Assembly: GCF_025751575.1 (NCBI RefSeq)
Contig: NZ_JAOWLA010000005.1
Coordinates: 1 to 64,000 of the forward strand
Reading direction: 5' to 3'
DNA: 64,000 bases
Origin: Albidovulum sediminicola
GTDB taxonomy: Bacteria; Pseudomonadota; Alphaproteobacteria; Rhodobacterales; Rhodobacteraceae
Below the pieces are notes generated by a model that saw nothing but the letters and a program-made list of their open reading frames with translations, made no database searches and had not been told where the DNA came from. The translations under genes and the position numbers were made by a program. Numbering within the stretch: position 1 is the stretch's first letter; the number at the start of each line of letters is the position of its first letter. This document shows, piece after piece, positions 1 to 64,000 of this stretch.

Positions 1-412
1 TCGCCTCGTCCCTTGACGCCGCCCAGAGTATGGCGGTCGCCAGGCGAGGGGTCTGCGCAAACGCATCGAGGAGGTCGCTCGTCAGTACTTCGGCAGCCTC
101 AATGTCCACGATGGGTTCGAAACTGTGATCTGAAGTGCGCAAGAGCACGCTCCGCAACCCTAGAAAATCCCCTGGCACCTGGAAATCCACGATCTGCCGC
201 GTCCCGTCGGCCTGTAGCTTGTAGGAACAGACCCAGCCCGCAGACAGAATATAGGCGGCCTGAGACGACTGGCCCTGATGCACCATATCACGCCCCGCAA
301 CGAAGGAGCGACGGCGCTGGTGCAGTCGCTCAAGCACGGCCAGCTCGACCTCCGACAGAGCGACGAAGGCTGAAAGTTTGCGGGTAAGAGGGCTGAGTTC
401 AGCTGATGCCAT
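1..412 (-). CDS. Crp/Fnr-family transcriptional regulator, N-terminal part (runs off left edge)
   Basis: Reading the minus strand from an ATG at 412 gives about 137 residues, open to the window edge. They match the cyclic-nucleotide-binding-like beta-roll of the Crp/Fnr family: an N-terminal helix (SPLTRKLSAFVALSE), then RRRSFVAGRDMVHQGQ, and GDFLGLRSVLL, the usual effector-domain core. No cysteine cluster for an iron-sulfur centre is visible in this part, so it looks more like the FixK/Crp branch than true Fnr. The DNA-binding domain lies outside the window. It is divergent from the small-protein and groESL genes and may regulate them; that is inference. It is a separate gene from the Crp/Fnr fragment at 4414-4590. 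Confidence 0.8.
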   Translation of the reverse strand, partial: MASAELSPLTRKLSAFVALSEVELAVLERLHQRRRSFVAGRDMVHQGQSSQAAYILSAGWVCSYKLQADGTRQIVDFQVPGDFLGLRSVLLRTSDHSFEPIVDIEAAEVLTSDLLDAFAQTPRLATAILWAASRDEA

Positions 413-559
413 GGGGCCTCCTGACGTGTCGCGACCCAAGAGCGGAAATCGGCCCGGACACTGCTCTGGATCAGTCCAGCATAAAGCATTTCCTGCGAGA
501 AGTATGGATGCATCCGAACCTCACCTTCCCGGTTCATTATGCCAAGAAAGGAACCCTGG

Positions 560-796
560 ATGTCCACGGCGAGCAAACATGCGGGGCTGGCCGCCCTATC
601 GATCTGCGAGGCGCTCCTGCTTGCCATGAACGATCGCGGGTTGCTGCCGGAACACGAGATCGTGGGGGTTCTTCGTGACGCTGCCGCGACCCATGAAAAC
701 GCCGTCGGCACCAAAATCGAGATGGAACAGCACCAGGCCGTCGCTGAATTGATCAATGCGATCATCGCTGGCGGAAACTCGGTTCGACGCCGGTGA
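560..796 (+). CDS. Small conserved-type hypothetical protein (78 aa)
   Basis: Starts at ATG 560 with an AAAGGA Shine-Dalgarno just upstream; an in-frame ATG at 539 lacks one. The protein is alpha-helical and amphipathic (GLAALSICEALLLAMNDRGLLPEHEIVGVLRDAAATHE), without cysteines or a signal peptide. The pattern resembles small helical proteins often seen in alphaproteobacterial genomes, for which I know no function. It sits between a divergent Crp/Fnr gene and groESL, so it is probably part of the same stress-related cluster. Codon use is normal for the region, which supports real coding. Confidence 0.6.
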   Translation: MSTASKHAGLAALSICEALLLAMNDRGLLPEHEIVGVLRDAAATHENAVGTKIEMEQHQAVAELINAIIAGGNSVRRR

Positions 797-929
797 ACCG
801 CTCGGGCGGTGGTTTCGATCCGAATTCTCGGAGTGGAGACCGAATAGGATCCCGGGGACTTGCGCGCAATGCAGCTGAGCATTCAAACCGGCCCGTTTCG
901 CCAACGAAATCTCAACAAGGAGCACTTCG

Positions 930-2890
<1,961 letters not shown>

Positions 2891-2996
2891 ATGTACGCGG
2901 CCTTTCATCAGGAGTCTCGGAACGAGAAGTCACATTCCTGAAGGATGTCAACACCGATCTGTTCAGCAAAATAATTCACAATCAGGAGAAACGTAA

Positions 2997-3131
2997 ATGA
3001 CCAAAGGTAACAAGCAACGCGGCAACCGTGAAGCGAAGAAGCCTAAGAAGGTGAAGGAAAAGGTCGTTGCAACAGCCGACTTCACGAAGGGCAAAACCTT
3101 GACCAATCTAGGCGAGCACAAGAAGAAATAG
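2997..3131 (+). CDS. Very small basic lysine-rich protein (44 aa)
   Basis: ATG 2997 follows a clear CAGGAGAAACGTAA ribosome site. The product is 44 residues with about one third lysine (for example REAKKPKKVKEK) and ends GEHKKK. It is predicted to be soluble, strongly basic and largely disordered, so it could bind nucleic acid or ribosomes; that is inference. Small proteins with a TKGNKQRGNREAKKPKK-type start occur in alphaproteobacteria as unnamed hypotheticals. It lies 106 bp after groEL on the same strand and may be cotranscribed. Confidence 0.6.
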   Translation: MTKGNKQRGNREAKKPKKVKEKVVATADFTKGKTLTNLGEHKKK

Positions 3132-3395
3132 GTAGAGGGCCAGATGATTGGCTATCACTGAATACGGAGCCTGATAGCGGCGGGAACCCTGGTCAAAAGA
3201 CGTCCGGATTCACGGGTGCAAACCAACCTATGTCAGTGTGGCTCGATGACGGTGGTGCAATAGTCTGATCGTCCACCGGATATTGGTGGGCATGTAACTG
3301 TCCGAGTGAGCCAGAAACACGTGGGGCAAGCTGTCCCCTCGTCCCCATGTCCCGCGTGTTTCTCGTTTCCGGACCGTTCACGAGAAGACAAGCCA

Positions 3396-3593
3396 ATGAC
3401 ACCCGAAACAAACAAACTGACCAACGTCGCTGACAAGATCAAAACCGTGAACGCCGCGTGGGACAAGGCGCCCTCCGGCACGAAGAAGGATGCGGCATTG
3501 AAGCATCGCCAAGCGGACGAGACGGCCCAGAATGCCAACGACGCCGCCGACGCGCACAATTCTCTCGATGCTGCGCCTCACGCTCTCGCGTAA
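3396..3593 (+). CDS. Small hydrophilic alanine-rich hypothetical protein (65 aa)
   Basis: ATG 3396 opens a 65-residue frame rich in Ala, Asp, Asn and Lys (TNVADKIKTVNAAWDKAPSGTKKDAALKHRQADETAQNANDAAD). It looks like a soluble helical or coiled-coil peptide with no cysteine and no membrane segment. The composition resembles small stress or hydrophilin-like proteins, but I do not recognise a family. The reading frame starting further upstream at 3306 has no ribosome site and a proline/serine-rich leader, so I favour 3396. It belongs to the run of small genes after groEL. Confidence 0.45.
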   Translation: MTPETNKLTNVADKIKTVNAAWDKAPSGTKKDAALKHRQADETAQNANDAADAHNSLDAAPHALA

Positions 3594-3715
3594 AGCTTCC
3601 CGCCTGAGTTAAATGCGCGGACGCCCTGCGACACCAGCTTAGCGACCGCGCACGAGCCAAATTCCATCCGGAGCATCGAATAGATTCCCGCTCACAACAA
3701 CCAAAGGATTGTCAG

Positions 3716-3925
3716 ATGTACTTCAAAGCTATTCTTCTCCTGCCGATCGTGTTTGGCCTCGGTGGATGTCTCGGAAACGATACAGAACGCGGTATTGCCG
3801 GTGCTGCAGGCGGTGCTGTGATTTCCGGAGTAACTGGCGGAAGCCCTGTCACCGGCGCTGTCATCGGCGGCGCTGCGGGTTACTTCTGCAGAGACCTGAA
3901 CGTGCCCGGCTGCCGCAACGAATAA
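3716..3925 (+). CDS. Small lipoprotein with glycine zipper
   Basis: A 69-residue protein with a lipoprotein signal: a short basic start (MYFK), a hydrophobic stretch, and a lipobox ending in Cys18 (LGGC). The mature part is a glycine-zipper segment (AGAAGGAVISGVTGG, then GAVIGGAAGYFC), as in the YMGG/17-kDa surface antigen type. It is expected to be lipidated and anchored in the inner leaflet of the outer membrane or in the periplasm. Two further cysteines near the end (YFCRDLNVPGC) could form a disulfide. A short hairpin overlaps its stop codon. Its precise job is unknown, but such proteins often belong to envelope-stress regulons. Confidence 0.75.
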   Translation: MYFKAILLLPIVFGLGGCLGNDTERGIAGAAGGAVISGVTGGSPVTGAVIGGAAGYFCRDLNVPGCRNE

Positions 3926-3940
3926 TGGGTCAAAACCCAT
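3925..3940. terminator. Short perfect hairpin after the lipoprotein gene
   Basis: ATGGGT (3925-3930), loop CAAA, ACCCAT (3935-3940): a perfect 6-bp stem with a 4-base loop that begins at the last base of the stop codon. There is no T-run on either side, so it is at best a weak or Rho-assisted terminator or an mRNA-stabilising hairpin. Confidence 0.3.
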
Positions 3941-4008
3941 CGGAATGAGCGCTTCATACACTTTCCATCGGGCACGCCTAACACCGCAAAGCTGAAAGGA
4001 AGACGGAA

Positions 4009-4149
4009 ATGAGTCGCAACTTCTTGTTCCTTTTGATTGGGGCGCTCGCCGTTTGCGTCGTCGGGGCTGGATATCTCTACTATGTGGAACGCCAAAGCGG
4101 CATCGATATCGAAATCAACGAGGACGGCGTCAAAATCGAGGGTAACTGA
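4009..4149 (+). CDS. Small single-pass membrane protein (46 aa)
   Basis: ATG 4009, preceded by an AAGGAAGACGG ribosome site, opens a 46-residue protein. Residues 5-25 are a clear transmembrane helix (FLFLLIGALAVCVVGAGYLYY), followed by a short acidic tail (IDIEINEDGVKIEGN). The tail probably faces the periplasm. The shape resembles small alphaproteobacterial inner-membrane proteins of unknown function. It sits between the glycine-zipper lipoprotein and a DUF3309-like gene, all on the plus strand, which points to an envelope-stress gene group. Confidence 0.6.
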   Translation: MSRNFLFLLIGALAVCVVGAGYLYYVERQSGIDIEINEDGVKIEGN

Positions 4150-4223
4150 AGCACCCCCGTACAGACACAGTCACCACCGGAGCGCATCCCCTTCGGGCGC
4201 GCGCCGACAAAGGAGAAAGCACC

Positions 4224-4388
4224 ATGTCGCTCGGTACAATTCTGGTCATAATTCTTGTCATTTTTCTGCTCGGCGGGTTCAGCGGGCGCTTCGGGGGCTA
4301 CGGCTATGGCTTCGGTCATGCCGGGACAGGTGTGCTCGGCACGATCCTGATCATCGTGGTCGTCCTTTTGCTGCTTGGCCGCATCTAA
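4224..4388 (+). CDS. DUF3309-like small membrane protein (54 aa)
   Basis: ATG 4224 follows AAAGGAGAAAGCACC, a very good ribosome site. The product is two hydrophobic helices (GTILVIILVIFLLGGF and GTGVLGTILIIVVVLLLLGRI) joined by a Gly/Tyr-rich loop (GRFGGYGYGFGH). This is the DUF3309 layout, a family of roughly 50-residue proteins common in alphaproteobacteria and often induced by stress. The function is unknown. It is the last intact gene of the left stress cluster before the junction at about 4.6 kb. Confidence 0.75.
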   Translation: MSLGTILVIILVIFLLGGFSGRFGGYGYGFGHAGTGVLGTILIIVVVLLLLGRI

Positions 4389-4413
4389 CCTCCTGGCGGC
4401 GTTTCCTCCGGCT

Positions 4414-4590
4414 TCAGGCAAGCAGAGGCCCCGTCTGATCCAGATATTCCGGATCGAAGTCGGCGAGATCCGTCAACTGGCCATAATCATGAAATGCCAC
4501 ATGACCGTCACGAAAGGTCACCAGTCCGCTCTCGCGAAGCTGCCGCAGGACGCGGTTCACGTGGACGGCACTTACCCGTTCCCCGTACGA
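4414..4590 (-). pseudogene. 3' remnant of a Crp/Fnr-family regulator
   Basis: The minus strand encodes the end of a Crp/Fnr HTH domain: the recognition-helix signature SAVHVNRVLRQLRESGLVTFRDG, then a normal C-terminus (YLDQTGPLLA, stop at 4414-4416). Upstream the family sequence breaks: the first HTH helix and the whole effector domain are missing, and the frame continues into unrelated sequence (SVTAILAAGRCSGSYGER). About 55 residues survive of an expected 230. The break at about 4580-4600 coincides with the start of another gene remnant on the plus strand, so this is a recombination scar. Confidence 0.7.
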
Positions 4591-4615
4591 ACCGGAACAT
4601 CGGCCTGCCGCCAAG

Positions 4616-5185
4616 ATGGCAGTAACTGACACATCACCGGCCCCGGAACTCGACCTAGAAATCGTGGCGCAGCCTGACCTTTCTCTGAACCCAGACTCCT
4701 TCCATGCGCCCAGCTACAAGCCCACCCTGCAGCGGCTGGCACGCCGCTACGTGGCCGAAGAGGCGCCAATCACCTTCAAGCGCATGAGCGACCTGATCGC
4801 GCGGGATCACGGGTTTCAACGAACCGGCAGCCAGATCTCCTCGACCATCTGGCACGCGGTGGAGCGGATCGCCCCTCGGACCCGCTCCACAGATGAGCAT
4901 TGGATCTTCTGGCCGGAGGCGGTCGAACCGAGCGATGTTCTACCCTTCCGCGGACTTGAGGTGAATGGTCGGCCGCGCCAGTGGAAAGAGGTACCTCTGC
5001 CGGAAAAACTGGGCCTGCTTGAGCAGACACTGGCGCAGGCTCCCGCCGACCTCGCCGGGTCGGTCGCAGATGTCTTGGGGTACGGGCGCGTCACTCAGAC
5101 TTTCCGTGCCGACATAATGCAGCTGGCTGAGCGACTTAGAAGAGGCGCTGGCGACAACGGAGATCAGGACGAGGGTGCAATGTGA
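4616..5185 (+). pseudogene. C-terminal remnant of a large DUF3320/DUF4011-type ATPase
   Basis: 189 residues resemble the C-terminal part of the very large DUF4011/DUF3320 helicase-like proteins: a winged-helix-like block (RYVAEEAPITFKRMSDLIARDHGF, then QRTGSQISSTIWHAVERIA) and a terminal DUF3320-like block (DLAGSVADVLGYGRVTQTFRADIMQLAERLRR). Full-length members exceed 1000 residues and carry an N-terminal ATPase and nuclease; none of that is present here. The ATG at 4616 is probably not a real start. The fragment abuts the Crp/Fnr remnant on the opposite strand, so the 5' part was lost in a deletion or integration. A free-standing small protein cannot be excluded. Confidence 0.6.
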
Positions 5186-5793
5186 GAGAGTTCGTTCCTA
5201 GGTAGCGCGAGCATCTTTTGTTGCCAATCGTCACGCCCAGTAACGACACGACGTTGCTCAAAATGAACTTACGACCGAGCGAGCGTTCGATTTCCGTTCC
5301 ATCACCGAACGCGACCCCGGTCGAAGTGTTCAGGCCGCCTCTCCGAAAAATTTTTTCGTTACATAGCCTTGCAGATAGTTCACCAAATTCGCGCAGTCAT
5401 GAGGTCTGGAGAATATCGGCCTTGAGAGACCGCTCTTGAGCCTCCTGGCGCAGGTGCCAGTGCTCAGCCCCAGCCGCATAACCCTCGAAAACAATGGAAA
5501 AATCCGGCCGCGGGAGGATCGGGAGAACGCTTTTGGGAGGGCAAGTGGCGGAGGAGCCAGTCTGGAGCTATCCCGTCTCCGCAAAATTCCCTGCAAACAG
5601 GGAAATTAACAGCGAATTTCTGCTGTTTTCTGGCAATCAACGCCAGGTTCGGCGAAAATCTCCGCGACTATTCAATGCCTTATTCGGCATTTCCCTACCG
5701 ACAGGAACAGGGAACTTCTTCAAGCCGAACAAGGTATTTTTTGCTTCGAGCAGGGAAGTGGACCTCAGTGGCGCGATCCTGCCGATGCAGACC
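5186..5793. other. About 600 bp without a convincing gene; contains CAGGGAA repeats
   Basis: No frame here has a good start, ribosome site and protein-like composition together. A minus-strand frame at 5330-5596 ends in a protein-like stretch (HDCANLVNYLQGYVTKKFF), but its upstream half is arginine/serine-rich noise; it may be the tail of a lost gene. The right half (5580-5760) is lower in GC than its surroundings and carries the CAGGGAA repeats listed separately. Confidence 0.5.
5587..5757. repeat. Cluster of short CAGGGAA repeats, two forming a hairpin
   Basis: TTCCCTG at 5587-5593 and CAGGGAA at 5598-5604 form a perfect 7-bp stem with a CAAA loop. More CAGGGAA copies lie at 5708-5714 and 5751-5757, and a near copy TTCCCTA at 5691-5697. 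The spacing is irregular. They sit just outside the gene cassette of HTH protein, serine recombinase and two ParB-like proteins, so they may be binding sites for one of these products or part of the element end. The function is inferred only from position. Confidence 0.5.
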
Positions 5794-6177
5794 CTACTGC
5801 TCTCGTGATGACAGTACACGGACCGCCACAAGAAGTTCCTCAATCGCGTCCTCGGCGGCGGCCAGTTTCACAGCCACCATCAGGTCGTGCCGGCCCGCGG
5901 CTGCGAGGAAAGTCTCCAGCACCTCGTCGGAGTGACGAGCCAGCGAGACCAGATGCGCCCCGCTTGGGCCGTATCGCCCGGCAAACCAGTTCTTCACTGT
6001 CTTCTCGTTCGCGCCAGTCCAGGACGCGACGATCTTGACACCCGCCCTGCTGTCCCCATGGGACCTGCGCAGCGCAGCTGCGATTTCAGCGGCGAACCCG
6101 ATCTCCGGATCACTCCCACCATTTCCACCATATCCGTTTTGTTTCGGAAAGAACTTGCCCTTTTTCGGAAACGACAT
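5794..6177 (-). CDS. HTH-containing hypothetical protein divergent from the recombinase (127 aa)
   Basis: A soluble 127-residue protein with a Lys/Gly-rich start and a central segment read as a helix-turn-helix (VKIVASWTGANEKTVKNWFAGRYGPSGAHLVSLARHSDEVLETFL). The motif resembles the DNA-binding part of small phage or island regulators that are paired with ParB-like genes. The C-terminal helix is Ala/Glu-rich. It is transcribed away from the serine recombinase at 6272 with a 94-bp gap, the arrangement expected of a regulator of the recombinase-ParB-ParB operon. I do not recognise a named family. Confidence 0.65.
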   Translation of the reverse strand: MSFPKKGKFFPKQNGYGGNGGSDPEIGFAAEIAAALRRSHGDSRAGVKIVASWTGANEKTVKNWFAGRYGPSGAHLVSLARHSDEVLETFLAAAGRHDLMVAVKLAAAEDAIEELLVAVRVLSSREQ

Positions 6178-6271
6178 TCCGGCCTCCCTCGCTGTAGATG
6201 GGTTCGAGGGATTCAGTCCTGGATTCAGTCGGTTCGGATGGATTGGCCAGCTACACCAAGGAGATGGTTGT

Positions 6272-7846
6272 GTGAGCGGTCAGGTAGTGACCAATTCGAG
6301 CAAGAGCGACGGTGCGGCCGAGCCGGACGTGCCCGCCGTCGCCTATGTCCGGATGTCGACTGACCACCAGAAGTATTCGACCGAGAACCAACTGGTCGTC
6401 ATTCGGAACTACGCCGCTGCGCGGGGCTTGCAGATCCTGCGCGTGTTCGAGGACTCCGGGCGATCCGGGCTGCGACTCGACGGCCGGGAGGCGCTGCAGA
6501 ACCTCATGGCCGAGGTCCAGTCCGGCCAGGCCGACTTCAAGGCGATCCTCGTCTATGACGTCAGCCGCTGGGGCCGGTTTCAGGATGCCGACGAGGGTGC
6601 CTATCACGAACATGTCTGCTCTCGCGCCGGGATTCGGGTGCATTACTGCGGCGAGCAGTTCGAGAACGATGGCAGCATCGGCTCGAACCTGCTGAAGACC
6701 GTCAAGCGGGTCATGGCGGGCGAATACAGCCGCGAGCTGTCGGTGAAGGTCTTCGCCGGGCAGTGCCGCCTAGTGGAGCTGGGCTATCGCCAGGGCGGCG
6801 CGGCCGGATACGGGCTGCGACGGGTGCTGATCGACGAGCACGGCAACCCCAAGGGCGAGCTGTCCCGCGGCGAGCAGAAGAGCCTCCAGACCGATCGTGT
6901 GATCCTCGTCCCTGGCCCCAAGGAGGAGCAGCGGGTCGTCCAGCGCATGTACGAGATGTTCGTGAACGAGGGGCGTGCCGAGCGCGAGATTGCGGAGCTC
7001 CTGAACGCCGAAGGTCACCGCACCGATCTCGACCGGCCGTGGACCCGGGCGACCGTGCATCAGGTGCTGACCAATGAAAAATACATCGGGAACAATGTCT
7101 TCGCGAAGGTGTCCTTCAAGCTGAAGCAGCGCCGCGTGGTGAACCCGCGCGAGATGTGGATCCGGGCCGAGGGCGCCTATACGGCCATCGTCGATCAGGT
7201 GCTCTTCCTGCGTGCGCGGGAGATTGTGGATGCCCGCAGCCGCCACTTCTCGGACGAGGAACTGCTCGACGCGCTTCGCGCGATCCTCCAGCGACAGGGT
7301 ATGTTGTCGGGCCTGATCATCGACGAGGAGGACGATCTGCCGTCCTCCAGCGCCTATCGCAGCCGCTTCGGCAGCCTCCTGCGCGCCTACCGGCTGATCG
7401 GATACGAGCCCGACCGGGACTACAGCTACATCGAGGTCAACCGGGCCCTGCGGCAGGCGCATCCGCAGGTCGTGGCCGAAATCATCGCGGGCGTTATCAG
7501 ACACGGCGGGTCGGCCGTGCGGGAGCCCGACACTGACTTGGTGCGCGTCAACGACGAGTTCACTCTGTCCATCGTACTCGCCCGCTGTACCGCGACGGTG
7601 GCTGGGTCGCTCCGCTGGCGCATCCGCCTGGACACTGGCCTGGTGCCCGACATCACCATCGCCGTTCGCATGGACGAGGTGAACGAGGCACCGCGCGACT
7701 ACTACGTGCTACCCAGCATCGACATGAATTTCGGGAAATTGAAACTCGCCGAGCAGAACGGGCTCGCGCTCGATGCGTATCGGTTCGATACACTCGATTT
7801 CTTCTACGCGCTCGCCTCGCGGGCCAGGATCCCGGAGGTGGCGTGA
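6272..7846 (+). CDS. Large serine recombinase (resolvase/invertase family, 524 aa)
   Basis: Site-specific recombinase of the large serine type. The N-terminal catalytic domain has the Y-x-R-x-S motif (AYVRMST, Ser at about residue 29), then TENQLVVIRNYAA and YDVSRWGRFQD. A recombinase domain follows (GYGLRRVLID ... ERQ-type region ... WTRATVHQVLTNEKYIGNNVF) and a long C-terminal part without obvious zinc-ribbon cysteines. I chose GTG 6272 because AAGGAGATGG lies just upstream and the family motif begins about 25 residues later. Its stop overlaps the start of the first ParB-like gene. The three genes form one translationally coupled operon, likely the mobility module of this part of the island. 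Confidence 0.88.
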   Translation: MSGQVVTNSSKSDGAAEPDVPAVAYVRMSTDHQKYSTENQLVVIRNYAAARGLQILRVFEDSGRSGLRLDGREALQNLMAEVQSGQADFKAILVYDVSRWGRFQDADEGAYHEHVCSRAGIRVHYCGEQFENDGSIGSNLLKTVKRVMAGEYSRELSVKVFAGQCRLVELGYRQGGAAGYGLRRVLIDEHGNPKGELSRGEQKSLQTDRVILVPGPKEEQRVVQRMYEMFVNEGRAEREIAELLNAEGHRTDLDRPWTRATVHQVLTNEKYIGNNVFAKVSFKLKQRRVVNPREMWIRAEGAYTAIVDQVLFLRAREIVDARSRHFSDEELLDALRAILQRQGMLSGLIIDEEDDLPSSSAYRSRFGSLLRAYRLIGYEPDRDYSYIEVNRALRQAHPQVVAEIIAGVIRHGGSAVREPDTDLVRVNDEFTLSIVLARCTATVAGSLRWRIRLDTGLVPDITIAVRMDEVNEAPRDYYVLPSIDMNFGKLKLAEQNGLALDAYRFDTLDFFYALASRARIPEVA

Positions 7847-8754
7847 TGCCCGACAACATGGAGCCGACCAGCCAGAAGCAGGTGACCCTGATCCCAACTG
7901 ACAGGATCCGTATCCTCAACCCTCGCGTCCGCAACCGGCGCACCTTCGAGGCGATGGTGGAGAACATCGCGCGCGTCGGCCTGAAGCGACCGATCACCGT
8001 GGCGCCGCGCGCCGCGACCGATCCCCAAGAATACGACCTCGTCTGTGGCCAAGGCCGCCTCGAGGCGTTCATGGAGCTCAGGCAGGACAACATCCCGGCC
8101 CTCGTGATCGAAGCCGACGAGAGCGATTGCCTCGTCATGAGCCTCGTCGAGAACTGCGCGCGGCGCCAGCACAACCCTATCGACCTGATGCGCGAGATCG
8201 GCGCCCTCCGCCAGCGCGGCTACAACGACCGGCAGATCGGGGAGAAGATCGGCGTATCGACCGAATACGTGAACATGATCGCGGGACTGCTGGAGAAGGG
8301 CGAGGAGCGCCTCGTTTCAGCCGTGGAGACCGGACTTCTGCCACTGAACCTCGCCATCGACATCTCCAAGACGGACGTGAAGGGCGCGCAAAAGGCATTG
8401 ATGGACGCTTATACCCAGAACAAGCTGCGCGGCCGAAAGCTGGCGCTTGTTCGCCGCCTGATCCAGCAGCGTGAACTCCGGGGACCACAGCTGAGAAACA
8501 ATCCAATTGGACGCAGGGTTGGGAAAAGAGCGCTGACCAGTGAAGGTCTGGTGCGGGCCTACCAGCAGGAAGCCACACGCCAGAAGTTGCTGATCAAGAA
8601 GGCCGAACTGACGCAAGGCCGACTGATGTTCGTGCGCGAGGCCTTTCGCGAACTCTGCGCCGACGAGCACTTCATGACGCTGCTCAGGGCCGAGGGACTG
8701 GAGACGATGCCCGCAGATCTCGCCCGTGCTGTCATCGAAGGAGCACCGGCATGA
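7846..8754 (+). CDS. ParB/RepB-like partition-type protein, first copy (302 aa)
   Basis: ParB/Spo0J-type nuclease-like N-terminal domain: a contact region (RNRRTFEAMVENIARVGLKRPITV), the GQGRLEAF motif, and VENCARRQHNPIDLMREI. A helix-turn-helix follows (YNDRQIGEKIGVSTEYVNMI), then a RepB-like C-terminal region. ATG 7846 overlaps the recombinase stop (TGATG) with a GGAGG site seven bases upstream; GTG 7843 is possible. No ParA ATPase is encoded nearby, so a classical partition role is doubtful. The fixed pairing with a recombinase suggests control of element maintenance, transcription or recombination. Its product may act together with the second ParB-like protein. Confidence 0.85.
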   Translation: MPDNMEPTSQKQVTLIPTDRIRILNPRVRNRRTFEAMVENIARVGLKRPITVAPRAATDPQEYDLVCGQGRLEAFMELRQDNIPALVIEADESDCLVMSLVENCARRQHNPIDLMREIGALRQRGYNDRQIGEKIGVSTEYVNMIAGLLEKGEERLVSAVETGLLPLNLAIDISKTDVKGAQKALMDAYTQNKLRGRKLALVRRLIQQRELRGPQLRNNPIGRRVGKRALTSEGLVRAYQQEATRQKLLIKKAELTQGRLMFVREAFRELCADEHFMTLLRAEGLETMPADLARAVIEGAPA

Positions 8755-9668
8755 AACGTGAGGCACGCGAGCGCCCGCGCAGCGTCAATTTCGGGTTTGA
8801 GGAAGACTGCATCACGATCCCCATCGATGCGATCCTGCCGCTACGCGCCCTCGGAAAGTCCGCAAAATCCAGCCGGAAGTATCGGCAGATCGTGGCCTCA
8901 ATCTCACAGATCGGTATCGTCGAGCCGCCCGTCGTCGTCCCGAATCCGGACAAGTCCGCCACCTGGCTGCTGCTGGACGGGCACCTGCGGATCGAGGCGC
9001 TGAAGGACACCGGCGAACAGGAGGTGGAATGTCTGGTCTCCACCGACGACGAGGCCTTCACCTATAACCGGCAAGTCAGCCGCCTCGCACCGATCCAGGA
9101 GCACAAGATGATCCGAAAGGCGATCGAGCGCGGCGTACCCGAAGAGAAGATCGCGCTGGCGCTAGATCTCAACATGAGCAGCATCCGGCGAAAGGTGCGC
9201 CTGCTGGACGGTATATGCGAGGAAGCGGTCGCAATCCTTAAGGACAAGCCGGCGACCGGCGCGGTGTTCGACGCGCTTCGCAAGATGAAGACCATGCGTC
9301 AGATCGAGGCCGCCGAGCTTCTGGTCAACGCAAACAACTACTCCGTCGCCTACGTGAACGCGATCCTCGCGGGAACGCCGCAGGTCCAGCTGGTCGAGGC
9401 TTCCAAGCCCAAGAAGGTCAAAGGCATCACGCCTGAGGCGATGGCGCGCATGGAACAGGAACTCGCCCGGCTGCAGGAGGGGATCGCCTCGATCCAGGAC
9501 ACCTACGGTCAGGACCATCTGCATCTGACCGTGATCAAGGGCTACGTCGGCAAGCTACTCGGGAACGCCCGGGTAGTTCGCTATCTGGCGCAGAACCATC
9601 CCGAGTTCCTCGGCGAGTTCCAGAGCATTACCGAGATCACGCCCGCCGAGATCACCGAGGCCGAGTAG
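8751..9668 (+). CDS. ParB/RepB-like partition-type protein, second copy (305 aa)
   Basis: Overlaps the previous gene by ATGA (8751-8754), so the two are translationally coupled. It has a ParB-like N-terminal domain (ILPLRALGKSAKSSRKYRQIVASISQIGIVEPPVV, then LLDGHLRIEALKD, in which the usual GHxR-type motif reads GHLR). An HTH region follows (AIERGVPEEKIALALDLNMSSIRRKVRLLDGI) and an extended helical C-terminus. Sequence similarity to the first copy is limited, so they are paralogues of different roles rather than a recent duplication. The tandem of two different ParB-like proteins after a recombinase looks like a fixed cassette. Confidence 0.85.
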   Translation: MKREARERPRSVNFGFEEDCITIPIDAILPLRALGKSAKSSRKYRQIVASISQIGIVEPPVVVPNPDKSATWLLLDGHLRIEALKDTGEQEVECLVSTDDEAFTYNRQVSRLAPIQEHKMIRKAIERGVPEEKIALALDLNMSSIRRKVRLLDGICEEAVAILKDKPATGAVFDALRKMKTMRQIEAAELLVNANNYSVAYVNAILAGTPQVQLVEASKPKKVKGITPEAMARMEQELARLQEGIASIQDTYGQDHLHLTVIKGYVGKLLGNARVVRYLAQNHPEFLGEFQSITEITPAEITEAE

Positions 9669-10034
9669 CGTTCCGTCGGTGGACAATGGGGACCCGGACC
9701 CAACAAGCGCGGGGACCGCGGGAGACGCCGGACTGTGGGCCGGATCAAGCGCGGCGGTGGGGATGGCGGCGAACCCGCTCGGAGCCCTCCAGGTCGGCTC
9801 GAGTTTTCGCCGGCCGCGTGGCCGTGCATGCGGCTGCGTTCAATTCGGGGCGTGTCGGAGATCGGGCCACTCCGGCACGCCCATCTGGCACCGTGAAATT
9901 ACTGCGTTTCGCTATCGCGCAGCCTTAGTTCATTTTGAGGAGCAACCCCGCAATTGAGCCTTCCTGCGAATTTTGGTGGCCTTGTGGAGCCAGCGGTTTC
10001 CAACGGCATGAGGTGTTCCAACTTCACATTGCAG
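9669..10034. other. Intergenic region with nothing recognised (366 bp)
   Basis: Lies between the end of the ParB-like operon and the convergent end of the SNF2 helicase gene. I see no tRNA, no strong hairpin with a T-run and no protein-like frame. It probably holds transcription ends from both sides. Confidence 0.5.
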
Positions 10035-13007
10035 TCATTCGTCGGTGACGAGAGCCAAGAGAACCGTGCAGGGTTGAATTCCCCCAAATAGAACGCTCCC
10101 ACCGGCAATGTCGCGGATGAACGTTGTGGCTTCCGAATAATTCAATCGGGCCATCTCGAGTGATCTTTCCAAAGCGGCCACCTGACCCTGCCAAAGTTCG
10201 ACTGGACCGGCTTCGGGTGGTGATTGCCTGCGGCGCTCCAAGGCTAGCTCTCTGTTTCTGATCTCTGCTTGAAAATGGGCACTGGCTTGCAAGGCGAAGC
10301 CTACAAGTTCCTTTCGGACACTATTAAGGACCGACGCCTTGTGTTGCTCCACCTGCGAGGTGATCGCTGCCAACTGTCGAGATCGGATCACGTTAACAAC
10401 CTCATGCTTCTCGAGGGGCACGAGTGGAGTTCTGCCCTTCGCCAACGCATTGTTGGTGGACGTAGTTATCGGCTGTAGACACAGGTCCGCTTGATCAACC
10501 GTCAAATCCTGCCAGCCATCTCGTGCTTTCCAGGACCCAACTCGACCTAGCCTTGCTGGCGCCGCAATCCTGATCTTGCGCTGGAGGGCGTGAAACAGGG
10601 CTTGAAGCGCATAGCGGTCGGCGCTGAGCGCTCGCCTCTGCGCATCTGTCGGCGCGGTTTCGAGGATTTCCTTTGCTCTGGGTGTCCAAAGAGGTGGAAG
10701 CAGTCCATCAGGAAATGGATCGATCTGCGCTGCGGAAATGATCACCAGTGGGCCAATCCCTCTTGCCGGGTGACCTTCAGGCAGCCTGACGCTCGTCTGC
10801 ACAACGGGCTTTGCTGTTCCGAAACCATTGAAGCATGCGGCCGTGTAGCCGGCGACCAGACCATCGTGCAGCTCTGCGCCATGATCGAAAAAGCGTAGCG
10901 GGCGTCCGGATCTTTCCCCGTCTCCTGAACGCTCCCCATCGTCCGTGAAGACGATCTTCCGAGGCGGCGCAGAGATGTCCGCTCGACGATAGATGAACGG
11001 GACGTGTCCCGACATCCAGTTCTCGCGGGACGCACAAGGTAGAGCGAAAGGGCTATCGCCCGCACGCCCTCGTTCGCCAACGCCATGATACCAGATCGTC
11101 TGGAACCCGTAGTCGTCGACCTTGTCACGACGATACCCGATGTCGAAATCGCTGGAAGCAGTGATTGCCTTCAGCCAGGCACCGATTGCTCGCTCTTCTC
11201 GCCGTATCGGTGTATCCATTGGGCGCGCGCGTTCAGAAAGCATCGCCGGCGCTGGACAAGGCCTCTGACGCCATTGATCGAACCCATCTGCTGCCTGTTG
11301 ATTTGTGAAAGGATCTGCTTCTTTGAATCGAGAAGGCAGTCCGGTGCCGTTTCCCGTAAGTGGTGCAAGCGAAAGGGCTGCCTTGCGCCCGATGGCAGCA
11401 CGTCCCAGCACCGTCTGAAGCTCAGCCAGTTCTGAGGGTGAAAGTGGTGGCAGCGGAGCGTCGAACACGCCAAGTGCCGCCACCGTGTCGGCAATGGCGG
11501 CTTCCTGAGATCCTTCGATCAGGATGCGCCAGATATCGATGACACGTCTCGAGCCTTTTCGGTCGCCTGTAGGGCCAAGACGGTCCACCCTTCCGATCAG
11601 CTGGTCGATACCGTCGATTTCCCAAGGCAACGAGAAAAAGATGATCCCTTGGGCCACGTGGTGAAGGTTGAGCCCTGCTTGCACCCAGTCGCCGACGAGC
11701 AGAAGGCGGCTCTCGCCGGACAGCAACGGCGCAAGTGTTTCCTGAATTTCGCGAAGATTGGTGACGCCTTCGACATCCGTCGCTGCGGGGCGCCGTAAAA
11801 CTGAGATGCCATCCGAGAGGAAAGGGAAGTACCTTGGAAGCGCTGCGCCCAGCATGTCGATGGTTGGATTGTCTCCACAGACAATGATGAATGCGCGATC
11901 CTCGTCATGGCACCATTGCTCCGAAAGGATATCGAGCAAGGCTTCGAGGCGACTGTCACCGGGGTCTTCGAGTGACTTGATACGTGCGGCTTCTGCCAGC
12001 TGAGCGAGGCTCCCTCCCCGTGTCGATAGTTCTGTCAGAACCGTCCGCGCCGCTCTCGCGCTGCGCTGCAGGGCACGTGCAGCTGTCCAGGCAGGTCCTT
12101 GGATGCCTTCGGCCGGATCTGCGTCCGCAAGCACCAAGGCAGCGATCTCATGCCGCATTCGCTCGAAAGTAAGTGGTTGAAGCCGAACTTCGTGATTGCG
12201 TCTCTGCGGCAGAAATTCACCCCATTCGGAGCGACCGTTCCTGATGATGCGCCGTGCTGCTCCCGACTTCAGGAAGCCTTGGGTCCGGTCTTCCGGGCTA
12301 TCCGATCCGTCAAGATCTGCGATTGTCGCTTCCTCGCGGTCTTGAAGAATGTCAGCTACGCTGCGACCCTCCATCCTCGCAAGCGCGGCAGCCTCGGGCT
12401 CGATCATTCGCAAGATCGGTTCGCGCCAGGCAGGATCGCCGAGTCTCGGAGTGGCGGATAGAACAAGAACTTGCCGGAACTCGTCCGCTGCCTGCGAAAT
12501 GGCCTGAAGCGCGTCTCTTGGCATCGTTTGTGGCTCGTCAACGATCAAGAGATCGAACACAGCAGGATCCGCGCTTATTGTTCGCGCACCCTGTCCAGGA
12601 CGTGTCATCAGATCGCGTGGACGCGCCAGCGTGACTGGCGACAGTTCGTCCTGAATGCCATCCCCGATCGAACCGGCGATAGCGGGCATCACGTGGCCTC
12701 GGATCCAGCATTCCTCCTGCCACTGCGCCAACAGATTGTCCGGTGCAATCACCAGTGTTCGGTGTGCAGAATGTTGCCAGCGCAGGGCATTCACGATCAT
12801 CAATGCCTGCACGGTCTTGCCGAGCCCCACCTCGTCCGAAATCAAGTGACGAATGTGGGAGTCTGCAAGGACCCGTCGCACGGTTGCAATCTGGTGGGGC
12901 AAAGGATCAGCGGCGACCCCGAGGGCGCCACCCAGACCAATATCGAGAGCCGAAACCCTTCGTCGCAAAGCCTGTACGCAATTCACGAATCTAAGGTAGT
13001 GGTCCAT
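10035..13007 (-). CDS. SNF2-type DEAD/DEAH-like helicase of the DISARM-like locus (990 aa)
   Basis: Superfamily 2 helicase/translocase. From ATG 13007 the ATP-binding motif is at residues 58-66 (DEVGLGKTV). The Walker B box reads DEPQ at 157-160 instead of the usual DEAH or DEAD, motif III is LSATPRLGD, and the second RecA lobe has QLIGRVDRLGPTGDR (motif VI). The last 350 residues are a helical extension. The start shares one base with the stop of the upstream 1012-residue gene (TGATG), so the two are translationally coupled. SNF2 helicases called DrmD occur in class 1 DISARM. This protein may play that part, but I cannot confirm homology by eye. Confidence 0.85.
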   Translation of the reverse strand: MDHYLRFVNCVQALRRRVSALDIGLGGALGVAADPLPHQIATVRRVLADSHIRHLISDEVGLGKTVQALMIVNALRWQHSAHRTLVIAPDNLLAQWQEECWIRGHVMPAIAGSIGDGIQDELSPVTLARPRDLMTRPGQGARTISADPAVFDLLIVDEPQTMPRDALQAISQAADEFRQVLVLSATPRLGDPAWREPILRMIEPEAAALARMEGRSVADILQDREEATIADLDGSDSPEDRTQGFLKSGAARRIIRNGRSEWGEFLPQRRNHEVRLQPLTFERMRHEIAALVLADADPAEGIQGPAWTAARALQRSARAARTVLTELSTRGGSLAQLAEAARIKSLEDPGDSRLEALLDILSEQWCHDEDRAFIIVCGDNPTIDMLGAALPRYFPFLSDGISVLRRPAATDVEGVTNLREIQETLAPLLSGESRLLLVGDWVQAGLNLHHVAQGIIFFSLPWEIDGIDQLIGRVDRLGPTGDRKGSRRVIDIWRILIEGSQEAAIADTVAALGVFDAPLPPLSPSELAELQTVLGRAAIGRKAALSLAPLTGNGTGLPSRFKEADPFTNQQAADGFDQWRQRPCPAPAMLSERARPMDTPIRREERAIGAWLKAITASSDFDIGYRRDKVDDYGFQTIWYHGVGERGRAGDSPFALPCASRENWMSGHVPFIYRRADISAPPRKIVFTDDGERSGDGERSGRPLRFFDHGAELHDGLVAGYTAACFNGFGTAKPVVQTSVRLPEGHPARGIGPLVIISAAQIDPFPDGLLPPLWTPRAKEILETAPTDAQRRALSADRYALQALFHALQRKIRIAAPARLGRVGSWKARDGWQDLTVDQADLCLQPITTSTNNALAKGRTPLVPLEKHEVVNVIRSRQLAAITSQVEQHKASVLNSVRKELVGFALQASAHFQAEIRNRELALERRRQSPPEAGPVELWQGQVAALERSLEMARLNYSEATTFIRDIAGGSVLFGGIQPCTVLLALVTDE

Positions 13008-16000
13008 CAATTGGCACTCCCGTTCGGCAGGTCTCCAAGCGCGAGTTTGCGTCGAAGCGCAACATAACGAACGGCTCTGCTGGTACGGATGTCCGAAAGT
13101 CCCTTTGCCACGAACTCTCGCCAGCCTTCTGTTTCCACCATTGACTTCGGTGAAAGCCATAATTGCAGCATGGTTCGGATTTCGGAACGCCCGAGCCAAC
13201 GGAGCCCGGGTCGTCTGGAGGCGTCAACGTGGGTAGAGTCAAGAAGATCGACCAGGTCGTCCTCTGTAAGCTCGCTATAAAAGGGCCTGATAAGTGCCGA
13301 CCACCTTGCCTCCGGCAGAATGAACGGGCGGAACATCGGAAGCAGCGGGATTTCGCGCGAGCGTTCCAGCGCATCCCGCCATGAGTCTGCGGGACGGGCC
13401 ATGTCCACTTCGTCGAAGGCTTCGATACCGTCTGCTTCCAGTTTCTGTCGCAAGTCTTCATATGCATCGATCACCGCAAGATCGAGTTCTCCCGCCAGAT
13501 CTTCCGTCCACTGCAACAGCGCTTCCGAGATGTCCGGCACGGCTTCTCGAAGACGGATGACCAGTCGCTCTCTCAGAAACTCCTGATCGTGAGCAGTCTC
13601 AATATTCGGCAAGTCCTCGCCTGAGACCAAGCCAAGGGCGTCGGCACAACGAAGAAGCGCGCCATGAGGGGAAAGAATCGAGAGATCGATACCTGCTTCC
13701 AACCTGCGCCATCTCGTTCCGCAAAGCTGCTCGATCAACGCGGCTTCAAGCTCCTCGACCACCGACCATCGTTGCCAGTTTCCAAGAAGGTCATTCGCTT
13801 CTGCAAGTTGCCACGCAACATTTGCGCGAGCCAATTCGATGATTCCAACGCCATTCTCGCTCGACGTCGGTTCCCGAAGTAATGCAGGAAGTGACACTCT
13901 CCTGCGATCTCCCAGGCCAAGCCGAGTGGACTCCGATCCGGAAAGGATCAGGCCCGCCGTCAGCGCCTCGTGGTCGGCCGCATCCGGCAGTACCAGCCGG
14001 GTTCCTCCCGGGCTGCCGTCCCCTGCTGCCCCAAGAAGAGGCGCAACGACCGTCGCCGTGATCGAAGGAATCGCTCCTGCATCTTCGCCGCTCCTTGTCC
14101 AGTCGCCCGTCTCCCCGTCATAACGTATCTCGCGGCGAACCGGTGGAAGCGAAAACACCTTATCCAGAAGACCCTCGGCTTCGACATGCAGTCGCAAGCC
14201 GTTTTCGTTTGATCGCTGCCCAGCCAACTTTGTCTGGATTTCATGCAGCACCGGAGAACGTCCCGTTAACCTCGCCGGGAGGCGGTCGATCACACCTTGA
14301 GCCGCGAGCGCCGGCTCGTTCGGGGAAACCACTCGAATGCGGATCGGAACAGCCTCAAGCGCAAGGGGAGCAGTCACTCTGATCTCAAGTCGGCCTGTCT
14401 CGAGATCGGAGACATTTGCGTTGGCCGGCAACAATTTCACCATGGCCGGTTCAATGTCCGGCGGCTCTACTACTTCGAACTCCAGCCTGTCGAGTTCTCG
14501 ACCTTCGGCCGGTTCGATCAGATGAAGACCAACGTCCGGTCTGATTGCCTTCCAATCGGTGCCGCCGATACTCAGAGGATCGCCTGAGGTCACCGCTCCA
14601 TCGAGAAGAAATTCAGCGTCCGCCGCTCCCCGCTGCGATACCAGAACCGGAAAGTCATCAATGAACCTGCTTGAAGCCCCGGGCGCAGGCAATCCAGCAA
14701 TCCGCAGAGTTGGAACGCGGTCCGCTATCACAAACCCGCGGCGACGCAAGAACTCGATATCCGAAGTGTCGGATGTTTCGAGGGCCCGCATCTCGACGTT
14801 ATCGTCCTCACCTGCATGAATGAGCTGCAGAATCCTGGATTCGGGCTGAAGCTTTTCGCCTGGAAAAACGGCGTGAGCTGCTAGGCCATTGGACTCGACA
14901 GCGAAATACTCCGGTTCAAGCGGCTGCAAACGTTCCAGAGTGGTCTTTGCAATTCCCTCATCACGATCGATAGCGTCGTCGCGGCGCAACGGAGATTTCG
15001 GGAAAGGAGCAATATTCTTCAGGACGATTTCACCACCGGCAAGGAATGCGCGAAGCGAGATCACATGAATCCCATCAACCGCCCGTATGCGGTCACCATG
15101 TATGCGCAAAGCGGCGATCGCTTCATCTCGTAGCTGGCCCGGCAACGTTGGCCCACGAATGCCCAGATGTCTTGGCTCGCCGTCCCTCAGCGCAAGAACA
15201 TAGCGGGATGCCGCAATCTGGGTTAGGCGCGCCGTTCTTCTTGCGACCGTCTTCCTTGCCTCGGTGATTGCTCGAAGCGCACCCCAATCCTTTTGGATAT
15301 CCCGATCGACTCTCGCGAGAAGGCTCCCAGACAGCCAACCTTCCGACTCGGGGGCAAGTAGCCTGCGCATGACCTCGAGGGCAACGCCCCTTTGAAGGAG
15401 CCAGTTCTCGAAGCGACGACTTGCATGCCCCGCCGCAAGCGCTCTCAGGTAGTCGAGCAGCCGGTCCGTATCATCGGCTGAGACTCCTGCCCTGACAGCA
15501 CGTCTGAGGGCGTCTGTAAGCTGGGGCTGAATCTCAAGAGGCACCACCGAGTTGCCGATAGGCCATGAGATATGGGGGAAATGCCGTTCCCAGGGGCTGT
15601 CGCCGGGTTGTGCGAGGCGAAGCTTGTTGTGTCCGAGCTCGAACAGCCGAGACAGACCGGAACGGAATGCAGGTCCCGCCTCCACCCCAAGTTCTTGAGA
15701 GAGTACCGGCCAGAAATCGGTTCCTGTGCCGCGGTATCGGTACCCCACCTCCGTTGCGATCACCAGCAACGGAAGATAGTTCCACGCCCACACTGCTCCC
15801 GCGAGTTGCGGATCCTCCTCAATCTGTCGCGAGACCGTCCTTCTCAGTTCTTCCAGCGCTGGCTCGTCAAGCCCATGCTCGATTGCAAATACCGGCAGTT
15901 GACCTCGTGTCCGAGCAAGGTCGACAAAGCGCTCGGCAAGTGCCTGATGTTGGTCGGTCAGCACATTCGCACCATGCATCTTTCCATCCGAGTTCGTACA

Positions 16001-16045
16001 ACATCGCGGAATACGATCACCGCAGAGACCGTCCGAGGCAATCAT
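13007..16045 (-). CDS. Large protein of unknown function coupled to the SNF2 helicase (1012 aa)
   Basis: No family recognised. The sequence is soluble, acidic and without obvious Walker, nuclease or methylase motifs. The N-terminal third is helical (including HFPHISWPIGNSVVPLEIQPQLTDALRR), the middle is beta-rich (many EFEVVEPPDIEP-like segments, 450-700), and the C-terminal third is helical (LEAALIEQLCGTRWRRLEAG, then DLAVIDAYEDLRQKLEADGIEA). It is translationally coupled to the helicase downstream and divergent from the UvrD-like gene at 16111, 65 bp away. The start could also be ATG 15979, which has a GGAAAG site. It is probably a target-recognition or scaffold partner of the helicase; this is inference. 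Confidence 0.75.
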   Translation of the reverse strand: MIASDGLCGDRIPRCCTNSDGKMHGANVLTDQHQALAERFVDLARTRGQLPVFAIEHGLDEPALEELRRTVSRQIEEDPQLAGAVWAWNYLPLLVIATEVGYRYRGTGTDFWPVLSQELGVEAGPAFRSGLSRLFELGHNKLRLAQPGDSPWERHFPHISWPIGNSVVPLEIQPQLTDALRRAVRAGVSADDTDRLLDYLRALAAGHASRRFENWLLQRGVALEVMRRLLAPESEGWLSGSLLARVDRDIQKDWGALRAITEARKTVARRTARLTQIAASRYVLALRDGEPRHLGIRGPTLPGQLRDEAIAALRIHGDRIRAVDGIHVISLRAFLAGGEIVLKNIAPFPKSPLRRDDAIDRDEGIAKTTLERLQPLEPEYFAVESNGLAAHAVFPGEKLQPESRILQLIHAGEDDNVEMRALETSDTSDIEFLRRRGFVIADRVPTLRIAGLPAPGASSRFIDDFPVLVSQRGAADAEFLLDGAVTSGDPLSIGGTDWKAIRPDVGLHLIEPAEGRELDRLEFEVVEPPDIEPAMVKLLPANANVSDLETGRLEIRVTAPLALEAVPIRIRVVSPNEPALAAQGVIDRLPARLTGRSPVLHEIQTKLAGQRSNENGLRLHVEAEGLLDKVFSLPPVRREIRYDGETGDWTRSGEDAGAIPSITATVVAPLLGAAGDGSPGGTRLVLPDAADHEALTAGLILSGSESTRLGLGDRRRVSLPALLREPTSSENGVGIIELARANVAWQLAEANDLLGNWQRWSVVEELEAALIEQLCGTRWRRLEAGIDLSILSPHGALLRCADALGLVSGEDLPNIETAHDQEFLRERLVIRLREAVPDISEALLQWTEDLAGELDLAVIDAYEDLRQKLEADGIEAFDEVDMARPADSWRDALERSREIPLLPMFRPFILPEARWSALIRPFYSELTEDDLVDLLDSTHVDASRRPGLRWLGRSEIRTMLQLWLSPKSMVETEGWREFVAKGLSDIRTSRAVRYVALRRKLALGDLPNGSAN

Positions 16046-16110
16046 CTCAAGGTTGACTACTAACTATCTGAACGTCAATCATAATTGGGGGGTGTAGAGA
16101 GAGGTGTCGT
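16046..16110. promoter_or_regulatory. Short divergent promoter region between the two arms of the DISARM-like locus
   Basis: Only 65 bp separate the starts of the 1012-residue gene (minus) and the UvrD-like gene (plus), so promoters for both directions must overlap here or lie in the coding ends. The stretch is AT-richer than its surroundings (CTAACTATCTGAACGTCAAT, then CATAATT). No perfect palindrome is visible. If the minus gene really starts at 15979 the region is 131 bp. Confidence 0.4.
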
Positions 16111-18483
16111 GTGACGTCTGAAACTGCGTTTGCGCCCGGCCGGTATGTGCCAGACGTACCGACCAACGGCAGCACAAGTGCGATCGCGGATCTGGTCCGG
16201 CGCATCGTCCGTGCGCGCCGTGGCCTCAGCCGCGCCGAAGTTGTGAATTGGGTTTTGCAGTTCCTCGATGACATGGACCGCGTTGACGCCACGGCCCGGG
16301 TAGCCGGAGTGATCGACATGCTGTGCGAGTTGAAGGACATTGGCTACGGCACGATGCGCGACGAGCCAGTTCTGGTCAGCCTGCCGGGGCGTCGGGTTGC
16401 ACTGCCTGACGGCACGATCGTAGCCCTCGGCGATCATGGTATCTCCGTCGGAACAGGCTCCGAAAAACTGTTTCCGGAAGTCACTGAAGGCGCGACCGAG
16501 AGTCTGGTCGAGATTCTTGCGTCATTTGATGAACCCGTGTCCCTGATTGGCCACCAGGCAATTGAGCCCATCGGGCACTGGACTGGAGACGGCAAGATGC
16601 CTGCTGCACTGCGCAGGGCACTTTCGCTCTGCGGAACCTTCGATCCAGTCGAACAGAAATGGTCGATAAGTGAAGAGAACGCTTCGTTCCTGAATGAATG
16701 GTTCGGCCTCGCCCCCCTCGATTCTTCGGATCTCGACTCTGTGCCCGATGAGACCCAGCTTCGCGTGGCGAAGGCTCCTGCTGGACTGAGAATGGTGGTC
16801 GAGGCTGGCCCCGGGAGCGGCAAGACCCATGTGGCCTGTGAACGTGTCATCTCCCTAGTGGAGGCAGAGGGTCTCGCCCCTTCGCGTATACTGCTACTCA
16901 GCTTCACGCGCATCGCGGTCGCAGAGCTTCGAGAACGGATCGGTCGCCGCCTTGGTGAATTACCGAACGCCGCCGCGCTGCAGGTCAGGACATTCGACTC
17001 TTTCGCGGCGCGCCTGCTTGCAAATGCTGGTTTGAGTTCTTCAGGCGGCCATGATGCCGGCATTCGGGCTGCGACAAGACTGATGCGATCCGACAACCCA
17101 CTCGTTGCAGATGCACTTGGCCAGCTGGAACACGTAATCATTGATGAAGCGCAGGATCTCGTCGGCGACCGCAAGGAGATGTGCGAGGCGCTTCTTGCGT
17201 TGCTCGATCCCGCCTGCGGCGTAACCGTCTTCGGGGATTTTGCACAATCGATCTACGGCTACCAGCGCAGGGGCACTTCAGGTTCCACATTGCTCGCAGA
17301 AATCGCGACGCGTGCCGATTTCACTTGCGATCAGCTTGTGCGCGACCACCGCACCCGGACGGAAGCCTTGAAGGAAATGTTCTCCTCAGTTCGCGAGACA
17401 CTGAGAGGCGATCCGGCGGGTTCACGGGAGAGCTACTTTCATGTTCGAGAGCGGATCAGGAGCGCTGCGGTTGAGAATGACATCAAGGGATTTGCGTTTC
17501 ATCCGTCTACAACAGGCGGCCTGATCCTGACCCGAAGCCGTCGAGGCCTGTTCACTGCTGCCGAACACATGCGCACCGCCGGCAGAAGCTTCCGGCTGCG
17601 TCTGCCCGACCGCCCACCCAGGATTGAGGCATGGATCGGCGTGCTTCTGGGGGGCCTTCCGGCCTCGACTCGTATGTCGCAGAGTGACTTTCGTTCCCTC
17701 CATGAGGGACTAAGCCCGGCGCCATGGCGGAGCGTTGAGGAGTGCTGGGAGATCCTGCTCGACCTGGATGCTTCGGGTCGAGATATGATCTCTGTTGGCA
17801 ACATCGCCGAAGGCCTTGAGGATCCCCCCCTTGAGCTCCTCAGCGACCATGAGGGAAGCTCGGGACCCTTGCTCTCGACGATCCATGCGATCAAGGGGAG
17901 AGAAGCCGAAAGGGTCATGCTGCTGCTCACTCGGGCACCGTACGGCGACCGTGTGGACTGGGCGGAGGAAGCCCGCACCTTGTACGTCGGAGCAACCCGC
18001 GCAAGCACGGAGCTGCGGACAGGGTGGATCAGCCCCAGAAAATTCTACAAGATCGGGGACCCGGAACGCTACTGGGCCGCGCATCCCGATCATAGGATGA
18101 TCGAGATCGGACTTGAGGGCGATCTCGTCGACTGGGCCGAGTTCGTGCGTTCGGGCCATGTCGTCAATGAGGCGGAAGCAATCTCGTGCATTTGGCGTGC
18201 ATCGATCGATGAACCGAGAGTGGCGGCCTATCCTGATACAGGCGGACGTCTGGTTCTGAGGATCGGAGATCACGACGGAGCGGCGATCGGGTGCCTGTCG
18301 CATGCCTTCATCGACTTGATCCAGGCGCTACGAAAGGTCGATCCGGATTCCGCGCTTCCAGAAGTCGTCGCGGGAATTTCCGTCGTGGGAGCGACTACGG
18401 TTGTTGTGCCCGGGCGGTCCGGAGAAGCCCCGAGCCTTGCGCTCATGCCACTGCTTGGCGGCTTTGGCAGCATTCCTCGCTGA
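16111..18483 (+). CDS. UvrD/Rep-like superfamily 1 helicase of the DISARM-like locus (790 aa)
   Basis: SF1A helicase motifs are all present: Walker A EAGPGSGKTH at about residues 229-238, motif Ia (LLLSFTRIAVAELRERIG), Walker B IIDEAQDLVGDR at about 344, motif III (VFGDFAQSIYGYQRR), motif V (STIHAIKGREAERVML) and motif VI (LYVGATRAS). The first 225 residues form an accessory domain without recognised motifs. Starts with GTG 16111 after GAGAGAGG. DrmA begins 29 bp downstream. A DNA unwinding or translocating role in an anti-phage complex is likely. It is not a housekeeping UvrD because of the long N-terminal extension and the setting. Confidence 0.85.
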   Translation: MTSETAFAPGRYVPDVPTNGSTSAIADLVRRIVRARRGLSRAEVVNWVLQFLDDMDRVDATARVAGVIDMLCELKDIGYGTMRDEPVLVSLPGRRVALPDGTIVALGDHGISVGTGSEKLFPEVTEGATESLVEILASFDEPVSLIGHQAIEPIGHWTGDGKMPAALRRALSLCGTFDPVEQKWSISEENASFLNEWFGLAPLDSSDLDSVPDETQLRVAKAPAGLRMVVEAGPGSGKTHVACERVISLVEAEGLAPSRILLLSFTRIAVAELRERIGRRLGELPNAAALQVRTFDSFAARLLANAGLSSSGGHDAGIRAATRLMRSDNPLVADALGQLEHVIIDEAQDLVGDRKEMCEALLALLDPACGVTVFGDFAQSIYGYQRRGTSGSTLLAEIATRADFTCDQLVRDHRTRTEALKEMFSSVRETLRGDPAGSRESYFHVRERIRSAAVENDIKGFAFHPSTTGGLILTRSRRGLFTAAEHMRTAGRSFRLRLPDRPPRIEAWIGVLLGGLPASTRMSQSDFRSLHEGLSPAPWRSVEECWEILLDLDASGRDMISVGNIAEGLEDPPLELLSDHEGSSGPLLSTIHAIKGREAERVMLLLTRAPYGDRVDWAEEARTLYVGATRASTELRTGWISPRKFYKIGDPERYWAAHPDHRMIEIGLEGDLVDWAEFVRSGHVVNEAEAISCIWRASIDEPRVAAYPDTGGRLVLRIGDHDGAAIGCLSHAFIDLIQALRKVDPDSALPEVVAGISVVGATTVVVPGRSGEAPSLALMPLLGGFGSIPR

Positions 18484-18512
18484 GCGATAATTCTGGTGTC
18501 TGGAGAACGTAA

Positions 18513-21500
18513 ATGATTGATGCGCGCGACACGCTCCTCGAACGGTTGAAGGTCGATCTCATCGGCCCGGAAGAGCCGAATGAACTGATCAAGGATCGGC
18601 CGACTGATCGATACCTGACCGGAATCCTGTTCCCGCCTCGCACGACGATTTCGCCGGAAGATGACGACGAAGCGAGCGATGCTGACGATGCGGATGCGGT
18701 GGGGACCGCGCTGGATGGGGTGAAGGCAGCTTCGGCATTCCGACCGAGTTCGGCTGGTCTTTCCTTTGCCGTCCGACCAACCGGTTCGGCGCCCAGACTG
18801 CGGGTTCGGGTGGATGGGGCTCGTTACAGGCCCGAAAGCGCGGCCGATGATAGCGCCGGTTCATCCATGAAGCGGGTGCAGAGCTGGCGGCGAGATCCTC
18901 AGTTCGCCGAGGTTTCACTTCAACTCGCGGAACTGCGCGAGGAAGCGGCCCCCGTCATCAGCCTTGCCGGCAGCGGGCTTGCCGGAACGTCCTTGCACTG
19001 CCGGATCGCACCTTGGGGTGACATTCTGCTCGTGACGCTTGCGGTGACAAACGACGCGAGGCCGACCGAAGCAAGAAGCCGCGCAGCCAACGAGGAAGCA
19101 GCGCTCTTTCAGTTTTCGCTGAGCGTGGAATGCGCGGCCGACTGCAGTTTCGTTCCAAAGCCGGACAGGGCCGGATCGGCGAGCGACGAAGACGATGCCC
19201 GTACGTCTGCCTTGCTCTATCGGAACGTGCAGCAATTCGCTGTGGGTCACACCTGTTCCGCGATGTGGGACGAGTCCGTTGATGGGGCTGTACGGCAGGT
19301 GAGGACAAGCTGGTTTCCGGAAGCCACCGTACATGTCGTCAGTGCGGAAGGCGATATCGAGTTTCGGCAGGACGAAGCTCGGTTGCCGCTCGCGGCGTCG
19401 TGGCTTGCATCGGAAGAAGCCCCCATTCTCTTCGCTGGATTGAAATCGTTCGTTGCAGCCTATGCACAATGGGTTGCGAGGATGGAAGATGCAGCGCTCG
19501 GCATGCCGGAGGAGCATGTCAAGCAGGCACGAGTGCATATGCAGCGCTGCCGAACCGCTGAACAGCGGATGAGAGCCGGTATCGCGCTGCTGGAGTCGTC
19601 ACCCGAGGTGCTGACCGCGTTCAGGCTCGCGAACGCCGCTCTCGCGCTCCAGTACTCATGGCGCATCAATCCGCAGCCTCCCGATCTGATCTGGCGGCCG
19701 TTTCAGCTCGGTTTCGCGCTCCTGTGTCTGGAGTCGATCGCAAACCCCGACTCCTCCGATCGCGAGACTATGGATCTTCTTTGGTTTCCGACCGGTGGCG
19801 GAAAAACCGAAGCCTATCTGCTGCTGACAGCTTTCACGATCTTCCTCCGTCGGCTCCGCGCAGCGGGGAACCCGAGCGGCGCAGGCGTGACAACGTTCAT
19901 GCGCTACACCCTCAGACTTCTGACCATTCAGCAGTTCGAGCGCGCAGCTGCTCTGATCTGTGCCTGCGAGATGGTCAGGCGCGGGAAGGTCAAGCTGCGA
20001 GAGGTGGATTTGCCTGCACACTTCGCAACGGATATGCCGATTTCCCTCGGGCTTTGGGTAGGAGAAGGTGCCACACCAAACACGGTTTCGCAGGCGGAGC
20101 AGGTACTCGGTACGGAAGCGGAAAGCTCGCCGGCTCAGTTGCGCAGTTGCCCATGCTGTCGTGAAGTCCTCGACTGGAAGATCTCGCCGGACAAAAGCCG
20201 TTTAGAGGTACGCTGCCTGACGAAGTCATGTGACGTGGGGCAGGAATTGGCATTGCTCCCTATCTGGACCGTAGACGAGGATGTCTATCGAGAGCGGCCG
20301 ACGCTGTTGATCGGCACAGTCGACAAGTACGCACAGATCACGAGAAACCAGAAAACTGGCTGCCTTTTCGGCATCGGAACGGCGGCGGATTCCCCGGAAC
20401 TGGTGATCCAGGACGAACTACACCTGATATCGGGTCCCTTGGGCAGCCTGGCGGGGCTCTACGAGACCGCGATCGATGAATTGTGTCGCTCAGCATCTGG
20501 CGTAAGGGCAAAGATCATCGGATCAACGGCCACGATCCGCAGAGCTGAAGACCAGATCAAGGCCCTGTTTGACCGCAGCTCCTTCCAGTTCCCCCCGCCC
20601 GGGCTGGATCACACCAATTCGGGTTTCGCGATCGAGAATCGTGACGTGCCGGGCCGTCGCTATATAGGCATCTCGACCGTCGGGCGCTCGGCCAAATTCA
20701 CTCAACAGGCTGTCGCTGCATCTCTGCTCCAGGCAGCTACCGACACGACGCTACCGCCAGACAGGCGCGACGGATACTGGACACTAGTCAACTACTTCAA
20801 TTCGCTCAGAGAGCTAGGTGGCGCCCTCGTTCTCATGCGCGACGACGTTGCGCGCAGTATCCGGGACTACGCTGCACGCAGACCGGGTGAGGTCGAGCGC
20901 GACGCAGGCATGCAGATCGAACTCACCAGCCGTGTCCGTTCCAGCGACATTCCGAAGTACCTCAAGGATCTGGAGCGTGCCTGGAGCGATCCCGACCACG
21001 TCGACATAGTTCTGGCGAGCAACATGATCTCGGTTGGGATGGATGTTTCCCGGCTGGGTCTGATGGTCGTCAATGGTCAGCCAAAGACAATTGCCGAGTA
21101 CATCCAGGCCACCAGCCGGGTTGGCAGAAGCCAGCAGGCGCCCGGGGTCGTGATCACCTTGTTCAATGCGGCCAAGTCCCGCGATCGCAGCCGATACGAG
21201 ACCTTTGCCAGTTGGCATCGCAGTCTCTACCGGGATGTGGAAGCGACGAGCGTGACCCCCTTCGCCCCGCGTGCACGCGACCGCGCACTTCATGCTCCGT
21301 ATGTCGCGATGGTGCGCCATCTGGTTGATGGGATGGAGAATCCTGGCGCAATCGAACACCATCAAAGAGAAGCTGAAGCACTTCTCGAAACCGTAATTGC
21401 CCGCATCGAGCGGATTGATCCGGTAGAGGCAGATGCTGCGCGCGCCCAACTCAACTCGTTCCTTGATGACTGGTTCGACCGACACGGTCTCAAGGACTAT

Positions 21501-21671
21501 TGGCAAGATTACGGAGAAGCACTTCTGACTTCGGCGGAAGCGGCAGCAGAGCGCGGCAACAAGGCACGCTTTGCCGGGCAAAAGCCGACCCCGAACTCGC
21601 TGCGTTCCGTTGAAGCTTCGGCATCGTATGTTCTTTTGGAAGGCGGATCCGACAGGGGGGCAGCACAATGA
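18513..21671 (+). CDS. drmA: DrmA-like DISARM helicase (1052 aa)
   Basis: Helicase of the DrmA type. A long N-terminal region (1-420) precedes the ATP-binding motif at about 428-436 (WFPTGGGKTEAYL). Then comes the strongly conserved MRYTLRLLTIQQFERA, a Walker B box read as DELH at about 633 (VIQDELHLISGPLGSLAGLYE), SNMISVGMDVSRLGLMVVNG at about 834, and motif VI EYIQATSRVGR. These blocks are typical of DISARM DrmA. It overlaps the DUF1998 gene by ATGA, as drmA-drmB pairs do. In DISARM, DrmA and DrmB form a complex that recognises incoming phage DNA; here that role is inferred from homology. Confidence 0.85.
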   Translation: MIDARDTLLERLKVDLIGPEEPNELIKDRPTDRYLTGILFPPRTTISPEDDDEASDADDADAVGTALDGVKAASAFRPSSAGLSFAVRPTGSAPRLRVRVDGARYRPESAADDSAGSSMKRVQSWRRDPQFAEVSLQLAELREEAAPVISLAGSGLAGTSLHCRIAPWGDILLVTLAVTNDARPTEARSRAANEEAALFQFSLSVECAADCSFVPKPDRAGSASDEDDARTSALLYRNVQQFAVGHTCSAMWDESVDGAVRQVRTSWFPEATVHVVSAEGDIEFRQDEARLPLAASWLASEEAPILFAGLKSFVAAYAQWVARMEDAALGMPEEHVKQARVHMQRCRTAEQRMRAGIALLESSPEVLTAFRLANAALALQYSWRINPQPPDLIWRPFQLGFALLCLESIANPDSSDRETMDLLWFPTGGGKTEAYLLLTAFTIFLRRLRAAGNPSGAGVTTFMRYTLRLLTIQQFERAAALICACEMVRRGKVKLREVDLPAHFATDMPISLGLWVGEGATPNTVSQAEQVLGTEAESSPAQLRSCPCCREVLDWKISPDKSRLEVRCLTKSCDVGQELALLPIWTVDEDVYRERPTLLIGTVDKYAQITRNQKTGCLFGIGTAADSPELVIQDELHLISGPLGSLAGLYETAIDELCRSASGVRAKIIGSTATIRRAEDQIKALFDRSSFQFPPPGLDHTNSGFAIENRDVPGRRYIGISTVGRSAKFTQQAVAASLLQAATDTTLPPDRRDGYWTLVNYFNSLRELGGALVLMRDDVARSIRDYAARRPGEVERDAGMQIELTSRVRSSDIPKYLKDLERAWSDPDHVDIVLASNMISVGMDVSRLGLMVVNGQPKTIAEYIQATSRVGRSQQAPGVVITLFNAAKSRDRSRYETFASWHRSLYRDVEATSVTPFAPRARDRALHAPYVAMVRHLVDGMENPGAIEHHQREAEALLETVIARIERIDPVEADAARAQLNSFLDDWFDRHGLKDYWQDYGEALLTSAEAAAERGNKARFAGQKPTPNSLRSVEASASYVLLEGGSDRGAAQ

Positions 21672-23488
21672 AGCCGATCGGCAAAATTCGTCGGAGTCAG
21701 GTTCTGACGGGCAATGGCCCCGGTGCGATCATCGACTTCAGAGGCGAGAACGGCGCGCCTGTCTCCGTGGTGGCGGCTGGTCTTGAGGCCTGGGATCAAC
21801 TGGCCATCAAGAAGGGGCTTCTGAACGATCAACGCATTCATCATGAGCCACTTCAGGCAAGGCTTCAGGTGAACGGGTTCAGGTTACCCCCTGTGGGAGA
21901 CGAAAAAGTCGGAAGGGAAAAGCGACCACGCCTCTTGCCTGCCTACAGGTTCCCGGATTGGCATGTCTGTCCGAAGTGCAACCTCCTGCAGCGTAGCCGC
22001 TTCTGGAGTTCCGAGATCGGAAAACCCGAGCTTTGGTGCCCTTCGTGCAGTTCCGGGCGAGGCTCACGCATCAGGAAGGTATATGCAGTGCCGGTCCGCT
22101 TCATCGTGACCTGCCCGGCGGGGCATCTTCAGGACTTTCCCTGGATGTCATGGCCGAAGCACGCCGAGTCCTGCTCCCGCAAGAAGCCTCTCAAGCTCAT
22201 CGGGGAAGGCGCCGGGTTGAAGGGGCTCAAGGTGCATTGCACCGAGTGCAAGTCCGAACGCGACCTGGATGGTGCCTTGTCCCCCGGCGCGCTGGGCAAG
22301 ATTTCATGCGACGGCAGGTCACCATGGCTCAGGAAGCAGCCAGAACCCTGCAACCATCAGCCAGTTGCGATTCAGCGCGGTGCATCGAACGCCTATTTCC
22401 CCGTAATTGAATCCGCGCTTGACGTGCCGCCGTTCGGTGGTTCCTTCCGGGACATGCTGGAGGATTTCTGGCCGGACATCATTGCGCTGGACGACAGGGC
22501 GCAGCTCCCCGACTTCGTCCGGAAGCGAATCCTTCCCGTCTGGCCTGAGCCTGACACGAAGCCGGAAGATCTGACCGCGCGGATACTGACCCTGCTGACA
22601 ATGCTCGACAACAAGGCCGGTGACCTGCGTCCCAACGAGCACCTGATGCTTTGCTCGGGCGGCCCGGACGGAGAAGAGTTCCCGGAGTTCCAGATCTCGC
22701 CTCAGGCGATCCCGAGCGATCTGAAGGGCGTTCTGGACCGTGTAGTCTCGGTCGAGAGGTTGCGCGAAGTCCGAGCTCTTAAGGCATTCACCCGTCTCAG
22801 TCCGGTGGAAGCCGCCGACAACAGCGCTTTCGTGGCGCCACTATCTGAGAAGAAGTTGAACTGGCTTCCGGCAATCGAGGTGCGCGGGGAAGGCATATTC
22901 ATCAACTTCGACGAGACAGCCGTACGTTCATGGGAGAACGACCCAAACGTGGTCGAAAGGGCTGCAAAAGCGCATCAGGCCGCCGAGCGTGCGTGGCAGG
23001 ACCACAACGGCAGCGATCGCCCCTTCCCCATGACGATCTCGGCGAGGTTGCTCCTGATACACACAACGGCCCACGCGCTCTCGGAGCGCCTGTCACTCGA
23101 CAGCGGGTACTCGACCGCGTCCATCCGAGAGAGGTTGTACGTCTCGCCAGGTCCCGGCGGGATGTGCGGATTCCTTCTATACACATCCGCACCGGACTCC
23201 GATGGAACACTGGGCGGGTTGTCACGAAAGGGACGCACTAGCGAGATTGGCCCGATCTTGCTCGCCGCACTTCGGGATCTCGAGTGGTGCTCTTCGGATC
23301 CGCTATGCAGCAGCGGCATCCTTTCGCTCTCAGAAGGATCTGGATCCTCGGCCTGTCACTGCTGCACCTTCCTGCCGGAAACCTCGTGCGAGCATTTCAA
23401 CCGCCACCTTGATCGCGGCATGCTGGTCGGAACACCGGCGAACCCTGAACTCGGTTTCTTCCGCAAGCTTCTGGATGGAAGGTCCTGA
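21668..23488 (+). CDS. drmB: DrmB-like DUF1998 protein (606 aa)
   Basis: Starts within the drmA stop (ATGA) with a purine-rich site (GGGGGG/AGCAC) ahead of it. The opening RSQVLTGNGPGAIIDF is a DrmB signature. Two Cys pairs follow at about 100 and 124 (CPKC, CPSC), then further Cys in SCSRKK and CTEC, and a C-terminal DUF1998 block from about 464 (HTTAHALSERLSLDSGY) to a Cys-rich end (SACHCCTFLPETSCEHF), likely zinc-binding. DrmB has no catalytic motif of its own and partners DrmA. Length matches the family (about 600). This gene pair is the main reason for calling the locus DISARM-like. Confidence 0.85.
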   Translation: MKPIGKIRRSQVLTGNGPGAIIDFRGENGAPVSVVAAGLEAWDQLAIKKGLLNDQRIHHEPLQARLQVNGFRLPPVGDEKVGREKRPRLLPAYRFPDWHVCPKCNLLQRSRFWSSEIGKPELWCPSCSSGRGSRIRKVYAVPVRFIVTCPAGHLQDFPWMSWPKHAESCSRKKPLKLIGEGAGLKGLKVHCTECKSERDLDGALSPGALGKISCDGRSPWLRKQPEPCNHQPVAIQRGASNAYFPVIESALDVPPFGGSFRDMLEDFWPDIIALDDRAQLPDFVRKRILPVWPEPDTKPEDLTARILTLLTMLDNKAGDLRPNEHLMLCSGGPDGEEFPEFQISPQAIPSDLKGVLDRVVSVERLREVRALKAFTRLSPVEAADNSAFVAPLSEKKLNWLPAIEVRGEGIFINFDETAVRSWENDPNVVERAAKAHQAAERAWQDHNGSDRPFPMTISARLLLIHTTAHALSERLSLDSGYSTASIRERLYVSPGPGGMCGFLLYTSAPDSDGTLGGLSRKGRTSEIGPILLAALRDLEWCSSDPLCSSGILSLSEGSGSSACHCCTFLPETSCEHFNRHLDRGMLVGTPANPELGFFRKLLDGRS

Positions 23489-23490
23489 AG

Positions 23491-25167
23491 ATGGCCCGCA
23501 TGTATCCAAGGGAACTGCCGCGTCATGTTCTTGAAAATCCGAAACTGTCTTCGGAGGTCCGCGTCTACGAACGCATGAGGGACAAACTGCCAGGGGATTA
23601 CAACTGCTACTATTCGCGCTCCTGGCATGAAGCGGATCGCGACGGTGCCGAGTTCGACGGAGAAGCGGATTTCATCGTCGCGCATGCGGAACACGGGTTG
23701 CTGTTTCTCGAGGTAAAGGGCGGAAGGGTGAGCTGCCGTGAAGCCGACGGACAGTGGCTCAGTGAGGACCGTGACGGGTTCAAGTTCCGGATCAAGAATC
23801 CATTGTCGCAGGCACGCAGCAGCAAGCACCATTTCCTGAAGCGCCTCAATGCAAGTCGGGCGCTGAGCGGTCGTTTCGTCAGAGCACGCCATGGCGCTAT
23901 CCTTCCCGGCAGTGCCCGACCCAGACGAGCGCTGGCACCAGATGCGCCGCTCGAGATCATCGCGTTCGGGGACGACATGGAAACCCTCGATCGCTGGATT
24001 GTCCGTCGGATGACGGAAGGCGACGACCATCGCGAAAGCGCTTTGGGATTAGATGGCCTGAGAGCGCTGGAAGAGCTACTTGCGAGCCATTTCGAACTCA
24101 GGGCCCACATCGGCATCAGCCTCGCCGACGATGCCAGAACCATCGAGCGGCTCACCGCCGAACAGTCGTGGATCCTCGACTCGCTCGCAGACAACAAGGA
24201 AATGGCAATTTCGGGCGGTGCGGGCAGTGGAAAGACCGTGCTGGCTGTTGAAAAGGCCACAAGATCCGCCGCTGATGGGCGACGTACGCTTCTGACATGC
24301 TACAACGCGCCGCTGGCCGCCCATCTTCGAACGATCTGTCAGGGAAATGAAGGCCTCGTAGTAGCCAGTTTCCATGCGCTTTGCCGAGCCCTCGCACAAA
24401 AGGCTGGCGTCGAACTGCCCTCTGACGGGGACCAATCGGTGTTCGACCACCTTCTTCCCGAGGCCCTTGTGGACGCGGTCAGCAACAACCCCGATCTCGG
24501 CTTCGATACTGTCATCATCGATGAGGGACAGGACTTTCGAGATTCCTGGTTGCACGCCCTACGCCTCACCATCAACGACCCGGAGACCGGCGGATTCTAT
24601 GTATTCTACGACGACAATCAGCGCCTGTTCTCTCCGGAAAAGGGGTTCATAGATGCTCTCCCGGCGTCGTCCATCGCACTGACAAGGAATCTTCGAAACA
24701 CGCGACGGATTCATGCCCTGATGGCAAAATGGTATCAGGGCCGACGAAGCATCCCTGCAGGACCTGAGGGAGAGCCGGTTGGAACCATGGCATGTCGCAA
24801 CGGCGAAATGGCCCTCGCGCGCCTGAACGAGCGGATTTCGCAAATGTTGAACTCCGGTCAAGTAGCGCCGGGGCAGATTGCGGTGCTCTCAGGAACAGGT
24901 GACGCCTTGACTGCTCTTGGCGAAAGGATCGCCGGCAAGCCAACCTGCCGTGCCGATGATGTGCGGCCTGATCACATCGTCCTTGACACTGTCCGGCGCT
25001 TCAAGGGCCTGTCGCGTCCATGCATCTTCCTGATCGGCATCGAAGGTCTCACCGATCCCGAACTGATCTATGTCGCGACAAGCCGCGCAAATGTCCTGCT
25101 GGAAATCATCGGGACAGCGGAAGACATCGCCCGCCTCAAGCAGGAGGTGGCAGCCGCCGGACCGTGA
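23491..25167 (+). CDS. NERD-nuclease/SF1 helicase fusion protein (558 aa)
   Basis: The N-terminal NERD domain (about 20-100) carries a PD-(D/E)xK-like core: Asp60 (GEADFIV) and Glu74-Val-Lys76 (LLFLEVKGG). A UvrD-like helicase follows, with Walker A SGGAGSGKTVLA at about 240, Walker B VIIDEGQDF at about 341, the middle motif FYDDNQRLF and the terminal VATSRANVLLE. It begins 2 bp after drmB, so it belongs to the same operon. In described DISARM loci the small fifth gene is drmC, a phospholipase-D-like nuclease; no HKD protein is visible here. This fusion may supply the nuclease function instead. That is inference. Confidence 0.85.
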   Translation: MARMYPRELPRHVLENPKLSSEVRVYERMRDKLPGDYNCYYSRSWHEADRDGAEFDGEADFIVAHAEHGLLFLEVKGGRVSCREADGQWLSEDRDGFKFRIKNPLSQARSSKHHFLKRLNASRALSGRFVRARHGAILPGSARPRRALAPDAPLEIIAFGDDMETLDRWIVRRMTEGDDHRESALGLDGLRALEELLASHFELRAHIGISLADDARTIERLTAEQSWILDSLADNKEMAISGGAGSGKTVLAVEKATRSAADGRRTLLTCYNAPLAAHLRTICQGNEGLVVASFHALCRALAQKAGVELPSDGDQSVFDHLLPEALVDAVSNNPDLGFDTVIIDEGQDFRDSWLHALRLTINDPETGGFYVFYDDNQRLFSPEKGFIDALPASSIALTRNLRNTRRIHALMAKWYQGRRSIPAGPEGEPVGTMACRNGEMALARLNERISQMLNSGQVAPGQIAVLSGTGDALTALGERIAGKPTCRADDVRPDHIVLDTVRRFKGLSRPCIFLIGIEGLTDPELIYVATSRANVLLEIIGTAEDIARLKQEVAAAGP

Positions 25168-25190
25168 AGTCGGCTCCACAAAGTGAAGGT

Positions 25191-26819
25191 TTAGGAAAAG
25201 TCGAACAGGCTGTTTTGTGTCGGATGCGCATCCGCCGATGACATATCCGGCTGTTGAGGATCATTGCCATCGCTCGCAGAATTAAGGCCGACAATGGCAT
25301 TCAACACGATCTGTGCGATCTGGCGGGCCAGAAACGGTGGTACGGCGTTCCCGACCTGGACGTATTGCTGAGTCCGGTTTCCCATGAACAGGTAGTCATC
25401 GGGGAATGTCTGAAGGCGCGCAGCTTCGCGCACCGTGAGGCTGCGGCACTGCAAAGGATCCGGATGGATGAAGTAGTGACCGTCTTTCGAGATATGGCTC
25501 GTGACCGTTGTCGATGCCTCATCGGCCAGCTGGACCCGGAACCGGTCATTGAACACACCGCTGTGCCAGTTGCGATGATCCGGGCTCAGAGCGAGTGGAA
25601 AATCGGCGGCCTTCGGGCTGTAACCACGGACGGCCCCGAACAATGAGGCGAAGAGGTAGCGGCCGAGATCCGAGGCCATGTGTCCCCGCGTCTCGTGTTG
25701 GGCGAAAACGCGAAGCTCGGGACGCTCCAGCCAGCGCAGCAGCTCGTCGTTCGAATTGCCGTAGCTCTCAGGAAGACGTGTGTGCGTCCTACTGCCCGGA
25801 GCTTCCGTCGCCATGCGCCTTACTACTGAAGAGAATGCCTCACGGAGCGGCTGATTGTCCCTCCCGGGATGAATGCGCGCCAGCAGTTTCGCAGCATCGA
25901 CAACCTCCCGCCGCCAGTCTTCTGCGCTGTCCGCCCCGCGACTGATCCCGCTTCGCAAGGGGGGCATGGAGTCAATGACGTCACTGACAGATCGTGCTGG
26001 TCCGGAGACCGCAATGGCAGCGCCGGCAGTGTTTCCTGACAAATCAGCCCTGATCCCGACGATGATTACCCGATGGCGTCGCTGCGGAACACCGAACTCT
26101 TCGGCGCGCACGACGAAGTCCGAAGGACGCAGCGCCTCCTGCAGGCTGGCCTTGCCGTCTTCGACCCGAATGGCCCGCAGCTCGTATTGTTGGCCATGGC
26201 CACTGCCGAGGGAGGTAAGGTCTTCCATCAACATCTCGAACACGAGCCGGCTCTCCACCGTCGAGGACAACATCCCCTTGACGTTCTCCATAACGAAGGC
26301 TGCCGGCCGGAGCCTGTCGAGAACCCTGATATACTCGCGGAACAGGTAATGCCGTTCATCCTCCTCCGGCACATAGCCAACCTTGCCCCTCGACCGGGCC
26401 CGACCCACGAGGGAGTAGGCCTGACACGGCGGGCCGCCGATCAGGATCGTGTCGTCGCACCCCGACTTCAGTTTCTCGATGGCAGCATCAATCGCTGTTG
26501 CCGCGGCCTCGGTACCGAGCTCTAGGCCGCGGGCCTCCTTGACGGCCAACCGCCAAGCAGACGCATCGACTTCCGACCAGTCCGGTTCAGCAGTTTCCCC
26601 CGCATGGAATTCGATGAACTGCTTCGGCAAACTGCCATGACGCGACCGGTATTCGCGGAGAAACGCGCGCAACATCAGGGTTCGGTGCGCCGATGCCTCC
26701 TTCTCGACCGAGATGCCGATCCGGAACGGCGCGTGGCCATCCTCGACAAGGGATGCAAACCCCTCGCCAAGTCCGCCGGGGCCGGCGAACAGATCAACGA
26801 TACCGAAAGTCGACGGCAA
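25191..26819 (-). CDS. DNA (cytosine-5) methyltransferase, DrmMII-like (542 aa)
   Basis: All main C5-methylase motifs are visible. Motif I is VDLFAGPGGLGEGF (8-21), which binds S-adenosylmethionine. Motif IV is GGPPCQAYS with catalytic Cys132, motif VI is ENVK (178-181), motif VIII is QRRHRVIIVG, and motif X is YVQVGNAVPPFLARQI near the C-terminus. A long insert around 300-430 may hold target recognition. It converges on the NERD-helicase gene and is divergent from vsr. In class 2 DISARM a C5-methylase (drmMII) marks host DNA so that it is spared; the same role fits here. A stand-alone methylase-Vsr pair is the alternative. Confidence 0.93.
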   Translation of the reverse strand: MPSTFGIVDLFAGPGGLGEGFASLVEDGHAPFRIGISVEKEASAHRTLMLRAFLREYRSRHGSLPKQFIEFHAGETAEPDWSEVDASAWRLAVKEARGLELGTEAAATAIDAAIEKLKSGCDDTILIGGPPCQAYSLVGRARSRGKVGYVPEEDERHYLFREYIRVLDRLRPAAFVMENVKGMLSSTVESRLVFEMLMEDLTSLGSGHGQQYELRAIRVEDGKASLQEALRPSDFVVRAEEFGVPQRRHRVIIVGIRADLSGNTAGAAIAVSGPARSVSDVIDSMPPLRSGISRGADSAEDWRREVVDAAKLLARIHPGRDNQPLREAFSSVVRRMATEAPGSRTHTRLPESYGNSNDELLRWLERPELRVFAQHETRGHMASDLGRYLFASLFGAVRGYSPKAADFPLALSPDHRNWHSGVFNDRFRVQLADEASTTVTSHISKDGHYFIHPDPLQCRSLTVREAARLQTFPDDYLFMGNRTQQYVQVGNAVPPFLARQIAQIVLNAIVGLNSASDGNDPQQPDMSSADAHPTQNSLFDFS

Positions 26820-26886
26820 ATCAGGCTCCTGACGAACTTCATTCAGCCGGTGTATACCAGGTTCAGGGACGAAAACCAGGACGCAT

Positions 26887-27351
26887 GTGACAGATATCGT
26901 GGATCAGCAGACCCGCTCGCGGATGATGTCGGGGATCAGGGGCAAGGACACGAAGCCCGAGCTCGCTCTGAGGCGGGCGTTGCACGCGCGTGGCTTTCGC
27001 TTCCGACTTCATTCCAAGAAGGTCCACGGACGACCAGACCTCGTTCTGCCGAAGTATCGCGCCGTCGTCTTCGTACATGGCTGCTTCTGGCATCGCCACG
27101 AGGGGTGCCGCTACACCACCACACCATCGACTCGCCAGGAGTTTTGGCAGGCGAAGTTCGAGGCCAATGTCGCCCGGGACGAAGCAGTTCGCGAGAAGCT
27201 TCTGGAAGACGGGTGGCGCGTTGCAACGGTGTGGGAGTGCGCTCTCCGAAAACCGGATCGGGTGAACGCCTCCGCCGACCTCCTGTCGGCTTGGCTGCGG
27301 TCGAATGAGCTTCAGCTCCAGATCGGCGACGAAGATGCGGGTAGGTCCTGA
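26887..27351 (+). CDS. vsr: Very short patch repair endonuclease Vsr
   Basis: A 154-residue protein with the Vsr layout: an N-terminal part (RSRMMSGIRGKDTKPELALRRALHARGFRFRLH), then GRPDLVLPKYRAVVFVHGCFWHRHEGCRY, which contains the catalytic Asp (RPD) and the His/Cys zinc ligands. The family cuts next to T:G mismatches that arise when 5-methylcytosine deaminates. It is divergent from the C5-methylase with 67 bp between starts, the typical pairing. It protects the host from the mutagenic side effect of that methylase. The start codon is read as GTG at 26887, in ACGCATGTGACAGAT. Confidence 0.92.
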   Translation: MTDIVDQQTRSRMMSGIRGKDTKPELALRRALHARGFRFRLHSKKVHGRPDLVLPKYRAVVFVHGCFWHRHEGCRYTTTPSTRQEFWQAKFEANVARDEAVREKLLEDGWRVATVWECALRKPDRVNASADLLSAWLRSNELQLQIGDEDAGRS

Positions 27352-27581
27352 CCGGAAGTTCAAGGGTCTCTCGCACGCCCGCGCCCGCTCTTGCTTGACG
27401 GCGCAATAGCTCGGCATCCACTCGATTGAAGACCCCTCCGGCAGCAGGGCCAAGTCCTCGGCCGCCTTCCCCTGGAAATCCCGGCTGCAACTGATCACTG
27501 GCGTGCGTGACTGACCCGAGCCCGTCGGAGCTGACCGTCATGCAACCGCTTATGCGAACGAATTACCGTGCATCAAAACAA

Positions 27582-28988
27582 TCAATCTAACAATGTACCG
27601 GCCCAAGCCGCCCGCTCCAGCAAGTAATTGCGGTGCCCAGCCAGTAGGCCGGCGTCATCACCCTGGGCTACGGCAATCATGTCTTCAATCTCGGCGAGTG
27701 CCTGCGGATAGGTCAGCCACGGCTTCGTGCCGTCCGCCGCCATCAGGCGTCGGGCAATGGCCGCATCGTAATCAAGGCGCGCCACATCATCCATCAGTTC
27801 CGGCGCCTCGACATAGAGAAGGCGCTGCCCCAAGGCACGCAATCGCCCGTCCGCAAGCCGACCAATCACCGGCACGCGCTGCGTCCACTCCAAGCTATGG
27901 AACTGATCCATAAGGGCATTGTCATCGTGGGTGGTGAACCCATCGTAGATTTGTTCCTCGACATGCTCCGAGGGTTTCCGCTCTTCGCGGGACGCAAGAC
28001 GAGCCACGATCAGCCGCTCGCATAGCGCGGCATCTCCTTTGACGCGCGCGGCCCGGCGCCTGAGTTCATCAAGCGCCGGCCAGGCATCACGCATGTCTTC
28101 GGGGGCATCTTCGTAAGGCATCACGATCGGCCCGGCATTCGTGCGCATGCCCCGCACGGGCTTGGGGCTTTGTGCGAGAACGCCCGCAAGGTCCTCATCA
28201 TCCAGAACCGCGAGGTCATCCGGATCGTTTGAAAGATCGAGGACAAACATTTCCGAGCCATTCTCGGGATTGGTGCCGATCGCGGTCACCATCCAGGAAT
28301 AGGGCCGCGCGTAGTAGAAATCGGTCAAGACAAATACGTCCTCTTCCAGCGCAAAATCCGTCACCGCGGCCTTCTGCGCAAAGCGCACGAACCGCGACCA
28401 GTGCTCCGGCTCGCGCTCGGCAATGAGCCGGCACATGTGGATCGTCGCTTCCACATCGGCCATCGCATCATGGGCCGCGCTGTGATCGAACCCGTTCGCC
28501 GGTGCCAGCCGGTCGAGTTTGAACAACTGCTTACCCCGATTATCGACGGTAATGTTCAAGGCATCCGGCGCGAAGCGCGCGACCGCCTGGATCATCCGCA
28601 GACTGTCGGTCCGGCAATTTCCGTTCGTGTTGGTGAGATAGGGCGCATGCAGCGTCTTGTAGAACGCCTGCCGGAGCAGGTGTTCATCAAAGCCGAGCGA
28701 GTTGTGACCGATGAAAATCGCCGGCGACCATTCCGTCAGTTTGGCACGGATTGCCCGCACCATCTGGTAGTGTGTCGGCAGTGACGGATCGACGAGCTGC
28801 CCGGCGGTAACACCGGTTACGCGCATCGCACCGGGGGCCGGCACGACATAGGGCAAGAGCCGGCAGCGGATTTCGAAGCGGTCGATTTCATTGAGTTCGT
28901 AGTTGGTCCTGATCGCGCCAAACTGCAGAATCTGGTCGAAGGCGGTGTTGGTCCCCGTGGTCTCGGTGTCGTAGAAGACAAAACTCAT
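27582..28988 (-). CDS. Exonuclease I-like 3'-5' DNA exonuclease (468 aa)
   Basis: Full-length homologue of SbcB/exonuclease I (E. coli protein 475 residues). The DEDDh active site is intact: Asp7 and Glu9 (YDTETTG), Asp101 (HNSLGFDEHLL), His173 and Asp178 (AAHDAMADVEA). The SH3-like and C-terminal helical parts are also recognisable (EEQIYDGFTTHDDNALMDQFH). It is the third gene of an XRE-ImmA/IrrE-exonuclease operon, 20 bp after the peptidase gene. Exonuclease I is not a usual alphaproteobacterial housekeeping gene to my knowledge, and this setting suggests an effector or DNA-processing role in a defence unit rather than recombination repair. Confidence 0.88.
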   Translation of the reverse strand: MSFVFYDTETTGTNTAFDQILQFGAIRTNYELNEIDRFEIRCRLLPYVVPAPGAMRVTGVTAGQLVDPSLPTHYQMVRAIRAKLTEWSPAIFIGHNSLGFDEHLLRQAFYKTLHAPYLTNTNGNCRTDSLRMIQAVARFAPDALNITVDNRGKQLFKLDRLAPANGFDHSAAHDAMADVEATIHMCRLIAEREPEHWSRFVRFAQKAAVTDFALEEDVFVLTDFYYARPYSWMVTAIGTNPENGSEMFVLDLSNDPDDLAVLDDEDLAGVLAQSPKPVRGMRTNAGPIVMPYEDAPEDMRDAWPALDELRRRAARVKGDAALCERLIVARLASREERKPSEHVEEQIYDGFTTHDDNALMDQFHSLEWTQRVPVIGRLADGRLRALGQRLLYVEAPELMDDVARLDYDAAIARRLMAADGTKPWLTYPQALAEIEDMIAVAQGDDAGLLAGHRNYLLERAAWAGTLLD

Positions 28989-29008
28989 CGAGGGCCTCCC
29001 GCGTTCGC

Positions 29009-29536
29009 CTAGGCGAACAGGTTTCCGAGTCTGAAGCGCATTGCCGATGCGCTGACCTTGTACTGTTTGGCGAGGGCGCTGACGGCGCCTTCATCATCTA
29101 TGTCGAACGGCTCGCCATCGAGCGAGGCGGCAAGGAACGACTCCGGCATCAGAAGCTCGGCGGCAAACAGATTGGCCTCGATCTCCATCTCGTTGGCGCC
29201 CGTTGCCGATACGGCGTTGCGCATCAGCATCGGGAAGCCCTTATCGACATGGATTTCCTTGGTGATCTCGGCACGGTGAAGCTGCAGATGACCGAGCTCG
29301 TGCGCGATCGTGAATCGCTGGCGGTTCGGGTGATGCAGCGCATTGACGCCGACAATCGGCGTGCCGTCCTTCACGTAGATCATCCCGGACAGCTCGTCGT
29401 CGAGCGGAGAAAAACGGAGCTGCGCGCCGAGCGCCTTGGCGATCCGCTCCACCGGCACAGGCGCCGAAGTGATGCCTTGATCTTCCAAGAGCACCTGCGC
29501 TCGTTGCTGTATTTTCGTTCTCCTCTGCGGGGTCAT
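29009..29536 (-). CDS. ImmA/IrrE-family zinc metallopeptidase (175 aa)
   Basis: The zinc motif HELGH is at residues 79-83 (FTIAHELGHLQLH), and the third-ligand region EIEANLFAAELLMPESF follows about 45 residues later, as in ImmA/IrrE. These peptidases cleave a partner repressor after DNA damage or phage attack. The start overlaps the stop of the XRE gene (ATGA at 29533-29536), which strongly implies that XRE is its substrate or partner. No C-terminal sensor domain is present. It probably releases repression of the operon and maybe of the divergent ubiquitin-like operon. Confidence 0.9.
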   Translation of the reverse strand: MTPQRRTKIQQRAQVLLEDQGITSAPVPVERIAKALGAQLRFSPLDDELSGMIYVKDGTPIVGVNALHHPNRQRFTIAHELGHLQLHRAEITKEIHVDKGFPMLMRNAVSATGANEMEIEANLFAAELLMPESFLAASLDGEPFDIDDEGAVSALAKQYKVSASAMRFRLGNLFA

Positions 29537-29913
29537 CGATCCTCCCTTCCGGCCTTGTCTCCGGCATTTCCGTTGTGGTTGTTCTCAAGGACGCCGCCCA
29601 TCAGGCTCAACACTTCCTGGCGCTGCTTGTCGGTCAGTCCTTCTCCCGATAGCGGCAAGTCCGCCGCAGCGCCGCGCTTCCGCCCTCCGCCTTGCGGGGT
29701 CAGCAATAGCTGCACCGGCGATTCGAGTTGCAGGCCGTCAGCAAGGGCAAAAAGGTGGTGGACAAGCACCTGTTGCTTTCCCCGTTCGATATTCGCGAGC
29801 GACGCGCGCGATATCCCGACCTGCTTGGCGAGTTGGTCCTGGGTCAGACCAAGACTTTTCCTCAAACCCCTGATTCTGAGGCCTAAATCTTTGTATATGC
29901 GTTCAGCGTCCAT
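29533..29913 (-). CDS. XRE-family HTH transcriptional regulator (126 aa)
   Basis: Residues 6-65 form a classic Cro/CI-type helix-turn-helix (LRIRGLRKSLGLTQDQLAKQVGISRASLANIERGKQQVLVHHLFALADGLQL). A lysine/arginine-rich linker and a helical C-terminus (LTDKQRQEVLSLMGGVLENNHNG) follow. It is the first gene of the XRE-ImmA-exonuclease operon and faces the ubiquitin-like operon across 178 bp that hold palindromic sites. It is therefore the likely repressor of both directions. The C-terminal tail may be the region cleaved by the ImmA/IrrE peptidase; this is inference. Confidence 0.9.
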   Translation of the reverse strand: MDAERIYKDLGLRIRGLRKSLGLTQDQLAKQVGISRASLANIERGKQQVLVHHLFALADGLQLESPVQLLLTPQGGGRKRGAAADLPLSGEGLTDKQRQEVLSLMGGVLENNHNGNAGDKAGREDR

Positions 29914-29941
29914 CGCCCACCTCTAAGCGCAAACACTGGAC

Positions 29942-30005
29942 ATGTCAACTTCGCAAACCTTAATGTTTATACTACAAACATTTATTGTGATGGTGAGTTT
30001 GACAT
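29942..30005. promoter_or_regulatory. Nested inverted repeats, likely operator for the XRE regulator
   Basis: Two nested palindromes lie between the divergent operons. The inner one is AATGTTT (29962-29968), a 7-base spacer, and AAACATT (29976-29982). The outer one is ATGTCAA (29942-29948) and TTGACAT (29999-30005). The outer arms are also TTGACA boxes facing outward on both strands, so a repressor bound to the inner site would sit between two divergent promoters. The stretch is clearly AT-richer than neighbouring coding DNA. Confidence 0.6.
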
Positions 30006-30027
30006 ATTGCCTCTGATCTGCGATAGG
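29999..30027 (+). promoter_or_regulatory. Predicted sigma70-type promoter of the ubiquitin-like operon
   Basis: TTGACA (29999-30004) is followed after 17 bases by GATAGG (30022-30027). The -35 box is perfect; the -10 box is weak, as is common in alphaproteobacteria. The ubiquitin-like gene starts 65 bp downstream. A mirror TTGACA on the minus strand (29948-29943) points toward the XRE gene. Confidence 0.4.
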
Positions 30028-30091
30028 GGAATCGGAACGCGGGGCTTTCCGGCGCCGCACAACGCAACGCCCGGGACACATGGAGATTGTG

Positions 30092-30340
30092 ATGGCGCAC
30101 GAAGAAGTAACTCTCGAAATCGGGACGCCGAAGGGGCTGTTCAGCGGAACCTTCCCGAAGACGGTAAAGGTCGAAGATGTGATCGAGGCCGCGGTCGAAG
30201 CGAAAGGCATCGACAGCGGCGAGGCTCTGGAGCTCGTCAATAACGGCGAGGTCCTGCAGCCGGTGCAGCGCACGCTGGTCAGCTTCGGCCTCGCCGGCAC
30301 CGTGTCGCTCGAACTGGTCGCGACCGGCTCGGGGGTCTGA
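30092..30340 (+). CDS. Ubiquitin-like beta-grasp modifier protein (82 aa)
   Basis: A single beta-grasp domain with the ubiquitin pattern: strand VTLEIGTPKGLFSGTF, helix KTVKVEDVIEAAVEAKG, strand ALELVNNGEVLQP, and the end RTLVSFGLAGTVSLELVATGSGV. The modifier ends Gly79-Ser80-Gly81-Val82, not with a bare Gly-Gly, so trimming of Val82 by the JAB peptidase would expose a glycine. ATG 30092 is chosen because GGAG lies 7 bases upstream; ATG 30080 has no such site. It is the first of four tightly packed genes: modifier, E2, JAB and E1. In known bacterial Bil-type systems the modifier is attached to phage structural proteins. Confidence 0.8.
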   Translation: MAHEEVTLEIGTPKGLFSGTFPKTVKVEDVIEAAVEAKGIDSGEALELVNNGEVLQPVQRTLVSFGLAGTVSLELVATGSGV

Positions 30341-30343
30341 ACG

Positions 30344-30787
30344 ATGGCCACCGCCGGCGCGCTCGTGTTTGACGAACAGTTCCGCGATCTAAAGGAGATC
30401 GCGAGCGCCCGGCCATGGCAACTCGACGATGACTTCGTATTCGGCCTGACTGCCCGCGACGGCGAAACGTACTGGCTGAAGGTCGATTGCACCGACTACC
30501 CGGCACTTCCGCCGGCATGGCACTGGTACAGCCCCGAGAGCAAGGCGATCGACCAACCTGCCGACTCGCCGAAAGGCAGCGGATTCCTCCATGGCTCCGG
30601 ACGCATTTGCGCGCCGTGGAACCGCCTTGCCTACAAGAAGATCGATCCCCAGGGACCGCACGACGACTGGGACCTGAATGGCTGGCAGACGAATCCGAAG
30701 ACCGGCAGATGCACGACGCTGGCAGCAATGGCGCTGCGCATTCATGTCGAGCTCAACAGCAAACGTTATCAGGGCCGGATGAGGTAG
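30344..30787 (+). CDS. E2-like (UBC-fold) conjugating protein (147 aa)
   Basis: 147 residues, the normal size for an E2 core. The probable catalytic cysteine is Cys89 in GFLHGSGRICAPWNRL, matching the eukaryotic E2 pattern of a conserved His and Gly shortly before the Cys. A Trp-rich segment follows (DDWDLNGWQTNP) and a long C-terminal helix (CTTLAAMALRIHVELNSKRY). The N-terminal half has the expected beta-meander (FVFGLTARDGETYWLKVDCTDYPALPPAWHW). It starts 3 bp after the modifier gene. It would accept the activated modifier from the E1-like protein and pass it to a target. Assignment rests on motif and context. Confidence 0.7.
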   Translation: MATAGALVFDEQFRDLKEIASARPWQLDDDFVFGLTARDGETYWLKVDCTDYPALPPAWHWYSPESKAIDQPADSPKGSGFLHGSGRICAPWNRLAYKKIDPQGPHDDWDLNGWQTNPKTGRCTTLAAMALRIHVELNSKRYQGRMR

Positions 30788-30791
30788 CGCG

Positions 30792-31313
30792 ATGTTCCGG
30801 GCCCTGAAAAAGCTCTTTGCACCCAAGCCGAAATTCAAGCCCGGCCCACCGCCGCCTTCCCGGCTGGTCATCACGCGATCCTGCATCGAAGGGCTGGGCG
30901 AGTGCCTTTCCCCCGAGATTGACCGGGGCCATGAGGGCATCGCCTATCTGCTCGGACAGAGCGACGGGACCACGACGGTCGCCGTCGCCGCCATCCGCCC
31001 GAAGGCGCGGACCACGCGCGGCAGCTTCGCGGTCGAAGCGCCGGCGATGGCGCGCGTGGTAAGGGCTGCCGTTGATCGCGGCCTGCAAGTGGTTGGTCAG
31101 GTCCATACCCATCCTGGCGAGGCGTATCATAGCGACGGCGACAACGACGGCGCCAAAATCGCCTTCACCGGCTATGTCTCGGTCGTGCTACCAGACTATG
31201 GACGGCAGCTACCGGCGCTCACTGGGGCTGCGACGTATTTCTTCCAGGCCGGCAGCCGCTTCATCCCGATGGCCCCCGACGCCATCACAGTCATTTCGGG
31301 GCGGGTCGAATGA
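30792..31313 (+). CDS. JAB/MPN (JAMM) deubiquitinase-like metallopeptidase (173 aa)
   Basis: An intact JAMM zinc site: Glu48 (GHEGIAYLL), His105 and His107, Ser114 and Asp117 in HTHPGEAYHSDGDND. That is the canonical H-x-H-P-x6-S-x2-D spacing. Known JAMM proteins in bacterial operons of this type process the modifier C-terminus or remove it from targets. The N-terminal 25 residues are basic and proline-rich. The gene lies 4 bp after the E2-like gene and overlaps the E1-like gene (ATGA at 31310-31313). Because the modifier ends in Val, maturation by this enzyme is likely needed. Confidence 0.9.
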   Translation: MFRALKKLFAPKPKFKPGPPPPSRLVITRSCIEGLGECLSPEIDRGHEGIAYLLGQSDGTTTVAVAAIRPKARTTRGSFAVEAPAMARVVRAAVDRGLQVVGQVHTHPGEAYHSDGDNDGAKIAFTGYVSVVLPDYGRQLPALTGAATYFFQAGSRFIPMAPDAITVISGRVE

Positions 31314-32647
31314 GAGACCACGAGTACTACGCCTCCCGCGATGACCGGCTGCTGCGCTATCCCGAGGCTCGCCGCCTCGACCAGACTCGCTGGATCGCGA
31401 TATCGGCAGCGCCGGACTACCTTCAGACCTACGCCGGCCAGGTGGCGGTGCTGACTGCGGCCAACCTTCTTGGCCGCATGTCCCGTCGCGTCGTGCTCGA
31501 TATCCCCGCGATCGCGATGGTGGCCTCTCTTCCGTGGGCGGAACACGATCTGCGGGCCTTTGCGCTGGCCCAGATGCAGGCAGCCGACCCCCGCGGCGAC
31601 TATCGTGTGCGCCAAGCCCAAGAAGGCGACCATATCCTGCACCTTGGCGCGAGCGGAGCACCTGTCATCACGCACGGCAGCGGCTGGCTCGCCTATCACG
31701 GCCCCAGCTCGTCGCCGCTGCCCCTCGATGACTCGGCGAATCCTGTTGGTGCCGCCCTCGCCGTGATAGCGGCCGCCGCGCGGCTAGCGGTGAATGGATT
31801 CGACTGCGGCCCGCAGACACCTCTTCAACTCAATGCCTTTGACTGGACGCACCAAATTGGCCCAACGCCCCCCATGCCATCTTGTCCGGACTTGGGGTCG
31901 CTATGGACGGTCGGCACGGGCTCGGTCGGCACCACGATCCTTTATTTCCTGACGCTGGCGACCCGGAAGTTCTCACCGGCCCTGTTCGACGGCGACAAAG
32001 TCAAGCGCCTGAACATCACCCGTTCTCCGATCTTCGCCGACTCCGATGTCGGCGCCTCGAAAGTGATGGTCACGGCAAACCACCTACGAGCCTGTGGTAT
32101 CGCGGATGTGGTCGCCGAGCCAAAGCCACTGCACGAATCGCGTCGCTGGCTCGACCGCGAGGCCGGCACCCCCGATCTCGTCATCGCCGCCGCTAATGAG
32201 CACAACGTCCGTCACCTGATAGAGTCTCAGTTCCCGCCGATCCAGATCTACGGGACCACTGGCAAGAACTGGCAGGCGTCGGTGATCCGGCATGCGCCGC
32301 TGATCGATCCATGTTCGTGCTGCCTGTTCCCGGAGGCTACATATGCTGCGACTGCATGCGCCACCGACGCTGAAGCCGTGTCCGACAAGAGTGAACAGAT
32401 CGACGCCTCCTTGCCTTTCCTGTCGTTCGCCGCGGGCCTGATGGCGGCAGCCGAGATTCTGAAATTGCATGTGCCAGGCTACGTCATGAAACCCAACCGG
32501 GCCGTCCTGATGACGAAGCCAGATCTACGGCTCGTGCGCGCAGCAGTTCCCTTTAGAGACGGATGCACATGCCAAACCCGGAGTGAGACGGTTCACGCCA
32601 AAATGATTGGCGAGAGCCGATTTGCGGGCCTGTCGATCAGCGCTTGA
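31310..32647 (+). CDS. E1/ThiF-like activating enzyme with an N-terminal extra domain (445 aa)
   Basis: The C-terminal half is a ThiF/E1 adenylation domain. The nucleotide loop is GTGSVG (202-207), followed by FDGDKVKRLNITRSPIFADSDVGASKV (ATP-binding Asp, Asn-x-x-Arg, Lys) and NEHNVRHLIESQF. Cysteines at 335, 337, 338 and 350, and at 419 and 421, offer a catalytic thiol and possibly a zinc site. The first 190 residues form an additional domain of the ThiF-like or inactive type (YAGQVAVLTAANLLGRMSRRVVLDIP). It would adenylate the modifier and hand it to the E2-like protein. It is the last gene of the operon. Confidence 0.85.
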   Translation: MRDHEYYASRDDRLLRYPEARRLDQTRWIAISAAPDYLQTYAGQVAVLTAANLLGRMSRRVVLDIPAIAMVASLPWAEHDLRAFALAQMQAADPRGDYRVRQAQEGDHILHLGASGAPVITHGSGWLAYHGPSSSPLPLDDSANPVGAALAVIAAAARLAVNGFDCGPQTPLQLNAFDWTHQIGPTPPMPSCPDLGSLWTVGTGSVGTTILYFLTLATRKFSPALFDGDKVKRLNITRSPIFADSDVGASKVMVTANHLRACGIADVVAEPKPLHESRRWLDREAGTPDLVIAAANEHNVRHLIESQFPPIQIYGTTGKNWQASVIRHAPLIDPCSCCLFPEATYAATACATDAEAVSDKSEQIDASLPFLSFAAGLMAAAEILKLHVPGYVMKPNRAVLMTKPDLRLVRAAVPFRDGCTCQTRSETVHAKMIGESRFAGLSISA

Positions 32648-32924
32648 GAGGCACAGCAATACCTTGGAGCCGGGGCTGATTATACCCAACCGCGATCCAG
32701 CGACTCCCTCCCGCACCAGCACATCGTTTCGCGGCGCGGGATTAGGCCTCCCGAACTGCCCGATATCACTATGCACCGCACAATCTCTGGAAACCATGCT
32801 AAAGGGCAGGACGTCATGTCCGCGCCCTATGCTCAGCAGCGGGGTAAAAGGGCCCTACGGCGCCCCACAGCGCCCGTGGGGCCAGTCGAGCGCTCGCCCT
32901 GCTGTGTCTCGCCCACTGCCCGCC

Positions 32925-33323
32925 TCAGTCGTCCTCCAGCGGCCGGTTGCGCAGGGACTCGGTCGGCAGGCCAAGCCGTTCGAGCCGGGCGATCAGCTCT
33001 TCCCGCTTCCGACGCTTGTCATCGACCCTGGCTTCGACGGCCGGCTGGACCTCAAGCATGATGGTAACGGCCCTCAGGAGCGCCGGCACGTCGCCCTTCA
33101 GCCCTTTGCGGCAGAGCGCCAGATAGGCCGCCTCGAGCCCGGCGAGGGACACCGGGCGCCCGTCGGGGGTCCGGGCCGTTACCGGCTCCGAGAGGATCGC
33201 TGCGGCATCCCTGAGATGGTCCGTGCGGGTCTTGGGCCGACCCTTCGGATTGCCCGACTGGCCCTTCTGCCACCGACTGGTTTCGGGCGGTTTGCCATAG
33301 CCGATATCGTAATCGTTAGGCAT
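32925..33323 (-). CDS. DUF5681 domain protein (132 aa)
   Basis: It has the DUF5681 opening: a Lys/Gly motif SRWQKGQSGNPKGRPKTR, then a helical part (LAGLEAAYLALCRKGLKGDVPALLRAVTIMLE). The family is small, basic at the N-terminus, and found mostly in prophages and islands near terminase or methylase genes; its role is unknown, perhaps DNA binding. Its start overlaps the stop of the preceding DUF5681 gene by 8 bp. It is the last gene of a three-gene minus-strand operon headed by a ParB-methyltransferase. No terminase follows, so the phage-like module is truncated. Confidence 0.85.
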   Translation of the reverse strand: MPNDYDIGYGKPPETSRWQKGQSGNPKGRPKTRTDHLRDAAAILSEPVTARTPDGRPVSLAGLEAAYLALCRKGLKGDVPALLRAVTIMLEVQPAVEARVDDKRRKREELIARLERLGLPTESLRNRPLEDD

Positions 33324-33699
33324 CGCCGCCTCCGTCTTTCTTCATCGCCGCGGCGATGCGGTTGAGAACGTCCACCACCTTCCGCTTTTCCTCTTCCGGA
33401 TCGAAACGGTCAGCATCAGCCGTACCGGCCTCGGCCAGGATCCGGCGCTGCAGCTCCAGCGCGCGGCGGTCACCCGCCAGCGCCAGCTCGCGCAGGCGGC
33501 GGATCAGAGCCTCGCGGATCGGAATCTGATCGTCACCGCCCTGGAGCTTGACCTTGCGGCCCAGCACCCGGTTCATGTGGCTCCAGAGATCATCCTGCTT
33601 GCGCGGCCGACCGCGGGGATTACCGGACTTACCCTTCTTGAAGCGGTGCTGTGCCGGCGGGTTGGCATACCCCGCCGGCTGGTTGCTCTGATCGGTCAT
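33316..33699 (-). CDS. DUF5681 domain protein (127 aa)
   Basis: A second DUF5681 protein: HRFKKGKSGNPRGRPRKQDDLWSHMNRVLGRKV, followed by REALIRRLRELALAGDRRALELQRRILAEAG and an acidic tail. It shares the KGxSGNPxGRP core with the next gene but is otherwise different, so these are old paralogues. The start overlaps the methyltransferase stop by ATGA (33696-33699). The two DUF5681 proteins and the methylase are translationally coupled and probably form one functional group of phage or island origin. Confidence 0.85.
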   Translation of the reverse strand: MTDQSNQPAGYANPPAQHRFKKGKSGNPRGRPRKQDDLWSHMNRVLGRKVKLQGGDDQIPIREALIRRLRELALAGDRRALELQRRILAEAGTADADRFDPEEEKRKVVDVLNRIAAAMKKDGGGDA

Positions 33700-35057
33700 T
33701 CTGCAGCCTCCGCTTCGGGCGCCCTGGCATCGGTGGCGCGCGTCTCGGCCGCAGCCGCGAAGGTCTCGCCGGTGGCCTCCAGCATCGCCTCGGCGCCCGT
33801 GAGCGCTGCGTAGCGGCGGCAGATCACGTCACAGTAGATCGGGTCGAGCTCGACCAGCCGCGCGACACGGCCGGTGCGCTCGGCCGCGATCAGCGTGGTG
33901 CCCGAGCCGCCGAAGCCGTCGAGCACGATCTCGCCGCGGCGGGTGACGTCCTTGATCGCATCGGCCACCAGCGCCACCGGCTTTACCGTCGGATGCAGCG
34001 CCAGGTCCTTCTGGTTGCCGCCGAAGCTGTTCACGCCGGGATAGTCCCAGACATTGGTCCGGTAGCGCCCATGTTCACCGAGGCCGAAGGTGTTGGTGTG
34101 CTGCGCAGTGCCGACCTTCCAGACATAGATCAGCTCATGCCGGGAGCGGTAGAAGGTCCCCATGCCACCATTGGTCTTGGCCCAGACGACGAGGTTCTTC
34201 AGCTCGCTGTAGATCTTGTCGCCCGCCGCCTGCAGCTCGGCCATATGGCGCCAGTCCATGCAGGTGTAGTGGATCGCCCCGTCGAGGCTGACCGCCGCCA
34301 TGGCGCCGAGAGAGGCTTCGAGGAAGGCGGTGAAGGTGTCCGCATCCATCTCGCCCGAGGCCATGGCGAATTCGCGGTGCTTTACGGTACCGGAGCCGCA
34401 GACATGGCCGTCGATCTTCACGTTGTAGGGTGGATCGGTGAACACCGCCCGAGCGCGATCGGCACCCATGAGCGCGGCATAGGTCGCCGGGTCGCGCGCG
34501 TCGCCGCAGATAAGCCTGTGCTTGCCCAGGACCCAGACGTCGCCCGGCTGGGTCACTGCCGGCCCGGACTCGGGTTCGAGCATCTCATCAGCCGGGTCCG
34601 TGGAATCTTCGTCGGCGCTATCGTCGAGCAGCAGATCGAGCTCGGCGGTCTCGAAGCCGGTGATCTCCAGGTCGAAGTCGAGATCCAGTTCGGCCAGCGC
34701 CTGGAATTCGATCTTCAGGATCTCGCGATCCCAGCCCGCGAGCTCGGCCAGGCGGTTGTCGGCGATGACATAGGCGCGCCGCTCGGCCGGCGTGAGATGG
34801 CCCAGCACGATCGTCGGCACCTCGGCGATGCCAAGCTGCTTTGCCGCCGCCACGCGGCCGTGGCCGGCGACGATGCCGCCCTTTTCGTCGATCAGCACCG
34901 GGTTGGTGAAGCCGAACTTGCGGATCGATGCCGCGATCTGCGCGATCTGCTTGTCGCTATGGGTGCGGGCATTGCCTGCGTAGGGAATGAGATCGCCGGT
35001 CTTGCGATAGGTGATCTTGAGCCGGGTGCTTTCCGGCAGGGTCTTGATGTCAGCCAT
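33696..35057 (-). CDS. ParB-like/DNA methyltransferase fusion (orphan methylase, 453 aa)
   Basis: The N-terminal ParB/Spo0J-like domain (15-100) has IPYAGNARTHSDKQIAQIAASIRKFGFTNPVLIDE and the GHGR motif at 65-68. The C-terminal part is an amino-methyltransferase with DPPY at 208-211 (motif IV) and, later, LDGFGGSGTTLIAAERTGR (motif I). That is the beta-class order typical of CcrM-like and phage enzymes. It would methylate adenine or cytosine N4 in a short site. No cognate restriction enzyme lies next to it. ParB-methylase fusions are a known feature of alphaproteobacterial prophages and islands and may serve anti-restriction or regulation. Confidence 0.92.
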   Translation of the reverse strand: MADIKTLPESTRLKITYRKTGDLIPYAGNARTHSDKQIAQIAASIRKFGFTNPVLIDEKGGIVAGHGRVAAAKQLGIAEVPTIVLGHLTPAERRAYVIADNRLAELAGWDREILKIEFQALAELDLDFDLEITGFETAELDLLLDDSADEDSTDPADEMLEPESGPAVTQPGDVWVLGKHRLICGDARDPATYAALMGADRARAVFTDPPYNVKIDGHVCGSGTVKHREFAMASGEMDADTFTAFLEASLGAMAAVSLDGAIHYTCMDWRHMAELQAAGDKIYSELKNLVVWAKTNGGMGTFYRSRHELIYVWKVGTAQHTNTFGLGEHGRYRTNVWDYPGVNSFGGNQKDLALHPTVKPVALVADAIKDVTRRGEIVLDGFGGSGTTLIAAERTGRVARLVELDPIYCDVICRRYAALTGAEAMLEATGETFAAAAETRATDARAPEAEAAE

Positions 35058-35266
35058 TCTGGGGCCTTTCGGTTTCGCGCTGCCGGCTCGCCGTGACAGG
35101 GGCCAGCGCCCAAACGGGCGAGCCGGACAGTGCTGTTTCAGGGAGAGGCCGGACCGTCAGGTCCCCCGCGAAGGGCCGGTTTCCCGGCACAAGATCGGCA
35201 GGCCCCCCACCGATCACTTCGCGTCGTTTAATCTGGGCCGCGACTGTGGCGCAGCTCAGCTGTTCA

Positions 35267-35716
35267 CTAGGCCGCGACTGCCGATTTCGCAGCAAAGAGT
35301 TCGAGCGCGAGGCGACCACTCGCGGTGAAGGACAGAATATGCTGCGCCTCGACGCGGAAGACTTCCGGATCGAGGCCTGCAATCTTGTAGAAATGGTGCG
35401 TCATGTGGAAGTAGACGCGGCGTTCGAACTCATCGAGATCTTCCAGCCGCAGTGCCGGAATGTCCTCGAGGCCAATCCGTGCCGCGGCTTCGACAAGACC
35501 CTGTCCGGCGACAATGACATTTACTTCGTCAACCAGAACCGGGTTCAGGAAGCCCATCGTGCAGATGGCCTCGACAATTTCGCTGATATCTTCTGCATCA
35601 AGCTCACCCATAGGCTGATAGTCACGGGTGAGCGCCTCAGGGTTCACGCGATACAGACGATCACGCAGGACCGGGTCAACCATATAGGTCTCCAGATCCA
35701 ATTTCTCTTTCGCCAT
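35267..35716 (-). CDS. ParB/Spo0J-like N-terminal domain protein (149 aa)
   Basis: A small protein with only the ParB-like fold: EDISEIVEAICTMGFLNPVLVDEVNVIVAGQGLVEAAARIGLEDIPALRLEDLDEFERRVYFHM. The GHxR-type motif has become GQGLVEAA, so the conserved Arg is missing. The rest (FYKIAGLDPEVFRVEAQHILSFT) is helical. It lies upstream of the ParB-methylase on the same strand with a 209-bp gap. It might be an accessory to that enzyme or a degenerate partition protein. The CTP-binding residues of true ParB are not evident. Confidence 0.65.
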   Translation of the reverse strand: MAKEKLDLETYMVDPVLRDRLYRVNPEALTRDYQPMGELDAEDISEIVEAICTMGFLNPVLVDEVNVIVAGQGLVEAAARIGLEDIPALRLEDLDEFERRVYFHMTHHFYKIAGLDPEVFRVEAQHILSFTASGRLALELFAAKSAVAA

Positions 35717-36100
35717 TGGGAATCCTTTCCATCAACTGGCAGTCACGCAAGGCGCGACAAGACAAGCTGCGAAGCACAAGCCTCTCAGCGGTTCAATCGA
35801 TGTATGGAAGGCCGAACCAACATTGGGTCCTGTTGCGAAGGGCCGGGTATCCGGCAACGAGCGGAAGACCTACGATCCGTCCCACTCCGCGTTTTCGTGT
35901 GGAGGATTATTTGGTAAATCAGTGGAGTCGCGCAAGAGGCAGTCTTGAATTTTCTTACTATATTCAATGCATTAGGGCGTTTAAACGCTCTGCCTTTCGT
36001 CCGACAGAAAAACATTTCGCATAGTTTCAAGGCCTTACGCTGTGTTGCAGAAATACGTCTGTTCGAGGTAAGAACGCGCGCCTGCAAGACAGACGGAACA
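35717..36100. other. Intergenic stretch with nothing recognised (384 bp)
   Basis: AT-richer than its neighbours (for example TTGAATTTTCTTACTATATT). I see no frame with protein-like composition and no terminator with a T-run. It probably holds promoters for the minus-strand ParB-like gene and remnants of lost sequence. Confidence 0.45.
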
Positions 36101-36292
36101 TCATTCCAGCAGTCTGCCGACGGTCAAGTCCGGCGCCGCCGCGAGATTGTTGACCACCGTGATCATCAAATTACGCGCGCCGCGCTCAAGATCGCTCACG
36201 TGGGTCCAGTGCAGTCCCGCCTCATGCGCGAACTCCTCTTGCGACCGGCATTTCGGCTGGCGCAGGCGGCAAATTCCCGGATCCGACCTCAA
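36101..36292 (-). pseudogene. Degenerate XRE-family regulator remnant (63 aa)
   Basis: The stretch SQEEFAHEAGLHWTHVSDLERGARNLMITVVNNLAAAPDLTVGRLLE is clearly the core and end of a small XRE helix-turn-helix protein. The usual first helix (R-x-x-R-x-x-x-G-L-S-Q-E) is replaced by unrelated residues (DPGICRLRQPKCR). Substitutions such as Trp in the recognition helix region also look unselected. Full-size relatives have about 75-80 residues with an intact N-terminus. It is likely an inactivated regulator of the phage-like module. Confidence 0.6.
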
Positions 36293-36494
36293 GCCGGGTT
36301 ATCGAATTTCGCAACCAAGTTTCGATGACTGTCTTCCGACACCAACTGGAAGTTCCCGCTGGACTTCCTTGGCCCCGCAAGCGGTAGTCGGATGACGCCG
36401 ACACAGCGTTGTCGCTCGGCATCGCCGCCCGGAATTCCGGGCTCTGCCTGGTAGAAGGGCCGGAATGGATCCTGCCCGAACCAGGAGACCGACA

Positions 36495-36821
36495 ATGGCG
36501 AAGAAGCCCAACACCAACCCCGAAACTACCAAAGCGACGAAGCTGCCGGCCAAGACCACACCTTCGGCCCGCGCCGAGAGTAAGAAGACCCGACTGATAG
36601 AAATGTTGCACAAGGACGACGGCAGCACGATCACCACGATCAGCGCGGCACTCGGCTGGCAGCCCCATACGACGCGCGCGGCCATCACCGGGTTGCGCAA
36701 GACGGGCCACAAGGTCGAAACGGCGAAGCCGGCTGACGGCAGCTCCGGGCTGATCTACCGGATCCCGTTCAAGCCCGATGCCAGTGCGAAACCGTGGAAC
36801 GACGCGGAGGCGCGCCAATGA
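36495..36821 (+). CDS. DUF3489 domain protein (108 aa)
   Basis: A lysine/threonine-rich N-terminus (KKPNTNPETTKATKLPAKTT) precedes a winged-helix-like DUF3489 core: SKKTRLIEMLHKDDGSTITTISAALGWQPHTTRAAITGLRKTGHKVE. DUF3489 is a DNA-binding-type domain found in alphaproteobacterial islands next to DUF2924 and a large serine recombinase, exactly as here. ATG 36495 follows CAGGAGACCGACA. The stop overlaps the DUF2924 start (ATGA). It is probably a regulator or accessory factor of the recombinase module. Confidence 0.85.
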   Translation: MAKKPNTNPETTKATKLPAKTTPSARAESKKTRLIEMLHKDDGSTITTISAALGWQPHTTRAAITGLRKTGHKVETAKPADGSSGLIYRIPFKPDASAKPWNDAEARQ

Positions 36822-37312
36822 ATTCGGCCGATCGGCGAGTTGCGCCAAGAGACCTGCCTGAGGCTCTTGCTGCAGTCGAAACCGCAGATCGCGCCGGCCT
36901 GCTCGGTCTCTGGCGCGAGGTGATTGGGGCACCTCCCCCAAAGAACCTCTCGCTGCCCTTCCTGCGTCGGGCGCTCGCCTTCGAATTGCAATGTCAGATG
37001 CTTGGCGGTCCCAAGGCCCGAACGATCGAGGACCTAGGCCGCATCGCCGCGGGTTCCGCATCTCGGGCGTCCGTTGGCACCAAGCTGCGCCCCGGCGCGA
37101 AGCTGGTCCGAGAATGGCAGGGCCGCACTTGGACCGTCGAGGTGATCGACGGCGGGTTCTTGATGGCCGGGGAGCGGTATGTGTCGCTCTCCGCCATTGC
37201 CAGGAAGATCACCGGGGCCCGCTGGTCGGGCCCCCGGTTTTTCGGGCTGACGGGCGACGCCGGACGGGATGCACCGCCCACCAAGCCGTCTCAGCGCGGA
37301 AAGGCAGCTTGA
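36818..37312 (+). CDS. DUF2924 domain protein (164 aa)
   Basis: DUF2924 signature blocks: LLGLWREVIGAPPPKNLSLPFLRRALAFELQCQMLGG, LRPGAKLVREWQGRTWTVEVIDGGFLMAGERYVSLSAIARKITGARWSGPRFFGL. The second block resembles a small DNA-binding AP2/RAMA-like fold. Members almost always sit between DUF3489 and a large serine recombinase, so DUF2924 may be the accessory or directionality factor; that is inference. Translationally coupled to DUF3489 by ATGA and only 1 bp from the recombinase start. Confidence 0.88.
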   Translation: MNSADRRVAPRDLPEALAAVETADRAGLLGLWREVIGAPPPKNLSLPFLRRALAFELQCQMLGGPKARTIEDLGRIAAGSASRASVGTKLRPGAKLVREWQGRTWTVEVIDGGFLMAGERYVSLSAIARKITGARWSGPRFFGLTGDAGRDAPPTKPSQRGKAA

Positions 37313-37313
37313 G

Positions 37314-38966
37314 ATGGCGCGCCGGATCCGTTGTGCAATCTACACCCGGAAATCCTCCGAGGAAGGACTCGATCAGGACTTCAACTCGCTTGATGCCCAG
37401 CACGAGGCCTGTGCCGCCTATGTGACGAGCCAGAAGGCGGAAGGTTGGGTGCTGGTCCCGACCCGCTACGATGACGGCGGGCTGTCCGGGGGGACCATGG
37501 AGCGGCCTGCGCTGCAGCGCCTGCTCGCGGATATCGAGGCGGGGCTCGTTGATCAGATTGTCGTCTACAAGATAGACCGACTGACCCGGTCGCTCTCCGA
37601 CTTCGCGAAAATTGTCGATCGGCTTGATGCAGCCGGCGCCTCCTTCGTCTCGGTCACGCAGTCCTTCAACACCGCCACCAGCATGGGACGGCTAACGCTG
37701 AATATGCTCCTCAGCTTCGCGCAGTTCGAGCGCGAGGTGACAGCGGAACGGATCCGCGACAAGATCGCCGCCTCGAAGAAGAAGGGGCTCTGGATGGGCG
37801 GCACAGTTCCCTTCGGCTACCAGCCTGACGGCCGCAGCCTGAAGATCGACGAGACCGAAGCGCCAATCGTCCGCCGCATCCATGACCTCTATTACGATCT
37901 CGGCTCGGTCCGCGCAGTCGCCGAACGTGCGGAAGAACTTGACTATCGAACGCGGTTGCGGTCGTTCGCGAAGGGCACATCGACCGGCGGCACATCATTC
38001 AGCCGCGGGCACATCTATCAGATCCTGAGGAATCCGCTTTACGCCGGCCGCATCCGGCACCGGGATAAGATCTATGACGGGCAGCATCCCGCAATCATTG
38101 ACCCTGCGGCATGGGACGAAATGCAAGAACGTCTTGCCTCCGAAGCGGCCCGAACCCGCGGTCGGTCGAACGCGACGGAACGCTCGCCCTTGGTCGGCAA
38201 GCTCTTCGATGAGACCGGAGATCGGTTGACCCCGAGCCATTCTCGGAAAAACGGCAAGCGTCTGCGCTACTACATCTCGCGCAGGTTGGTGACCGACCGG
38301 CGTGAGAAACACGCCGATGCATGGCGGTTGCCGGCCCGGGATCTTGAGAACGGATTAGCACGGATTCTGCGGGATCACCTGCGCAAACCCACCTTGGTGA
38401 CCGATCTGGTCCGGGGCATCACGGCCTCTGAGGTCCCCGCGCTGCAGGAGAAGCTTCTGCAAGTCGCGAATAATTGTGACCCAGAGGGCAGCGCTGACTT
38501 CTGGGCACCGCTGTTGCGCCGCGCCGATCTTGCGCAGGGTAGCATCCTCTTGCGGCTCGACCGGAAGGTTCTGGCGGAACGGCTTGGCATCGCGCCGGAT
38601 CGGATTGAAAGCTCGGCCCGACGGATTCCCGCATCCTTTCAGATGCAACGTCGAGGTGTCGAAGCACGCATCATTCTCGGTAGCGCGGTCCCGCGGGTCG
38701 ATCCAGTGCTTGCGAAGAACATCCTGACTGCACAACGATGGTACGCGGCCATTAAGGACGGCGCCTCCTTCGGCGACCTTGCTATTCGAGAGAAAACCAC
38801 CTCGAGCCGCATCCAGCAGATGATCGGTCTCGCCTTCCTCGCCCCAGATATTCTGGATCAGGTGGCAGCGGGTAGCCAGCCCGTTGCCTTCACATCGGAA
38901 TGGTTCAAGCGAAGGCAGCTGCCCCTGGAATGGGATATGCAGCAGCGCGTTTTTGGTAGTCTCTGA
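37314..38966 (+). CDS. Large serine recombinase of the DUF3489-DUF2924 cassette (550 aa)
   Basis: The catalytic domain has Y10-x-R12-x-S14 (IYTRKSS), then DQDFNSLDAQHEACAAYV, YDDGGLSGGTMERPALQRLL, YKIDRLTRSL and the AQFEREVTAERIRDKI helix. The recombinase domain follows (GTVPFGYQPDGRSL, then IYQILRNPLYAGRIRH). The zinc-ribbon equivalent has lost its cysteines (LVGKLFDETGDRLTPSH). Start ATG 37314, one base after the DUF2924 stop. It is a second, different recombinase from the one at 6272 and probably mobilised the right half of the island. Confidence 0.9.
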   Translation: MARRIRCAIYTRKSSEEGLDQDFNSLDAQHEACAAYVTSQKAEGWVLVPTRYDDGGLSGGTMERPALQRLLADIEAGLVDQIVVYKIDRLTRSLSDFAKIVDRLDAAGASFVSVTQSFNTATSMGRLTLNMLLSFAQFEREVTAERIRDKIAASKKKGLWMGGTVPFGYQPDGRSLKIDETEAPIVRRIHDLYYDLGSVRAVAERAEELDYRTRLRSFAKGTSTGGTSFSRGHIYQILRNPLYAGRIRHRDKIYDGQHPAIIDPAAWDEMQERLASEAARTRGRSNATERSPLVGKLFDETGDRLTPSHSRKNGKRLRYYISRRLVTDRREKHADAWRLPARDLENGLARILRDHLRKPTLVTDLVRGITASEVPALQEKLLQVANNCDPEGSADFWAPLLRRADLAQGSILLRLDRKVLAERLGIAPDRIESSARRIPASFQMQRRGVEARIILGSAVPRVDPVLAKNILTAQRWYAAIKDGASFGDLAIREKTTSSRIQQMIGLAFLAPDILDQVAAGSQPVAFTSEWFKRRQLPLEWDMQQRVFGSL

Positions 38967-39274
38967 CTTTTCATTTCCCTGCAAAATCGCATAATAATAA
39001 AAGCTTGGACTGCAACGCCGATCTCTTCTCATTGCTCGCCAATGTATATCGCTCGTCCGGCGTCAGAGCCCGAGCAGAGAAGATGTGTCTAGCTGAACCG
39101 GGACAGCGCGCCGCGGCCGGAGGCGTCACTGGGCCTGCGCGGGGTCCAACTCCGGTCACATGCAATCAGCAAACTGCCACTTTTTCTCTGTAGGGATAAA
39201 ACTGCATTTCATAGAATTGACTCGCGGGGCAAACTAGTCTAAATCTCTGTATATGGCTTACAGAGGATTTCCCC
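38967..39274. other. Intergenic region between recombinase and type I R-M operon (308 bp)
   Basis: No gene seen. It contains a run of T and A (GCATAATAATAAAAGCTTGG) after the recombinase and a putative promoter close to its right end (listed separately). The middle part is GC-rich without a clear repeat. I could not find a copy of the tRNA-Ser 3' end here. Confidence 0.45.
39217..39245 (+). promoter_or_regulatory. Putative promoter of the type I restriction operon
   Basis: TTGACT (39217-39222) followed after 17 bases by TAAATC (39240-39245), 30 bp before the first gene of the restriction operon. The -35 box has one mismatch to TTGACA and the -10 box is weak. Position is the main support. Confidence 0.35.
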
Positions 39275-39865
39275 ATGAGGCTCGCGGAGCTCTCCGACAT
39301 TCACTCCGGCTACACGGCGCGCGGCAGGCTCGATCCGCTGCCGGAGGGTGGCATGCCGGCGCTGCAGCTGCGTGACGTCGGGGCTAGCGGTGAGGCGCCC
39401 GGCCCGGACTTCCAGAGGTACGACCTGGACAAGCTGTCCGACCGATACTTTGTCCGCGGCGGCGAGGTTGTCTTTCGATCGCGTGGCGAGCCGAACGCCG
39501 CGGCGGCCATTCCCGCTTCGCTGCCGGAGCCCGTCGTGGTCATCGTCCCATTGGTGATCATTCGCCCCGACAGGGACCGAGTTCTCCCCGAATACGTGGC
39601 ATGGGCCATCAACCAGCCCGATGCGCAGCGCAGGCTCGGCGCGGAGGCACAGGGCACAAGCCTCAGGATGATCCCGATGACAGTCCTCGAGAACCTCGAG
39701 ATCGCCGTCCCCGACCTGCCCACACAGAAACGTATCGTCGAACTTGATGCCCTCGCTCGGCAGGAGGGGCAACTGCTCCGACAGCTCGCGGCGCGCAGGG
39801 AAACGCTCGTAAGCGCCATTCTCGGCGATGCCGCGAAGGCCGCCGACCAGAAGGAAATTGCCTGA
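39275..39865 (+). CDS. Half-size HsdS-like specificity protein (196 aa)
   Basis: It resembles one target-recognition half of a type I S subunit: an N-terminal RLAELSDIHSGYTARGRL, then MPALQLRDVG, VFRSRGEPNAAA and a terminal conserved helix (LPTQKRIVELDALARQEGQLLRQLAARRETLVSAIL). Normal HsdS has two such halves in about 400 residues. Here there is one TRD and one coiled-coil helix, so it could dimerise to give a palindromic site. A complete HsdS also exists in the operon at 41372. Its stop overlaps the hsdM start by one base, which supports a true functional gene. Confidence 0.75.
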   Translation: MRLAELSDIHSGYTARGRLDPLPEGGMPALQLRDVGASGEAPGPDFQRYDLDKLSDRYFVRGGEVVFRSRGEPNAAAAIPASLPEPVVVIVPLVIIRPDRDRVLPEYVAWAINQPDAQRRLGAEAQGTSLRMIPMTVLENLEIAVPDLPTQKRIVELDALARQEGQLLRQLAARRETLVSAILGDAAKAADQKEIA

Positions 39866-41382
39866 TGACCGATCAGATTACCCAGCAGCAGATCAACCAG
39901 ACCGCCTGGGCGGCCTGCGACACCTTCCGGGGCGCCGTCGATGCCGGCCAGTACAAGGACTACATCCTCGTGATGTTGTTCCTGAAGTACATTTCGGACC
40001 TCTGGAACGACCACCTCGAGACTTACCGCAAGCAGTATGGCGACGATGAGGCCCGCATTCGTCGCCGGCTCGAGCGCGAGCGGTTTGTCCTGCCAGAGGG
40101 CGCCAGCTTCTACGACCTGCACGCCAAGCGGAACGAGCCCAATATCGGCGAATTGATCAACATCGCTCTTGAGGCGATCCAGGACTCGAACCTCGCGAAG
40201 TTGGATGGCGTCTTCCGCAACATCGACTTCAACTCCGAGGCCAATCTCGGCCGCCCGAAGGATCGCAACCGCCGCCTCAAGAACCTCCTTGAGGACTTCG
40301 CCAAGCCTGCTCTCGACCTGCGCCCGTCGCGGGTGACCGAAGACATCATCGGCGAGTGCTACATCTACCTGATCTCTCGCTTCGCTTCGGACGCCGGAAA
40401 GAAGGCGGGCGAATTCTTCACACCGGCGCCGGTTTCGCGGCTTCTGGCCAAGCTTGCGGCGCCGCAGCCCGGTAACACGATCTGCGACCCCGCCTGCGGT
40501 TCCGGCTCGCTGCTGATCCAGGCTTCGCAGGAGGTCGGGTCCGAGAACTTTGCCCTATACGGGCAGGAGGTGAACGGGGCGACATGGGCGCTGGCCCGGA
40601 TGAACATGTTCCTGCATGCCAAGGACGCCGCCCGCATCGAATGGTGCGACACGCTCAACAGTCCGGCGCTGGTCGAGGGCGACCACCTGATGCGGTTCGA
40701 CGTGGTGCTCGCAAATCCACCGTTCTCGCTTGACAAGTGGGGCGCGGAGGATGCGGACAGCGACCAGTACAATCGCTTCTGGCGTGGCGTGCCGCCCAAG
40801 TCCAAGGGCGACTACGCCTTCATCACCCACATGATCGAGATCGCCAAGCGGCAGTCCGGTCGCGTGGCGGTGATCGTGCCGCATGGCGTCCTGTTCCGGG
40901 GCGGGGCCGAGGGGCGCATCCGCCAGCAGCTGATCGAGGAGAACCTGCTCGACGCTGTCGTCGGCCTGCCCGCGAACCTGTTCACCACCACGGGGATCCC
41001 GGTCGCCATCCTGATCTTCGACCGCTCGCGCGAGGAAGGCGGCGCGAACGCAGACCGGCGCGACGTGCTGTTCATCGACGCCAGCAAGGAGTTTACGCCG
41101 GGCAAGACACAGAACGTGATGGACGAGACGCATGTGGCCAAGGTGCTGGAGACCTACGCCACCCGCGCCGAGGTCGAGCGGTATTCGCACCGGGCAAGCC
41201 CCGAGGAGATCGCCGAGAACGGATACAACCTCAACATCCCCCGCTACGTCGACACCTTCGAGCCGGAGGAGGAGATCGACGTGGCCGCCGTGCAGAAGGA
41301 CATCCTGCGGATCGAAGGCGAGCTGGCCGAGGTTCGGGCGAAGATGGCCGGATACCTGAAGGAGCTCGGCGTTGAGGTTTGA
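39865..41382 (+). CDS. hsdM: Type I restriction-modification methylase subunit HsdM (505 aa)
   Basis: N6-adenine methyltransferase of a type I system. The N-terminal HsdM_N domain is at 5-145 (INQTAWAACDTFRGAVDAGQYKDYILVMLFLKYISDLW). SAM-binding DPACGSGSLLIQA is at about 208 and the catalytic NPPF at about 283 (VVLANPPFSLDKW). Motif FFTPAPVSRLLAKL precedes motif I. The C-terminal helix (VAAVQKDILRIEGELAEVRAKMAGYL) binds HsdS. Length is typical. It starts one base into the stop of the half-HsdS gene and overlaps hsdS downstream by 11 bp, so all are coupled. Confidence 0.95.
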   Translation: MTDQITQQQINQTAWAACDTFRGAVDAGQYKDYILVMLFLKYISDLWNDHLETYRKQYGDDEARIRRRLERERFVLPEGASFYDLHAKRNEPNIGELINIALEAIQDSNLAKLDGVFRNIDFNSEANLGRPKDRNRRLKNLLEDFAKPALDLRPSRVTEDIIGECYIYLISRFASDAGKKAGEFFTPAPVSRLLAKLAAPQPGNTICDPACGSGSLLIQASQEVGSENFALYGQEVNGATWALARMNMFLHAKDAARIEWCDTLNSPALVEGDHLMRFDVVLANPPFSLDKWGAEDADSDQYNRFWRGVPPKSKGDYAFITHMIEIAKRQSGRVAVIVPHGVLFRGGAEGRIRQQLIEENLLDAVVGLPANLFTTTGIPVAILIFDRSREEGGANADRRDVLFIDASKEFTPGKTQNVMDETHVAKVLETYATRAEVERYSHRASPEEIAENGYNLNIPRYVDTFEPEEEIDVAAVQKDILRIEGELAEVRAKMAGYLKELGVEV

Positions 41383-42607
41383 TGCTCCCCAAGGTTGGAC
41401 CCTCGTGCCATTGTCCGAAGTCGCCACCGTTCAAACGGGACTGGCGATGGGCAAAGCGGTGAACAGTGAAGCGCTGGAATTGCCTTATCTGCGGGTGGCG
41501 AATGTTCAGGACGGGCACCTCGATCTCGAGGTAATCAAGACAGTTACGGTTTCTCCAAGCGATGTAGACCGGTTCTCGCTCCAACCAGGGGATGTGCTTT
41601 TTACGGAAGGCGGAGATTTCGACAAACTGGGTCGCGGGACGGTCTGGCGTGGAGAGATCCCGAATTGCCTGCACCAGAACCATGTGTTCGCTGTCAGACC
41701 ATCACCTTCGAAGTTGCTGCCCGAGTTTCTCGCGGCGCTTGCCTCGTCTGCTCATGGGCGGCGCTATTTCCAGCTGTCATCCAAGCAGAGCACTAATCTG
41801 GCGAGCATCAACTCCACTCAGTTGAAGGAATTCCCTGTCCCACTGCCTTCACTCGATCTGCAGCGCAAGATCACCGAGATCCTGCGGACCTGGGATAAGG
41901 CGCTCGAAAAGCTAACTGCCCTCCGCGCGCTGAACATCCGCCGCCGAATCTGGCTCCGGACCCATCTGTTTACCGGCAAGGTCAGGTTGCCCGGCTTCAC
42001 GGGTGAGTGGCGCGTTATCCCGCTGAGCGAAGTTCTCCACGAGCATTGCTCGAAATCGACCGGCGCGGAGGCGGTCTATTCGGTCTCGGTCCACAAGGGG
42101 CTGGTGAACCAGGTAGAGCATCTCGGCCGATCGTTCTCGGCTGCGAACACCGACCACTACAACCGCGTCCTTCCGGGCGACATCGTCTATACCAAGAGCC
42201 CCACGGGCGATTTCCCGCTCGGCATCATCAAGCAGAGCAAGATCGACCGCGAGGTCATCGTCTCGCCGCTCTACGGGGTCTTCACCCCGCAGACTTACGC
42301 GCTTGGCGTGATCCTCGACGCGCTCTTCGAGTCTCCGCTGGCCGCGCGCAACTACCTCCACCCCCTCGTGCAGAAGGGCGCCAAGAACACGATCGCAGTT
42401 ACAAACAGCCAGTTCCTCGAAGGCAAGCTCCGTCTCCCGATGGACCCAGCGGAACAGGCCGCCATCGCCGACATCGTGACCGCCTCTCATGCGGAGTGCG
42501 CCGGCATCGACGCAGAGATCGAAGCCCTGAGCCGCCAGAAGCGCGGCCTCATGCAGAAGCTGCTGACAGGCGAGTGGCGGGTGAATTCAGAGAAGGAATT
42601 GGCATGA
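41372..42607 (+). CDS. hsdS: Type I restriction-modification specificity subunit HsdS (411 aa)
   Basis: Two target-recognition halves, each with the expected start (GWTLVPLSEVATVQTGL near 8 and GEWRVIPLSEVLHEH near 210) and each ending in the conserved helical spacer (LPSLDLQRKITEILRTWDKALEKLTALRALN and DPAEQAAIADIVTASHAECAGIDAEIEALSRQKRGLMQKLLTGEWRV). This defines a bipartite target. The start is TTG 41372, overlapping hsdM by 11 bp. The stop overlaps the next gene by ATGA. Confidence 0.93.
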   Translation: MRFDAPQGWTLVPLSEVATVQTGLAMGKAVNSEALELPYLRVANVQDGHLDLEVIKTVTVSPSDVDRFSLQPGDVLFTEGGDFDKLGRGTVWRGEIPNCLHQNHVFAVRPSPSKLLPEFLAALASSAHGRRYFQLSSKQSTNLASINSTQLKEFPVPLPSLDLQRKITEILRTWDKALEKLTALRALNIRRRIWLRTHLFTGKVRLPGFTGEWRVIPLSEVLHEHCSKSTGAEAVYSVSVHKGLVNQVEHLGRSFSAANTDHYNRVLPGDIVYTKSPTGDFPLGIIKQSKIDREVIVSPLYGVFTPQTYALGVILDALFESPLAARNYLHPLVQKGAKNTIAVTNSQFLEGKLRLPMDPAEQAAIADIVTASHAECAGIDAEIEALSRQKRGLMQKLLTGEWRVNSEKELA

Positions 42608-43071
42608 AGGTTCTCGGATTTCGCGGCGACCCGAAGGCGCCCCGCTATGCAGTCGTGTCGGAGGTGGGCGACACCTACACGCTGGAGAACGCCGCCAGTG
42701 ACAACAAGCTGTCCGTCCCTGCTTCGATCGGTGAGGACGCCGATGCCGAACGGCTGGACTGGCTTTACCGCGAAATCCTCGCGATCTTCGACGCCCACCC
42801 AGGCATCGAGAAGGTGATGATCAAGCAGAACGAATACACGCAGAGCGACACCAAGGCGAAGCGCAAGTCTGCGCATGCCGATGCCGCCGTCGTGCTCGCC
42901 TGTGCGCATCGCGGCATCCCGGTCGAGCTGAAGATCTACTCGTCGATGCCCACGACGAGCAAGGACACGAAGCAGCACGCCGAGACCCGGGTCGGAAAGA
43001 CCGACAAGTACTGGGACAACAAGATGGCGGACGCCGTCAATGCGGCATGGTGGGGGCTGCGCCAGCCATGA
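42604..43071 (+). CDS. RuvC/RNase H-fold-like protein within the restriction operon (155 aa)
   Basis: A 155-residue protein whose pattern (KVLGFRGDPKAPRYAVV, HPGIEKVMIKQN, HADAAVVLACAHRGIPVELKIYSS, then a basic segment KDTKQHAETRVGKTDKYWDNKMADAVNAAWW) resembles the RuvC/RNase H-like fold of DUF3010-type proteins. The acidic catalytic quartet of true RuvC is not obvious, so it may be a non-enzymatic nucleic-acid binder. It overlaps hsdS (ATGA) and the kinase gene (ATGA), which ties it firmly to the operon. The function is unknown. Confidence 0.6.
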   Translation: MKVLGFRGDPKAPRYAVVSEVGDTYTLENAASDNKLSVPASIGEDADAERLDWLYREILAIFDAHPGIEKVMIKQNEYTQSDTKAKRKSAHADAAVVLACAHRGIPVELKIYSSMPTTSKDTKQHAETRVGKTDKYWDNKMADAVNAAWWGLRQP

Positions 43072-44144
43072 ACCAGCTTGTCCCTGTCACCCTCACACCC
43101 GGCATGAACCTCTACAAGTACCACCTTGTCAGCAGGATCGGCCGTGGAAGCTTCGGCGAGGTCTGGCTCGCGCACGATCTGGCGGTGCAGCGCGAGTACG
43201 CGGTCAAGATCCTCCAGCCTGGGGTGTCAGTGGACGAGCGGCTGCGTGAAGCCCAGATCGGCAACCGGCTCGAGCACAACAACCTCGCGTATGTCCACCA
43301 GGCCGATGTCGTGCCGATATCGGGGGAGCATGCTGTCATCCTCGCCATGGACTACCAGCCTAGCGGCTCGGTCGAGACGTTGGCGAATCCGGCCGGCTAT
43401 CTGCCGCTTCCCGCCGTCCTGCGGATCGCTCGAGATATTCTGCAGGGGCTGGAGTATCTCCATGCGCGCAGTTTTTACCACAACGATATCAAGCCAGGGA
43501 ACATCCTGCTGGGGCCCCAGCAGCAGGCCATGTTGTCGGATTATGGGATCACTGGCGTGTCATCGAACGGTGCCCCGGTCGCGGCCCCGAATGCCTACGT
43601 TCTCCACCGTGCACCGGAAGTCCTCACGACCGGAAACATCGGCGTCAGTTCGGACATCTTCCAGGTCGGGATGACCCTTGCGAGGTTGCTGATCCACCTG
43701 GACCATTTGCGTGCAGTCCGCTCCAGCATCGGCACGGCGCAGTACGAAAAGGACATTGCGTCGGGGAAGCTGCTTCAGGCAAAGGACTTCGGGTGCCACA
43801 TCCCAGCGGCAGTTCGGCGCGTGATCCTGAAAGCCGTCCATCCTGATCCGGCCAAACGGTACACTAGCGCGCTCGAGATGCGGCGCTCGCTCGAGAAGCT
43901 GGACTATCCCGGGCACTGGACCGTCGACGCTGCCGGCAATGAGGTCGGCAAATGCGGGACCTACGAGTTCTCGCACTCGGTCTCGCCTGTGGCAGGCGGG
44001 ATGTTCGACGTGACCTGCAGCAAGCGCAATGTGGTCTCCGGCAATACTCAGCGCGTCACCCAGTTCTGCAAGCGGGGTCTAACCCAGAAGCAGGCGGAAA
44101 AGGTCGTCGCGGATTTCAAGCAATTCGTGGTGACCGGGAAATGA
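43068..44144 (+). CDS. Serine/threonine protein kinase embedded in the type I R-M operon (358 aa)
   Basis: A eukaryotic-type kinase domain: glycine loop IGRGSFGEVWLA (24-35), ATP-binding Lys47 (YAVKIL), catalytic loop HNDIKPGNILL with Asp140 and Asn145, and DYG (158-160) in place of DFG. The domain ends near residue 285 (HPDPAKRYTSALEMRRSLEK). The last 70 residues form a separate domain (GHWTVDAAGNEVGKCGTYEFSHSVSPVAGGMFDVTCSKRN). No transmembrane helix, so it is cytosolic. It overlaps its neighbours by ATGA on both sides. It could phosphorylate the R-M enzyme or host proteins upon infection; this is inference. Confidence 0.9.
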   Translation: MNQLVPVTLTPGMNLYKYHLVSRIGRGSFGEVWLAHDLAVQREYAVKILQPGVSVDERLREAQIGNRLEHNNLAYVHQADVVPISGEHAVILAMDYQPSGSVETLANPAGYLPLPAVLRIARDILQGLEYLHARSFYHNDIKPGNILLGPQQQAMLSDYGITGVSSNGAPVAAPNAYVLHRAPEVLTTGNIGVSSDIFQVGMTLARLLIHLDHLRAVRSSIGTAQYEKDIASGKLLQAKDFGCHIPAAVRRVILKAVHPDPAKRYTSALEMRRSLEKLDYPGHWTVDAAGNEVGKCGTYEFSHSVSPVAGGMFDVTCSKRNVVSGNTQRVTQFCKRGLTQKQAEKVVADFKQFVVTGK

Positions 44145-47100
44145 CCTTCAACGCCACCGAGAAACACCAGTCCCAGGTTCCGGCGCTGCAGTTGCTGGTT
44201 GCGCTTGGGTTCACGCCGCTCTCGCAGGAGGAGGCGCTTCGCCTGCGCGGCGGGCGTCTGCGGAACGTGGTGCTGGACGATGTGCTCGCTGAGCAACTCA
44301 TGCGCATCAACCGATTCACGCATCGCGGCCGCGAGTATGGGTTCGATCTTGAGGATGCGCACGAGGCGATGCGGCGGCTGAAGCCCACGCCAGATCGGCT
44401 GAAGGGGCTGCGCGGCACGAACCAGGACATCTACGACACGCTCGTCCTCGGCACGACCATCACGAAGTCCATCGACGGCGACTCTAAGAGCTACTCGTTC
44501 CGCTACATCGATTGGGAGCGGCCGGAGAACAACGTCTTTCACGTCACGGCAGAGTTCTCGGTCGAAAGGACCGCATCGAGCCAGACCAAGCGCTGCGACA
44601 TCGTCGCGTTCGTGAATGGCATCCCGATCCTGGTGATCGAGAACAAGCGGCCGACCGAAAGCCTGAAGAAGGCGGACAGCCAGCTGATCGGCTACCAGAA
44701 CGAGGACAATATCCCGCAGCTCTTCCACTTCGCTCAGCTGCTGATCGGCATGAACCGGAACGAGGCGCGCTACGCGACCGTAGGGACGCCGCGGAAGTTC
44801 TGGCAGACTTGGCGCGACGAGGAAGACACCGACGAGGCCATCGCGCCCTTTGCCAACCGCGTGCTCACCGCGGCGGAGAAGGACGCCATCTTCTCCCGTG
44901 ATTTCGCGGGCGCGCGAGCCTATTTCGACGCGCTGGCCGCTGAGGGCGAGCGCACGGTCACGGTTCAGGACCGGACGGTGTACGCGCTGTGTCGCCCCGA
45001 GCGAATGCTCGATCTCATCCGCCGTTTCACCGTATTCGATGGCGGCGTCCGCAAGGTTGCTCGCCATCAGCAGTTCTTCGGGATCCGGCGCGCGGTCGAG
45101 ACGGTCAAGCAGCACGATGTCAGCGGCGCCCGCAAGGGTGGCGTGATCTGGCATACCCAGGGCTCGGGCAAGTCGCTCACCATGGTGATGCTGGGGCGCT
45201 CGCTTGCTCTCGAGCGCAGCATCGAGAACCCGCGGATAATCATCGTCACGGACCGCGACGATCTCGACAAGCAGATCAAGGACACCTTCAAGTCCTGTGA
45301 CCTCGAGCCGGTCCGCGCGACGAGTGGGGTGCATCTGCTGGAGCTCGTCCACAACAAGGCTCCGCTGGTCACCACGATCATCAACAAGTTCGACACGGCG
45401 CTGAAGAACAGCAAGCTGGTGGACGAGGATCCCAACATCTTCGTGCTGGTCGACGAAAGCCACAGGACGCAGACGGGTCGCTACGGCGGCCACAGCCAGT
45501 TCGCCGCCAAGATGCGGCGCCTTCTGCCCAAGACCTGCTACCTCGGCTTCACCGGCACGCCCCTACTTAAGAAGGAGAAGAACACGCTGTCGACCTTCGG
45601 GCGGCTGATCCACCGCTACGCGATCGACGAGGCGGTCGCCGACGGCGCCGTCGTGCCGCTGCTCTACGAGGGACGGCTTGTCGAGCAGCAGGTCTCGGGC
45701 ACTGTGATCGACCGATGGTTCGAGAAGATCAGCGAGGGGCTCACCGAGGACCAGAAGCGTGATCTGAAGCGGAAGTTTTCCCGGATGGACGCTCTGGCCA
45801 AGACCGACCAAGCCATCCGAGCCAAGGCCTTCGACATCTCCGAGCACTATCGCCAGCACTGGCAGGGGACCGGCTTCAAGGCGCAGCTCGTTGCCCCGTC
45901 CAAGGCGGCGGCGGTCCGCTTCAAGGAGGTTCTCGACGAGATCGGCCACGTCTCGAGCGCGATTGTCATCTCGCCTCCGGACGAGAACGAAGGCAACGAG
46001 GAGGTCGACCAGGAATCCAAGGACCTCGTGCGCCGCTTCTGGTCGCAGATGATGGCGAAGTACAAGACCGAGGAGGAGTACAACCGCCAGATCATCGATG
46101 CATTCAAGGGCTCCGGCGATCCGGAGATCCTGATCGTCGTCTCCAAGCTTCTCACCGGCTTCGACGCCCCCCGGAACACGGTGCTCTACGTCTGCAAGTC
46201 CCTGAAGGAACACAATCTCCTGCAGGCGATTGCGCGCGTGAACCGTCTGTACGAGGACGGTGGCACGGAGAAGCAGTTCGGTTTCATCGTCGATTACGAG
46301 GGGCTGCTGGGCGAGTTGGACAGCGCCCTGACGACCTATAGCGCCTTCGAAGGTTACGAGGCCGCGGACCTCGCAGGGACGGTGCACGATGTCCGGGAGG
46401 AGATCCGCAAGCTACCCCAGCTGCACGATCAGCTTTGGGACCTTTTCAAGCCGGTGAAGAACAAGAAGGACATGGAACAGTTCGAGCAGCACCTCGCTGA
46501 CGAGGCGCTGCGCCACGAGTTCTACGCGCGCCTCAAGGCATTCAGCCGCTGCCTGCACATCTCGCTCTCGTCCGACAAGCTGTTCGATGTCTTCGACGAG
46601 GCAAAAATCGATGCTCTGAAGCGCGACTGGAAACAGTTCTCCGAACTCAAGCGCTCGGTCCAGCTCCGCTACCAGGAGACGGTCGATGTCCGCGAGTTCG
46701 AGCCGAAGATTCAGAAGCTGCTCGATGACCACGTTGTGGCGATGCCTGCCGAGACCATCATCGAGGTGGTCAACATCAACGATCCCGACGCGCTGAAGGC
46801 TGTCGTCGAGGAGACTGGCGTCTCAGAAGCCTCGAGGGCAGACCGCATCGCCAGCGCAACCCGGCGGGCAATCACCGAGAAGATGGATGAGGACCCGACG
46901 TTCTACAAAGAGTTCTCCGAGCTGCTCGAAGAAACCATCCGCGCCTATCGCGAGAAGCGGCTGTCCGAGCGCGACTACCTGAACAGCGTCGTGAACCTCG
47001 CGAGCAAGGTCGGACGCAAGGACCGGGGCCGGGGTGTTCCGGAAAGCATCCGGGGCGATGAGGATGCACAGGCGTTCTTCGGGATTCTGGACGGTCAGCT

Positions 47101-47356
47101 GAAGACCGCAGGAGACGTGCTGGTTGGAGGCGAGGATGCAGCAAACATCGCTCAACAGATCATCGACATCATCAAGTCGCACCTGATCGTGGACATCTGG
47201 TCGAACGAGGTCGCCCAAAACAATCTGCGGAATGCAATCGATGACTACTTCTTCGACGTCCTGCGCGACGAAAAGAGCGTAGACCTCCCCGTGGAGGTGC
47301 TCGACGAGCTCGAGTTGAAGATCATGGATCTCGCCCGGGCCAGGTTCGCGGCATGA
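44141..47356 (+). CDS. hsdR: Type I restriction endonuclease subunit HsdR (1071 aa)
   Basis: The nuclease domain comes first: KRCDIVAFVNGIPILVIENKRP around 150-170 holds the PD-(D/E)xK core (Asp, then Glu-x-Lys). The motor follows: Walker A WHTQGSGKSLTMVM at about 335, motif II LVDESHRTQTGRYG at about 437, FTGTPLL (motif III), SKLLTGFDAPRNTVLYV and ARVNRLYEDGGTEKQFGFIVDYEG (motif VI). The C-terminal third is the helical region that binds HsdM/HsdS. Start ATG 44141, within the kinase stop; a longer frame open from 43952 is only read-through. Together with HsdM and HsdS it cleaves unmodified DNA. Confidence 0.95.
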   Translation: MTFNATEKHQSQVPALQLLVALGFTPLSQEEALRLRGGRLRNVVLDDVLAEQLMRINRFTHRGREYGFDLEDAHEAMRRLKPTPDRLKGLRGTNQDIYDTLVLGTTITKSIDGDSKSYSFRYIDWERPENNVFHVTAEFSVERTASSQTKRCDIVAFVNGIPILVIENKRPTESLKKADSQLIGYQNEDNIPQLFHFAQLLIGMNRNEARYATVGTPRKFWQTWRDEEDTDEAIAPFANRVLTAAEKDAIFSRDFAGARAYFDALAAEGERTVTVQDRTVYALCRPERMLDLIRRFTVFDGGVRKVARHQQFFGIRRAVETVKQHDVSGARKGGVIWHTQGSGKSLTMVMLGRSLALERSIENPRIIIVTDRDDLDKQIKDTFKSCDLEPVRATSGVHLLELVHNKAPLVTTIINKFDTALKNSKLVDEDPNIFVLVDESHRTQTGRYGGHSQFAAKMRRLLPKTCYLGFTGTPLLKKEKNTLSTFGRLIHRYAIDEAVADGAVVPLLYEGRLVEQQVSGTVIDRWFEKISEGLTEDQKRDLKRKFSRMDALAKTDQAIRAKAFDISEHYRQHWQGTGFKAQLVAPSKAAAVRFKEVLDEIGHVSSAIVISPPDENEGNEEVDQESKDLVRRFWSQMMAKYKTEEEYNRQIIDAFKGSGDPEILIVVSKLLTGFDAPRNTVLYVCKSLKEHNLLQAIARVNRLYEDGGTEKQFGFIVDYEGLLGELDSALTTYSAFEGYEAADLAGTVHDVREEIRKLPQLHDQLWDLFKPVKNKKDMEQFEQHLADEALRHEFYARLKAFSRCLHISLSSDKLFDVFDEAKIDALKRDWKQFSELKRSVQLRYQETVDVREFEPKIQKLLDDHVVAMPAETIIEVVNINDPDALKAVVEETGVSEASRADRIASATRRAITEKMDEDPTFYKEFSELLEETIRAYREKRLSERDYLNSVVNLASKVGRKDRGRGVPESIRGDEDAQAFFGILDGQLKTAGDVLVGGEDAANIAQQIIDIIKSHLIVDIWSNEVAQNNLRNAIDDYFFDVLRDEKSVDLPVEVLDELELKIMDLARARFAA

Positions 47357-48069
47357 CACGGGAGTTGCACTACCTGCAGTACGGCGCGCAGGAGATCCAA
47401 TACGAGATCGTCCGCCGCCCGAGGAAGACACTGGAGATCTCCGTCGAGCCGGATGCATCGGTGGTGATCGCGGCCCCGGAGGACTCGACGCTCGACGCCA
47501 TCGAAGCCAAGCTGCGGAAGCGGGCAGCTTGGGTGACGAGGCAGCAGCGGTACTTCTCCCAGTTCCTGCCGCGGACGCCGGAGCGCAGGTTCGTCGCCGG
47601 AGAGACGCATCTCTACCTGGGGCGGCAGTATCGGCTGAAGGTCGTCCCGCATGTCCAAGAGAGCGTGAAGCTGATCCGCGGCTACATCGTCGTGCAGACT
47701 CACCGGCCTAACCGGCCTGAGATCACGCGCGAACTTGTCGAGGCATGGTACCGGGACCGGGCCCACATCAAGTTTCCAGAGCGCATCAAACTCTGTCTCG
47801 GCCACTTCCCGAACCCCGAGGCATTTCGGCCGAAAGGTCTCATCGTGCGTCAGACCAGGAAGCGATGGGGGTCCATGTCGCCGGCCGGACGCTTGCTGCT
47901 CAATCGCCGCCTAGTACAGGCACCGGTCGATGCCATAGACTACGTGATCACCCACGAGCTCTGTCACGTGGCGGAGCCCCATCACGGAACGGCGTTCTTC
48001 GAACTCCTCGACAAAGTATTGCCTGACTGGGAACGACGGAAGCAGAGGCTAGAACGGGCGATGGCCTGA
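47353..48069 (+). CDS. YgjP/SprT-like zinc metallopeptidase (238 aa)
   Basis: YgjP-type (DUF45) protein: an N-terminal beta domain ([29 protein letters not shown]) and the zinc site [12 protein letters not shown] at about 200, with the third His a few residues further. The preceding block [40 protein letters not shown] is typical. It overlaps hsdR by ATGA, so it is part of the operon. YgjP-like genes next to type I R-M systems are a recurring observation; a role in trimming or removing DNA-bound R-M protein would parallel SprT/Spartan, but that is inference. Confidence 0.88.
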
Positions 48070-48319
48070 AACCTTCCGAGACTGACCGTAGCCGATCAAA
48101 GTCCACGCCAGCTTGCTGGTGCCCTGAAGTCAAGTCCAGCGCCCGTAGCCACGGCCGGAAACCGTATCGCGCCAAATGCCAAACAGAGACTCGCCCCATT
48201 TTGAGCGTTTATTTCGCCTGCAATTTCAAGTCTCTAGGGGGCAGCTCGCCTCGTATGTCGCGGGAACTGCGCCACAATACGCGAGGCGTAAAATCGTTTA
48301 AAATCAATAGATTATGTGG

Positions 48320-48409
48320 TGGCGGACAGAGAGGGATTCGAACCCTCGAGACGGTTCCCCGCCTACACACTTTCCAGGCGTGCGCCTTCGACCACTCGGC
48401 CATCTGTCC
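48320..48409 (-). tRNA. tRNA-Ser(GGA), likely island attachment locus
   Basis: The minus strand from 48409 reads GGACAGATGGCCGAGTGGTC, then the anticodon loop CTGGAAA (anticodon GGA at 48375-48373). A long variable arm and the T-loop GGTTCGAATCC follow, and the acceptor end pairs CTGTCC with the start. CCA is encoded (48322-48320). The long variable arm and anticodon identify tRNA-Ser. Its 3' end faces the restriction operon, and the right side is ordinary core genome, so it marks the right border of the island. I could not find a duplicated 3' end on the left inside the window. Confidence 0.95.
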
Positions 48410-48472
48410 GTGGCGCGGTGTTTACAAGGGGTTGAGGGCGATATGCAAGGGGGGCGTTGGGGGAAATTCGCG

Positions 48473-49192
48473 CTAATCGGCCAGGTGCAGGTTCACGCGC
48501 CGGTTCTGCTTGCCCTTGTTCTCGATCTTGCCAAGCGTGACGCGGCCGATCTCGCCCGTTCGCGCGACATGGGTGCCGCCACAAGGCTGGAGGTCCACCT
48601 GCCCCTCGCCCTCTCCGATACGGACAAGGCGCACCCGGCCCTGCCCCATCGGGGGTTTTACCGACATCGTCTTGACCAGCCCTGGATTGGCGGCCAGTTC
48701 TTCATCCGTGATCCAGTCATCGGTGACGGCCAGGTCGCGCGCAATCAGGTCGTTCAGCGCGGTCTCGATCGCGGCGGGGTCCGTCGGCGGCTCCGGCATC
48801 ATGAAGTCGAGCCGGCCCTTCTCCGCCCCGATCTGGCCGCCGGTGACCGGCAGCGGGATCACGACCGAGAGGAGATGGAGCGCGGTGTGAACGCGCATGT
48901 GGCGGTAGCGGCGGTCCCAGTCGTGCCTCTGGATCACCTCGGCACCGACCGGCGGCAGGGGGCCAGGGTCGGAGGGGATAAGGACGACGGCAGCGCCCTC
49001 GCCTTTCACGGCTGTCGCGACGGCGATCTCGGCACCCTCATGGACCAGCACCCCGCCATCGCCCGGCTGCCCGCCCGAGGTTGCATAGAAAATCGTCTGG
49101 TCAAGGACGATCCCTCCGTCGGGCGTATGGGCCACGATCCGGCCGGGCGCTTCGCGCAGATAGGCGTCGGAGCGAAACAGAAGCTCGGTCAA
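48473..49192 (-). CDS. Alanyl-tRNA editing protein AlaX-like (239 aa)
   Basis: A trans-editing domain that hydrolyses mischarged Ser-tRNA(Ala). Zinc-binding His102 and His106 lie in HTALHLL, and the second part [15 protein letters not shown] supplies Cys and His. The N-terminal beta-barrel of the AlaRS-like family is present ([16 protein letters not shown]). Its start overlaps the mechanosensitive channel gene by ATGA (49189-49192). It is the first core gene to the right of the tRNA. Length is typical for type II AlaX. Confidence 0.92.
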
Positions 49193-51615
49193 TGGCCGTC
49201 ATCCTCATCCGAAGGATCGTTGTGGATCAGGCGGGGGTCGGTCATGGGCTTTTCAACGGTCGTGGCCGCAGTGCCGACGCCCGCTGCCTTGGGCTTGCCC
49301 TCGCCCCAAAGCGCCTCGGGGTTGCGGATCCAGAGGTCGCGCTGCGCGAAGGGGATCTCGATCCCCTCCTCGGTGAAGCGGCGGGCGATCTCGTGGTTGA
49401 CCTCGGATTGCACCGCCAGCTTGTAGTTCACGTCCGACAGGATCATCCGAACCTCGAAATCGAGTGAATCCGCCCCGAAGCCGGTGAAAACGACCCCCGG
49501 CGCGGGGTCGACCAGCACCATGGGCTGGGCCTCCGCGATCTCCCTCAGGATCGTCTCGACCCGCCGGGTGTCGGTGCCATAGGCGACGCCGACCTTCAGG
49601 ATCAGCCGGCCCGTCAGGTTGCCGCGCGTGAGGTTCGTGACAACGCCTGAGACCAGATCCCCGTTCGGCACGATCACGTCGGTGCGGTCGAAGGTCTCGA
49701 TCCAGGTGGAGCGGACGGAGATGCCCTTGACGATGCCGAACTGGCCGTTGACCTCGATCATGTCGCCTTCGGAGATCGGCCGCTCGATCAAAAGGATGAT
49801 GCCTGAGACGAAGTTCTGCACGATGTTCTGAAGGCCGAAACCGATCCCGACCGAAAGCGCGCCTGCGACAATAGCAAGCGACGACAGGTCGAGCCCGGCA
49901 GCCGTGACCGCGACGACACCCGCCAGGAAGATCCCGACATAACCCACCCCGGCGGCCACCGCGTTCTGCACGCCCTTTTCAAGCTTGGTGCGCGGCAGGA
50001 CCGAGGATTTGAGCGCGCTCTGAAGAAGCCGCGTCGCGAGGTAGCCCAGCACGAAGACCGCGACCAGCGTCAGGAACGAGGTGGGCGAAATGCGCGCGCC
50101 CCCCAGCACGATCCCCTCGCGGAAGCGCGTCCAGGCCTCTGTCAGGTCGGCGGTGCGCGCGCCCCAGATCAGCGCCAGAGCCGGGATCGCGGCGATGGAG
50201 AGGATCGTCCCGATCAGGACCGGCACCAGCGCCTCGCGCCCTTCTTCGCCGGAACGGGTGGCGATCAGGTAGAGATCGGTCAGGAACCGGTTGAGGACGA
50301 TCACAAGCCCCACCAGCGCCAGCGTCCCGAGCGCGGGCCAGATCAGCGCGTTGGCCGCCGCCACATAGCCGACCACCCCCAGAAGCGGAGAGATGATGGA
50401 TGCCGCCACCAGAGCCGTGCCGAACATCGGCTGGATGCGGTCGCGCAGCGGTCCGGCCTCGCCACCCTTGGCGCCGTCGCGGCGGCGGATGAGGTGGCCG
50501 AGGCGGAACAGGAACACCGCGACCAGCACGACGACCGGAAACTCCCAGACCGACTGCGCGGCCTGCGACAAGGGCGGGCGCACGTCGGTTGCAAAGGCGA
50601 CGCGCATGACCTCGATCGCGGCGGCAAAGCCAAGCATGCTCGAATGGAAACGCGCCTCGGCGGGGCGGTCCACGACCAGCGGGGCCGACGTCCCACCGGC
50701 GAAGACCGAGGCCCCAAGCCAGCGCGCCACGAACAGCACCGCCGCCGCATCGGGCAATGCGCGGATCAGTTCACCGGACCGCAACCCCGTCATGCCCGTC
50801 GCACGGACCGCCATGACCAGCAGAAACACTCCCAGGACCGGCACCAGCACCTGCCCCAGCGACAGGATGGAGGCCGCGACATCCCGGCTCCGCATCGAGG
50901 CCGAATGGCGCAGCCGCATCGTCAGCCTTTCGATGAAGGCCGGCGCCCGCAGCACCAGGAAACCCGCGACGACAAGGTAAAGGATGATCGCGGGCAGGTT
51001 GTTGCGCAGTTCCGTCCGCCGCGCTGGATTTTCCCAGGCCTCCACCGTCTCGTTCCAGAGGGTCTTGAGCCCCTGGGTCAGGACGGCGGCCCCGGCGGGC
51101 CAGTTGACCGGGTTCACCGGCGAGGGCGACAGCTTGAGCAGCGCGTCCGCCTGCCGTTCGCGGATCCGGGTGTCGATTTCCTTGATGATGCCTTCGGCAC
51201 GGCTGCGCGCCTCTTCGGCGGCGATCCCCGGCGCCTGAAGCTTGTTGAGCTGATCGTTAAGCTCGGATCGGCGGGCCGCGATCTCGCGCGCCTCGGACTG
51301 GCCTTCCTCGGGCGCGGGACCAAGGGCCGCGATCTGGTTGCGCAGCGTCTCGATCCGCTGCTGGTTCGCGGTCTGCGCCGCGGTAAAGCGCGTGCGCCAG
51401 TCGACGATACGGTCGCGAAGCTGCTCAAGCGCCTGGTTGGAGGCGCGGTCGGCCTCCAGCACCTGTTCGGCAAGGTCGGCGTCCTTCCCCCATTGCTTGT
51501 AGTCGGGCGCCACGGCCTCCTGCGCGCTCGCCACGCTCGGCGCCAGCAAGACGGCCGCCGATGGGGCCGAAAGCGCCGCCAGCAAGACAAACAGCAGAAG
51601 TCGCAGGGCGCGCAT
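49189..51615 (-). CDS. MscS-family mechanosensitive channel with DUF3772 N-terminal region (808 aa)
   Basis: A signal peptide (LLLFVLLAALSAPSAAVLLAPSVASAQ) precedes a periplasmic coiled-coil DUF3772-type segment (60-180). Several transmembrane helices follow, then the MscS core: the pore helix region LSSLAIVAGALSVGIGFGLQNIVQNFVSGIILLIERP, and the cytosolic beta domain with GDMIEVNGQFGIVKGISVRSTWIETFDRTDVIVPNGDLVSG. It opens on membrane tension and releases osmolytes in the inner membrane. The start overlaps the cysK stop. It is longer than E. coli MscS but normal for the alphaproteobacterial subgroup. Confidence 0.93.
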   Translation of the reverse strand: MRALRLLLFVLLAALSAPSAAVLLAPSVASAQEAVAPDYKQWGKDADLAEQVLEADRASNQALEQLRDRIVDWRTRFTAAQTANQQRIETLRNQIAALGPAPEEGQSEAREIAARRSELNDQLNKLQAPGIAAEEARSRAEGIIKEIDTRIRERQADALLKLSPSPVNPVNWPAGAAVLTQGLKTLWNETVEAWENPARRTELRNNLPAIILYLVVAGFLVLRAPAFIERLTMRLRHSASMRSRDVAASILSLGQVLVPVLGVFLLVMAVRATGMTGLRSGELIRALPDAAAVLFVARWLGASVFAGGTSAPLVVDRPAEARFHSSMLGFAAAIEVMRVAFATDVRPPLSQAAQSVWEFPVVVLVAVFLFRLGHLIRRRDGAKGGEAGPLRDRIQPMFGTALVAASIISPLLGVVGYVAAANALIWPALGTLALVGLVIVLNRFLTDLYLIATRSGEEGREALVPVLIGTILSIAAIPALALIWGARTADLTEAWTRFREGIVLGGARISPTSFLTLVAVFVLGYLATRLLQSALKSSVLPRTKLEKGVQNAVAAGVGYVGIFLAGVVAVTAAGLDLSSLAIVAGALSVGIGFGLQNIVQNFVSGIILLIERPISEGDMIEVNGQFGIVKGISVRSTWIETFDRTDVIVPNGDLVSGVVTNLTRGNLTGRLILKVGVAYGTDTRRVETILREIAEAQPMVLVDPAPGVVFTGFGADSLDFEVRMILSDVNYKLAVQSEVNHEIARRFTEEGIEIPFAQRDLWIRNPEALWGEGKPKAAGVGTAATTVEKPMTDPRLIHNDPSDEDDGH

Positions 51616-52646
51616 CAGCCTTCGAAGACCGAGGGCAGGTCCCGCTGTTCCATGTCAAGCCAGCCGGGAACGGGCAAACCCTTGGCGCGCAGGAAATCGG
51701 GATTGAAAAGCTTCGACTGGTAGCGGTTGCCGTAGTCGCACAATACCGTGACGATGGTGTGGCCCGGGCCCATCTCTTGCGCCATGCGGATCGCGCCCGC
51801 GACGTTGATCCCGGAGGAGCCGCCAAGGCACAGCCCCTCCTCCGACAGCAGGTCGAACACGATGGGCAGCGCCTCGCTGTCGGGGATGCGCCAGGCCATG
51901 TCCGGGGTCATCCCCTCCAGGTTCGCGGTGATCCGCCCCTGCCCGATCCCTTCGGTGATCGAAGAACCCTCGGCCTTCAGCACGCCAGAGGTATAGTAGC
52001 TGAAAAGCGCCGCACCCTCCGGGTCCGCGAGGCCGATCTTCACCCCCTTGGGCTGCAGCGCCATCGCGACCCCCGCGAGCGTCCCGCCCGATCCGACCGC
52101 GCAGACGAAACCGTCGACTTTGCCGCCGGTCTGTTCCCAGATCTCCGGCCCCGTGGTTTCGAGGTGCGCCTGACGGTTGGCCACGTTGTCGAACTGGTTG
52201 GCCCAGATTGCCCCGTTCGGTTCGCTTTGCGCCAACGTGGCGGCAAGGCGGCCGGAATAGCGGACGTAGTTGTTGGGGTTGGAATAGGGCGCCGCCGGCA
52301 CCTGCACCAGGTCGGCGCCCGCCAGGCGGAGCATGTCCTTCTTTTCCTGGCTCTGCGTCTCGGGAATCACGATGACGGTTCGGAAGCCCAGCGATGCGCC
52401 CACCAGCGCCAGCCCTATGCCGGTGTTTCCGGCTGTCCCCTCGACGATCGTGCCGCCGGGCTTCAGCAAACCCTTCGCCACCGCGTCCTGAATGATGAAG
52501 AGGGCGGCGCGATCCTTGACCGACTGGCCGGGGTTCATGAACTCCGCCTTGCCGAGGATTTCGCAACCCGTCAGCTCGCTGGCCCGACGCAGGCGCACCA
52601 GGGGTGTGTTGCCCACCGCTTCCGCCAGATCCTTGTGAATGCGCAT
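51615..52646 (-). CDS. cysK: Cysteine synthase A (O-acetylserine sulfhydrylase)
   Basis: PLP-dependent lyase making cysteine from O-acetylserine and sulfide. The PLP lysine is Lys44 in GQSVKDRAA; the phosphate loop is EGTAGNTGIGLA. The order trgA-trgB-cysK here matches the tellurite-resistance locus known from Rhodobacter sphaeroides, where cysK contributes to resistance through thiol supply. 343 residues, slightly longer than the usual 310-330. Its stop overlaps the start of the channel gene (51615). A 52-bp gap separates it from trgB. Confidence 0.93.
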   Translation of the reverse strand: MRIHKDLAEAVGNTPLVRLRRASELTGCEILGKAEFMNPGQSVKDRAALFIIQDAVAKGLLKPGGTIVEGTAGNTGIGLALVGASLGFRTVIVIPETQSQEKKDMLRLAGADLVQVPAAPYSNPNNYVRYSGRLAATLAQSEPNGAIWANQFDNVANRQAHLETTGPEIWEQTGGKVDGFVCAVGSGGTLAGVAMALQPKGVKIGLADPEGAALFSYYTSGVLKAEGSSITEGIGQGRITANLEGMTPDMAWRIPDSEALPIVFDLLSEEGLCLGGSSGINVAGAIRMAQEMGPGHTIVTVLCDYGNRYQSKLFNPDFLRAKGLPVPGWLDMEQRDLPSVFEG

Positions 52647-52698
52647 AAGCCCCTCTCCCCGTTCGTTGGTCCATACCTAGGACGGTGAGCGCTGGACC

Positions 52699-53826
52699 TC
52701 AAGCCCCGGAACGTAGCACCTCCCGGATCGCCGCACGGCGGCGGGCCAGGGCCATCCCCAGAAGCAAAAGCGCGCCGTTCACAACCTCGCCGCTGTCCAT
52801 CAGCGCCATGAAGTCGTCGAAGGACACAAGATGCGCGCGGATGTCCTCGGCCTCCTCCTCGGCGCCGCCAAGGCCGGCCGCCGTGTCGGGAAGGTCGGCC
52901 AGGCCGATGTAGGTGTAAAGGAACTCCGCCTTGGAGCCGGGCGTGGGGTAATAACCCGCCACTTCGATCAGCTCGGACAATGCCAGGCCCGCCTCTTCCT
53001 GCGCCTCGCGGCGAACGGCCTCCTGTGGGGTTTCATCCGCGTCGATCTGGCCAGCGATCGCCTCGACAAGCCAGGGTTCGGCGTCGCCGCGCGCAAAGGG
53101 GCCCATGCGGAACTGCTCGATCAGCAAGACCCGGTCGCGGGCGGGATCGTAGGGCAGGACCACCGCCGCATCGTTCGAGATGAAGGCCGTGCGATCGACG
53201 GTTTCGCTCATGCTGCCGTCGAAGCGGCGGAAGCGCAGATCGTAATCCTCCACCGCGAAGAAATGCGCGTAGGGCTGGCGCCAGCCCTCCACCACGATGT
53301 CGCCGGGGCCCGCGTGGCGGCGCAGACGCGTCGGGCCGCCCGTTCCGGCGCGCAGACGCGACGCCGCGCGGACCAGCATCCGGCCATAACGCCGGTGGAC
53401 CTCTTCGGACGGAACGCAGCCCTGCAGGCGCATCACATCCGCCGCCGCCTCGACCGTCACCGGCCCCCAGCGCCGCACCCAATCCTCAAGCCGCCAAGGC
53501 GCGCCGGGCTGCCAGCGCGCATCGATCGGAAAATAGACCCGCGCCGTCACGCGGTCGCCCTGCGCCTCGACCGTCAGGTCGCGCGTGCGGTAGATGAACC
53601 CGCCCTCGTAATGATCAAGGCGCGCGATGTCCTCCGGGCCGAGCCCCTCGACCAGCACGCCGTCGGCCCCCGCGCCGCCCTCGGCGATCAGGGGAAAGTT
53701 CTGCCCTGCGGCCCAGAACACCGAATGTCCGGGAAGCCGTGCGGGACGGGCAGAGACGTCGCGCCCCAGCACCGCCGACAGAAGCGGTCGGTGACAAAGC
53801 GTGCCGTAGAAAAACAGGTTCGCCAA
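52699..53826 (-). CDS. trgB: TrgB-like NUDIX hydrolase with gamma-glutamylcyclotransferase-like N-terminus (375 aa)
   Basis: Two domains. Residues 1-150 are gamma-glutamylcyclotransferase/AIG2-like (LFFYGTLCHRPLLSAVLGR, then VEGLGPEDIARLDHYEGGFI). Residues 180-370 are an ADP-ribose pyrophosphatase-type NUDIX domain with the canonical box GQIDADETPQEAVRREAQEEAGL (the G-x5-E-x7-REUxEExGU pattern). This domain pair is found in TrgB of Rhodobacter. It sits 4 bp after trgA on the same strand. It is involved in tellurite resistance by context; the substrate is likely a nucleotide-sugar or ADP-ribose. Confidence 0.88.
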   Translation of the reverse strand: MANLFFYGTLCHRPLLSAVLGRDVSARPARLPGHSVFWAAGQNFPLIAEGGAGADGVLVEGLGPEDIARLDHYEGGFIYRTRDLTVEAQGDRVTARVYFPIDARWQPGAPWRLEDWVRRWGPVTVEAAADVMRLQGCVPSEEVHRRYGRMLVRAASRLRAGTGGPTRLRRHAGPGDIVVEGWRQPYAHFFAVEDYDLRFRRFDGSMSETVDRTAFISNDAAVVLPYDPARDRVLLIEQFRMGPFARGDAEPWLVEAIAGQIDADETPQEAVRREAQEEAGLALSELIEVAGYYPTPGSKAEFLYTYIGLADLPDTAAGLGGAEEEAEDIRAHLVSFDDFMALMDSGEVVNGALLLLGMALARRRAAIREVLRSGA

Positions 53827-53830
53827 AGTC

Positions 53831-54271
53831 TCACTTCCAGCGCTTCGCGGCCCATTCGGTCAGCATCCCGGCAAGGCCGCCCCCGACCAGAAGCACGGTC
53901 GCCACGTCGGGGAAGAACAGATAGGCACCATAATCGACGAAGAAGCGCGCCACATCGACGACCGCCTCCATCGGCCCGTCGTACATGTTTCGCATGGTCT
54001 GGCGCAGCATCGCCTCGAAGGCGAAGATGAACAGCGCCCAGGCGGCGGTGACCACGGCGGTCTTCATCCCGGCGCCGACGGATTGGTAGTATCCCTTGCC
54101 CGCGGTGGGGCCCATCACCATCCAGCCGCAAACCACGCCCACAAGCGCGGCGACCGCCGACATATAGCCGAAGTTGGTGCTTTCGGGCATATGGGGCTTC
54201 ACGATCTCGGCCGTGAAGAACGCCATGAGCGCGAAAGCCATCGCCCCGAAAAGCTTCGCAGCCGTCGGCAT
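53831..54271 (-). CDS. trgA: TrgA-like membrane protein (146 aa)
   Basis: Four hydrophobic helices: AAKLFGAMAFALMAFFTAEIV, MSAVAALVGVVCGWMVMGP, TAVVTAAWALFIFAFEAML, and FFPDVATVLLVGGGLAGML. This is the expected layout of the TrgA family that accompanies trgB. Inner-membrane location. Between cfa-type methyltransferase and trgB with one shared base to the former (54271). It is assigned by topology and by the gene order trgA-trgB-cysK. Confidence 0.85.
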   Translation of the reverse strand: MPTAAKLFGAMAFALMAFFTAEIVKPHMPESTNFGYMSAVAALVGVVCGWMVMGPTAGKGYYQSVGAGMKTAVVTAAWALFIFAFEAMLRQTMRNMYDGPMEAVVDVARFFVDYGAYLFFPDVATVLLVGGGLAGMLTEWAAKRWK

Positions 54272-55485
54272 CAGTTCGACGGCCTAGTGACGGTGATCTG
54301 CGTCACGTCGCAGTTGCCCCCATGAAAGGCCCCCGCGCAGGACGTAAGATAGAAGTTCCACATCCGCCTGAACCTTTCATCAAAACCGATCTTCGCGACC
54401 TCTTCCCAGCGGGCATTGAAGGTCTCGTGCCACCTACGCAGGGTCTGACTGTAGCTTTCGCCGAATTCGAGCGATCCGACAAGCCCAAGACCGGCCCGGG
54501 AAATCTCCCGCCTCAGCGCCGACGGGCTGGGCAGCATGCCGCCCGGGAAGATGTATTTCTGGATGAAGTCCACGCCCTTGCGATAGGTCTCGAAGCGGCG
54601 GTCCTGTAATGTGATGATCTGAAGCGTGGCATTCTTGCCCGGCCTCAGCCGGTCGCGCACCGTGTCGAAATAGACCGGCCAGTACTTCTCGCCTACCGCC
54701 TCGAACATCTCGATCGAGGCGATGCCGTCATAGCTGCCGCGTTCGTCGCGGTAGTCCTGCAACTTGATCTCGACCCGATCCGACAGGCCGGCGCGCGCGA
54801 TGCGGGCCAGCGCATACTCTCGCTGCGCCTTGGAAATCGTCAGTGCCGTCACCTTCAGCCCGCGTTCGCCCGCGGCGTATTCGCAAAAGCCCCCCCAGCC
54901 GCAGCCGATCTCCAGCACATGATCGCCCGGCTGCGCGCCGATCCGGTCCACCATCGAGGCATATTTCGCCTTCTGCGCCGCCTCCAGGCTTTCCTGCCCG
55001 CTGGTAAAGAGCGCCGAGGAATAGGTCATGCTGTCGTCAAGCCAAAGCCGATAGAAATCGTTCCCCAGGTCGTAGTGATAGGCGATGTTCTTCTTGGCCT
55101 GACGCTTGCTGTTCGACTTCAGGAAGTGACGCATCCGTTCGTAGAAACGCACGAGCCCCATGCCGGGAAAGCTGTCGTAGAGCCGGTCGTTGTCGTCATG
55201 CACCAAGTCCATGAACGCTTGCAGGTCGGGCGTTGTCCATCCGCCCTCAAGGTAGGAATCGCAGAAACCCAAGTCGCCCTCGCGGATCAGGCGGGCGAAT
55301 ACGTCCGGGTCGTGGACGCGGATTTCCGCAACGTAGCCGGGCTCGCGCCCCTCGGCCCGGAACCGGCGTCCGTCCGGCATGACGAAATCCAGCCGGCCCC
55401 GGTGAAGTTCGCTGGCAAGCCGGAACGTCTGCGCGAAGTAGCGCGGCAGATCCTGTTGGCCTTCGGTCGAAGTCAATGCGTCCAT
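54271..55485 (-). CDS. Cyclopropane-fatty-acid synthase family methyltransferase (404 aa)
   Basis: SAM-dependent enzyme that adds a methylene to unsaturated phospholipid acyl chains. SAM motif VLEIGCGWGGFCEYAA, and the family blocks NIAYHYDLGNDFYRLWLDDSMTYSSALF, EMFEAVGEKYWPVYF, and FIQKYIFPGGMLPS. Start at ATG 55485 (GGAGGGAGTC just upstream); a longer frame to 55710 is arginine-rich read-through. It ends at the start of trgA, which suggests cotranscription of the four genes. Confidence 0.92.
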   Translation of the reverse strand: MDALTSTEGQQDLPRYFAQTFRLASELHRGRLDFVMPDGRRFRAEGREPGYVAEIRVHDPDVFARLIREGDLGFCDSYLEGGWTTPDLQAFMDLVHDDNDRLYDSFPGMGLVRFYERMRHFLKSNSKRQAKKNIAYHYDLGNDFYRLWLDDSMTYSSALFTSGQESLEAAQKAKYASMVDRIGAQPGDHVLEIGCGWGGFCEYAAGERGLKVTALTISKAQREYALARIARAGLSDRVEIKLQDYRDERGSYDGIASIEMFEAVGEKYWPVYFDTVRDRLRPGKNATLQIITLQDRRFETYRKGVDFIQKYIFPGGMLPSPSALRREISRAGLGLVGSLEFGESYSQTLRRWHETFNARWEEVAKIGFDERFRRMWNFYLTSCAGAFHGGNCDVTQITVTRPSN

Positions 55486-55526
55486 GACTCCCTCCTCACG
55501 AGGAATCAGTAACCGAATCTTCCGCC

Positions 55527-56939
55527 TCAGGGCAACATTTTCAGTGTCTTCCACCGTTCGTAGGCATCGAGCGCGCGCTGGCGCCCCTCGGCGGGTGCCA
55601 CGCGGCGAACCGGATAGGCTGCCTGCGGGTCCAGCGCCCAGGCCCTCGGCGCGGCCTGGAAATAGGCGCGGGCATCGGGATGCGGATCGGCCCGGCCTTC
55701 GGCGATCCAACGCCGGCGGTAGGCGCCGTCAGGGTCGAACTTCTCGGCCTGGGTCACGGGGTTGAAGACCCGGAAATAGGGTGCTGCGTCGGGGCCCGAT
55801 CCCGCCACCCATTGCCAGCCCATCGCGTTCGCGGCCGGGTCCCAGTCGGTCAGGCAATCCGCGAACCAGTCGAGCCCCACCCGCCAGTCGGTCCGGAGAT
55901 GCTTGGTCAAGTAAGAGGCCGCCACCATCCGTGCGCGATTGTGCATCCGCCCCGTCACATACATCTCTCGTAGCGCTGCATCGACAAAGGGCTCACCCGT
56001 CATGCCGCGCCGCCAGGCCTCGGCATCGGCATTGTCGCCCCGCCAGGGAAAGCGGTCCCAGTCGCGGTTCCAGTTGTCCTGCGCGAGCCCCGGTGCGTGG
56101 TGCAACAGGTGATACGCGAACTCACGCCAGCCAAGCTCGGACAGGAACTTGGCGTTGCCGCCCGCCCTGGCGGTTTCCGACCAGATCGTGCGGGGCGACA
56201 CCTCCCCGTATGTCAGGTATTCGGAGAGGCCCGAGGTCGCATCCTCTGCCGGGAAGTCGCGCCGTTCGGCGTAGCGCGCCGAGCGGGTGTCGAGGAACCC
56301 AGACAGGCGGGCCTGTGCCGCGGCCTCCCCCGGCGCGGAATGGTGGCGCAACACATCTTCACCCGCGCGCAAGGCCGCGCCCAACCGCCAGGCGGCAAGA
56401 TCTTCCGAAGCAGGCCAGGACGCGGGGACCGAAAGCGCGCCGGGTGCCGGCAACGGGCGGCCCGGATCAAGCCGCGACGCCGCGCGCCAATAGGCCGAAA
56501 AGAGCTTGTAGCCGGTGCCCTGCCCCGTCGCCACCGCTTCGGGCTCGAACAAGAGATGCCCCGGAAAACTGCGGGCGGCCATCCCCGCCCCGCGCAGCGC
56601 GGCTTTGACCGCCACGTCGCGCGCCCGCGCCGCCGGGTCATAGGCACGCGACCACCAGACGGCCTCCGCCCCGGTTTCCCCGGCAAGCTGCGCGAGGACC
56701 TCCGCCGCAAGCCCGCGCCGCAAGACCAGCCGCGCGCCCCGGGCCGCCAGCGCCGCGCCGAAGACACGGAGCCCCTCGCCCCAGCGCCAGCGCGCGGCGG
56801 CGCCCCAGCCCTCGGCAACCGGATCGAGAATCGCCACCGGGATCAGCGGACGGCCACTGCGCACCGCCTCGTGCAGCATGGGATGGTCCGCCAACCGCAG
56901 ATCGCGCCGGAACCACAAAAGGATGGGCCGGTCGCTCAC
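55527..56939 (-). CDS. phr: Deoxyribodipyrimidine photolyase (470 aa)
   Basis: Repairs UV-induced pyrimidine dimers with light. The N-terminal photolyase domain (ILLWFRRDLRLADHPML) and the FAD-binding C-terminal half (LSEYLTYGEVSPRTIW, LGWREFAYHLLHH, AWRRGMTGEPFVDAALREMYVTGRMHNRARMVAASYLTKHL, DPAANAMGWQWVAGSGPDAAPYFRVFNP) are complete. Start overlaps the stop of the aminotransferase-like gene (ATGA at 56936-56939). Length is standard for class I CPD photolyase. Confidence 0.96.
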   Translation of the reverse strand: MSDRPILLWFRRDLRLADHPMLHEAVRSGRPLIPVAILDPVAEGWGAAARWRWGEGLRVFGAALAARGARLVLRRGLAAEVLAQLAGETGAEAVWWSRAYDPAARARDVAVKAALRGAGMAARSFPGHLLFEPEAVATGQGTGYKLFSAYWRAASRLDPGRPLPAPGALSVPASWPASEDLAAWRLGAALRAGEDVLRHHSAPGEAAAQARLSGFLDTRSARYAERRDFPAEDATSGLSEYLTYGEVSPRTIWSETARAGGNAKFLSELGWREFAYHLLHHAPGLAQDNWNRDWDRFPWRGDNADAEAWRRGMTGEPFVDAALREMYVTGRMHNRARMVAASYLTKHLRTDWRVGLDWFADCLTDWDPAANAMGWQWVAGSGPDAAPYFRVFNPVTQAEKFDPDGAYRRRWIAEGRADPHPDARAYFQAAPRAWALDPQAAYPVRRVAPAEGRQRALDAYERWKTLKMLP

Positions 56940-58174
56940 AGCACCTTGTCGAGCGCCTCGATCAGTCGCGCGACATCCTCGGGCGAGGTATAATGCGTGG
57001 CCGACAGGCGAAGGACGCCCTTGTCCAGATCGACGCCCATCGCGGTCAGCGGCCGCACGGCGTAGAAATCGCCCGCCCAGCAGTTGATCCCGTGCCGGGC
57101 CAGATCCGCCGAAACCGGCTCCGCCGCGCGGTCGAGCGCCACCGCGACCGTCGGCGCCCGGCGGCTCGCATCGCGCGGCCCGAGCAGCCGCAGATCGTTG
57201 CGCGCCCCCAGGTAGTCCAGAAGCGGCTGGATCAGGCTGACCTCATGCGCGCGGATCAGGTCGTGGACCTGATGCCCACGGATCGCCGGATCGGCTTCGG
57301 CCCGCAGGAAATGATGGGTATGAAGCGCATCGAAGTAATCGGCCATGCCCGCGCAGGCGGCGACTTGCGCGTGGTCGGGACCTGCCGGGGTGAAGCGCTT
57401 GTAAAGCGTCTCGCCGTTGAACCAGTGGCCTTGGTTGGGCAGCCGCATGCCAAGATCGCGGCGAATGGCCATGATCCCCTGATGGGGCCCGTAGACCTTG
57501 TAGGCCGAGAACAGGTAGATATCGGTGCCCAGCGCCGCGACGTCGGGAATGCCATGGGGCGCATAGCTGACCCCATCGACACAGGTGGCCGCGCCCGCCG
57601 CATGGGCCATGGCCACGATCTCCGCCACCGGGTTGATCTCCGCCACCACGTTCGAACAATGCGGGAAGGCGACAAGCCGCACCTTGCCGTCGGCCAGAAG
57701 CGGCGTCAGCCGCGCCGGGTCCAGATGCCCGGTCGCGGGGTCGATCCGCCACTCCCGGATCTCGACGCCTTCCTCCCCCAGCCTGCGCCAGGGGCCCGAA
57801 TTGGCCTCGTGATCCTGATCGGTGACGACGATCGCCTCGCCGGGTTTCAGCGCGCGCCGGAAGGCCTGCGCCAGCACATAAGTATTCGCCGTGGTCGAGG
57901 GGCCGAAGCTGAGTTCCTCCGTCGCGATACCCATCATCGCGGCCAGACGCCGCCGTGCCTCGTCCATCTCTTCCCCGCCAAGGCGCCCGGCCTCGTAGGG
58001 AGCATAGGGCTGGACCTTGCGCTCACGGTAGAACCGCGTCAGCCGGTCGATGACCGGCCCGCAGGCATAGGATCCGCCCGCATTTTCGAAGAACGACTTG
58101 TCCGCGAGTTCGGGCACGGAAAACGCGGGGAACTGGCTGCGGACATAGGCAAGATCAAGACTGGGCAAGGACAC
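56936..58174 (-). CDS. Cysteine desulfurase-like PLP enzyme (class V aminotransferase, 412 aa)
   Basis: Family features: FFENAGGSYACGPVIDRL, GPSTTANTYVLAQAFRRAL, DQDHEANSGPWRRL, and CVDGVSYAPHG. The PLP lysine is in LFSAYKVYGPHQGIM. A conserved active-site cysteine loop of true SufS is not evident, so the natural reaction may differ (for example a Csd-like or related lyase). I choose GTG 58174 because the protein starts SLPSLDLAYVRSQFP there, in agreement with relatives; the frame further upstream is not protein-like. Coupled to phr by ATGA. Confidence 0.85.
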   Translation of the reverse strand: MSLPSLDLAYVRSQFPAFSVPELADKSFFENAGGSYACGPVIDRLTRFYRERKVQPYAPYEAGRLGGEEMDEARRRLAAMMGIATEELSFGPSTTANTYVLAQAFRRALKPGEAIVVTDQDHEANSGPWRRLGEEGVEIREWRIDPATGHLDPARLTPLLADGKVRLVAFPHCSNVVAEINPVAEIVAMAHAAGAATCVDGVSYAPHGIPDVAALGTDIYLFSAYKVYGPHQGIMAIRRDLGMRLPNQGHWFNGETLYKRFTPAGPDHAQVAACAGMADYFDALHTHHFLRAEADPAIRGHQVHDLIRAHEVSLIQPLLDYLGARNDLRLLGPRDASRRAPTVAVALDRAAEPVSADLARHGINCWAGDFYAVRPLTAMGVDLDKGVLRLSATHYTSPEDVARLIEALDKVL

Positions 58175-58277
58175 GGCGGACACCTCTCGTTGACAGGCGC
58201 GATCCTTGCCCGGCGCTTGCGCCTCCGCAAGGGGGTATTGCCAGGATACGCGAACCCTCGCGCCCGTCCCCCTGAGC

Positions 58278-58859
58278 CTAGTAGGGATTGCGGGCGGTGC
58301 GGTCGCCCGAAAGGCTTTGCTGGCGCCGCAAGACCAGCAGCTCGATCGCATCCGCCAGATGTTCTTCCTGAATGTTGTAGTCCCCGCGCGCGACGCGCAG
58401 GCGATGCGCCTCGATCATGACATCGGCATGGGTGCAGCCGACCGGCGGCTCGAAACGGTAGCAGGCAAGCTCGATCAGGAATCCAAGCGGATCGCGGAAG
58501 TAGATCGAGTCCATGAAGCCCCGGTCCTTGGGGCCGTAAACGGCGATGCCGCGCGCCTCCAGCCGCTCCTTCGCGTGGGTGAATGTCGCGTGGCTGACGT
58601 TGAAGGCGATATGATGCACGCAGCCGGGTTCGTTCGGCGTCTTCGTCGGATCGGGTTTCCGGTCCTCGTTCGTGAAGATCGTGATCAGCCGCCCGTCACC
58701 GGGATCGAAGTAAAGATGCCCCTCGCGCGGGTTGTCGAGGTTCGGCTGGTCGAACACGAAGGGCATGCCCAGCACACCCTCCCAAAAGTCGATGGAGGTT
58801 TGACGGTCCGCCCCGTTCAGCGTGATGTGGTGAACGCCCTGGCTCTGGATCTTTTTCAT
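58278..58859 (-). CDS. VOC-family (glyoxalase/dioxygenase-like) protein (193 aa)
   Basis: Two beta-alpha-beta-beta-beta repeats of the vicinal oxygen chelate fold: HHITLNGADRQTSIDFWEGVLGMPFVFDQ and HHIAFNVSHATFTHAKERLEARGIAVYG. Metal-ligand candidates are His in QGVHHITL, Glu/Asp in GHLYFDPGD, His in CVHHIAF, and Glu in FRDPLGFLIELA. This fits ring-cleaving dioxygenases or glyoxalase-type lyases. The substrate cannot be told. It stands alone 82 bp downstream of recN, on the same strand. Confidence 0.85.
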   Translation of the reverse strand: MKKIQSQGVHHITLNGADRQTSIDFWEGVLGMPFVFDQPNLDNPREGHLYFDPGDGRLITIFTNEDRKPDPTKTPNEPGCVHHIAFNVSHATFTHAKERLEARGIAVYGPKDRGFMDSIYFRDPLGFLIELACYRFEPPVGCTHADVMIEAHRLRVARGDYNIQEEHLADAIELLVLRRQQSLSGDRTARNPY

Positions 58860-58941
58860 GACTGGTCCTCCGCTTGCCGCAGTATGCGGGCGGGACCTCG
58901 CGCGAACAAGCCGGATCGCGGCACAGGCGCTGTGCGGGCCG

Positions 58942-60585
58942 CTAGCCCGCCAGCAGATCCTCGGCCGCGGCGCGGGCCGCCCCGGTGATCGTCTCGCCCG
59001 AGATCATGCGGGCCAGTTCGTCCACGCGCTCCTCCCGCGCGAGCGCCACGACGGTTGAGGTCGTGATCCCCCCCGCGACCGATTTCTGCACGCGGAAATG
59101 ATGCGCCGCGCGGGCCGCGACCTGCGGGCTATGGGTCACGACAAGGATCTGCGCGCCCTCCGCCAGGCGTTCCAGCCGCCGCCCCACCGCATCGGCCGTC
59201 GCCCCGCCAACGCCGCGGTCGATCTCGTCGAAGATCATCGTCAGCGCCTCGCCCCCGCGCGCCAGGCAGACCTTGAGCGCCAGGAGGAAGCGCGAAAGCT
59301 CCCCGCCGGAGGCGATGCGGTTCAGTGGCCCCGCCGGCGCGCCGGGGTTGGTGGCGACCGTAAAGGCCACGGCCTCGGTGCCCTCAGGCCCCGGATCGGC
59401 GGCGGTGACGTCGGTCCGGAAGACCGCGCGCTCCATCTTCAGGGGGGCGAGTTCCCCGGCGATCGCCTTGTCGAGAGCGATCGCCGCCTTGCGCCGCGCC
59501 GCGCCAAGCGCGCCTGCCGCCTCGGCGTAGTTGGCGACGGCCTTCTCCACCGCCACCCGCAACCCCGCGATGTCGCGCGCCCCGCCATCCAGTGCCGCCA
59601 GGCGCGCACGCAACCCCTCGGCGAAGCCGCCCAGATCGTCGGGAAGGACCCCATGCTTGCGCGCCAGCCCGCGGATCGCGAAAAGCCGCTCTTCCACCCG
59701 CTCCATCTCGCGCGGGTCGAAGTCGAGCCGGTCGAGCGCCGTTTCCACCCCCTGTGCGGCCTCGCCGAGTTCGGTGATCGCCCGCGTCAAGGCCGCGATC
59801 GGATCGTCAAGCAGCCCCTCGGCCTTCGCCGCCGCTCCGTCGAGCCAGCGCGCGGCATCCGCCATCATCCCCTCGGCCCCCTCGCCCCCAAGCGCCTGAA
59901 GCGCGCGGGCGATGTCCTCCCGGATGCGGAGGCCGGCCTGCATCTGGCGCCGACGGGTATCAAGCTCGGCCTCCTCCCCCGGTTCGGGCGCGAGCTTGTC
60001 CAGTTCGCCCACCGCGTGGCGCAGGAAGTCTTCCTCGGCGCGGAGCGCCTGCAAGCCCGTCTCGGCCTCCGCCAGGGCCTGACGCGCCTTGCCGAGCGCG
60101 GCCCAGCTGCGGCGCACGGGCGCCGTGTCGACCGCCGCGAAGGCATCAAGCATCGCGCGGTGCCCGCGCGGGTCCAGAAGGCCGCGGTCGTCCTGCTGGC
60201 CGTGAAGCTCGATCAGCGCGTCCGACAGCGTGCGCAGCACCTCTCCGGTCGTGCGGCGGTCGTTGACATAGGCGGTCTTGCGGCCATCTGCGGCGTTCAC
60301 CCGGCGCAGGATCAACTCGTCCTCCACCGCGATCCCGGCCTCGGCCAGGACGGCGCGGGCGGCATGCCCGGCGGGCAGGTCGAAGACGGCCGTCACCTCG
60401 CCCCGCGTGGCGCCGGCACGGACCAGTTCCGCCCGTCCGCGCCAGCCAAGAACGAAGCCGAGGCAATCGAGCAGGATCGACTTCCCCGCCCCGGTTTCCC
60501 CGGTCAGCACATTGAGACCCGGCGCGAAGTCAAGCTCGAGCCGGTCGATCAGCAGCATGTCACGGATTTCAAGTGACCGAAGCAT
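58942..60585 (-). CDS. recN: DNA repair protein RecN (547 aa)
   Basis: SMC-like ATPase for double-strand break repair. Walker A GETGAGKSILLD at about 30-41 after LRSLEIRDMLLIDRLELDFAPGLNVLT. Central coiled coils follow, then signature RIASGGELSRFLLALKV and Walker B MIFDEIDRGVGGATADAVGRRL, and a terminal ILVVTHSPQVAARA. ATG 60585 with GGGGGCGAGG upstream is the natural start (a TTG at 60597 is possible). Position after bamD in the same direction matches the usual Rhodobacterales order. Confidence 0.96.
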   Translation of the reverse strand: MLRSLEIRDMLLIDRLELDFAPGLNVLTGETGAGKSILLDCLGFVLGWRGRAELVRAGATRGEVTAVFDLPAGHAARAVLAEAGIAVEDELILRRVNAADGRKTAYVNDRRTTGEVLRTLSDALIELHGQQDDRGLLDPRGHRAMLDAFAAVDTAPVRRSWAALGKARQALAEAETGLQALRAEEDFLRHAVGELDKLAPEPGEEAELDTRRRQMQAGLRIREDIARALQALGGEGAEGMMADAARWLDGAAAKAEGLLDDPIAALTRAITELGEAAQGVETALDRLDFDPREMERVEERLFAIRGLARKHGVLPDDLGGFAEGLRARLAALDGGARDIAGLRVAVEKAVANYAEAAGALGAARRKAAIALDKAIAGELAPLKMERAVFRTDVTAADPGPEGTEAVAFTVATNPGAPAGPLNRIASGGELSRFLLALKVCLARGGEALTMIFDEIDRGVGGATADAVGRRLERLAEGAQILVVTHSPQVAARAAHHFRVQKSVAGGITTSTVVALAREERVDELARMISGETITGAARAAAEDLLAG

Positions 60586-60618
60586 CCTCGCCCCCAAAGG
60601 CTGCGCTTCAGCGCATCG

Positions 60619-61461
60619 TCACAGCCATTCGCCCTTGATCACCCGGCGGTAGATCGTTGCAAGCCAGCCAGTGCCCTTCGCCTCGGGCTGAAGGCCCTGC
60701 TTGGTCAACAGGCGATAGCCATCCTCGTACCAGACCGTGGACTGGTAGTTGTAGCCCAGGATCGCACCCGCCGTCTGCGCCTCGTCCGTCAGGCCCAGCG
60801 ACAGGTAGCATTCGATCAAGCGATAAAGCGCCTCGGCTGTGTGGGCCGTGGTCTGGTATTGTTCGACCACGACGCGGAAGCGGTTGAGCGCGGCGGTGAA
60901 ATGATGCCGGCGCAGGTAATAGCGTCCGATCTCCATCTCTTTCGCGGCGAGGTGGTCGAAGGCGAGGTCGAACTTGAGGATCGCCGACTTCGCATAGTCG
61001 CTGTCGGGATATTCCTCGATCACCGCGCGCAGTGCCTGAAGCGCCTGGAAGGTCAGGCCCTGGTCGCGGCCGACCTCGTCGATCTGGTCGTAATAACTGA
61101 GCGCGAGGAGGTATTTGGCGTAGGCCGCGTCCTCCTCCGCCGGATAGGTATCGATGTAACGCTGCGCGGCGGCGCGGCTGTTTTCGTAATCCTTGTCCTT
61201 GTGGTAACCATAGGCCTGCATGATCAATGCGCGCTTGGCCATTTCGGAATAGGGGTAAAGCCGCTCGACCTCGGCGAAGTAGTGGACCGCGTCCTCGGCC
61301 TTGCGGTTGGTGGCCAGAGATTGCTCGCCAAGCTTGAAGATCGACTCCGCATCGAGCTGGTCCATCGGGACTTCCCGATCGGCATTGCCGCCGCACCCGG
61401 CCAGTAACAAGGCCAGCGCAAGGCCAGCGACACCCTTTGCCGTTCCAATGCCCCGCGCCAT
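60619..61461 (-). CDS. bamD: Outer membrane protein assembly factor BamD (280 aa)
   Basis: Lipoprotein of the BAM complex that inserts beta-barrel proteins. A signal with lipobox LLAGC (VAGLALALLLAGCGG) is followed by TPR repeats (SIFKLGEQSLATNRKAEDAVHYFAEVERLYPYSEMAKRALIM ..., then DSDYAKSAILKFDLAFDHLAAKEMEIGRYYLRRHHFTAALNRFRVVVEQY). ATG 61461 gives a normal signal peptide; ATG 61503 would add 14 residues. Located between lpxC and recN, as in relatives. Confidence 0.95.
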   Translation of the reverse strand: MARGIGTAKGVAGLALALLLAGCGGNADREVPMDQLDAESIFKLGEQSLATNRKAEDAVHYFAEVERLYPYSEMAKRALIMQAYGYHKDKDYENSRAAAQRYIDTYPAEEDAAYAKYLLALSYYDQIDEVGRDQGLTFQALQALRAVIEEYPDSDYAKSAILKFDLAFDHLAAKEMEIGRYYLRRHHFTAALNRFRVVVEQYQTTAHTAEALYRLIECYLSLGLTDEAQTAGAILGYNYQSTVWYEDGYRLLTKQGLQPEAKGTGWLATIYRRVIKGEWL

Positions 61462-61579
61462 CTGCCGCCTACCCCGATTCCGCTTCAATTCTTGCTCGTT
61501 CACGCCCGAAGGCGCGCCGGTTCGTCACGTCCTAGCACAGAAAAATCCGGGGCGCAAAACGCCTTTGACCGCCGTCGGA

Positions 61580-62500
61580 TCAGGCAACGGCCGGAATGTC
61601 GGCGCGGCTCACGCCGACGCCGGGAAGCCGTGCGCGGCGCTCGTCCGCGCACTCGGTCACGCGGAAAGCCGAGGGGTCGGCGAAAAGCGCGCGCAGCAGG
61701 CGGTTGGTCATCGCATGGCCCGCCCGGTTGCCCGTGTAACGGCCCAGGATCGGGGCCCCGGCCAGCGCCAGGTCCCCCAGCGCGTCGAGCATCTTGTGAC
61801 GCACCGCCTCGTCCCGGTGGCGCAGGCCGCCCGGGCTGAGCACGCGGTCGCCATCTACGACCACGGCGTTCTCATAGGTGCCACCCAGCGCAAGCCCATT
61901 CGCCCGCATCGCATCCACATCGGACTGGCGGCAGAAGGTGCGGCTGTCGGAAAGCTCCCGCACGAAGGCGCCGTTGGCGAGCGTCATGTGCTTTTCCTGC
62001 CGGCCGATGGCCGCGTCCGCAAACTCGATCCGGAAGTCGATCTCAAGCGTCTCTGCCGGGTCGAGGCGGGCGAAGGCCGCGCCGTCGCGCACCTCAACCG
62101 GCTTAAGGACCTCGAAGCAGCGTACCGTTTCATCAAGCGAGCGCAGCCCACGGGCCAGGATACCCGCGACGAAGGGGGCGGCGGAGCCGTCAAGGATCGG
62201 AACTTCGGGGCCGTCGATCTCGATCAGCGCGTTATGCACGCCGCAGCCCGCGAGGGCGGCCATGATATGTTCAATGGTCGAGACGGACACGCCCGCCGCG
62301 TTCTCGATCCGGGTGCAGAGCTGCGCCGGGATCACCGCATCCCAGATCGCGGGCACCATCGGGTCCGCACCGATCACGTCGGTGCGGCGGAACCACACCC
62401 CGTAATTGGCCGAAGCGGCGTGCACACGCATCCGCGCCGCGCGACCCGAGTGCAGGCCAACGCCGGTGAAGGTCGCCGTGGATCTGATCGTCGTCTGCAA
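61580..62500 (-). CDS. lpxC: UDP-3-O-acyl-N-acetylglucosamine deacetylase LpxC (306 aa)
   Basis: Second and committed step of lipid A synthesis, zinc-dependent. Family blocks: QTTIRSTATFTGVGLHSGRAARMRVHAA, the zinc-binding SVSTIEHIMAALAGCGVHNALIEIDGPEVPILDGSA, RTFCRQSDVDAMRANGLALGG, and the second zinc region HKMLDALGDLALAG. The start is TTG at 62500, which agrees with the family N-terminus (xQTTIRS) and follows a GGGGGCAG stretch; the longer frame to 62812 crosses the terminator. About 195 bp separate it from the terminator of ftsZ. Confidence 0.95.
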   Translation of the reverse strand: MQTTIRSTATFTGVGLHSGRAARMRVHAASANYGVWFRRTDVIGADPMVPAIWDAVIPAQLCTRIENAAGVSVSTIEHIMAALAGCGVHNALIEIDGPEVPILDGSAAPFVAGILARGLRSLDETVRCFEVLKPVEVRDGAAFARLDPAETLEIDFRIEFADAAIGRQEKHMTLANGAFVRELSDSRTFCRQSDVDAMRANGLALGGTYENAVVVDGDRVLSPGGLRHRDEAVRHKMLDALGDLALAGAPILGRYTGNRAGHAMTNRLLRALFADPSAFRVTECADERRARLPGVGVSRADIPAVA

Positions 62501-62680
62501 GACTGCCCCCGAGTTTTCTGGGCCGAAACGCCGGGACGAAGCCCAAGGTCTTTTCGGCAAGGGTGAGGTAAACCCGCGGAGCAGAACACTCAATTCACTC
62601 TTTGCAACGAACTGAAACAAAACCTTCACGAATGGGCAACGCCTTGCCGATTGGTCAAATTTCCCACTCAAGGTATTGTA

Positions 62681-62715
62681 AAAAAAAGAAAAAGGGCCGA
62701 AGGATTTCGGCCCCA
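62681..62715 (-). terminator. Rho-independent terminator after ftsZ
   Basis: On the minus strand an 8-bp stem (GGGCCGAA / TTCGGCCC, positions 62714-62707 and 62702-62695) with a 4-base loop is followed by TTTTTCTTTTTTTT. It lies 21 bp past the ftsZ stop. It would end the division-gene transcript before lpxC, so lpxC needs its own promoter in 62501-62680. Confidence 0.92.
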
Positions 62716-62735
62716 GTGAATGAAATGTTACAGGT

Positions 62736-64000
62736 TCAGTTCGCTTGCCGGCGCAGGAATGCCGGGATTTCGATGCGCTCCTGATCAGGATCGACCTCCT
62801 GCTCGTCGTCATAGGCCGTGCTCAGGCGCGGCTGTTGGCGCATTGCGGGCGCTGACCGCTCGGTATGCTCGGAGGCATGTCCGGTCATCCGGTTGATCAG
62901 CGTGTTGATGCCGAAGCGCGGACGCTCCGCCGGTTGCGGCGCCGGCTGGGCCGGGCGCTGCTGCGGTTGGCGCGCTTGCGGCTGGGGCTGCTGCGAGGGC
63001 TGGCGGCTGACCGCGGCCTGAAGACGGGCAAGCGCCTCGGGCGACGGCGTGCCCGGCGCGCGCGGACGCGGCGCGACGAAGGCACCGGCATCATCCTCGA
63101 CATGCAGGCTGCGGGCCTGGGCGACCTGGGCCGCCGTGGGCTGCGGCTGGTAGGCCGGGGGCGGCAGGTCATCTTCGGCCGCAGCCGCGGGCTCGTCGAA
63201 AAGCGTGCGGTCCTCTTGCGCGGCGGCGACCTGAGGCGCCGGTTGAGGGGCAGGCTGCGGCGAGGGCTCAGCCGCGCGGGGCACCTCGACCGGGGCCTGG
63301 CTGCGCTGGGTCAGCGGCTCGGCCAGGCTGCGGCGCGGCGCCGGGGTCTCGGCATCGGCCACGGCGGCGTCGATGCCGGTCGCGACGACCGAAACGCGCA
63401 TCATCCCGTCCATGCGGTCGTCGAGCGTGGAGCCGACGATGATGTTGGCGTCCGGGTCCACCTCTTCGCGGATGCGGTTCGCGGCCTCGTCCAGCTCGAA
63501 CAGGGTCAGGTCGGAGCCGCCGGTGATGTTGATGAGAACGCCCTTGGCGCCGCGCAGGCTGATCTCGTCCAGAAGCGGGTTGGCGATCGCCTTCTCCGCC
63601 GCCTGGATCGCGCGATCCTCGCCGCTGGCCTCGCCCGTGCCCATCATGGCCTTGCCCATCTCATCCATCACCGAGCGCACATCGGCGAAGTCGAGGTTGA
63701 TCAGGCCTGGGCGGACCATCAGATCGGTCACGCCCTTGACGCCCTGGTAGAGCACGTCGTCGGCCATCGCGAAGGCCTCGGTGAACGTGGTCTTTTCGTT
63801 CGCGAGACGGAACAGGTTCTGGTTCGGAATGATGATCAGCGTGTCGACGACCTTCTGGAGCGCCTCGATCCCCTCGTTTGCCTGGCGCATGCGCTTGGCG
63901 CCCTCGAACTGGAAGGGTTTGGTCACGACACCAACGGTCAGCACGCCAAGCTCGCGCGCGGCCTGGGCGATGATCGGCGCCGCACCGGTGCCGGTGCCGC
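62736..64000 (-). CDS. ftsZ: Cell division protein FtsZ, C-terminal part (runs off right edge)
   Basis: Tubulin-like GTPase that forms the division ring. The frame is open to 64000 on the minus strand and includes [19 protein letters not shown], the tubulin signature loop. The GTPase domain continues ([53 protein letters not shown]), and the C-terminal domain ends around [27 protein letters not shown] long Pro/Gln/Ala-rich linker of about 150 residues follows, as in alphaproteobacteria. The final [14 protein letters not shown] is the peptide that binds FtsA and other partners. About 100 N-terminal residues are missing outside the window. Confidence 0.97.

Follow-up and report, generated by a model that had tools for sequence, protein, structure and literature searches.

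The window analyzed here, a 64,000-nucleotide stretch of an Albidovulum sediminicola contig, contains two divergent gene groups. On the plus strand, genes for a ubiquitin-like modifier (Ubl), an E2, a JAB protease and an E1 follow one another in the order of Bil operons (positions 30080 to 32647), and the opposite strand encodes an XRE repressor, an M78 peptidase and an exonuclease I (ExoI) homologue (27582 to 29913). These seven genes had been proposed in an initial annotation, and all of them are present; the ExoI gene lies just beyond the span originally given (29009 to 32647). The tight packing of the conjugation genes described there also agrees with the coordinates: 3 bp separate the Ubl stop (30340) from the E2 start (30344), 4 bp separate the E2 stop (30787) from the JAB start (30792), and an ATGA is common to the JAB end (31313) and the E1 start (31310). 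The previously reported distance of 178 bp between XRE and Ubl is correct when counted to the second ATG of the modifier gene (30092) and becomes 166 bp for the first (30080). The second is the likelier start, since it better fits homologues beginning MPAEEV or MAQEE. The surrounding window is a dense defense island in which DISARM-like genes lie to one side and genes of type I restriction to the other.

The Ubl gene (30080 or, more likely, 30092 to 30340, plus strand) encodes an 86-aa single-domain protein with the C terminus ATGSGV. It matched no HMM and was missed by the PADLOC model of BilA, which spans 162 positions. Its predicted structure (pLDDT 85) resembles SUMO, ubiquitin and bacterial Ubl chains, and its profile matched a redesigned ubiquitin at 5e-6; a ubiquitin fold is thereby supported. 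The BilB-like E2 (30344 to 30787, plus strand; 147 aa) has an invariant cysteine, Cys89, in GRICAPWNRLAY, identical in 10/10 aligned rows. Its HMM matches are both weak (BilB, 1e-4; DUF7665, 9e-4), as are those of its predicted structure (pLDDT 77.5), for which the top match is an E2 at E 0.12 and the bacterial E2 8tz0_C stands at 0.28; no fold match reached E≤0.001, and the E2 profile found nothing among PDB sequences. The BilC-like JAB/JAMM protease (30792 to 31313, plus strand; 173 aa) contains HTHPGEAYHSDGD and matches Prok-JAB (6e-9) and BilC (1.5e-14). The BilD-like E1 (31310 to 32647, plus strand; 445 aa) matches ThiF (5e-11) and BilD (3e-13, versus 4e-129 in the canonical locus L006), and its residues C335, C338, C350, C419 and C421 are unchanged across five aligned rows. 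The best PDB sequence matches of the two proteins are BilC (8tyx, 4e-12) and BilD (8tyz, 1.5e-22), respectively; both are homologous to these Bil components and score weaker than canonical Bil. Because the modifier gave no match to the BilA family, we refer to the operon as diverged and Bil-like rather than canonical Bil. No E1 relatives were found in 50,697 phage records (tblastn, 1e-5), and none of the 14 stretches matched in a scan of viral contigs was confirmed.

On the minus strand, the XRE repressor (29533 to 29913; 126 aa) matches HTH_3 (8e-13) and the PADLOC capH model (8e-12), and its gene overlaps that of the peptidase by 4 bp. The peptidase (29009 to 29536, minus strand; 175 aa) carries the HELGH zinc motif and matches Peptidase_M78 (3e-25), PADLOC capP (1e-35) and the CapP structure 7t5t (3e-5). 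An XRE protein and a zinc-motif M78 peptidase thus adjoin an immune operon, as in CapH+CapP. The third gene (27582 to 28988, minus strand) encodes a 468-aa SbcB-type ExoI homologue. PDB sequence searches with it returned exonuclease I entries only (4rg8, E 5e-39), and it matches the exodeoxyribonuclease I HMM at 1e-60 (205.7 bits, below the model cut-off of 260) and the PADLOC RTasSbcB model at 5e-119. Residues D7, E9, D101, H173 and D178, which we take to be the DEDDh catalytic positions, are unchanged in nine aligned trio rows.

The complete CapH-CapP-ExoI trio was found at 12 loci, and in every case an operon of conjugation type or of CBASS lies divergently beside it; these loci are alphaproteobacterial, or belong to the window's class, and include several that are closely related. 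Three trios face Bil operons. The partners of the others (L008, L009, L010, L045, L047, L048, L120, L121 and L122) comprise two multiubiquitin-E1 operons, one multiubiquitin-DUF6791-DUF6527 operon, one MBL/E2-E1-JAB operon and five CBASS operons, with L009, L010 and L045 reading as Bub-like from their gene content. With one method used throughout (each locus queried with the partner proteins from the remaining trio loci, E≤1e-5), a conjugation-type or CBASS neighbor was detected at 8/12 trio loci, with L045, L048, L120 and L121 missed, versus 1/42 ExoI loci lacking CapP (L055). A Fisher comparison of 12/12 with 1/36 was not used, as it sets trio partners assigned by reading plus Pfam and PADLOC against loci scored by local profiles only. 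Among 41 plasmid records with an ExoI match, nine were examined (five with the trio and four without); H10 and H11, which share the species of H9 and nearly its length, were left out.

The intergenic region points to shared control of both gene groups. Two putative -35 boxes stand back to back, TGTCAA (29943 to 29948; TTGACA on the minus strand) for the leftward promoter and TTGAC (29999 to 30003, plus strand) for the rightward one, and an imperfect palindrome between them, TGTTTATACTACAAACA (29964 to 29980), is a candidate operator. The palindrome occurs at this sole place in the 4.13-Mb genome at ≤3 mismatches; a reversed control pattern likewise gave one match, and the fit of L009 and L010 to the operator consensus is no better than that of many shuffles (67/300 and 30/300). 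The two-sided layout itself, TGTCAA-N(42-68)-TTGAC, is present in 12/12 trio promoters (0.042 expected). It was found in none of nine Bil loci and none of five further loci that have CapP but lack ExoI. Since all 12 trios face such operons and have this layout in common, trio and conjugation operon appear to form one unit under common control. An accidental neighborhood was rejected on these partner and promoter results.

Relatives of the conjugation operon were surveyed at 32 bacterial Bil loci, 11 from the window's clade (the window, L005, L065-L072 and L075, with L018 being the same locus as L065) and 21 canonical or BilD-like (L006, L007 and L148-L166). L068 stops inside CapP, and L152, L153, L154 and L156 yielded just part of an operon. 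The set excludes L076, where a distant E1 at the end of a contig is accompanied by CapH and CapP, and the three haloarchaeal operons L011, L012/L074 and L013/L073, in which no trio gene was found. The census is small because genome contigs were scanned for E1 with a single peptide pattern, which gave 12 loci; of the 35 plasmid records that matched a canonical E1, 12 were examined in addition to L006 and L007. An M78 peptidase gene adjoins 28/32 loci, as counted from local profile matches at E≤1e-3, several of them weak (up to 8e-4), plus L158 by Pfam alone. Pfam analysis of the peptidases at 11 loci besides the window (L065, L069, L070, L071, L072, L075, L148, L150, L157, L158 and L161) gave Peptidase_M78 in 11/11, and some peptidases (L005, L069) are closer to PD-Lambda-2_B than to CapP. 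In contrast, ExoI adjoins only 3/32 loci, and 1/11 in the window's clade, which rules it out as a part of Bil itself and indicates that it tracks one controller lineage rather than conjugation. The initial annotation had named rarity of the XRE-ImmA-exonuclease genes near related conjugation operons as grounds against its link; by that measure the link does not stand as stated, the exonuclease being rare there although an M78 peptidase gene is common. ExoI instead accompanies the XRE-peptidase pair, also ahead of CBASS.

Viewed from the nuclease, three genome searches yielded 58 distinct ExoI places, some near contig ends (26, plus 3 and 29 new ones; G594, in both later sets, is counted among the 3). 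CapH and CapP adjoin ExoI in seven of these, and CapP is absent in 51. On the ExoI tree, the trio label requires two changes, a value not reached in any of 500 shuffles, with L123 as one non-trio row among the trio rows. Eight ExoI loci in viral contigs gave no CapP match; one of them, L077, stops inside ExoI.

CapH and CapP near ubiquitin-like operons have already been published. In PMC13373217, CapH+CapP or CapW is placed beside 219/544 Bub operons (split not given), CapP is described as activated by single-stranded DNA (ssDNA) and cleaving CapH, and phage protection by Bub operons is given as not demonstrated; the word "exonuclease" is absent from its main text as available. The window resembles these CBASS- and Bub-associated pairs in encoding an XRE repressor and M78 peptidase beside an immune operon, but adds a constant ExoI gene and the promoter layout of the 12 loci, missing at the 14 CapP loci without ExoI. 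The closest parallel for the nuclease is Cap18, a 3'-5' exonuclease whose gene likewise accompanies controllers that respond to ssDNA. Cap18 is RNase T/Orn-like; the nuclease here corresponds to a full-length exonuclease I. PMC10419184 reports Cap18 with CapW or CapH+CapP and suggests that it may remove their ssDNA. No paper describing an ExoI-containing cassette was found in the literature searched, which was incomplete for several key papers.

On balance, we consider it probable that a portable, self-limiting switch of the DNA damage type, with ExoI as damper, governs the diverged Bil-type operon. CapH would bind the palindrome between the -35 boxes and keep both sides silent. Upon infection, ssDNA would activate CapP, CapH would be cut and both sides would turn on; ssDNA sensing and CapH cleavage are extended to this locus by analogy. 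Known Bil systems conjugate their modifier to phage virion parts. By analogy, E1, E2 and Ubl may attach the modifier to such targets, and JAB may take it off again. ExoI, made together with CapH and CapP, would digest the CapP-activating ssDNA and in this way both set a threshold for the switch and reset it, a role suggested by this logic and the Cap18 parallel.

Alternatively, ExoI could be a co-induced antiviral effector, the peptidase switching on conjugation and, along with it, nuclease attack on the replication intermediates of phages. A complete homologue with the expected catalytic residues, encoded in the controller's operon and with further defense genes nearby, is compatible with this, but we regard it as doubtful. 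The nuclease accompanies CapH-CapP at the 12 loci regardless of which effector operon is present and was not seen at 29/32 Bil loci, and to our knowledge ExoI-type enzymes have no phage selectivity. Because it follows the XRE-peptidase pair, before CBASS too, ExoI more probably belongs to the switch than serves as an additional weapon. The earlier proposal of one inducible seven-gene unit is partly supported, with co-control favored by 12/12 partners and 12/12 layouts.

A protective role, in which ExoI lets the host survive induction by clearing DNA ends or defense by-products, appears unlikely. Its nearest PADLOC family is the reverse transcriptase-associated SbcB, E. coli ExoI neutralizes DRT9 products, and PMC12483538 reports that DRT9 could not be transformed into an sbcB deletion strain. 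On the other hand, no reverse transcriptase was noticed on reading the trio neighborhoods. We also know of no DNA synthesis by Bil or CBASS. Least probable is that trio and conjugation operon are unrelated neighbors: the dense defense island and the single ExoI among 11 operons of the window's Bil clade would fit, but the 12/12 facing operons, the common two-sided layout and the 8/12 versus 1/42 contrast speak against it.

The chances are about even that CapH-CapP-ExoI and its two-sided operator form a mobile, self-limiting control cassette in which an ssDNA sensor is bundled with an enzyme destroying such DNA. Operons of the Bil, multiubiquitin, MBL and CBASS kinds would then be exchanged behind its promoter, with a seam close to where the first effector gene begins. 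This would give a testable rule, namely, that the regulator travels rather than the effector, along with a nuclease eating the likely inducing signal. If true, ubiquitin-like conjugation and CBASS operons would be interchangeable outputs of one sensor, bacterial immune switches would include a negative-feedback design, and the promoter's DNA signature could be used to locate unknown immune operons that follow it. A single ancestral seven-gene unit was rejected, since close kin of the window's trio, L120 (ExoI 80% identical) and L045 (71%), carry other operons. The promoter outside the -35 boxes is poorly conserved even relative to L120 (37/67 and 25/60 positions), and identity between L045 and the window shows no sharp drop at the start codon. 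The leader ahead of the Ubl gene (30041 to 30091, plus strand) is identical to that of L120 at 42/51 positions and to that of L045 at 32/51.

All seven genes described in the initial annotation were present as stated. The plus-strand operon (30080-32647) follows the BilA-BilB-BilC-BilD order, with genes for a single-domain ubiquitin-like protein (Ubl), an E2, a JAB protease and an E1, and the solved BilD and BilC are the nearest by sequence to its E1 and JAB protein, respectively. PADLOC Bil models gave low scores on this operon (none for BilA, 1e-4 for BilB, 1.5e-14 for BilC and 3e-13 for BilD), compared to 4e-42 to 4e-129 for the canonical Bil operon of locus L006. On sequence, the operon represents a diverged Bil clade. 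Records yielding clade relatives are labelled with the bacterial genera Mesorhizobium, Parvibaculum, Bradyrhizobium, Mycobacterium and Euryhalocaulis, or with Acidobacteria, Bryobacteraceae, Nitrospirae, Dehalococcoidia, Proteobacteria and haloarchaea. Conserved residues include C335, C338, C350, C419 and C421 of E1 (5 aligned rows), which we take to have catalytic and zinc roles, Cys89 of E2 (10 aligned rows) and the JAMM motif of the protease. The C-terminal tail of Ubl ends in GV in eight of nine aligned rows and in GAGR in the remaining, haloarchaeal row. A confident structural model supports a ubiquitin fold for Ubl, and an E2 fold of the predicted E2 is weakly supported. On the opposite strand (27582-29913), the XRE protein matches CapH, the peptidase matches CapP and the nuclease is homologous to exonuclease I (ExoI) over its full length, with five presumed catalytic residues invariant across nine aligned rows from loci carrying this trio.

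The surrounding defence island contains DISARM-like genes (10035-27351), with a weak match to a DpdE/DrmD-like helicase (10035-13199), DrmA (18513-21671), DrmB (21668-23488), a NERD-helicase (23491-25167), a cytosine methylase best matching DrmMII (25191-26819) and Vsr (26887-27351). A serine recombinase (37269-38966) precedes the type I restriction genes hsdM (39865-41382), hsdS (41372-42607) and hsdR (43952-47356).

Three genome searches over 385, 398 and 390 genomes, seeded with window proteins and using small profiles, yielded 58 distinct ExoI places. CapH and CapP adjoin ExoI at seven of these, and 51 have no CapP match. Together with five loci opened from a plasmid search, this gives a set of 12 trio loci, which are alphaproteobacterial where named (L006-L010, and L047 through a Parvibaculum contig of the same genome); the others were taken from the window's class (genomes G341 and G361) or family (G774, G771 and G876). 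Seen from the trio, the link to conjugation genes proposed in the initial annotation stands in a broader form, as all 12 trios are divergent from an operon of this type or from CBASS. The window trio faces the diverged Bil operon, and those of L006 and L007 face canonical Bil. In L009 and L010, the operon encodes multiubiquitin, a 110-aa protein, a protein with a JAMM-like motif (by eye; no Pfam match) and E1; in L045, multiubiquitin, DUF6791-ThiF and DUF6527; and in L120, a protein closest to RTasMBL and LmuA, an E2-E1-JAB fusion and a patatin. The CBASS loci comprise L008 and L122 (cyclase, SLATT and DUF2235/Tle1-like; L122 assigned by likeness to L008), L047 (cyclase and AAA), L048 (cyclase and HNH-SAVED) and L121 (patatin and a short DncV-like fragment). 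In L008, L047, L048 and L122, trio and operon are separated by a small gene or an open stretch. L121 has a trio that reads intact, whereas its cyclase gene is represented by a 122-aa fragment, which adjoins a gene judged transposase-like by eye (4001-5774).

In an equal-method comparison, in which every locus was searched with the partner proteins of other trio loci, such a neighbour was found at 8/12 trio loci versus 1/42 ExoI loci without CapP. In a 48-row ExoI tree, two changes account for the trio label (shuffled mean, ~11; as low in 0/500 shuffles); the non-trio row L123 falls within the trio rows, and support at the base of this group is modest.

Between CapH and the operon, all 12 trio loci contain TGTCAA-N(42-68)-TTGAC, predicted to be a pair of -35-like boxes placed back to back, versus 0.042 regions expected in total from dinucleotide shuffles. 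This layout is missing from all nine Bil loci having CapP without ExoI, and from five further CapP loci without ExoI. In most trio loci, a sequence near TGTTTGTATTACAAACA sits between the boxes; this core is equalled by at most 8 of 300 shuffles in 10 of the 12 loci (67 for L009 and 30 for L010), a descriptive test since the operator consensus was derived from the same loci. Outside the 12 loci, 1.5 Mb of sequence holds 32 layout matches, 14 with an operator-like core, of which 11 duplicate trio loci in shorter form, unlike the other three (L049, L052 and L079). The 17-base operator candidate (29964-29980) matches one place in the window's genome at up to 3 mismatches; a backwards control pattern likewise has one match.

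Two close relatives of the window's trio differ from it in their operons. Residue identity between the window and L120 is 80% for ExoI, 88% for CapP and 73% for CapH, and 42/51 leader positions (30041-30091, plus strand) are common, whereas the first effector gene, which in L120 belongs to an unrelated operon, shows identity at only 17/30 and then 14/59 positions. Inside the promoter, only 37/67 and 25/60 positions are common, indicating that the layout is kept and not the whole sequence. L045, with a third kind of operon, shares 71% (ExoI), 75% (CapP) and 69% (CapH) identity with the window and 32/51 leader positions; the drop past the start is less sharp (14/30, 24/59 and 23/60). Its serine recombinase resembles that of the window (76.5% DNA identity over 494 bases). 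The simplest reading of these alignments would be that the effector operon was replaced behind a retained controller and promoter. The boldest, that CapH-CapP-ExoI and a two-sided operator form a mobile, self-limiting cassette with effectors swapped near the start of the first effector gene, has in our view an even chance, lowered somewhat on account of the seam in L045 and of the identities within the promoter. At 10600-10683 of L120, after the leader and before the MBL-type gene, a stretch resembles the opening codons of the window's Ubl gene and may be a scar left by a swap.

CapH and CapP next to ubiquitin-like operons are already known. According to PMC13373217, ssDNA activates CapP, which cleaves CapH, and CapW or CapH+CapP accompany 219/544 Bub operons, whose protection against phage, the paper adds, is yet to be demonstrated. 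No description of a CapH-CapP-ExoI cassette was found among the titles and abstract beginnings searched, and the literature on Bub, Bil, CapH+CapP and Cap18 may already mention it. Like the trio ExoI, Cap18 of CBASS is an exonuclease found with CapH+CapP controllers; one report describes its co-occurrence with CapW or CapH+CapP and proposes removal of ssDNA or ssRNA (PMC10419184), and another states that a catalytically dead mutant left protection unaffected in one system (PMC9122588). ExoI could possibly be an effector or a detoxifier. However, it remains constant with the sensor whatever the effector, so that a role as damper or reset of the predicted ssDNA-sensing switch would fit best.

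Seen from the Bil side, the proposed link is not upheld as worded: ExoI adjoins only 3/32 bacterial Bil loci (the window, L006 and L007), versus 28/32 for an M78 peptidase gene, present as CapP, an HTH-M78 fusion or an M78-UvrD fusion. Thus, Bil is usually accompanied by an M78 peptidase, whereas ExoI accompanies one CapH-CapP lineage. The M78/IrrE peptidase-UvrD helicase fusion (~1,115 aa) lies upstream of canonical Bil in L148, L149 and L157-L165, and in most cases includes a PD-(D/E)XK-type domain; Pfam was applied to four (L148, L157, L158 and L161), among which L157 lacks a PD-(D/E)XK listing. In plasmids, two small genes lie upstream of the fusion, and in 4/9 the annotation of the first is a LuxR- or sigma-like HTH protein. 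In the Parvibaculum MAG G323, one Bil operon (L018/L065) has a CapP-type gene and no ExoI, and another contig (L047) carries a trio before a CBASS cyclase, with neighbouring genes that by eye look VirD4-like and relaxase-like.
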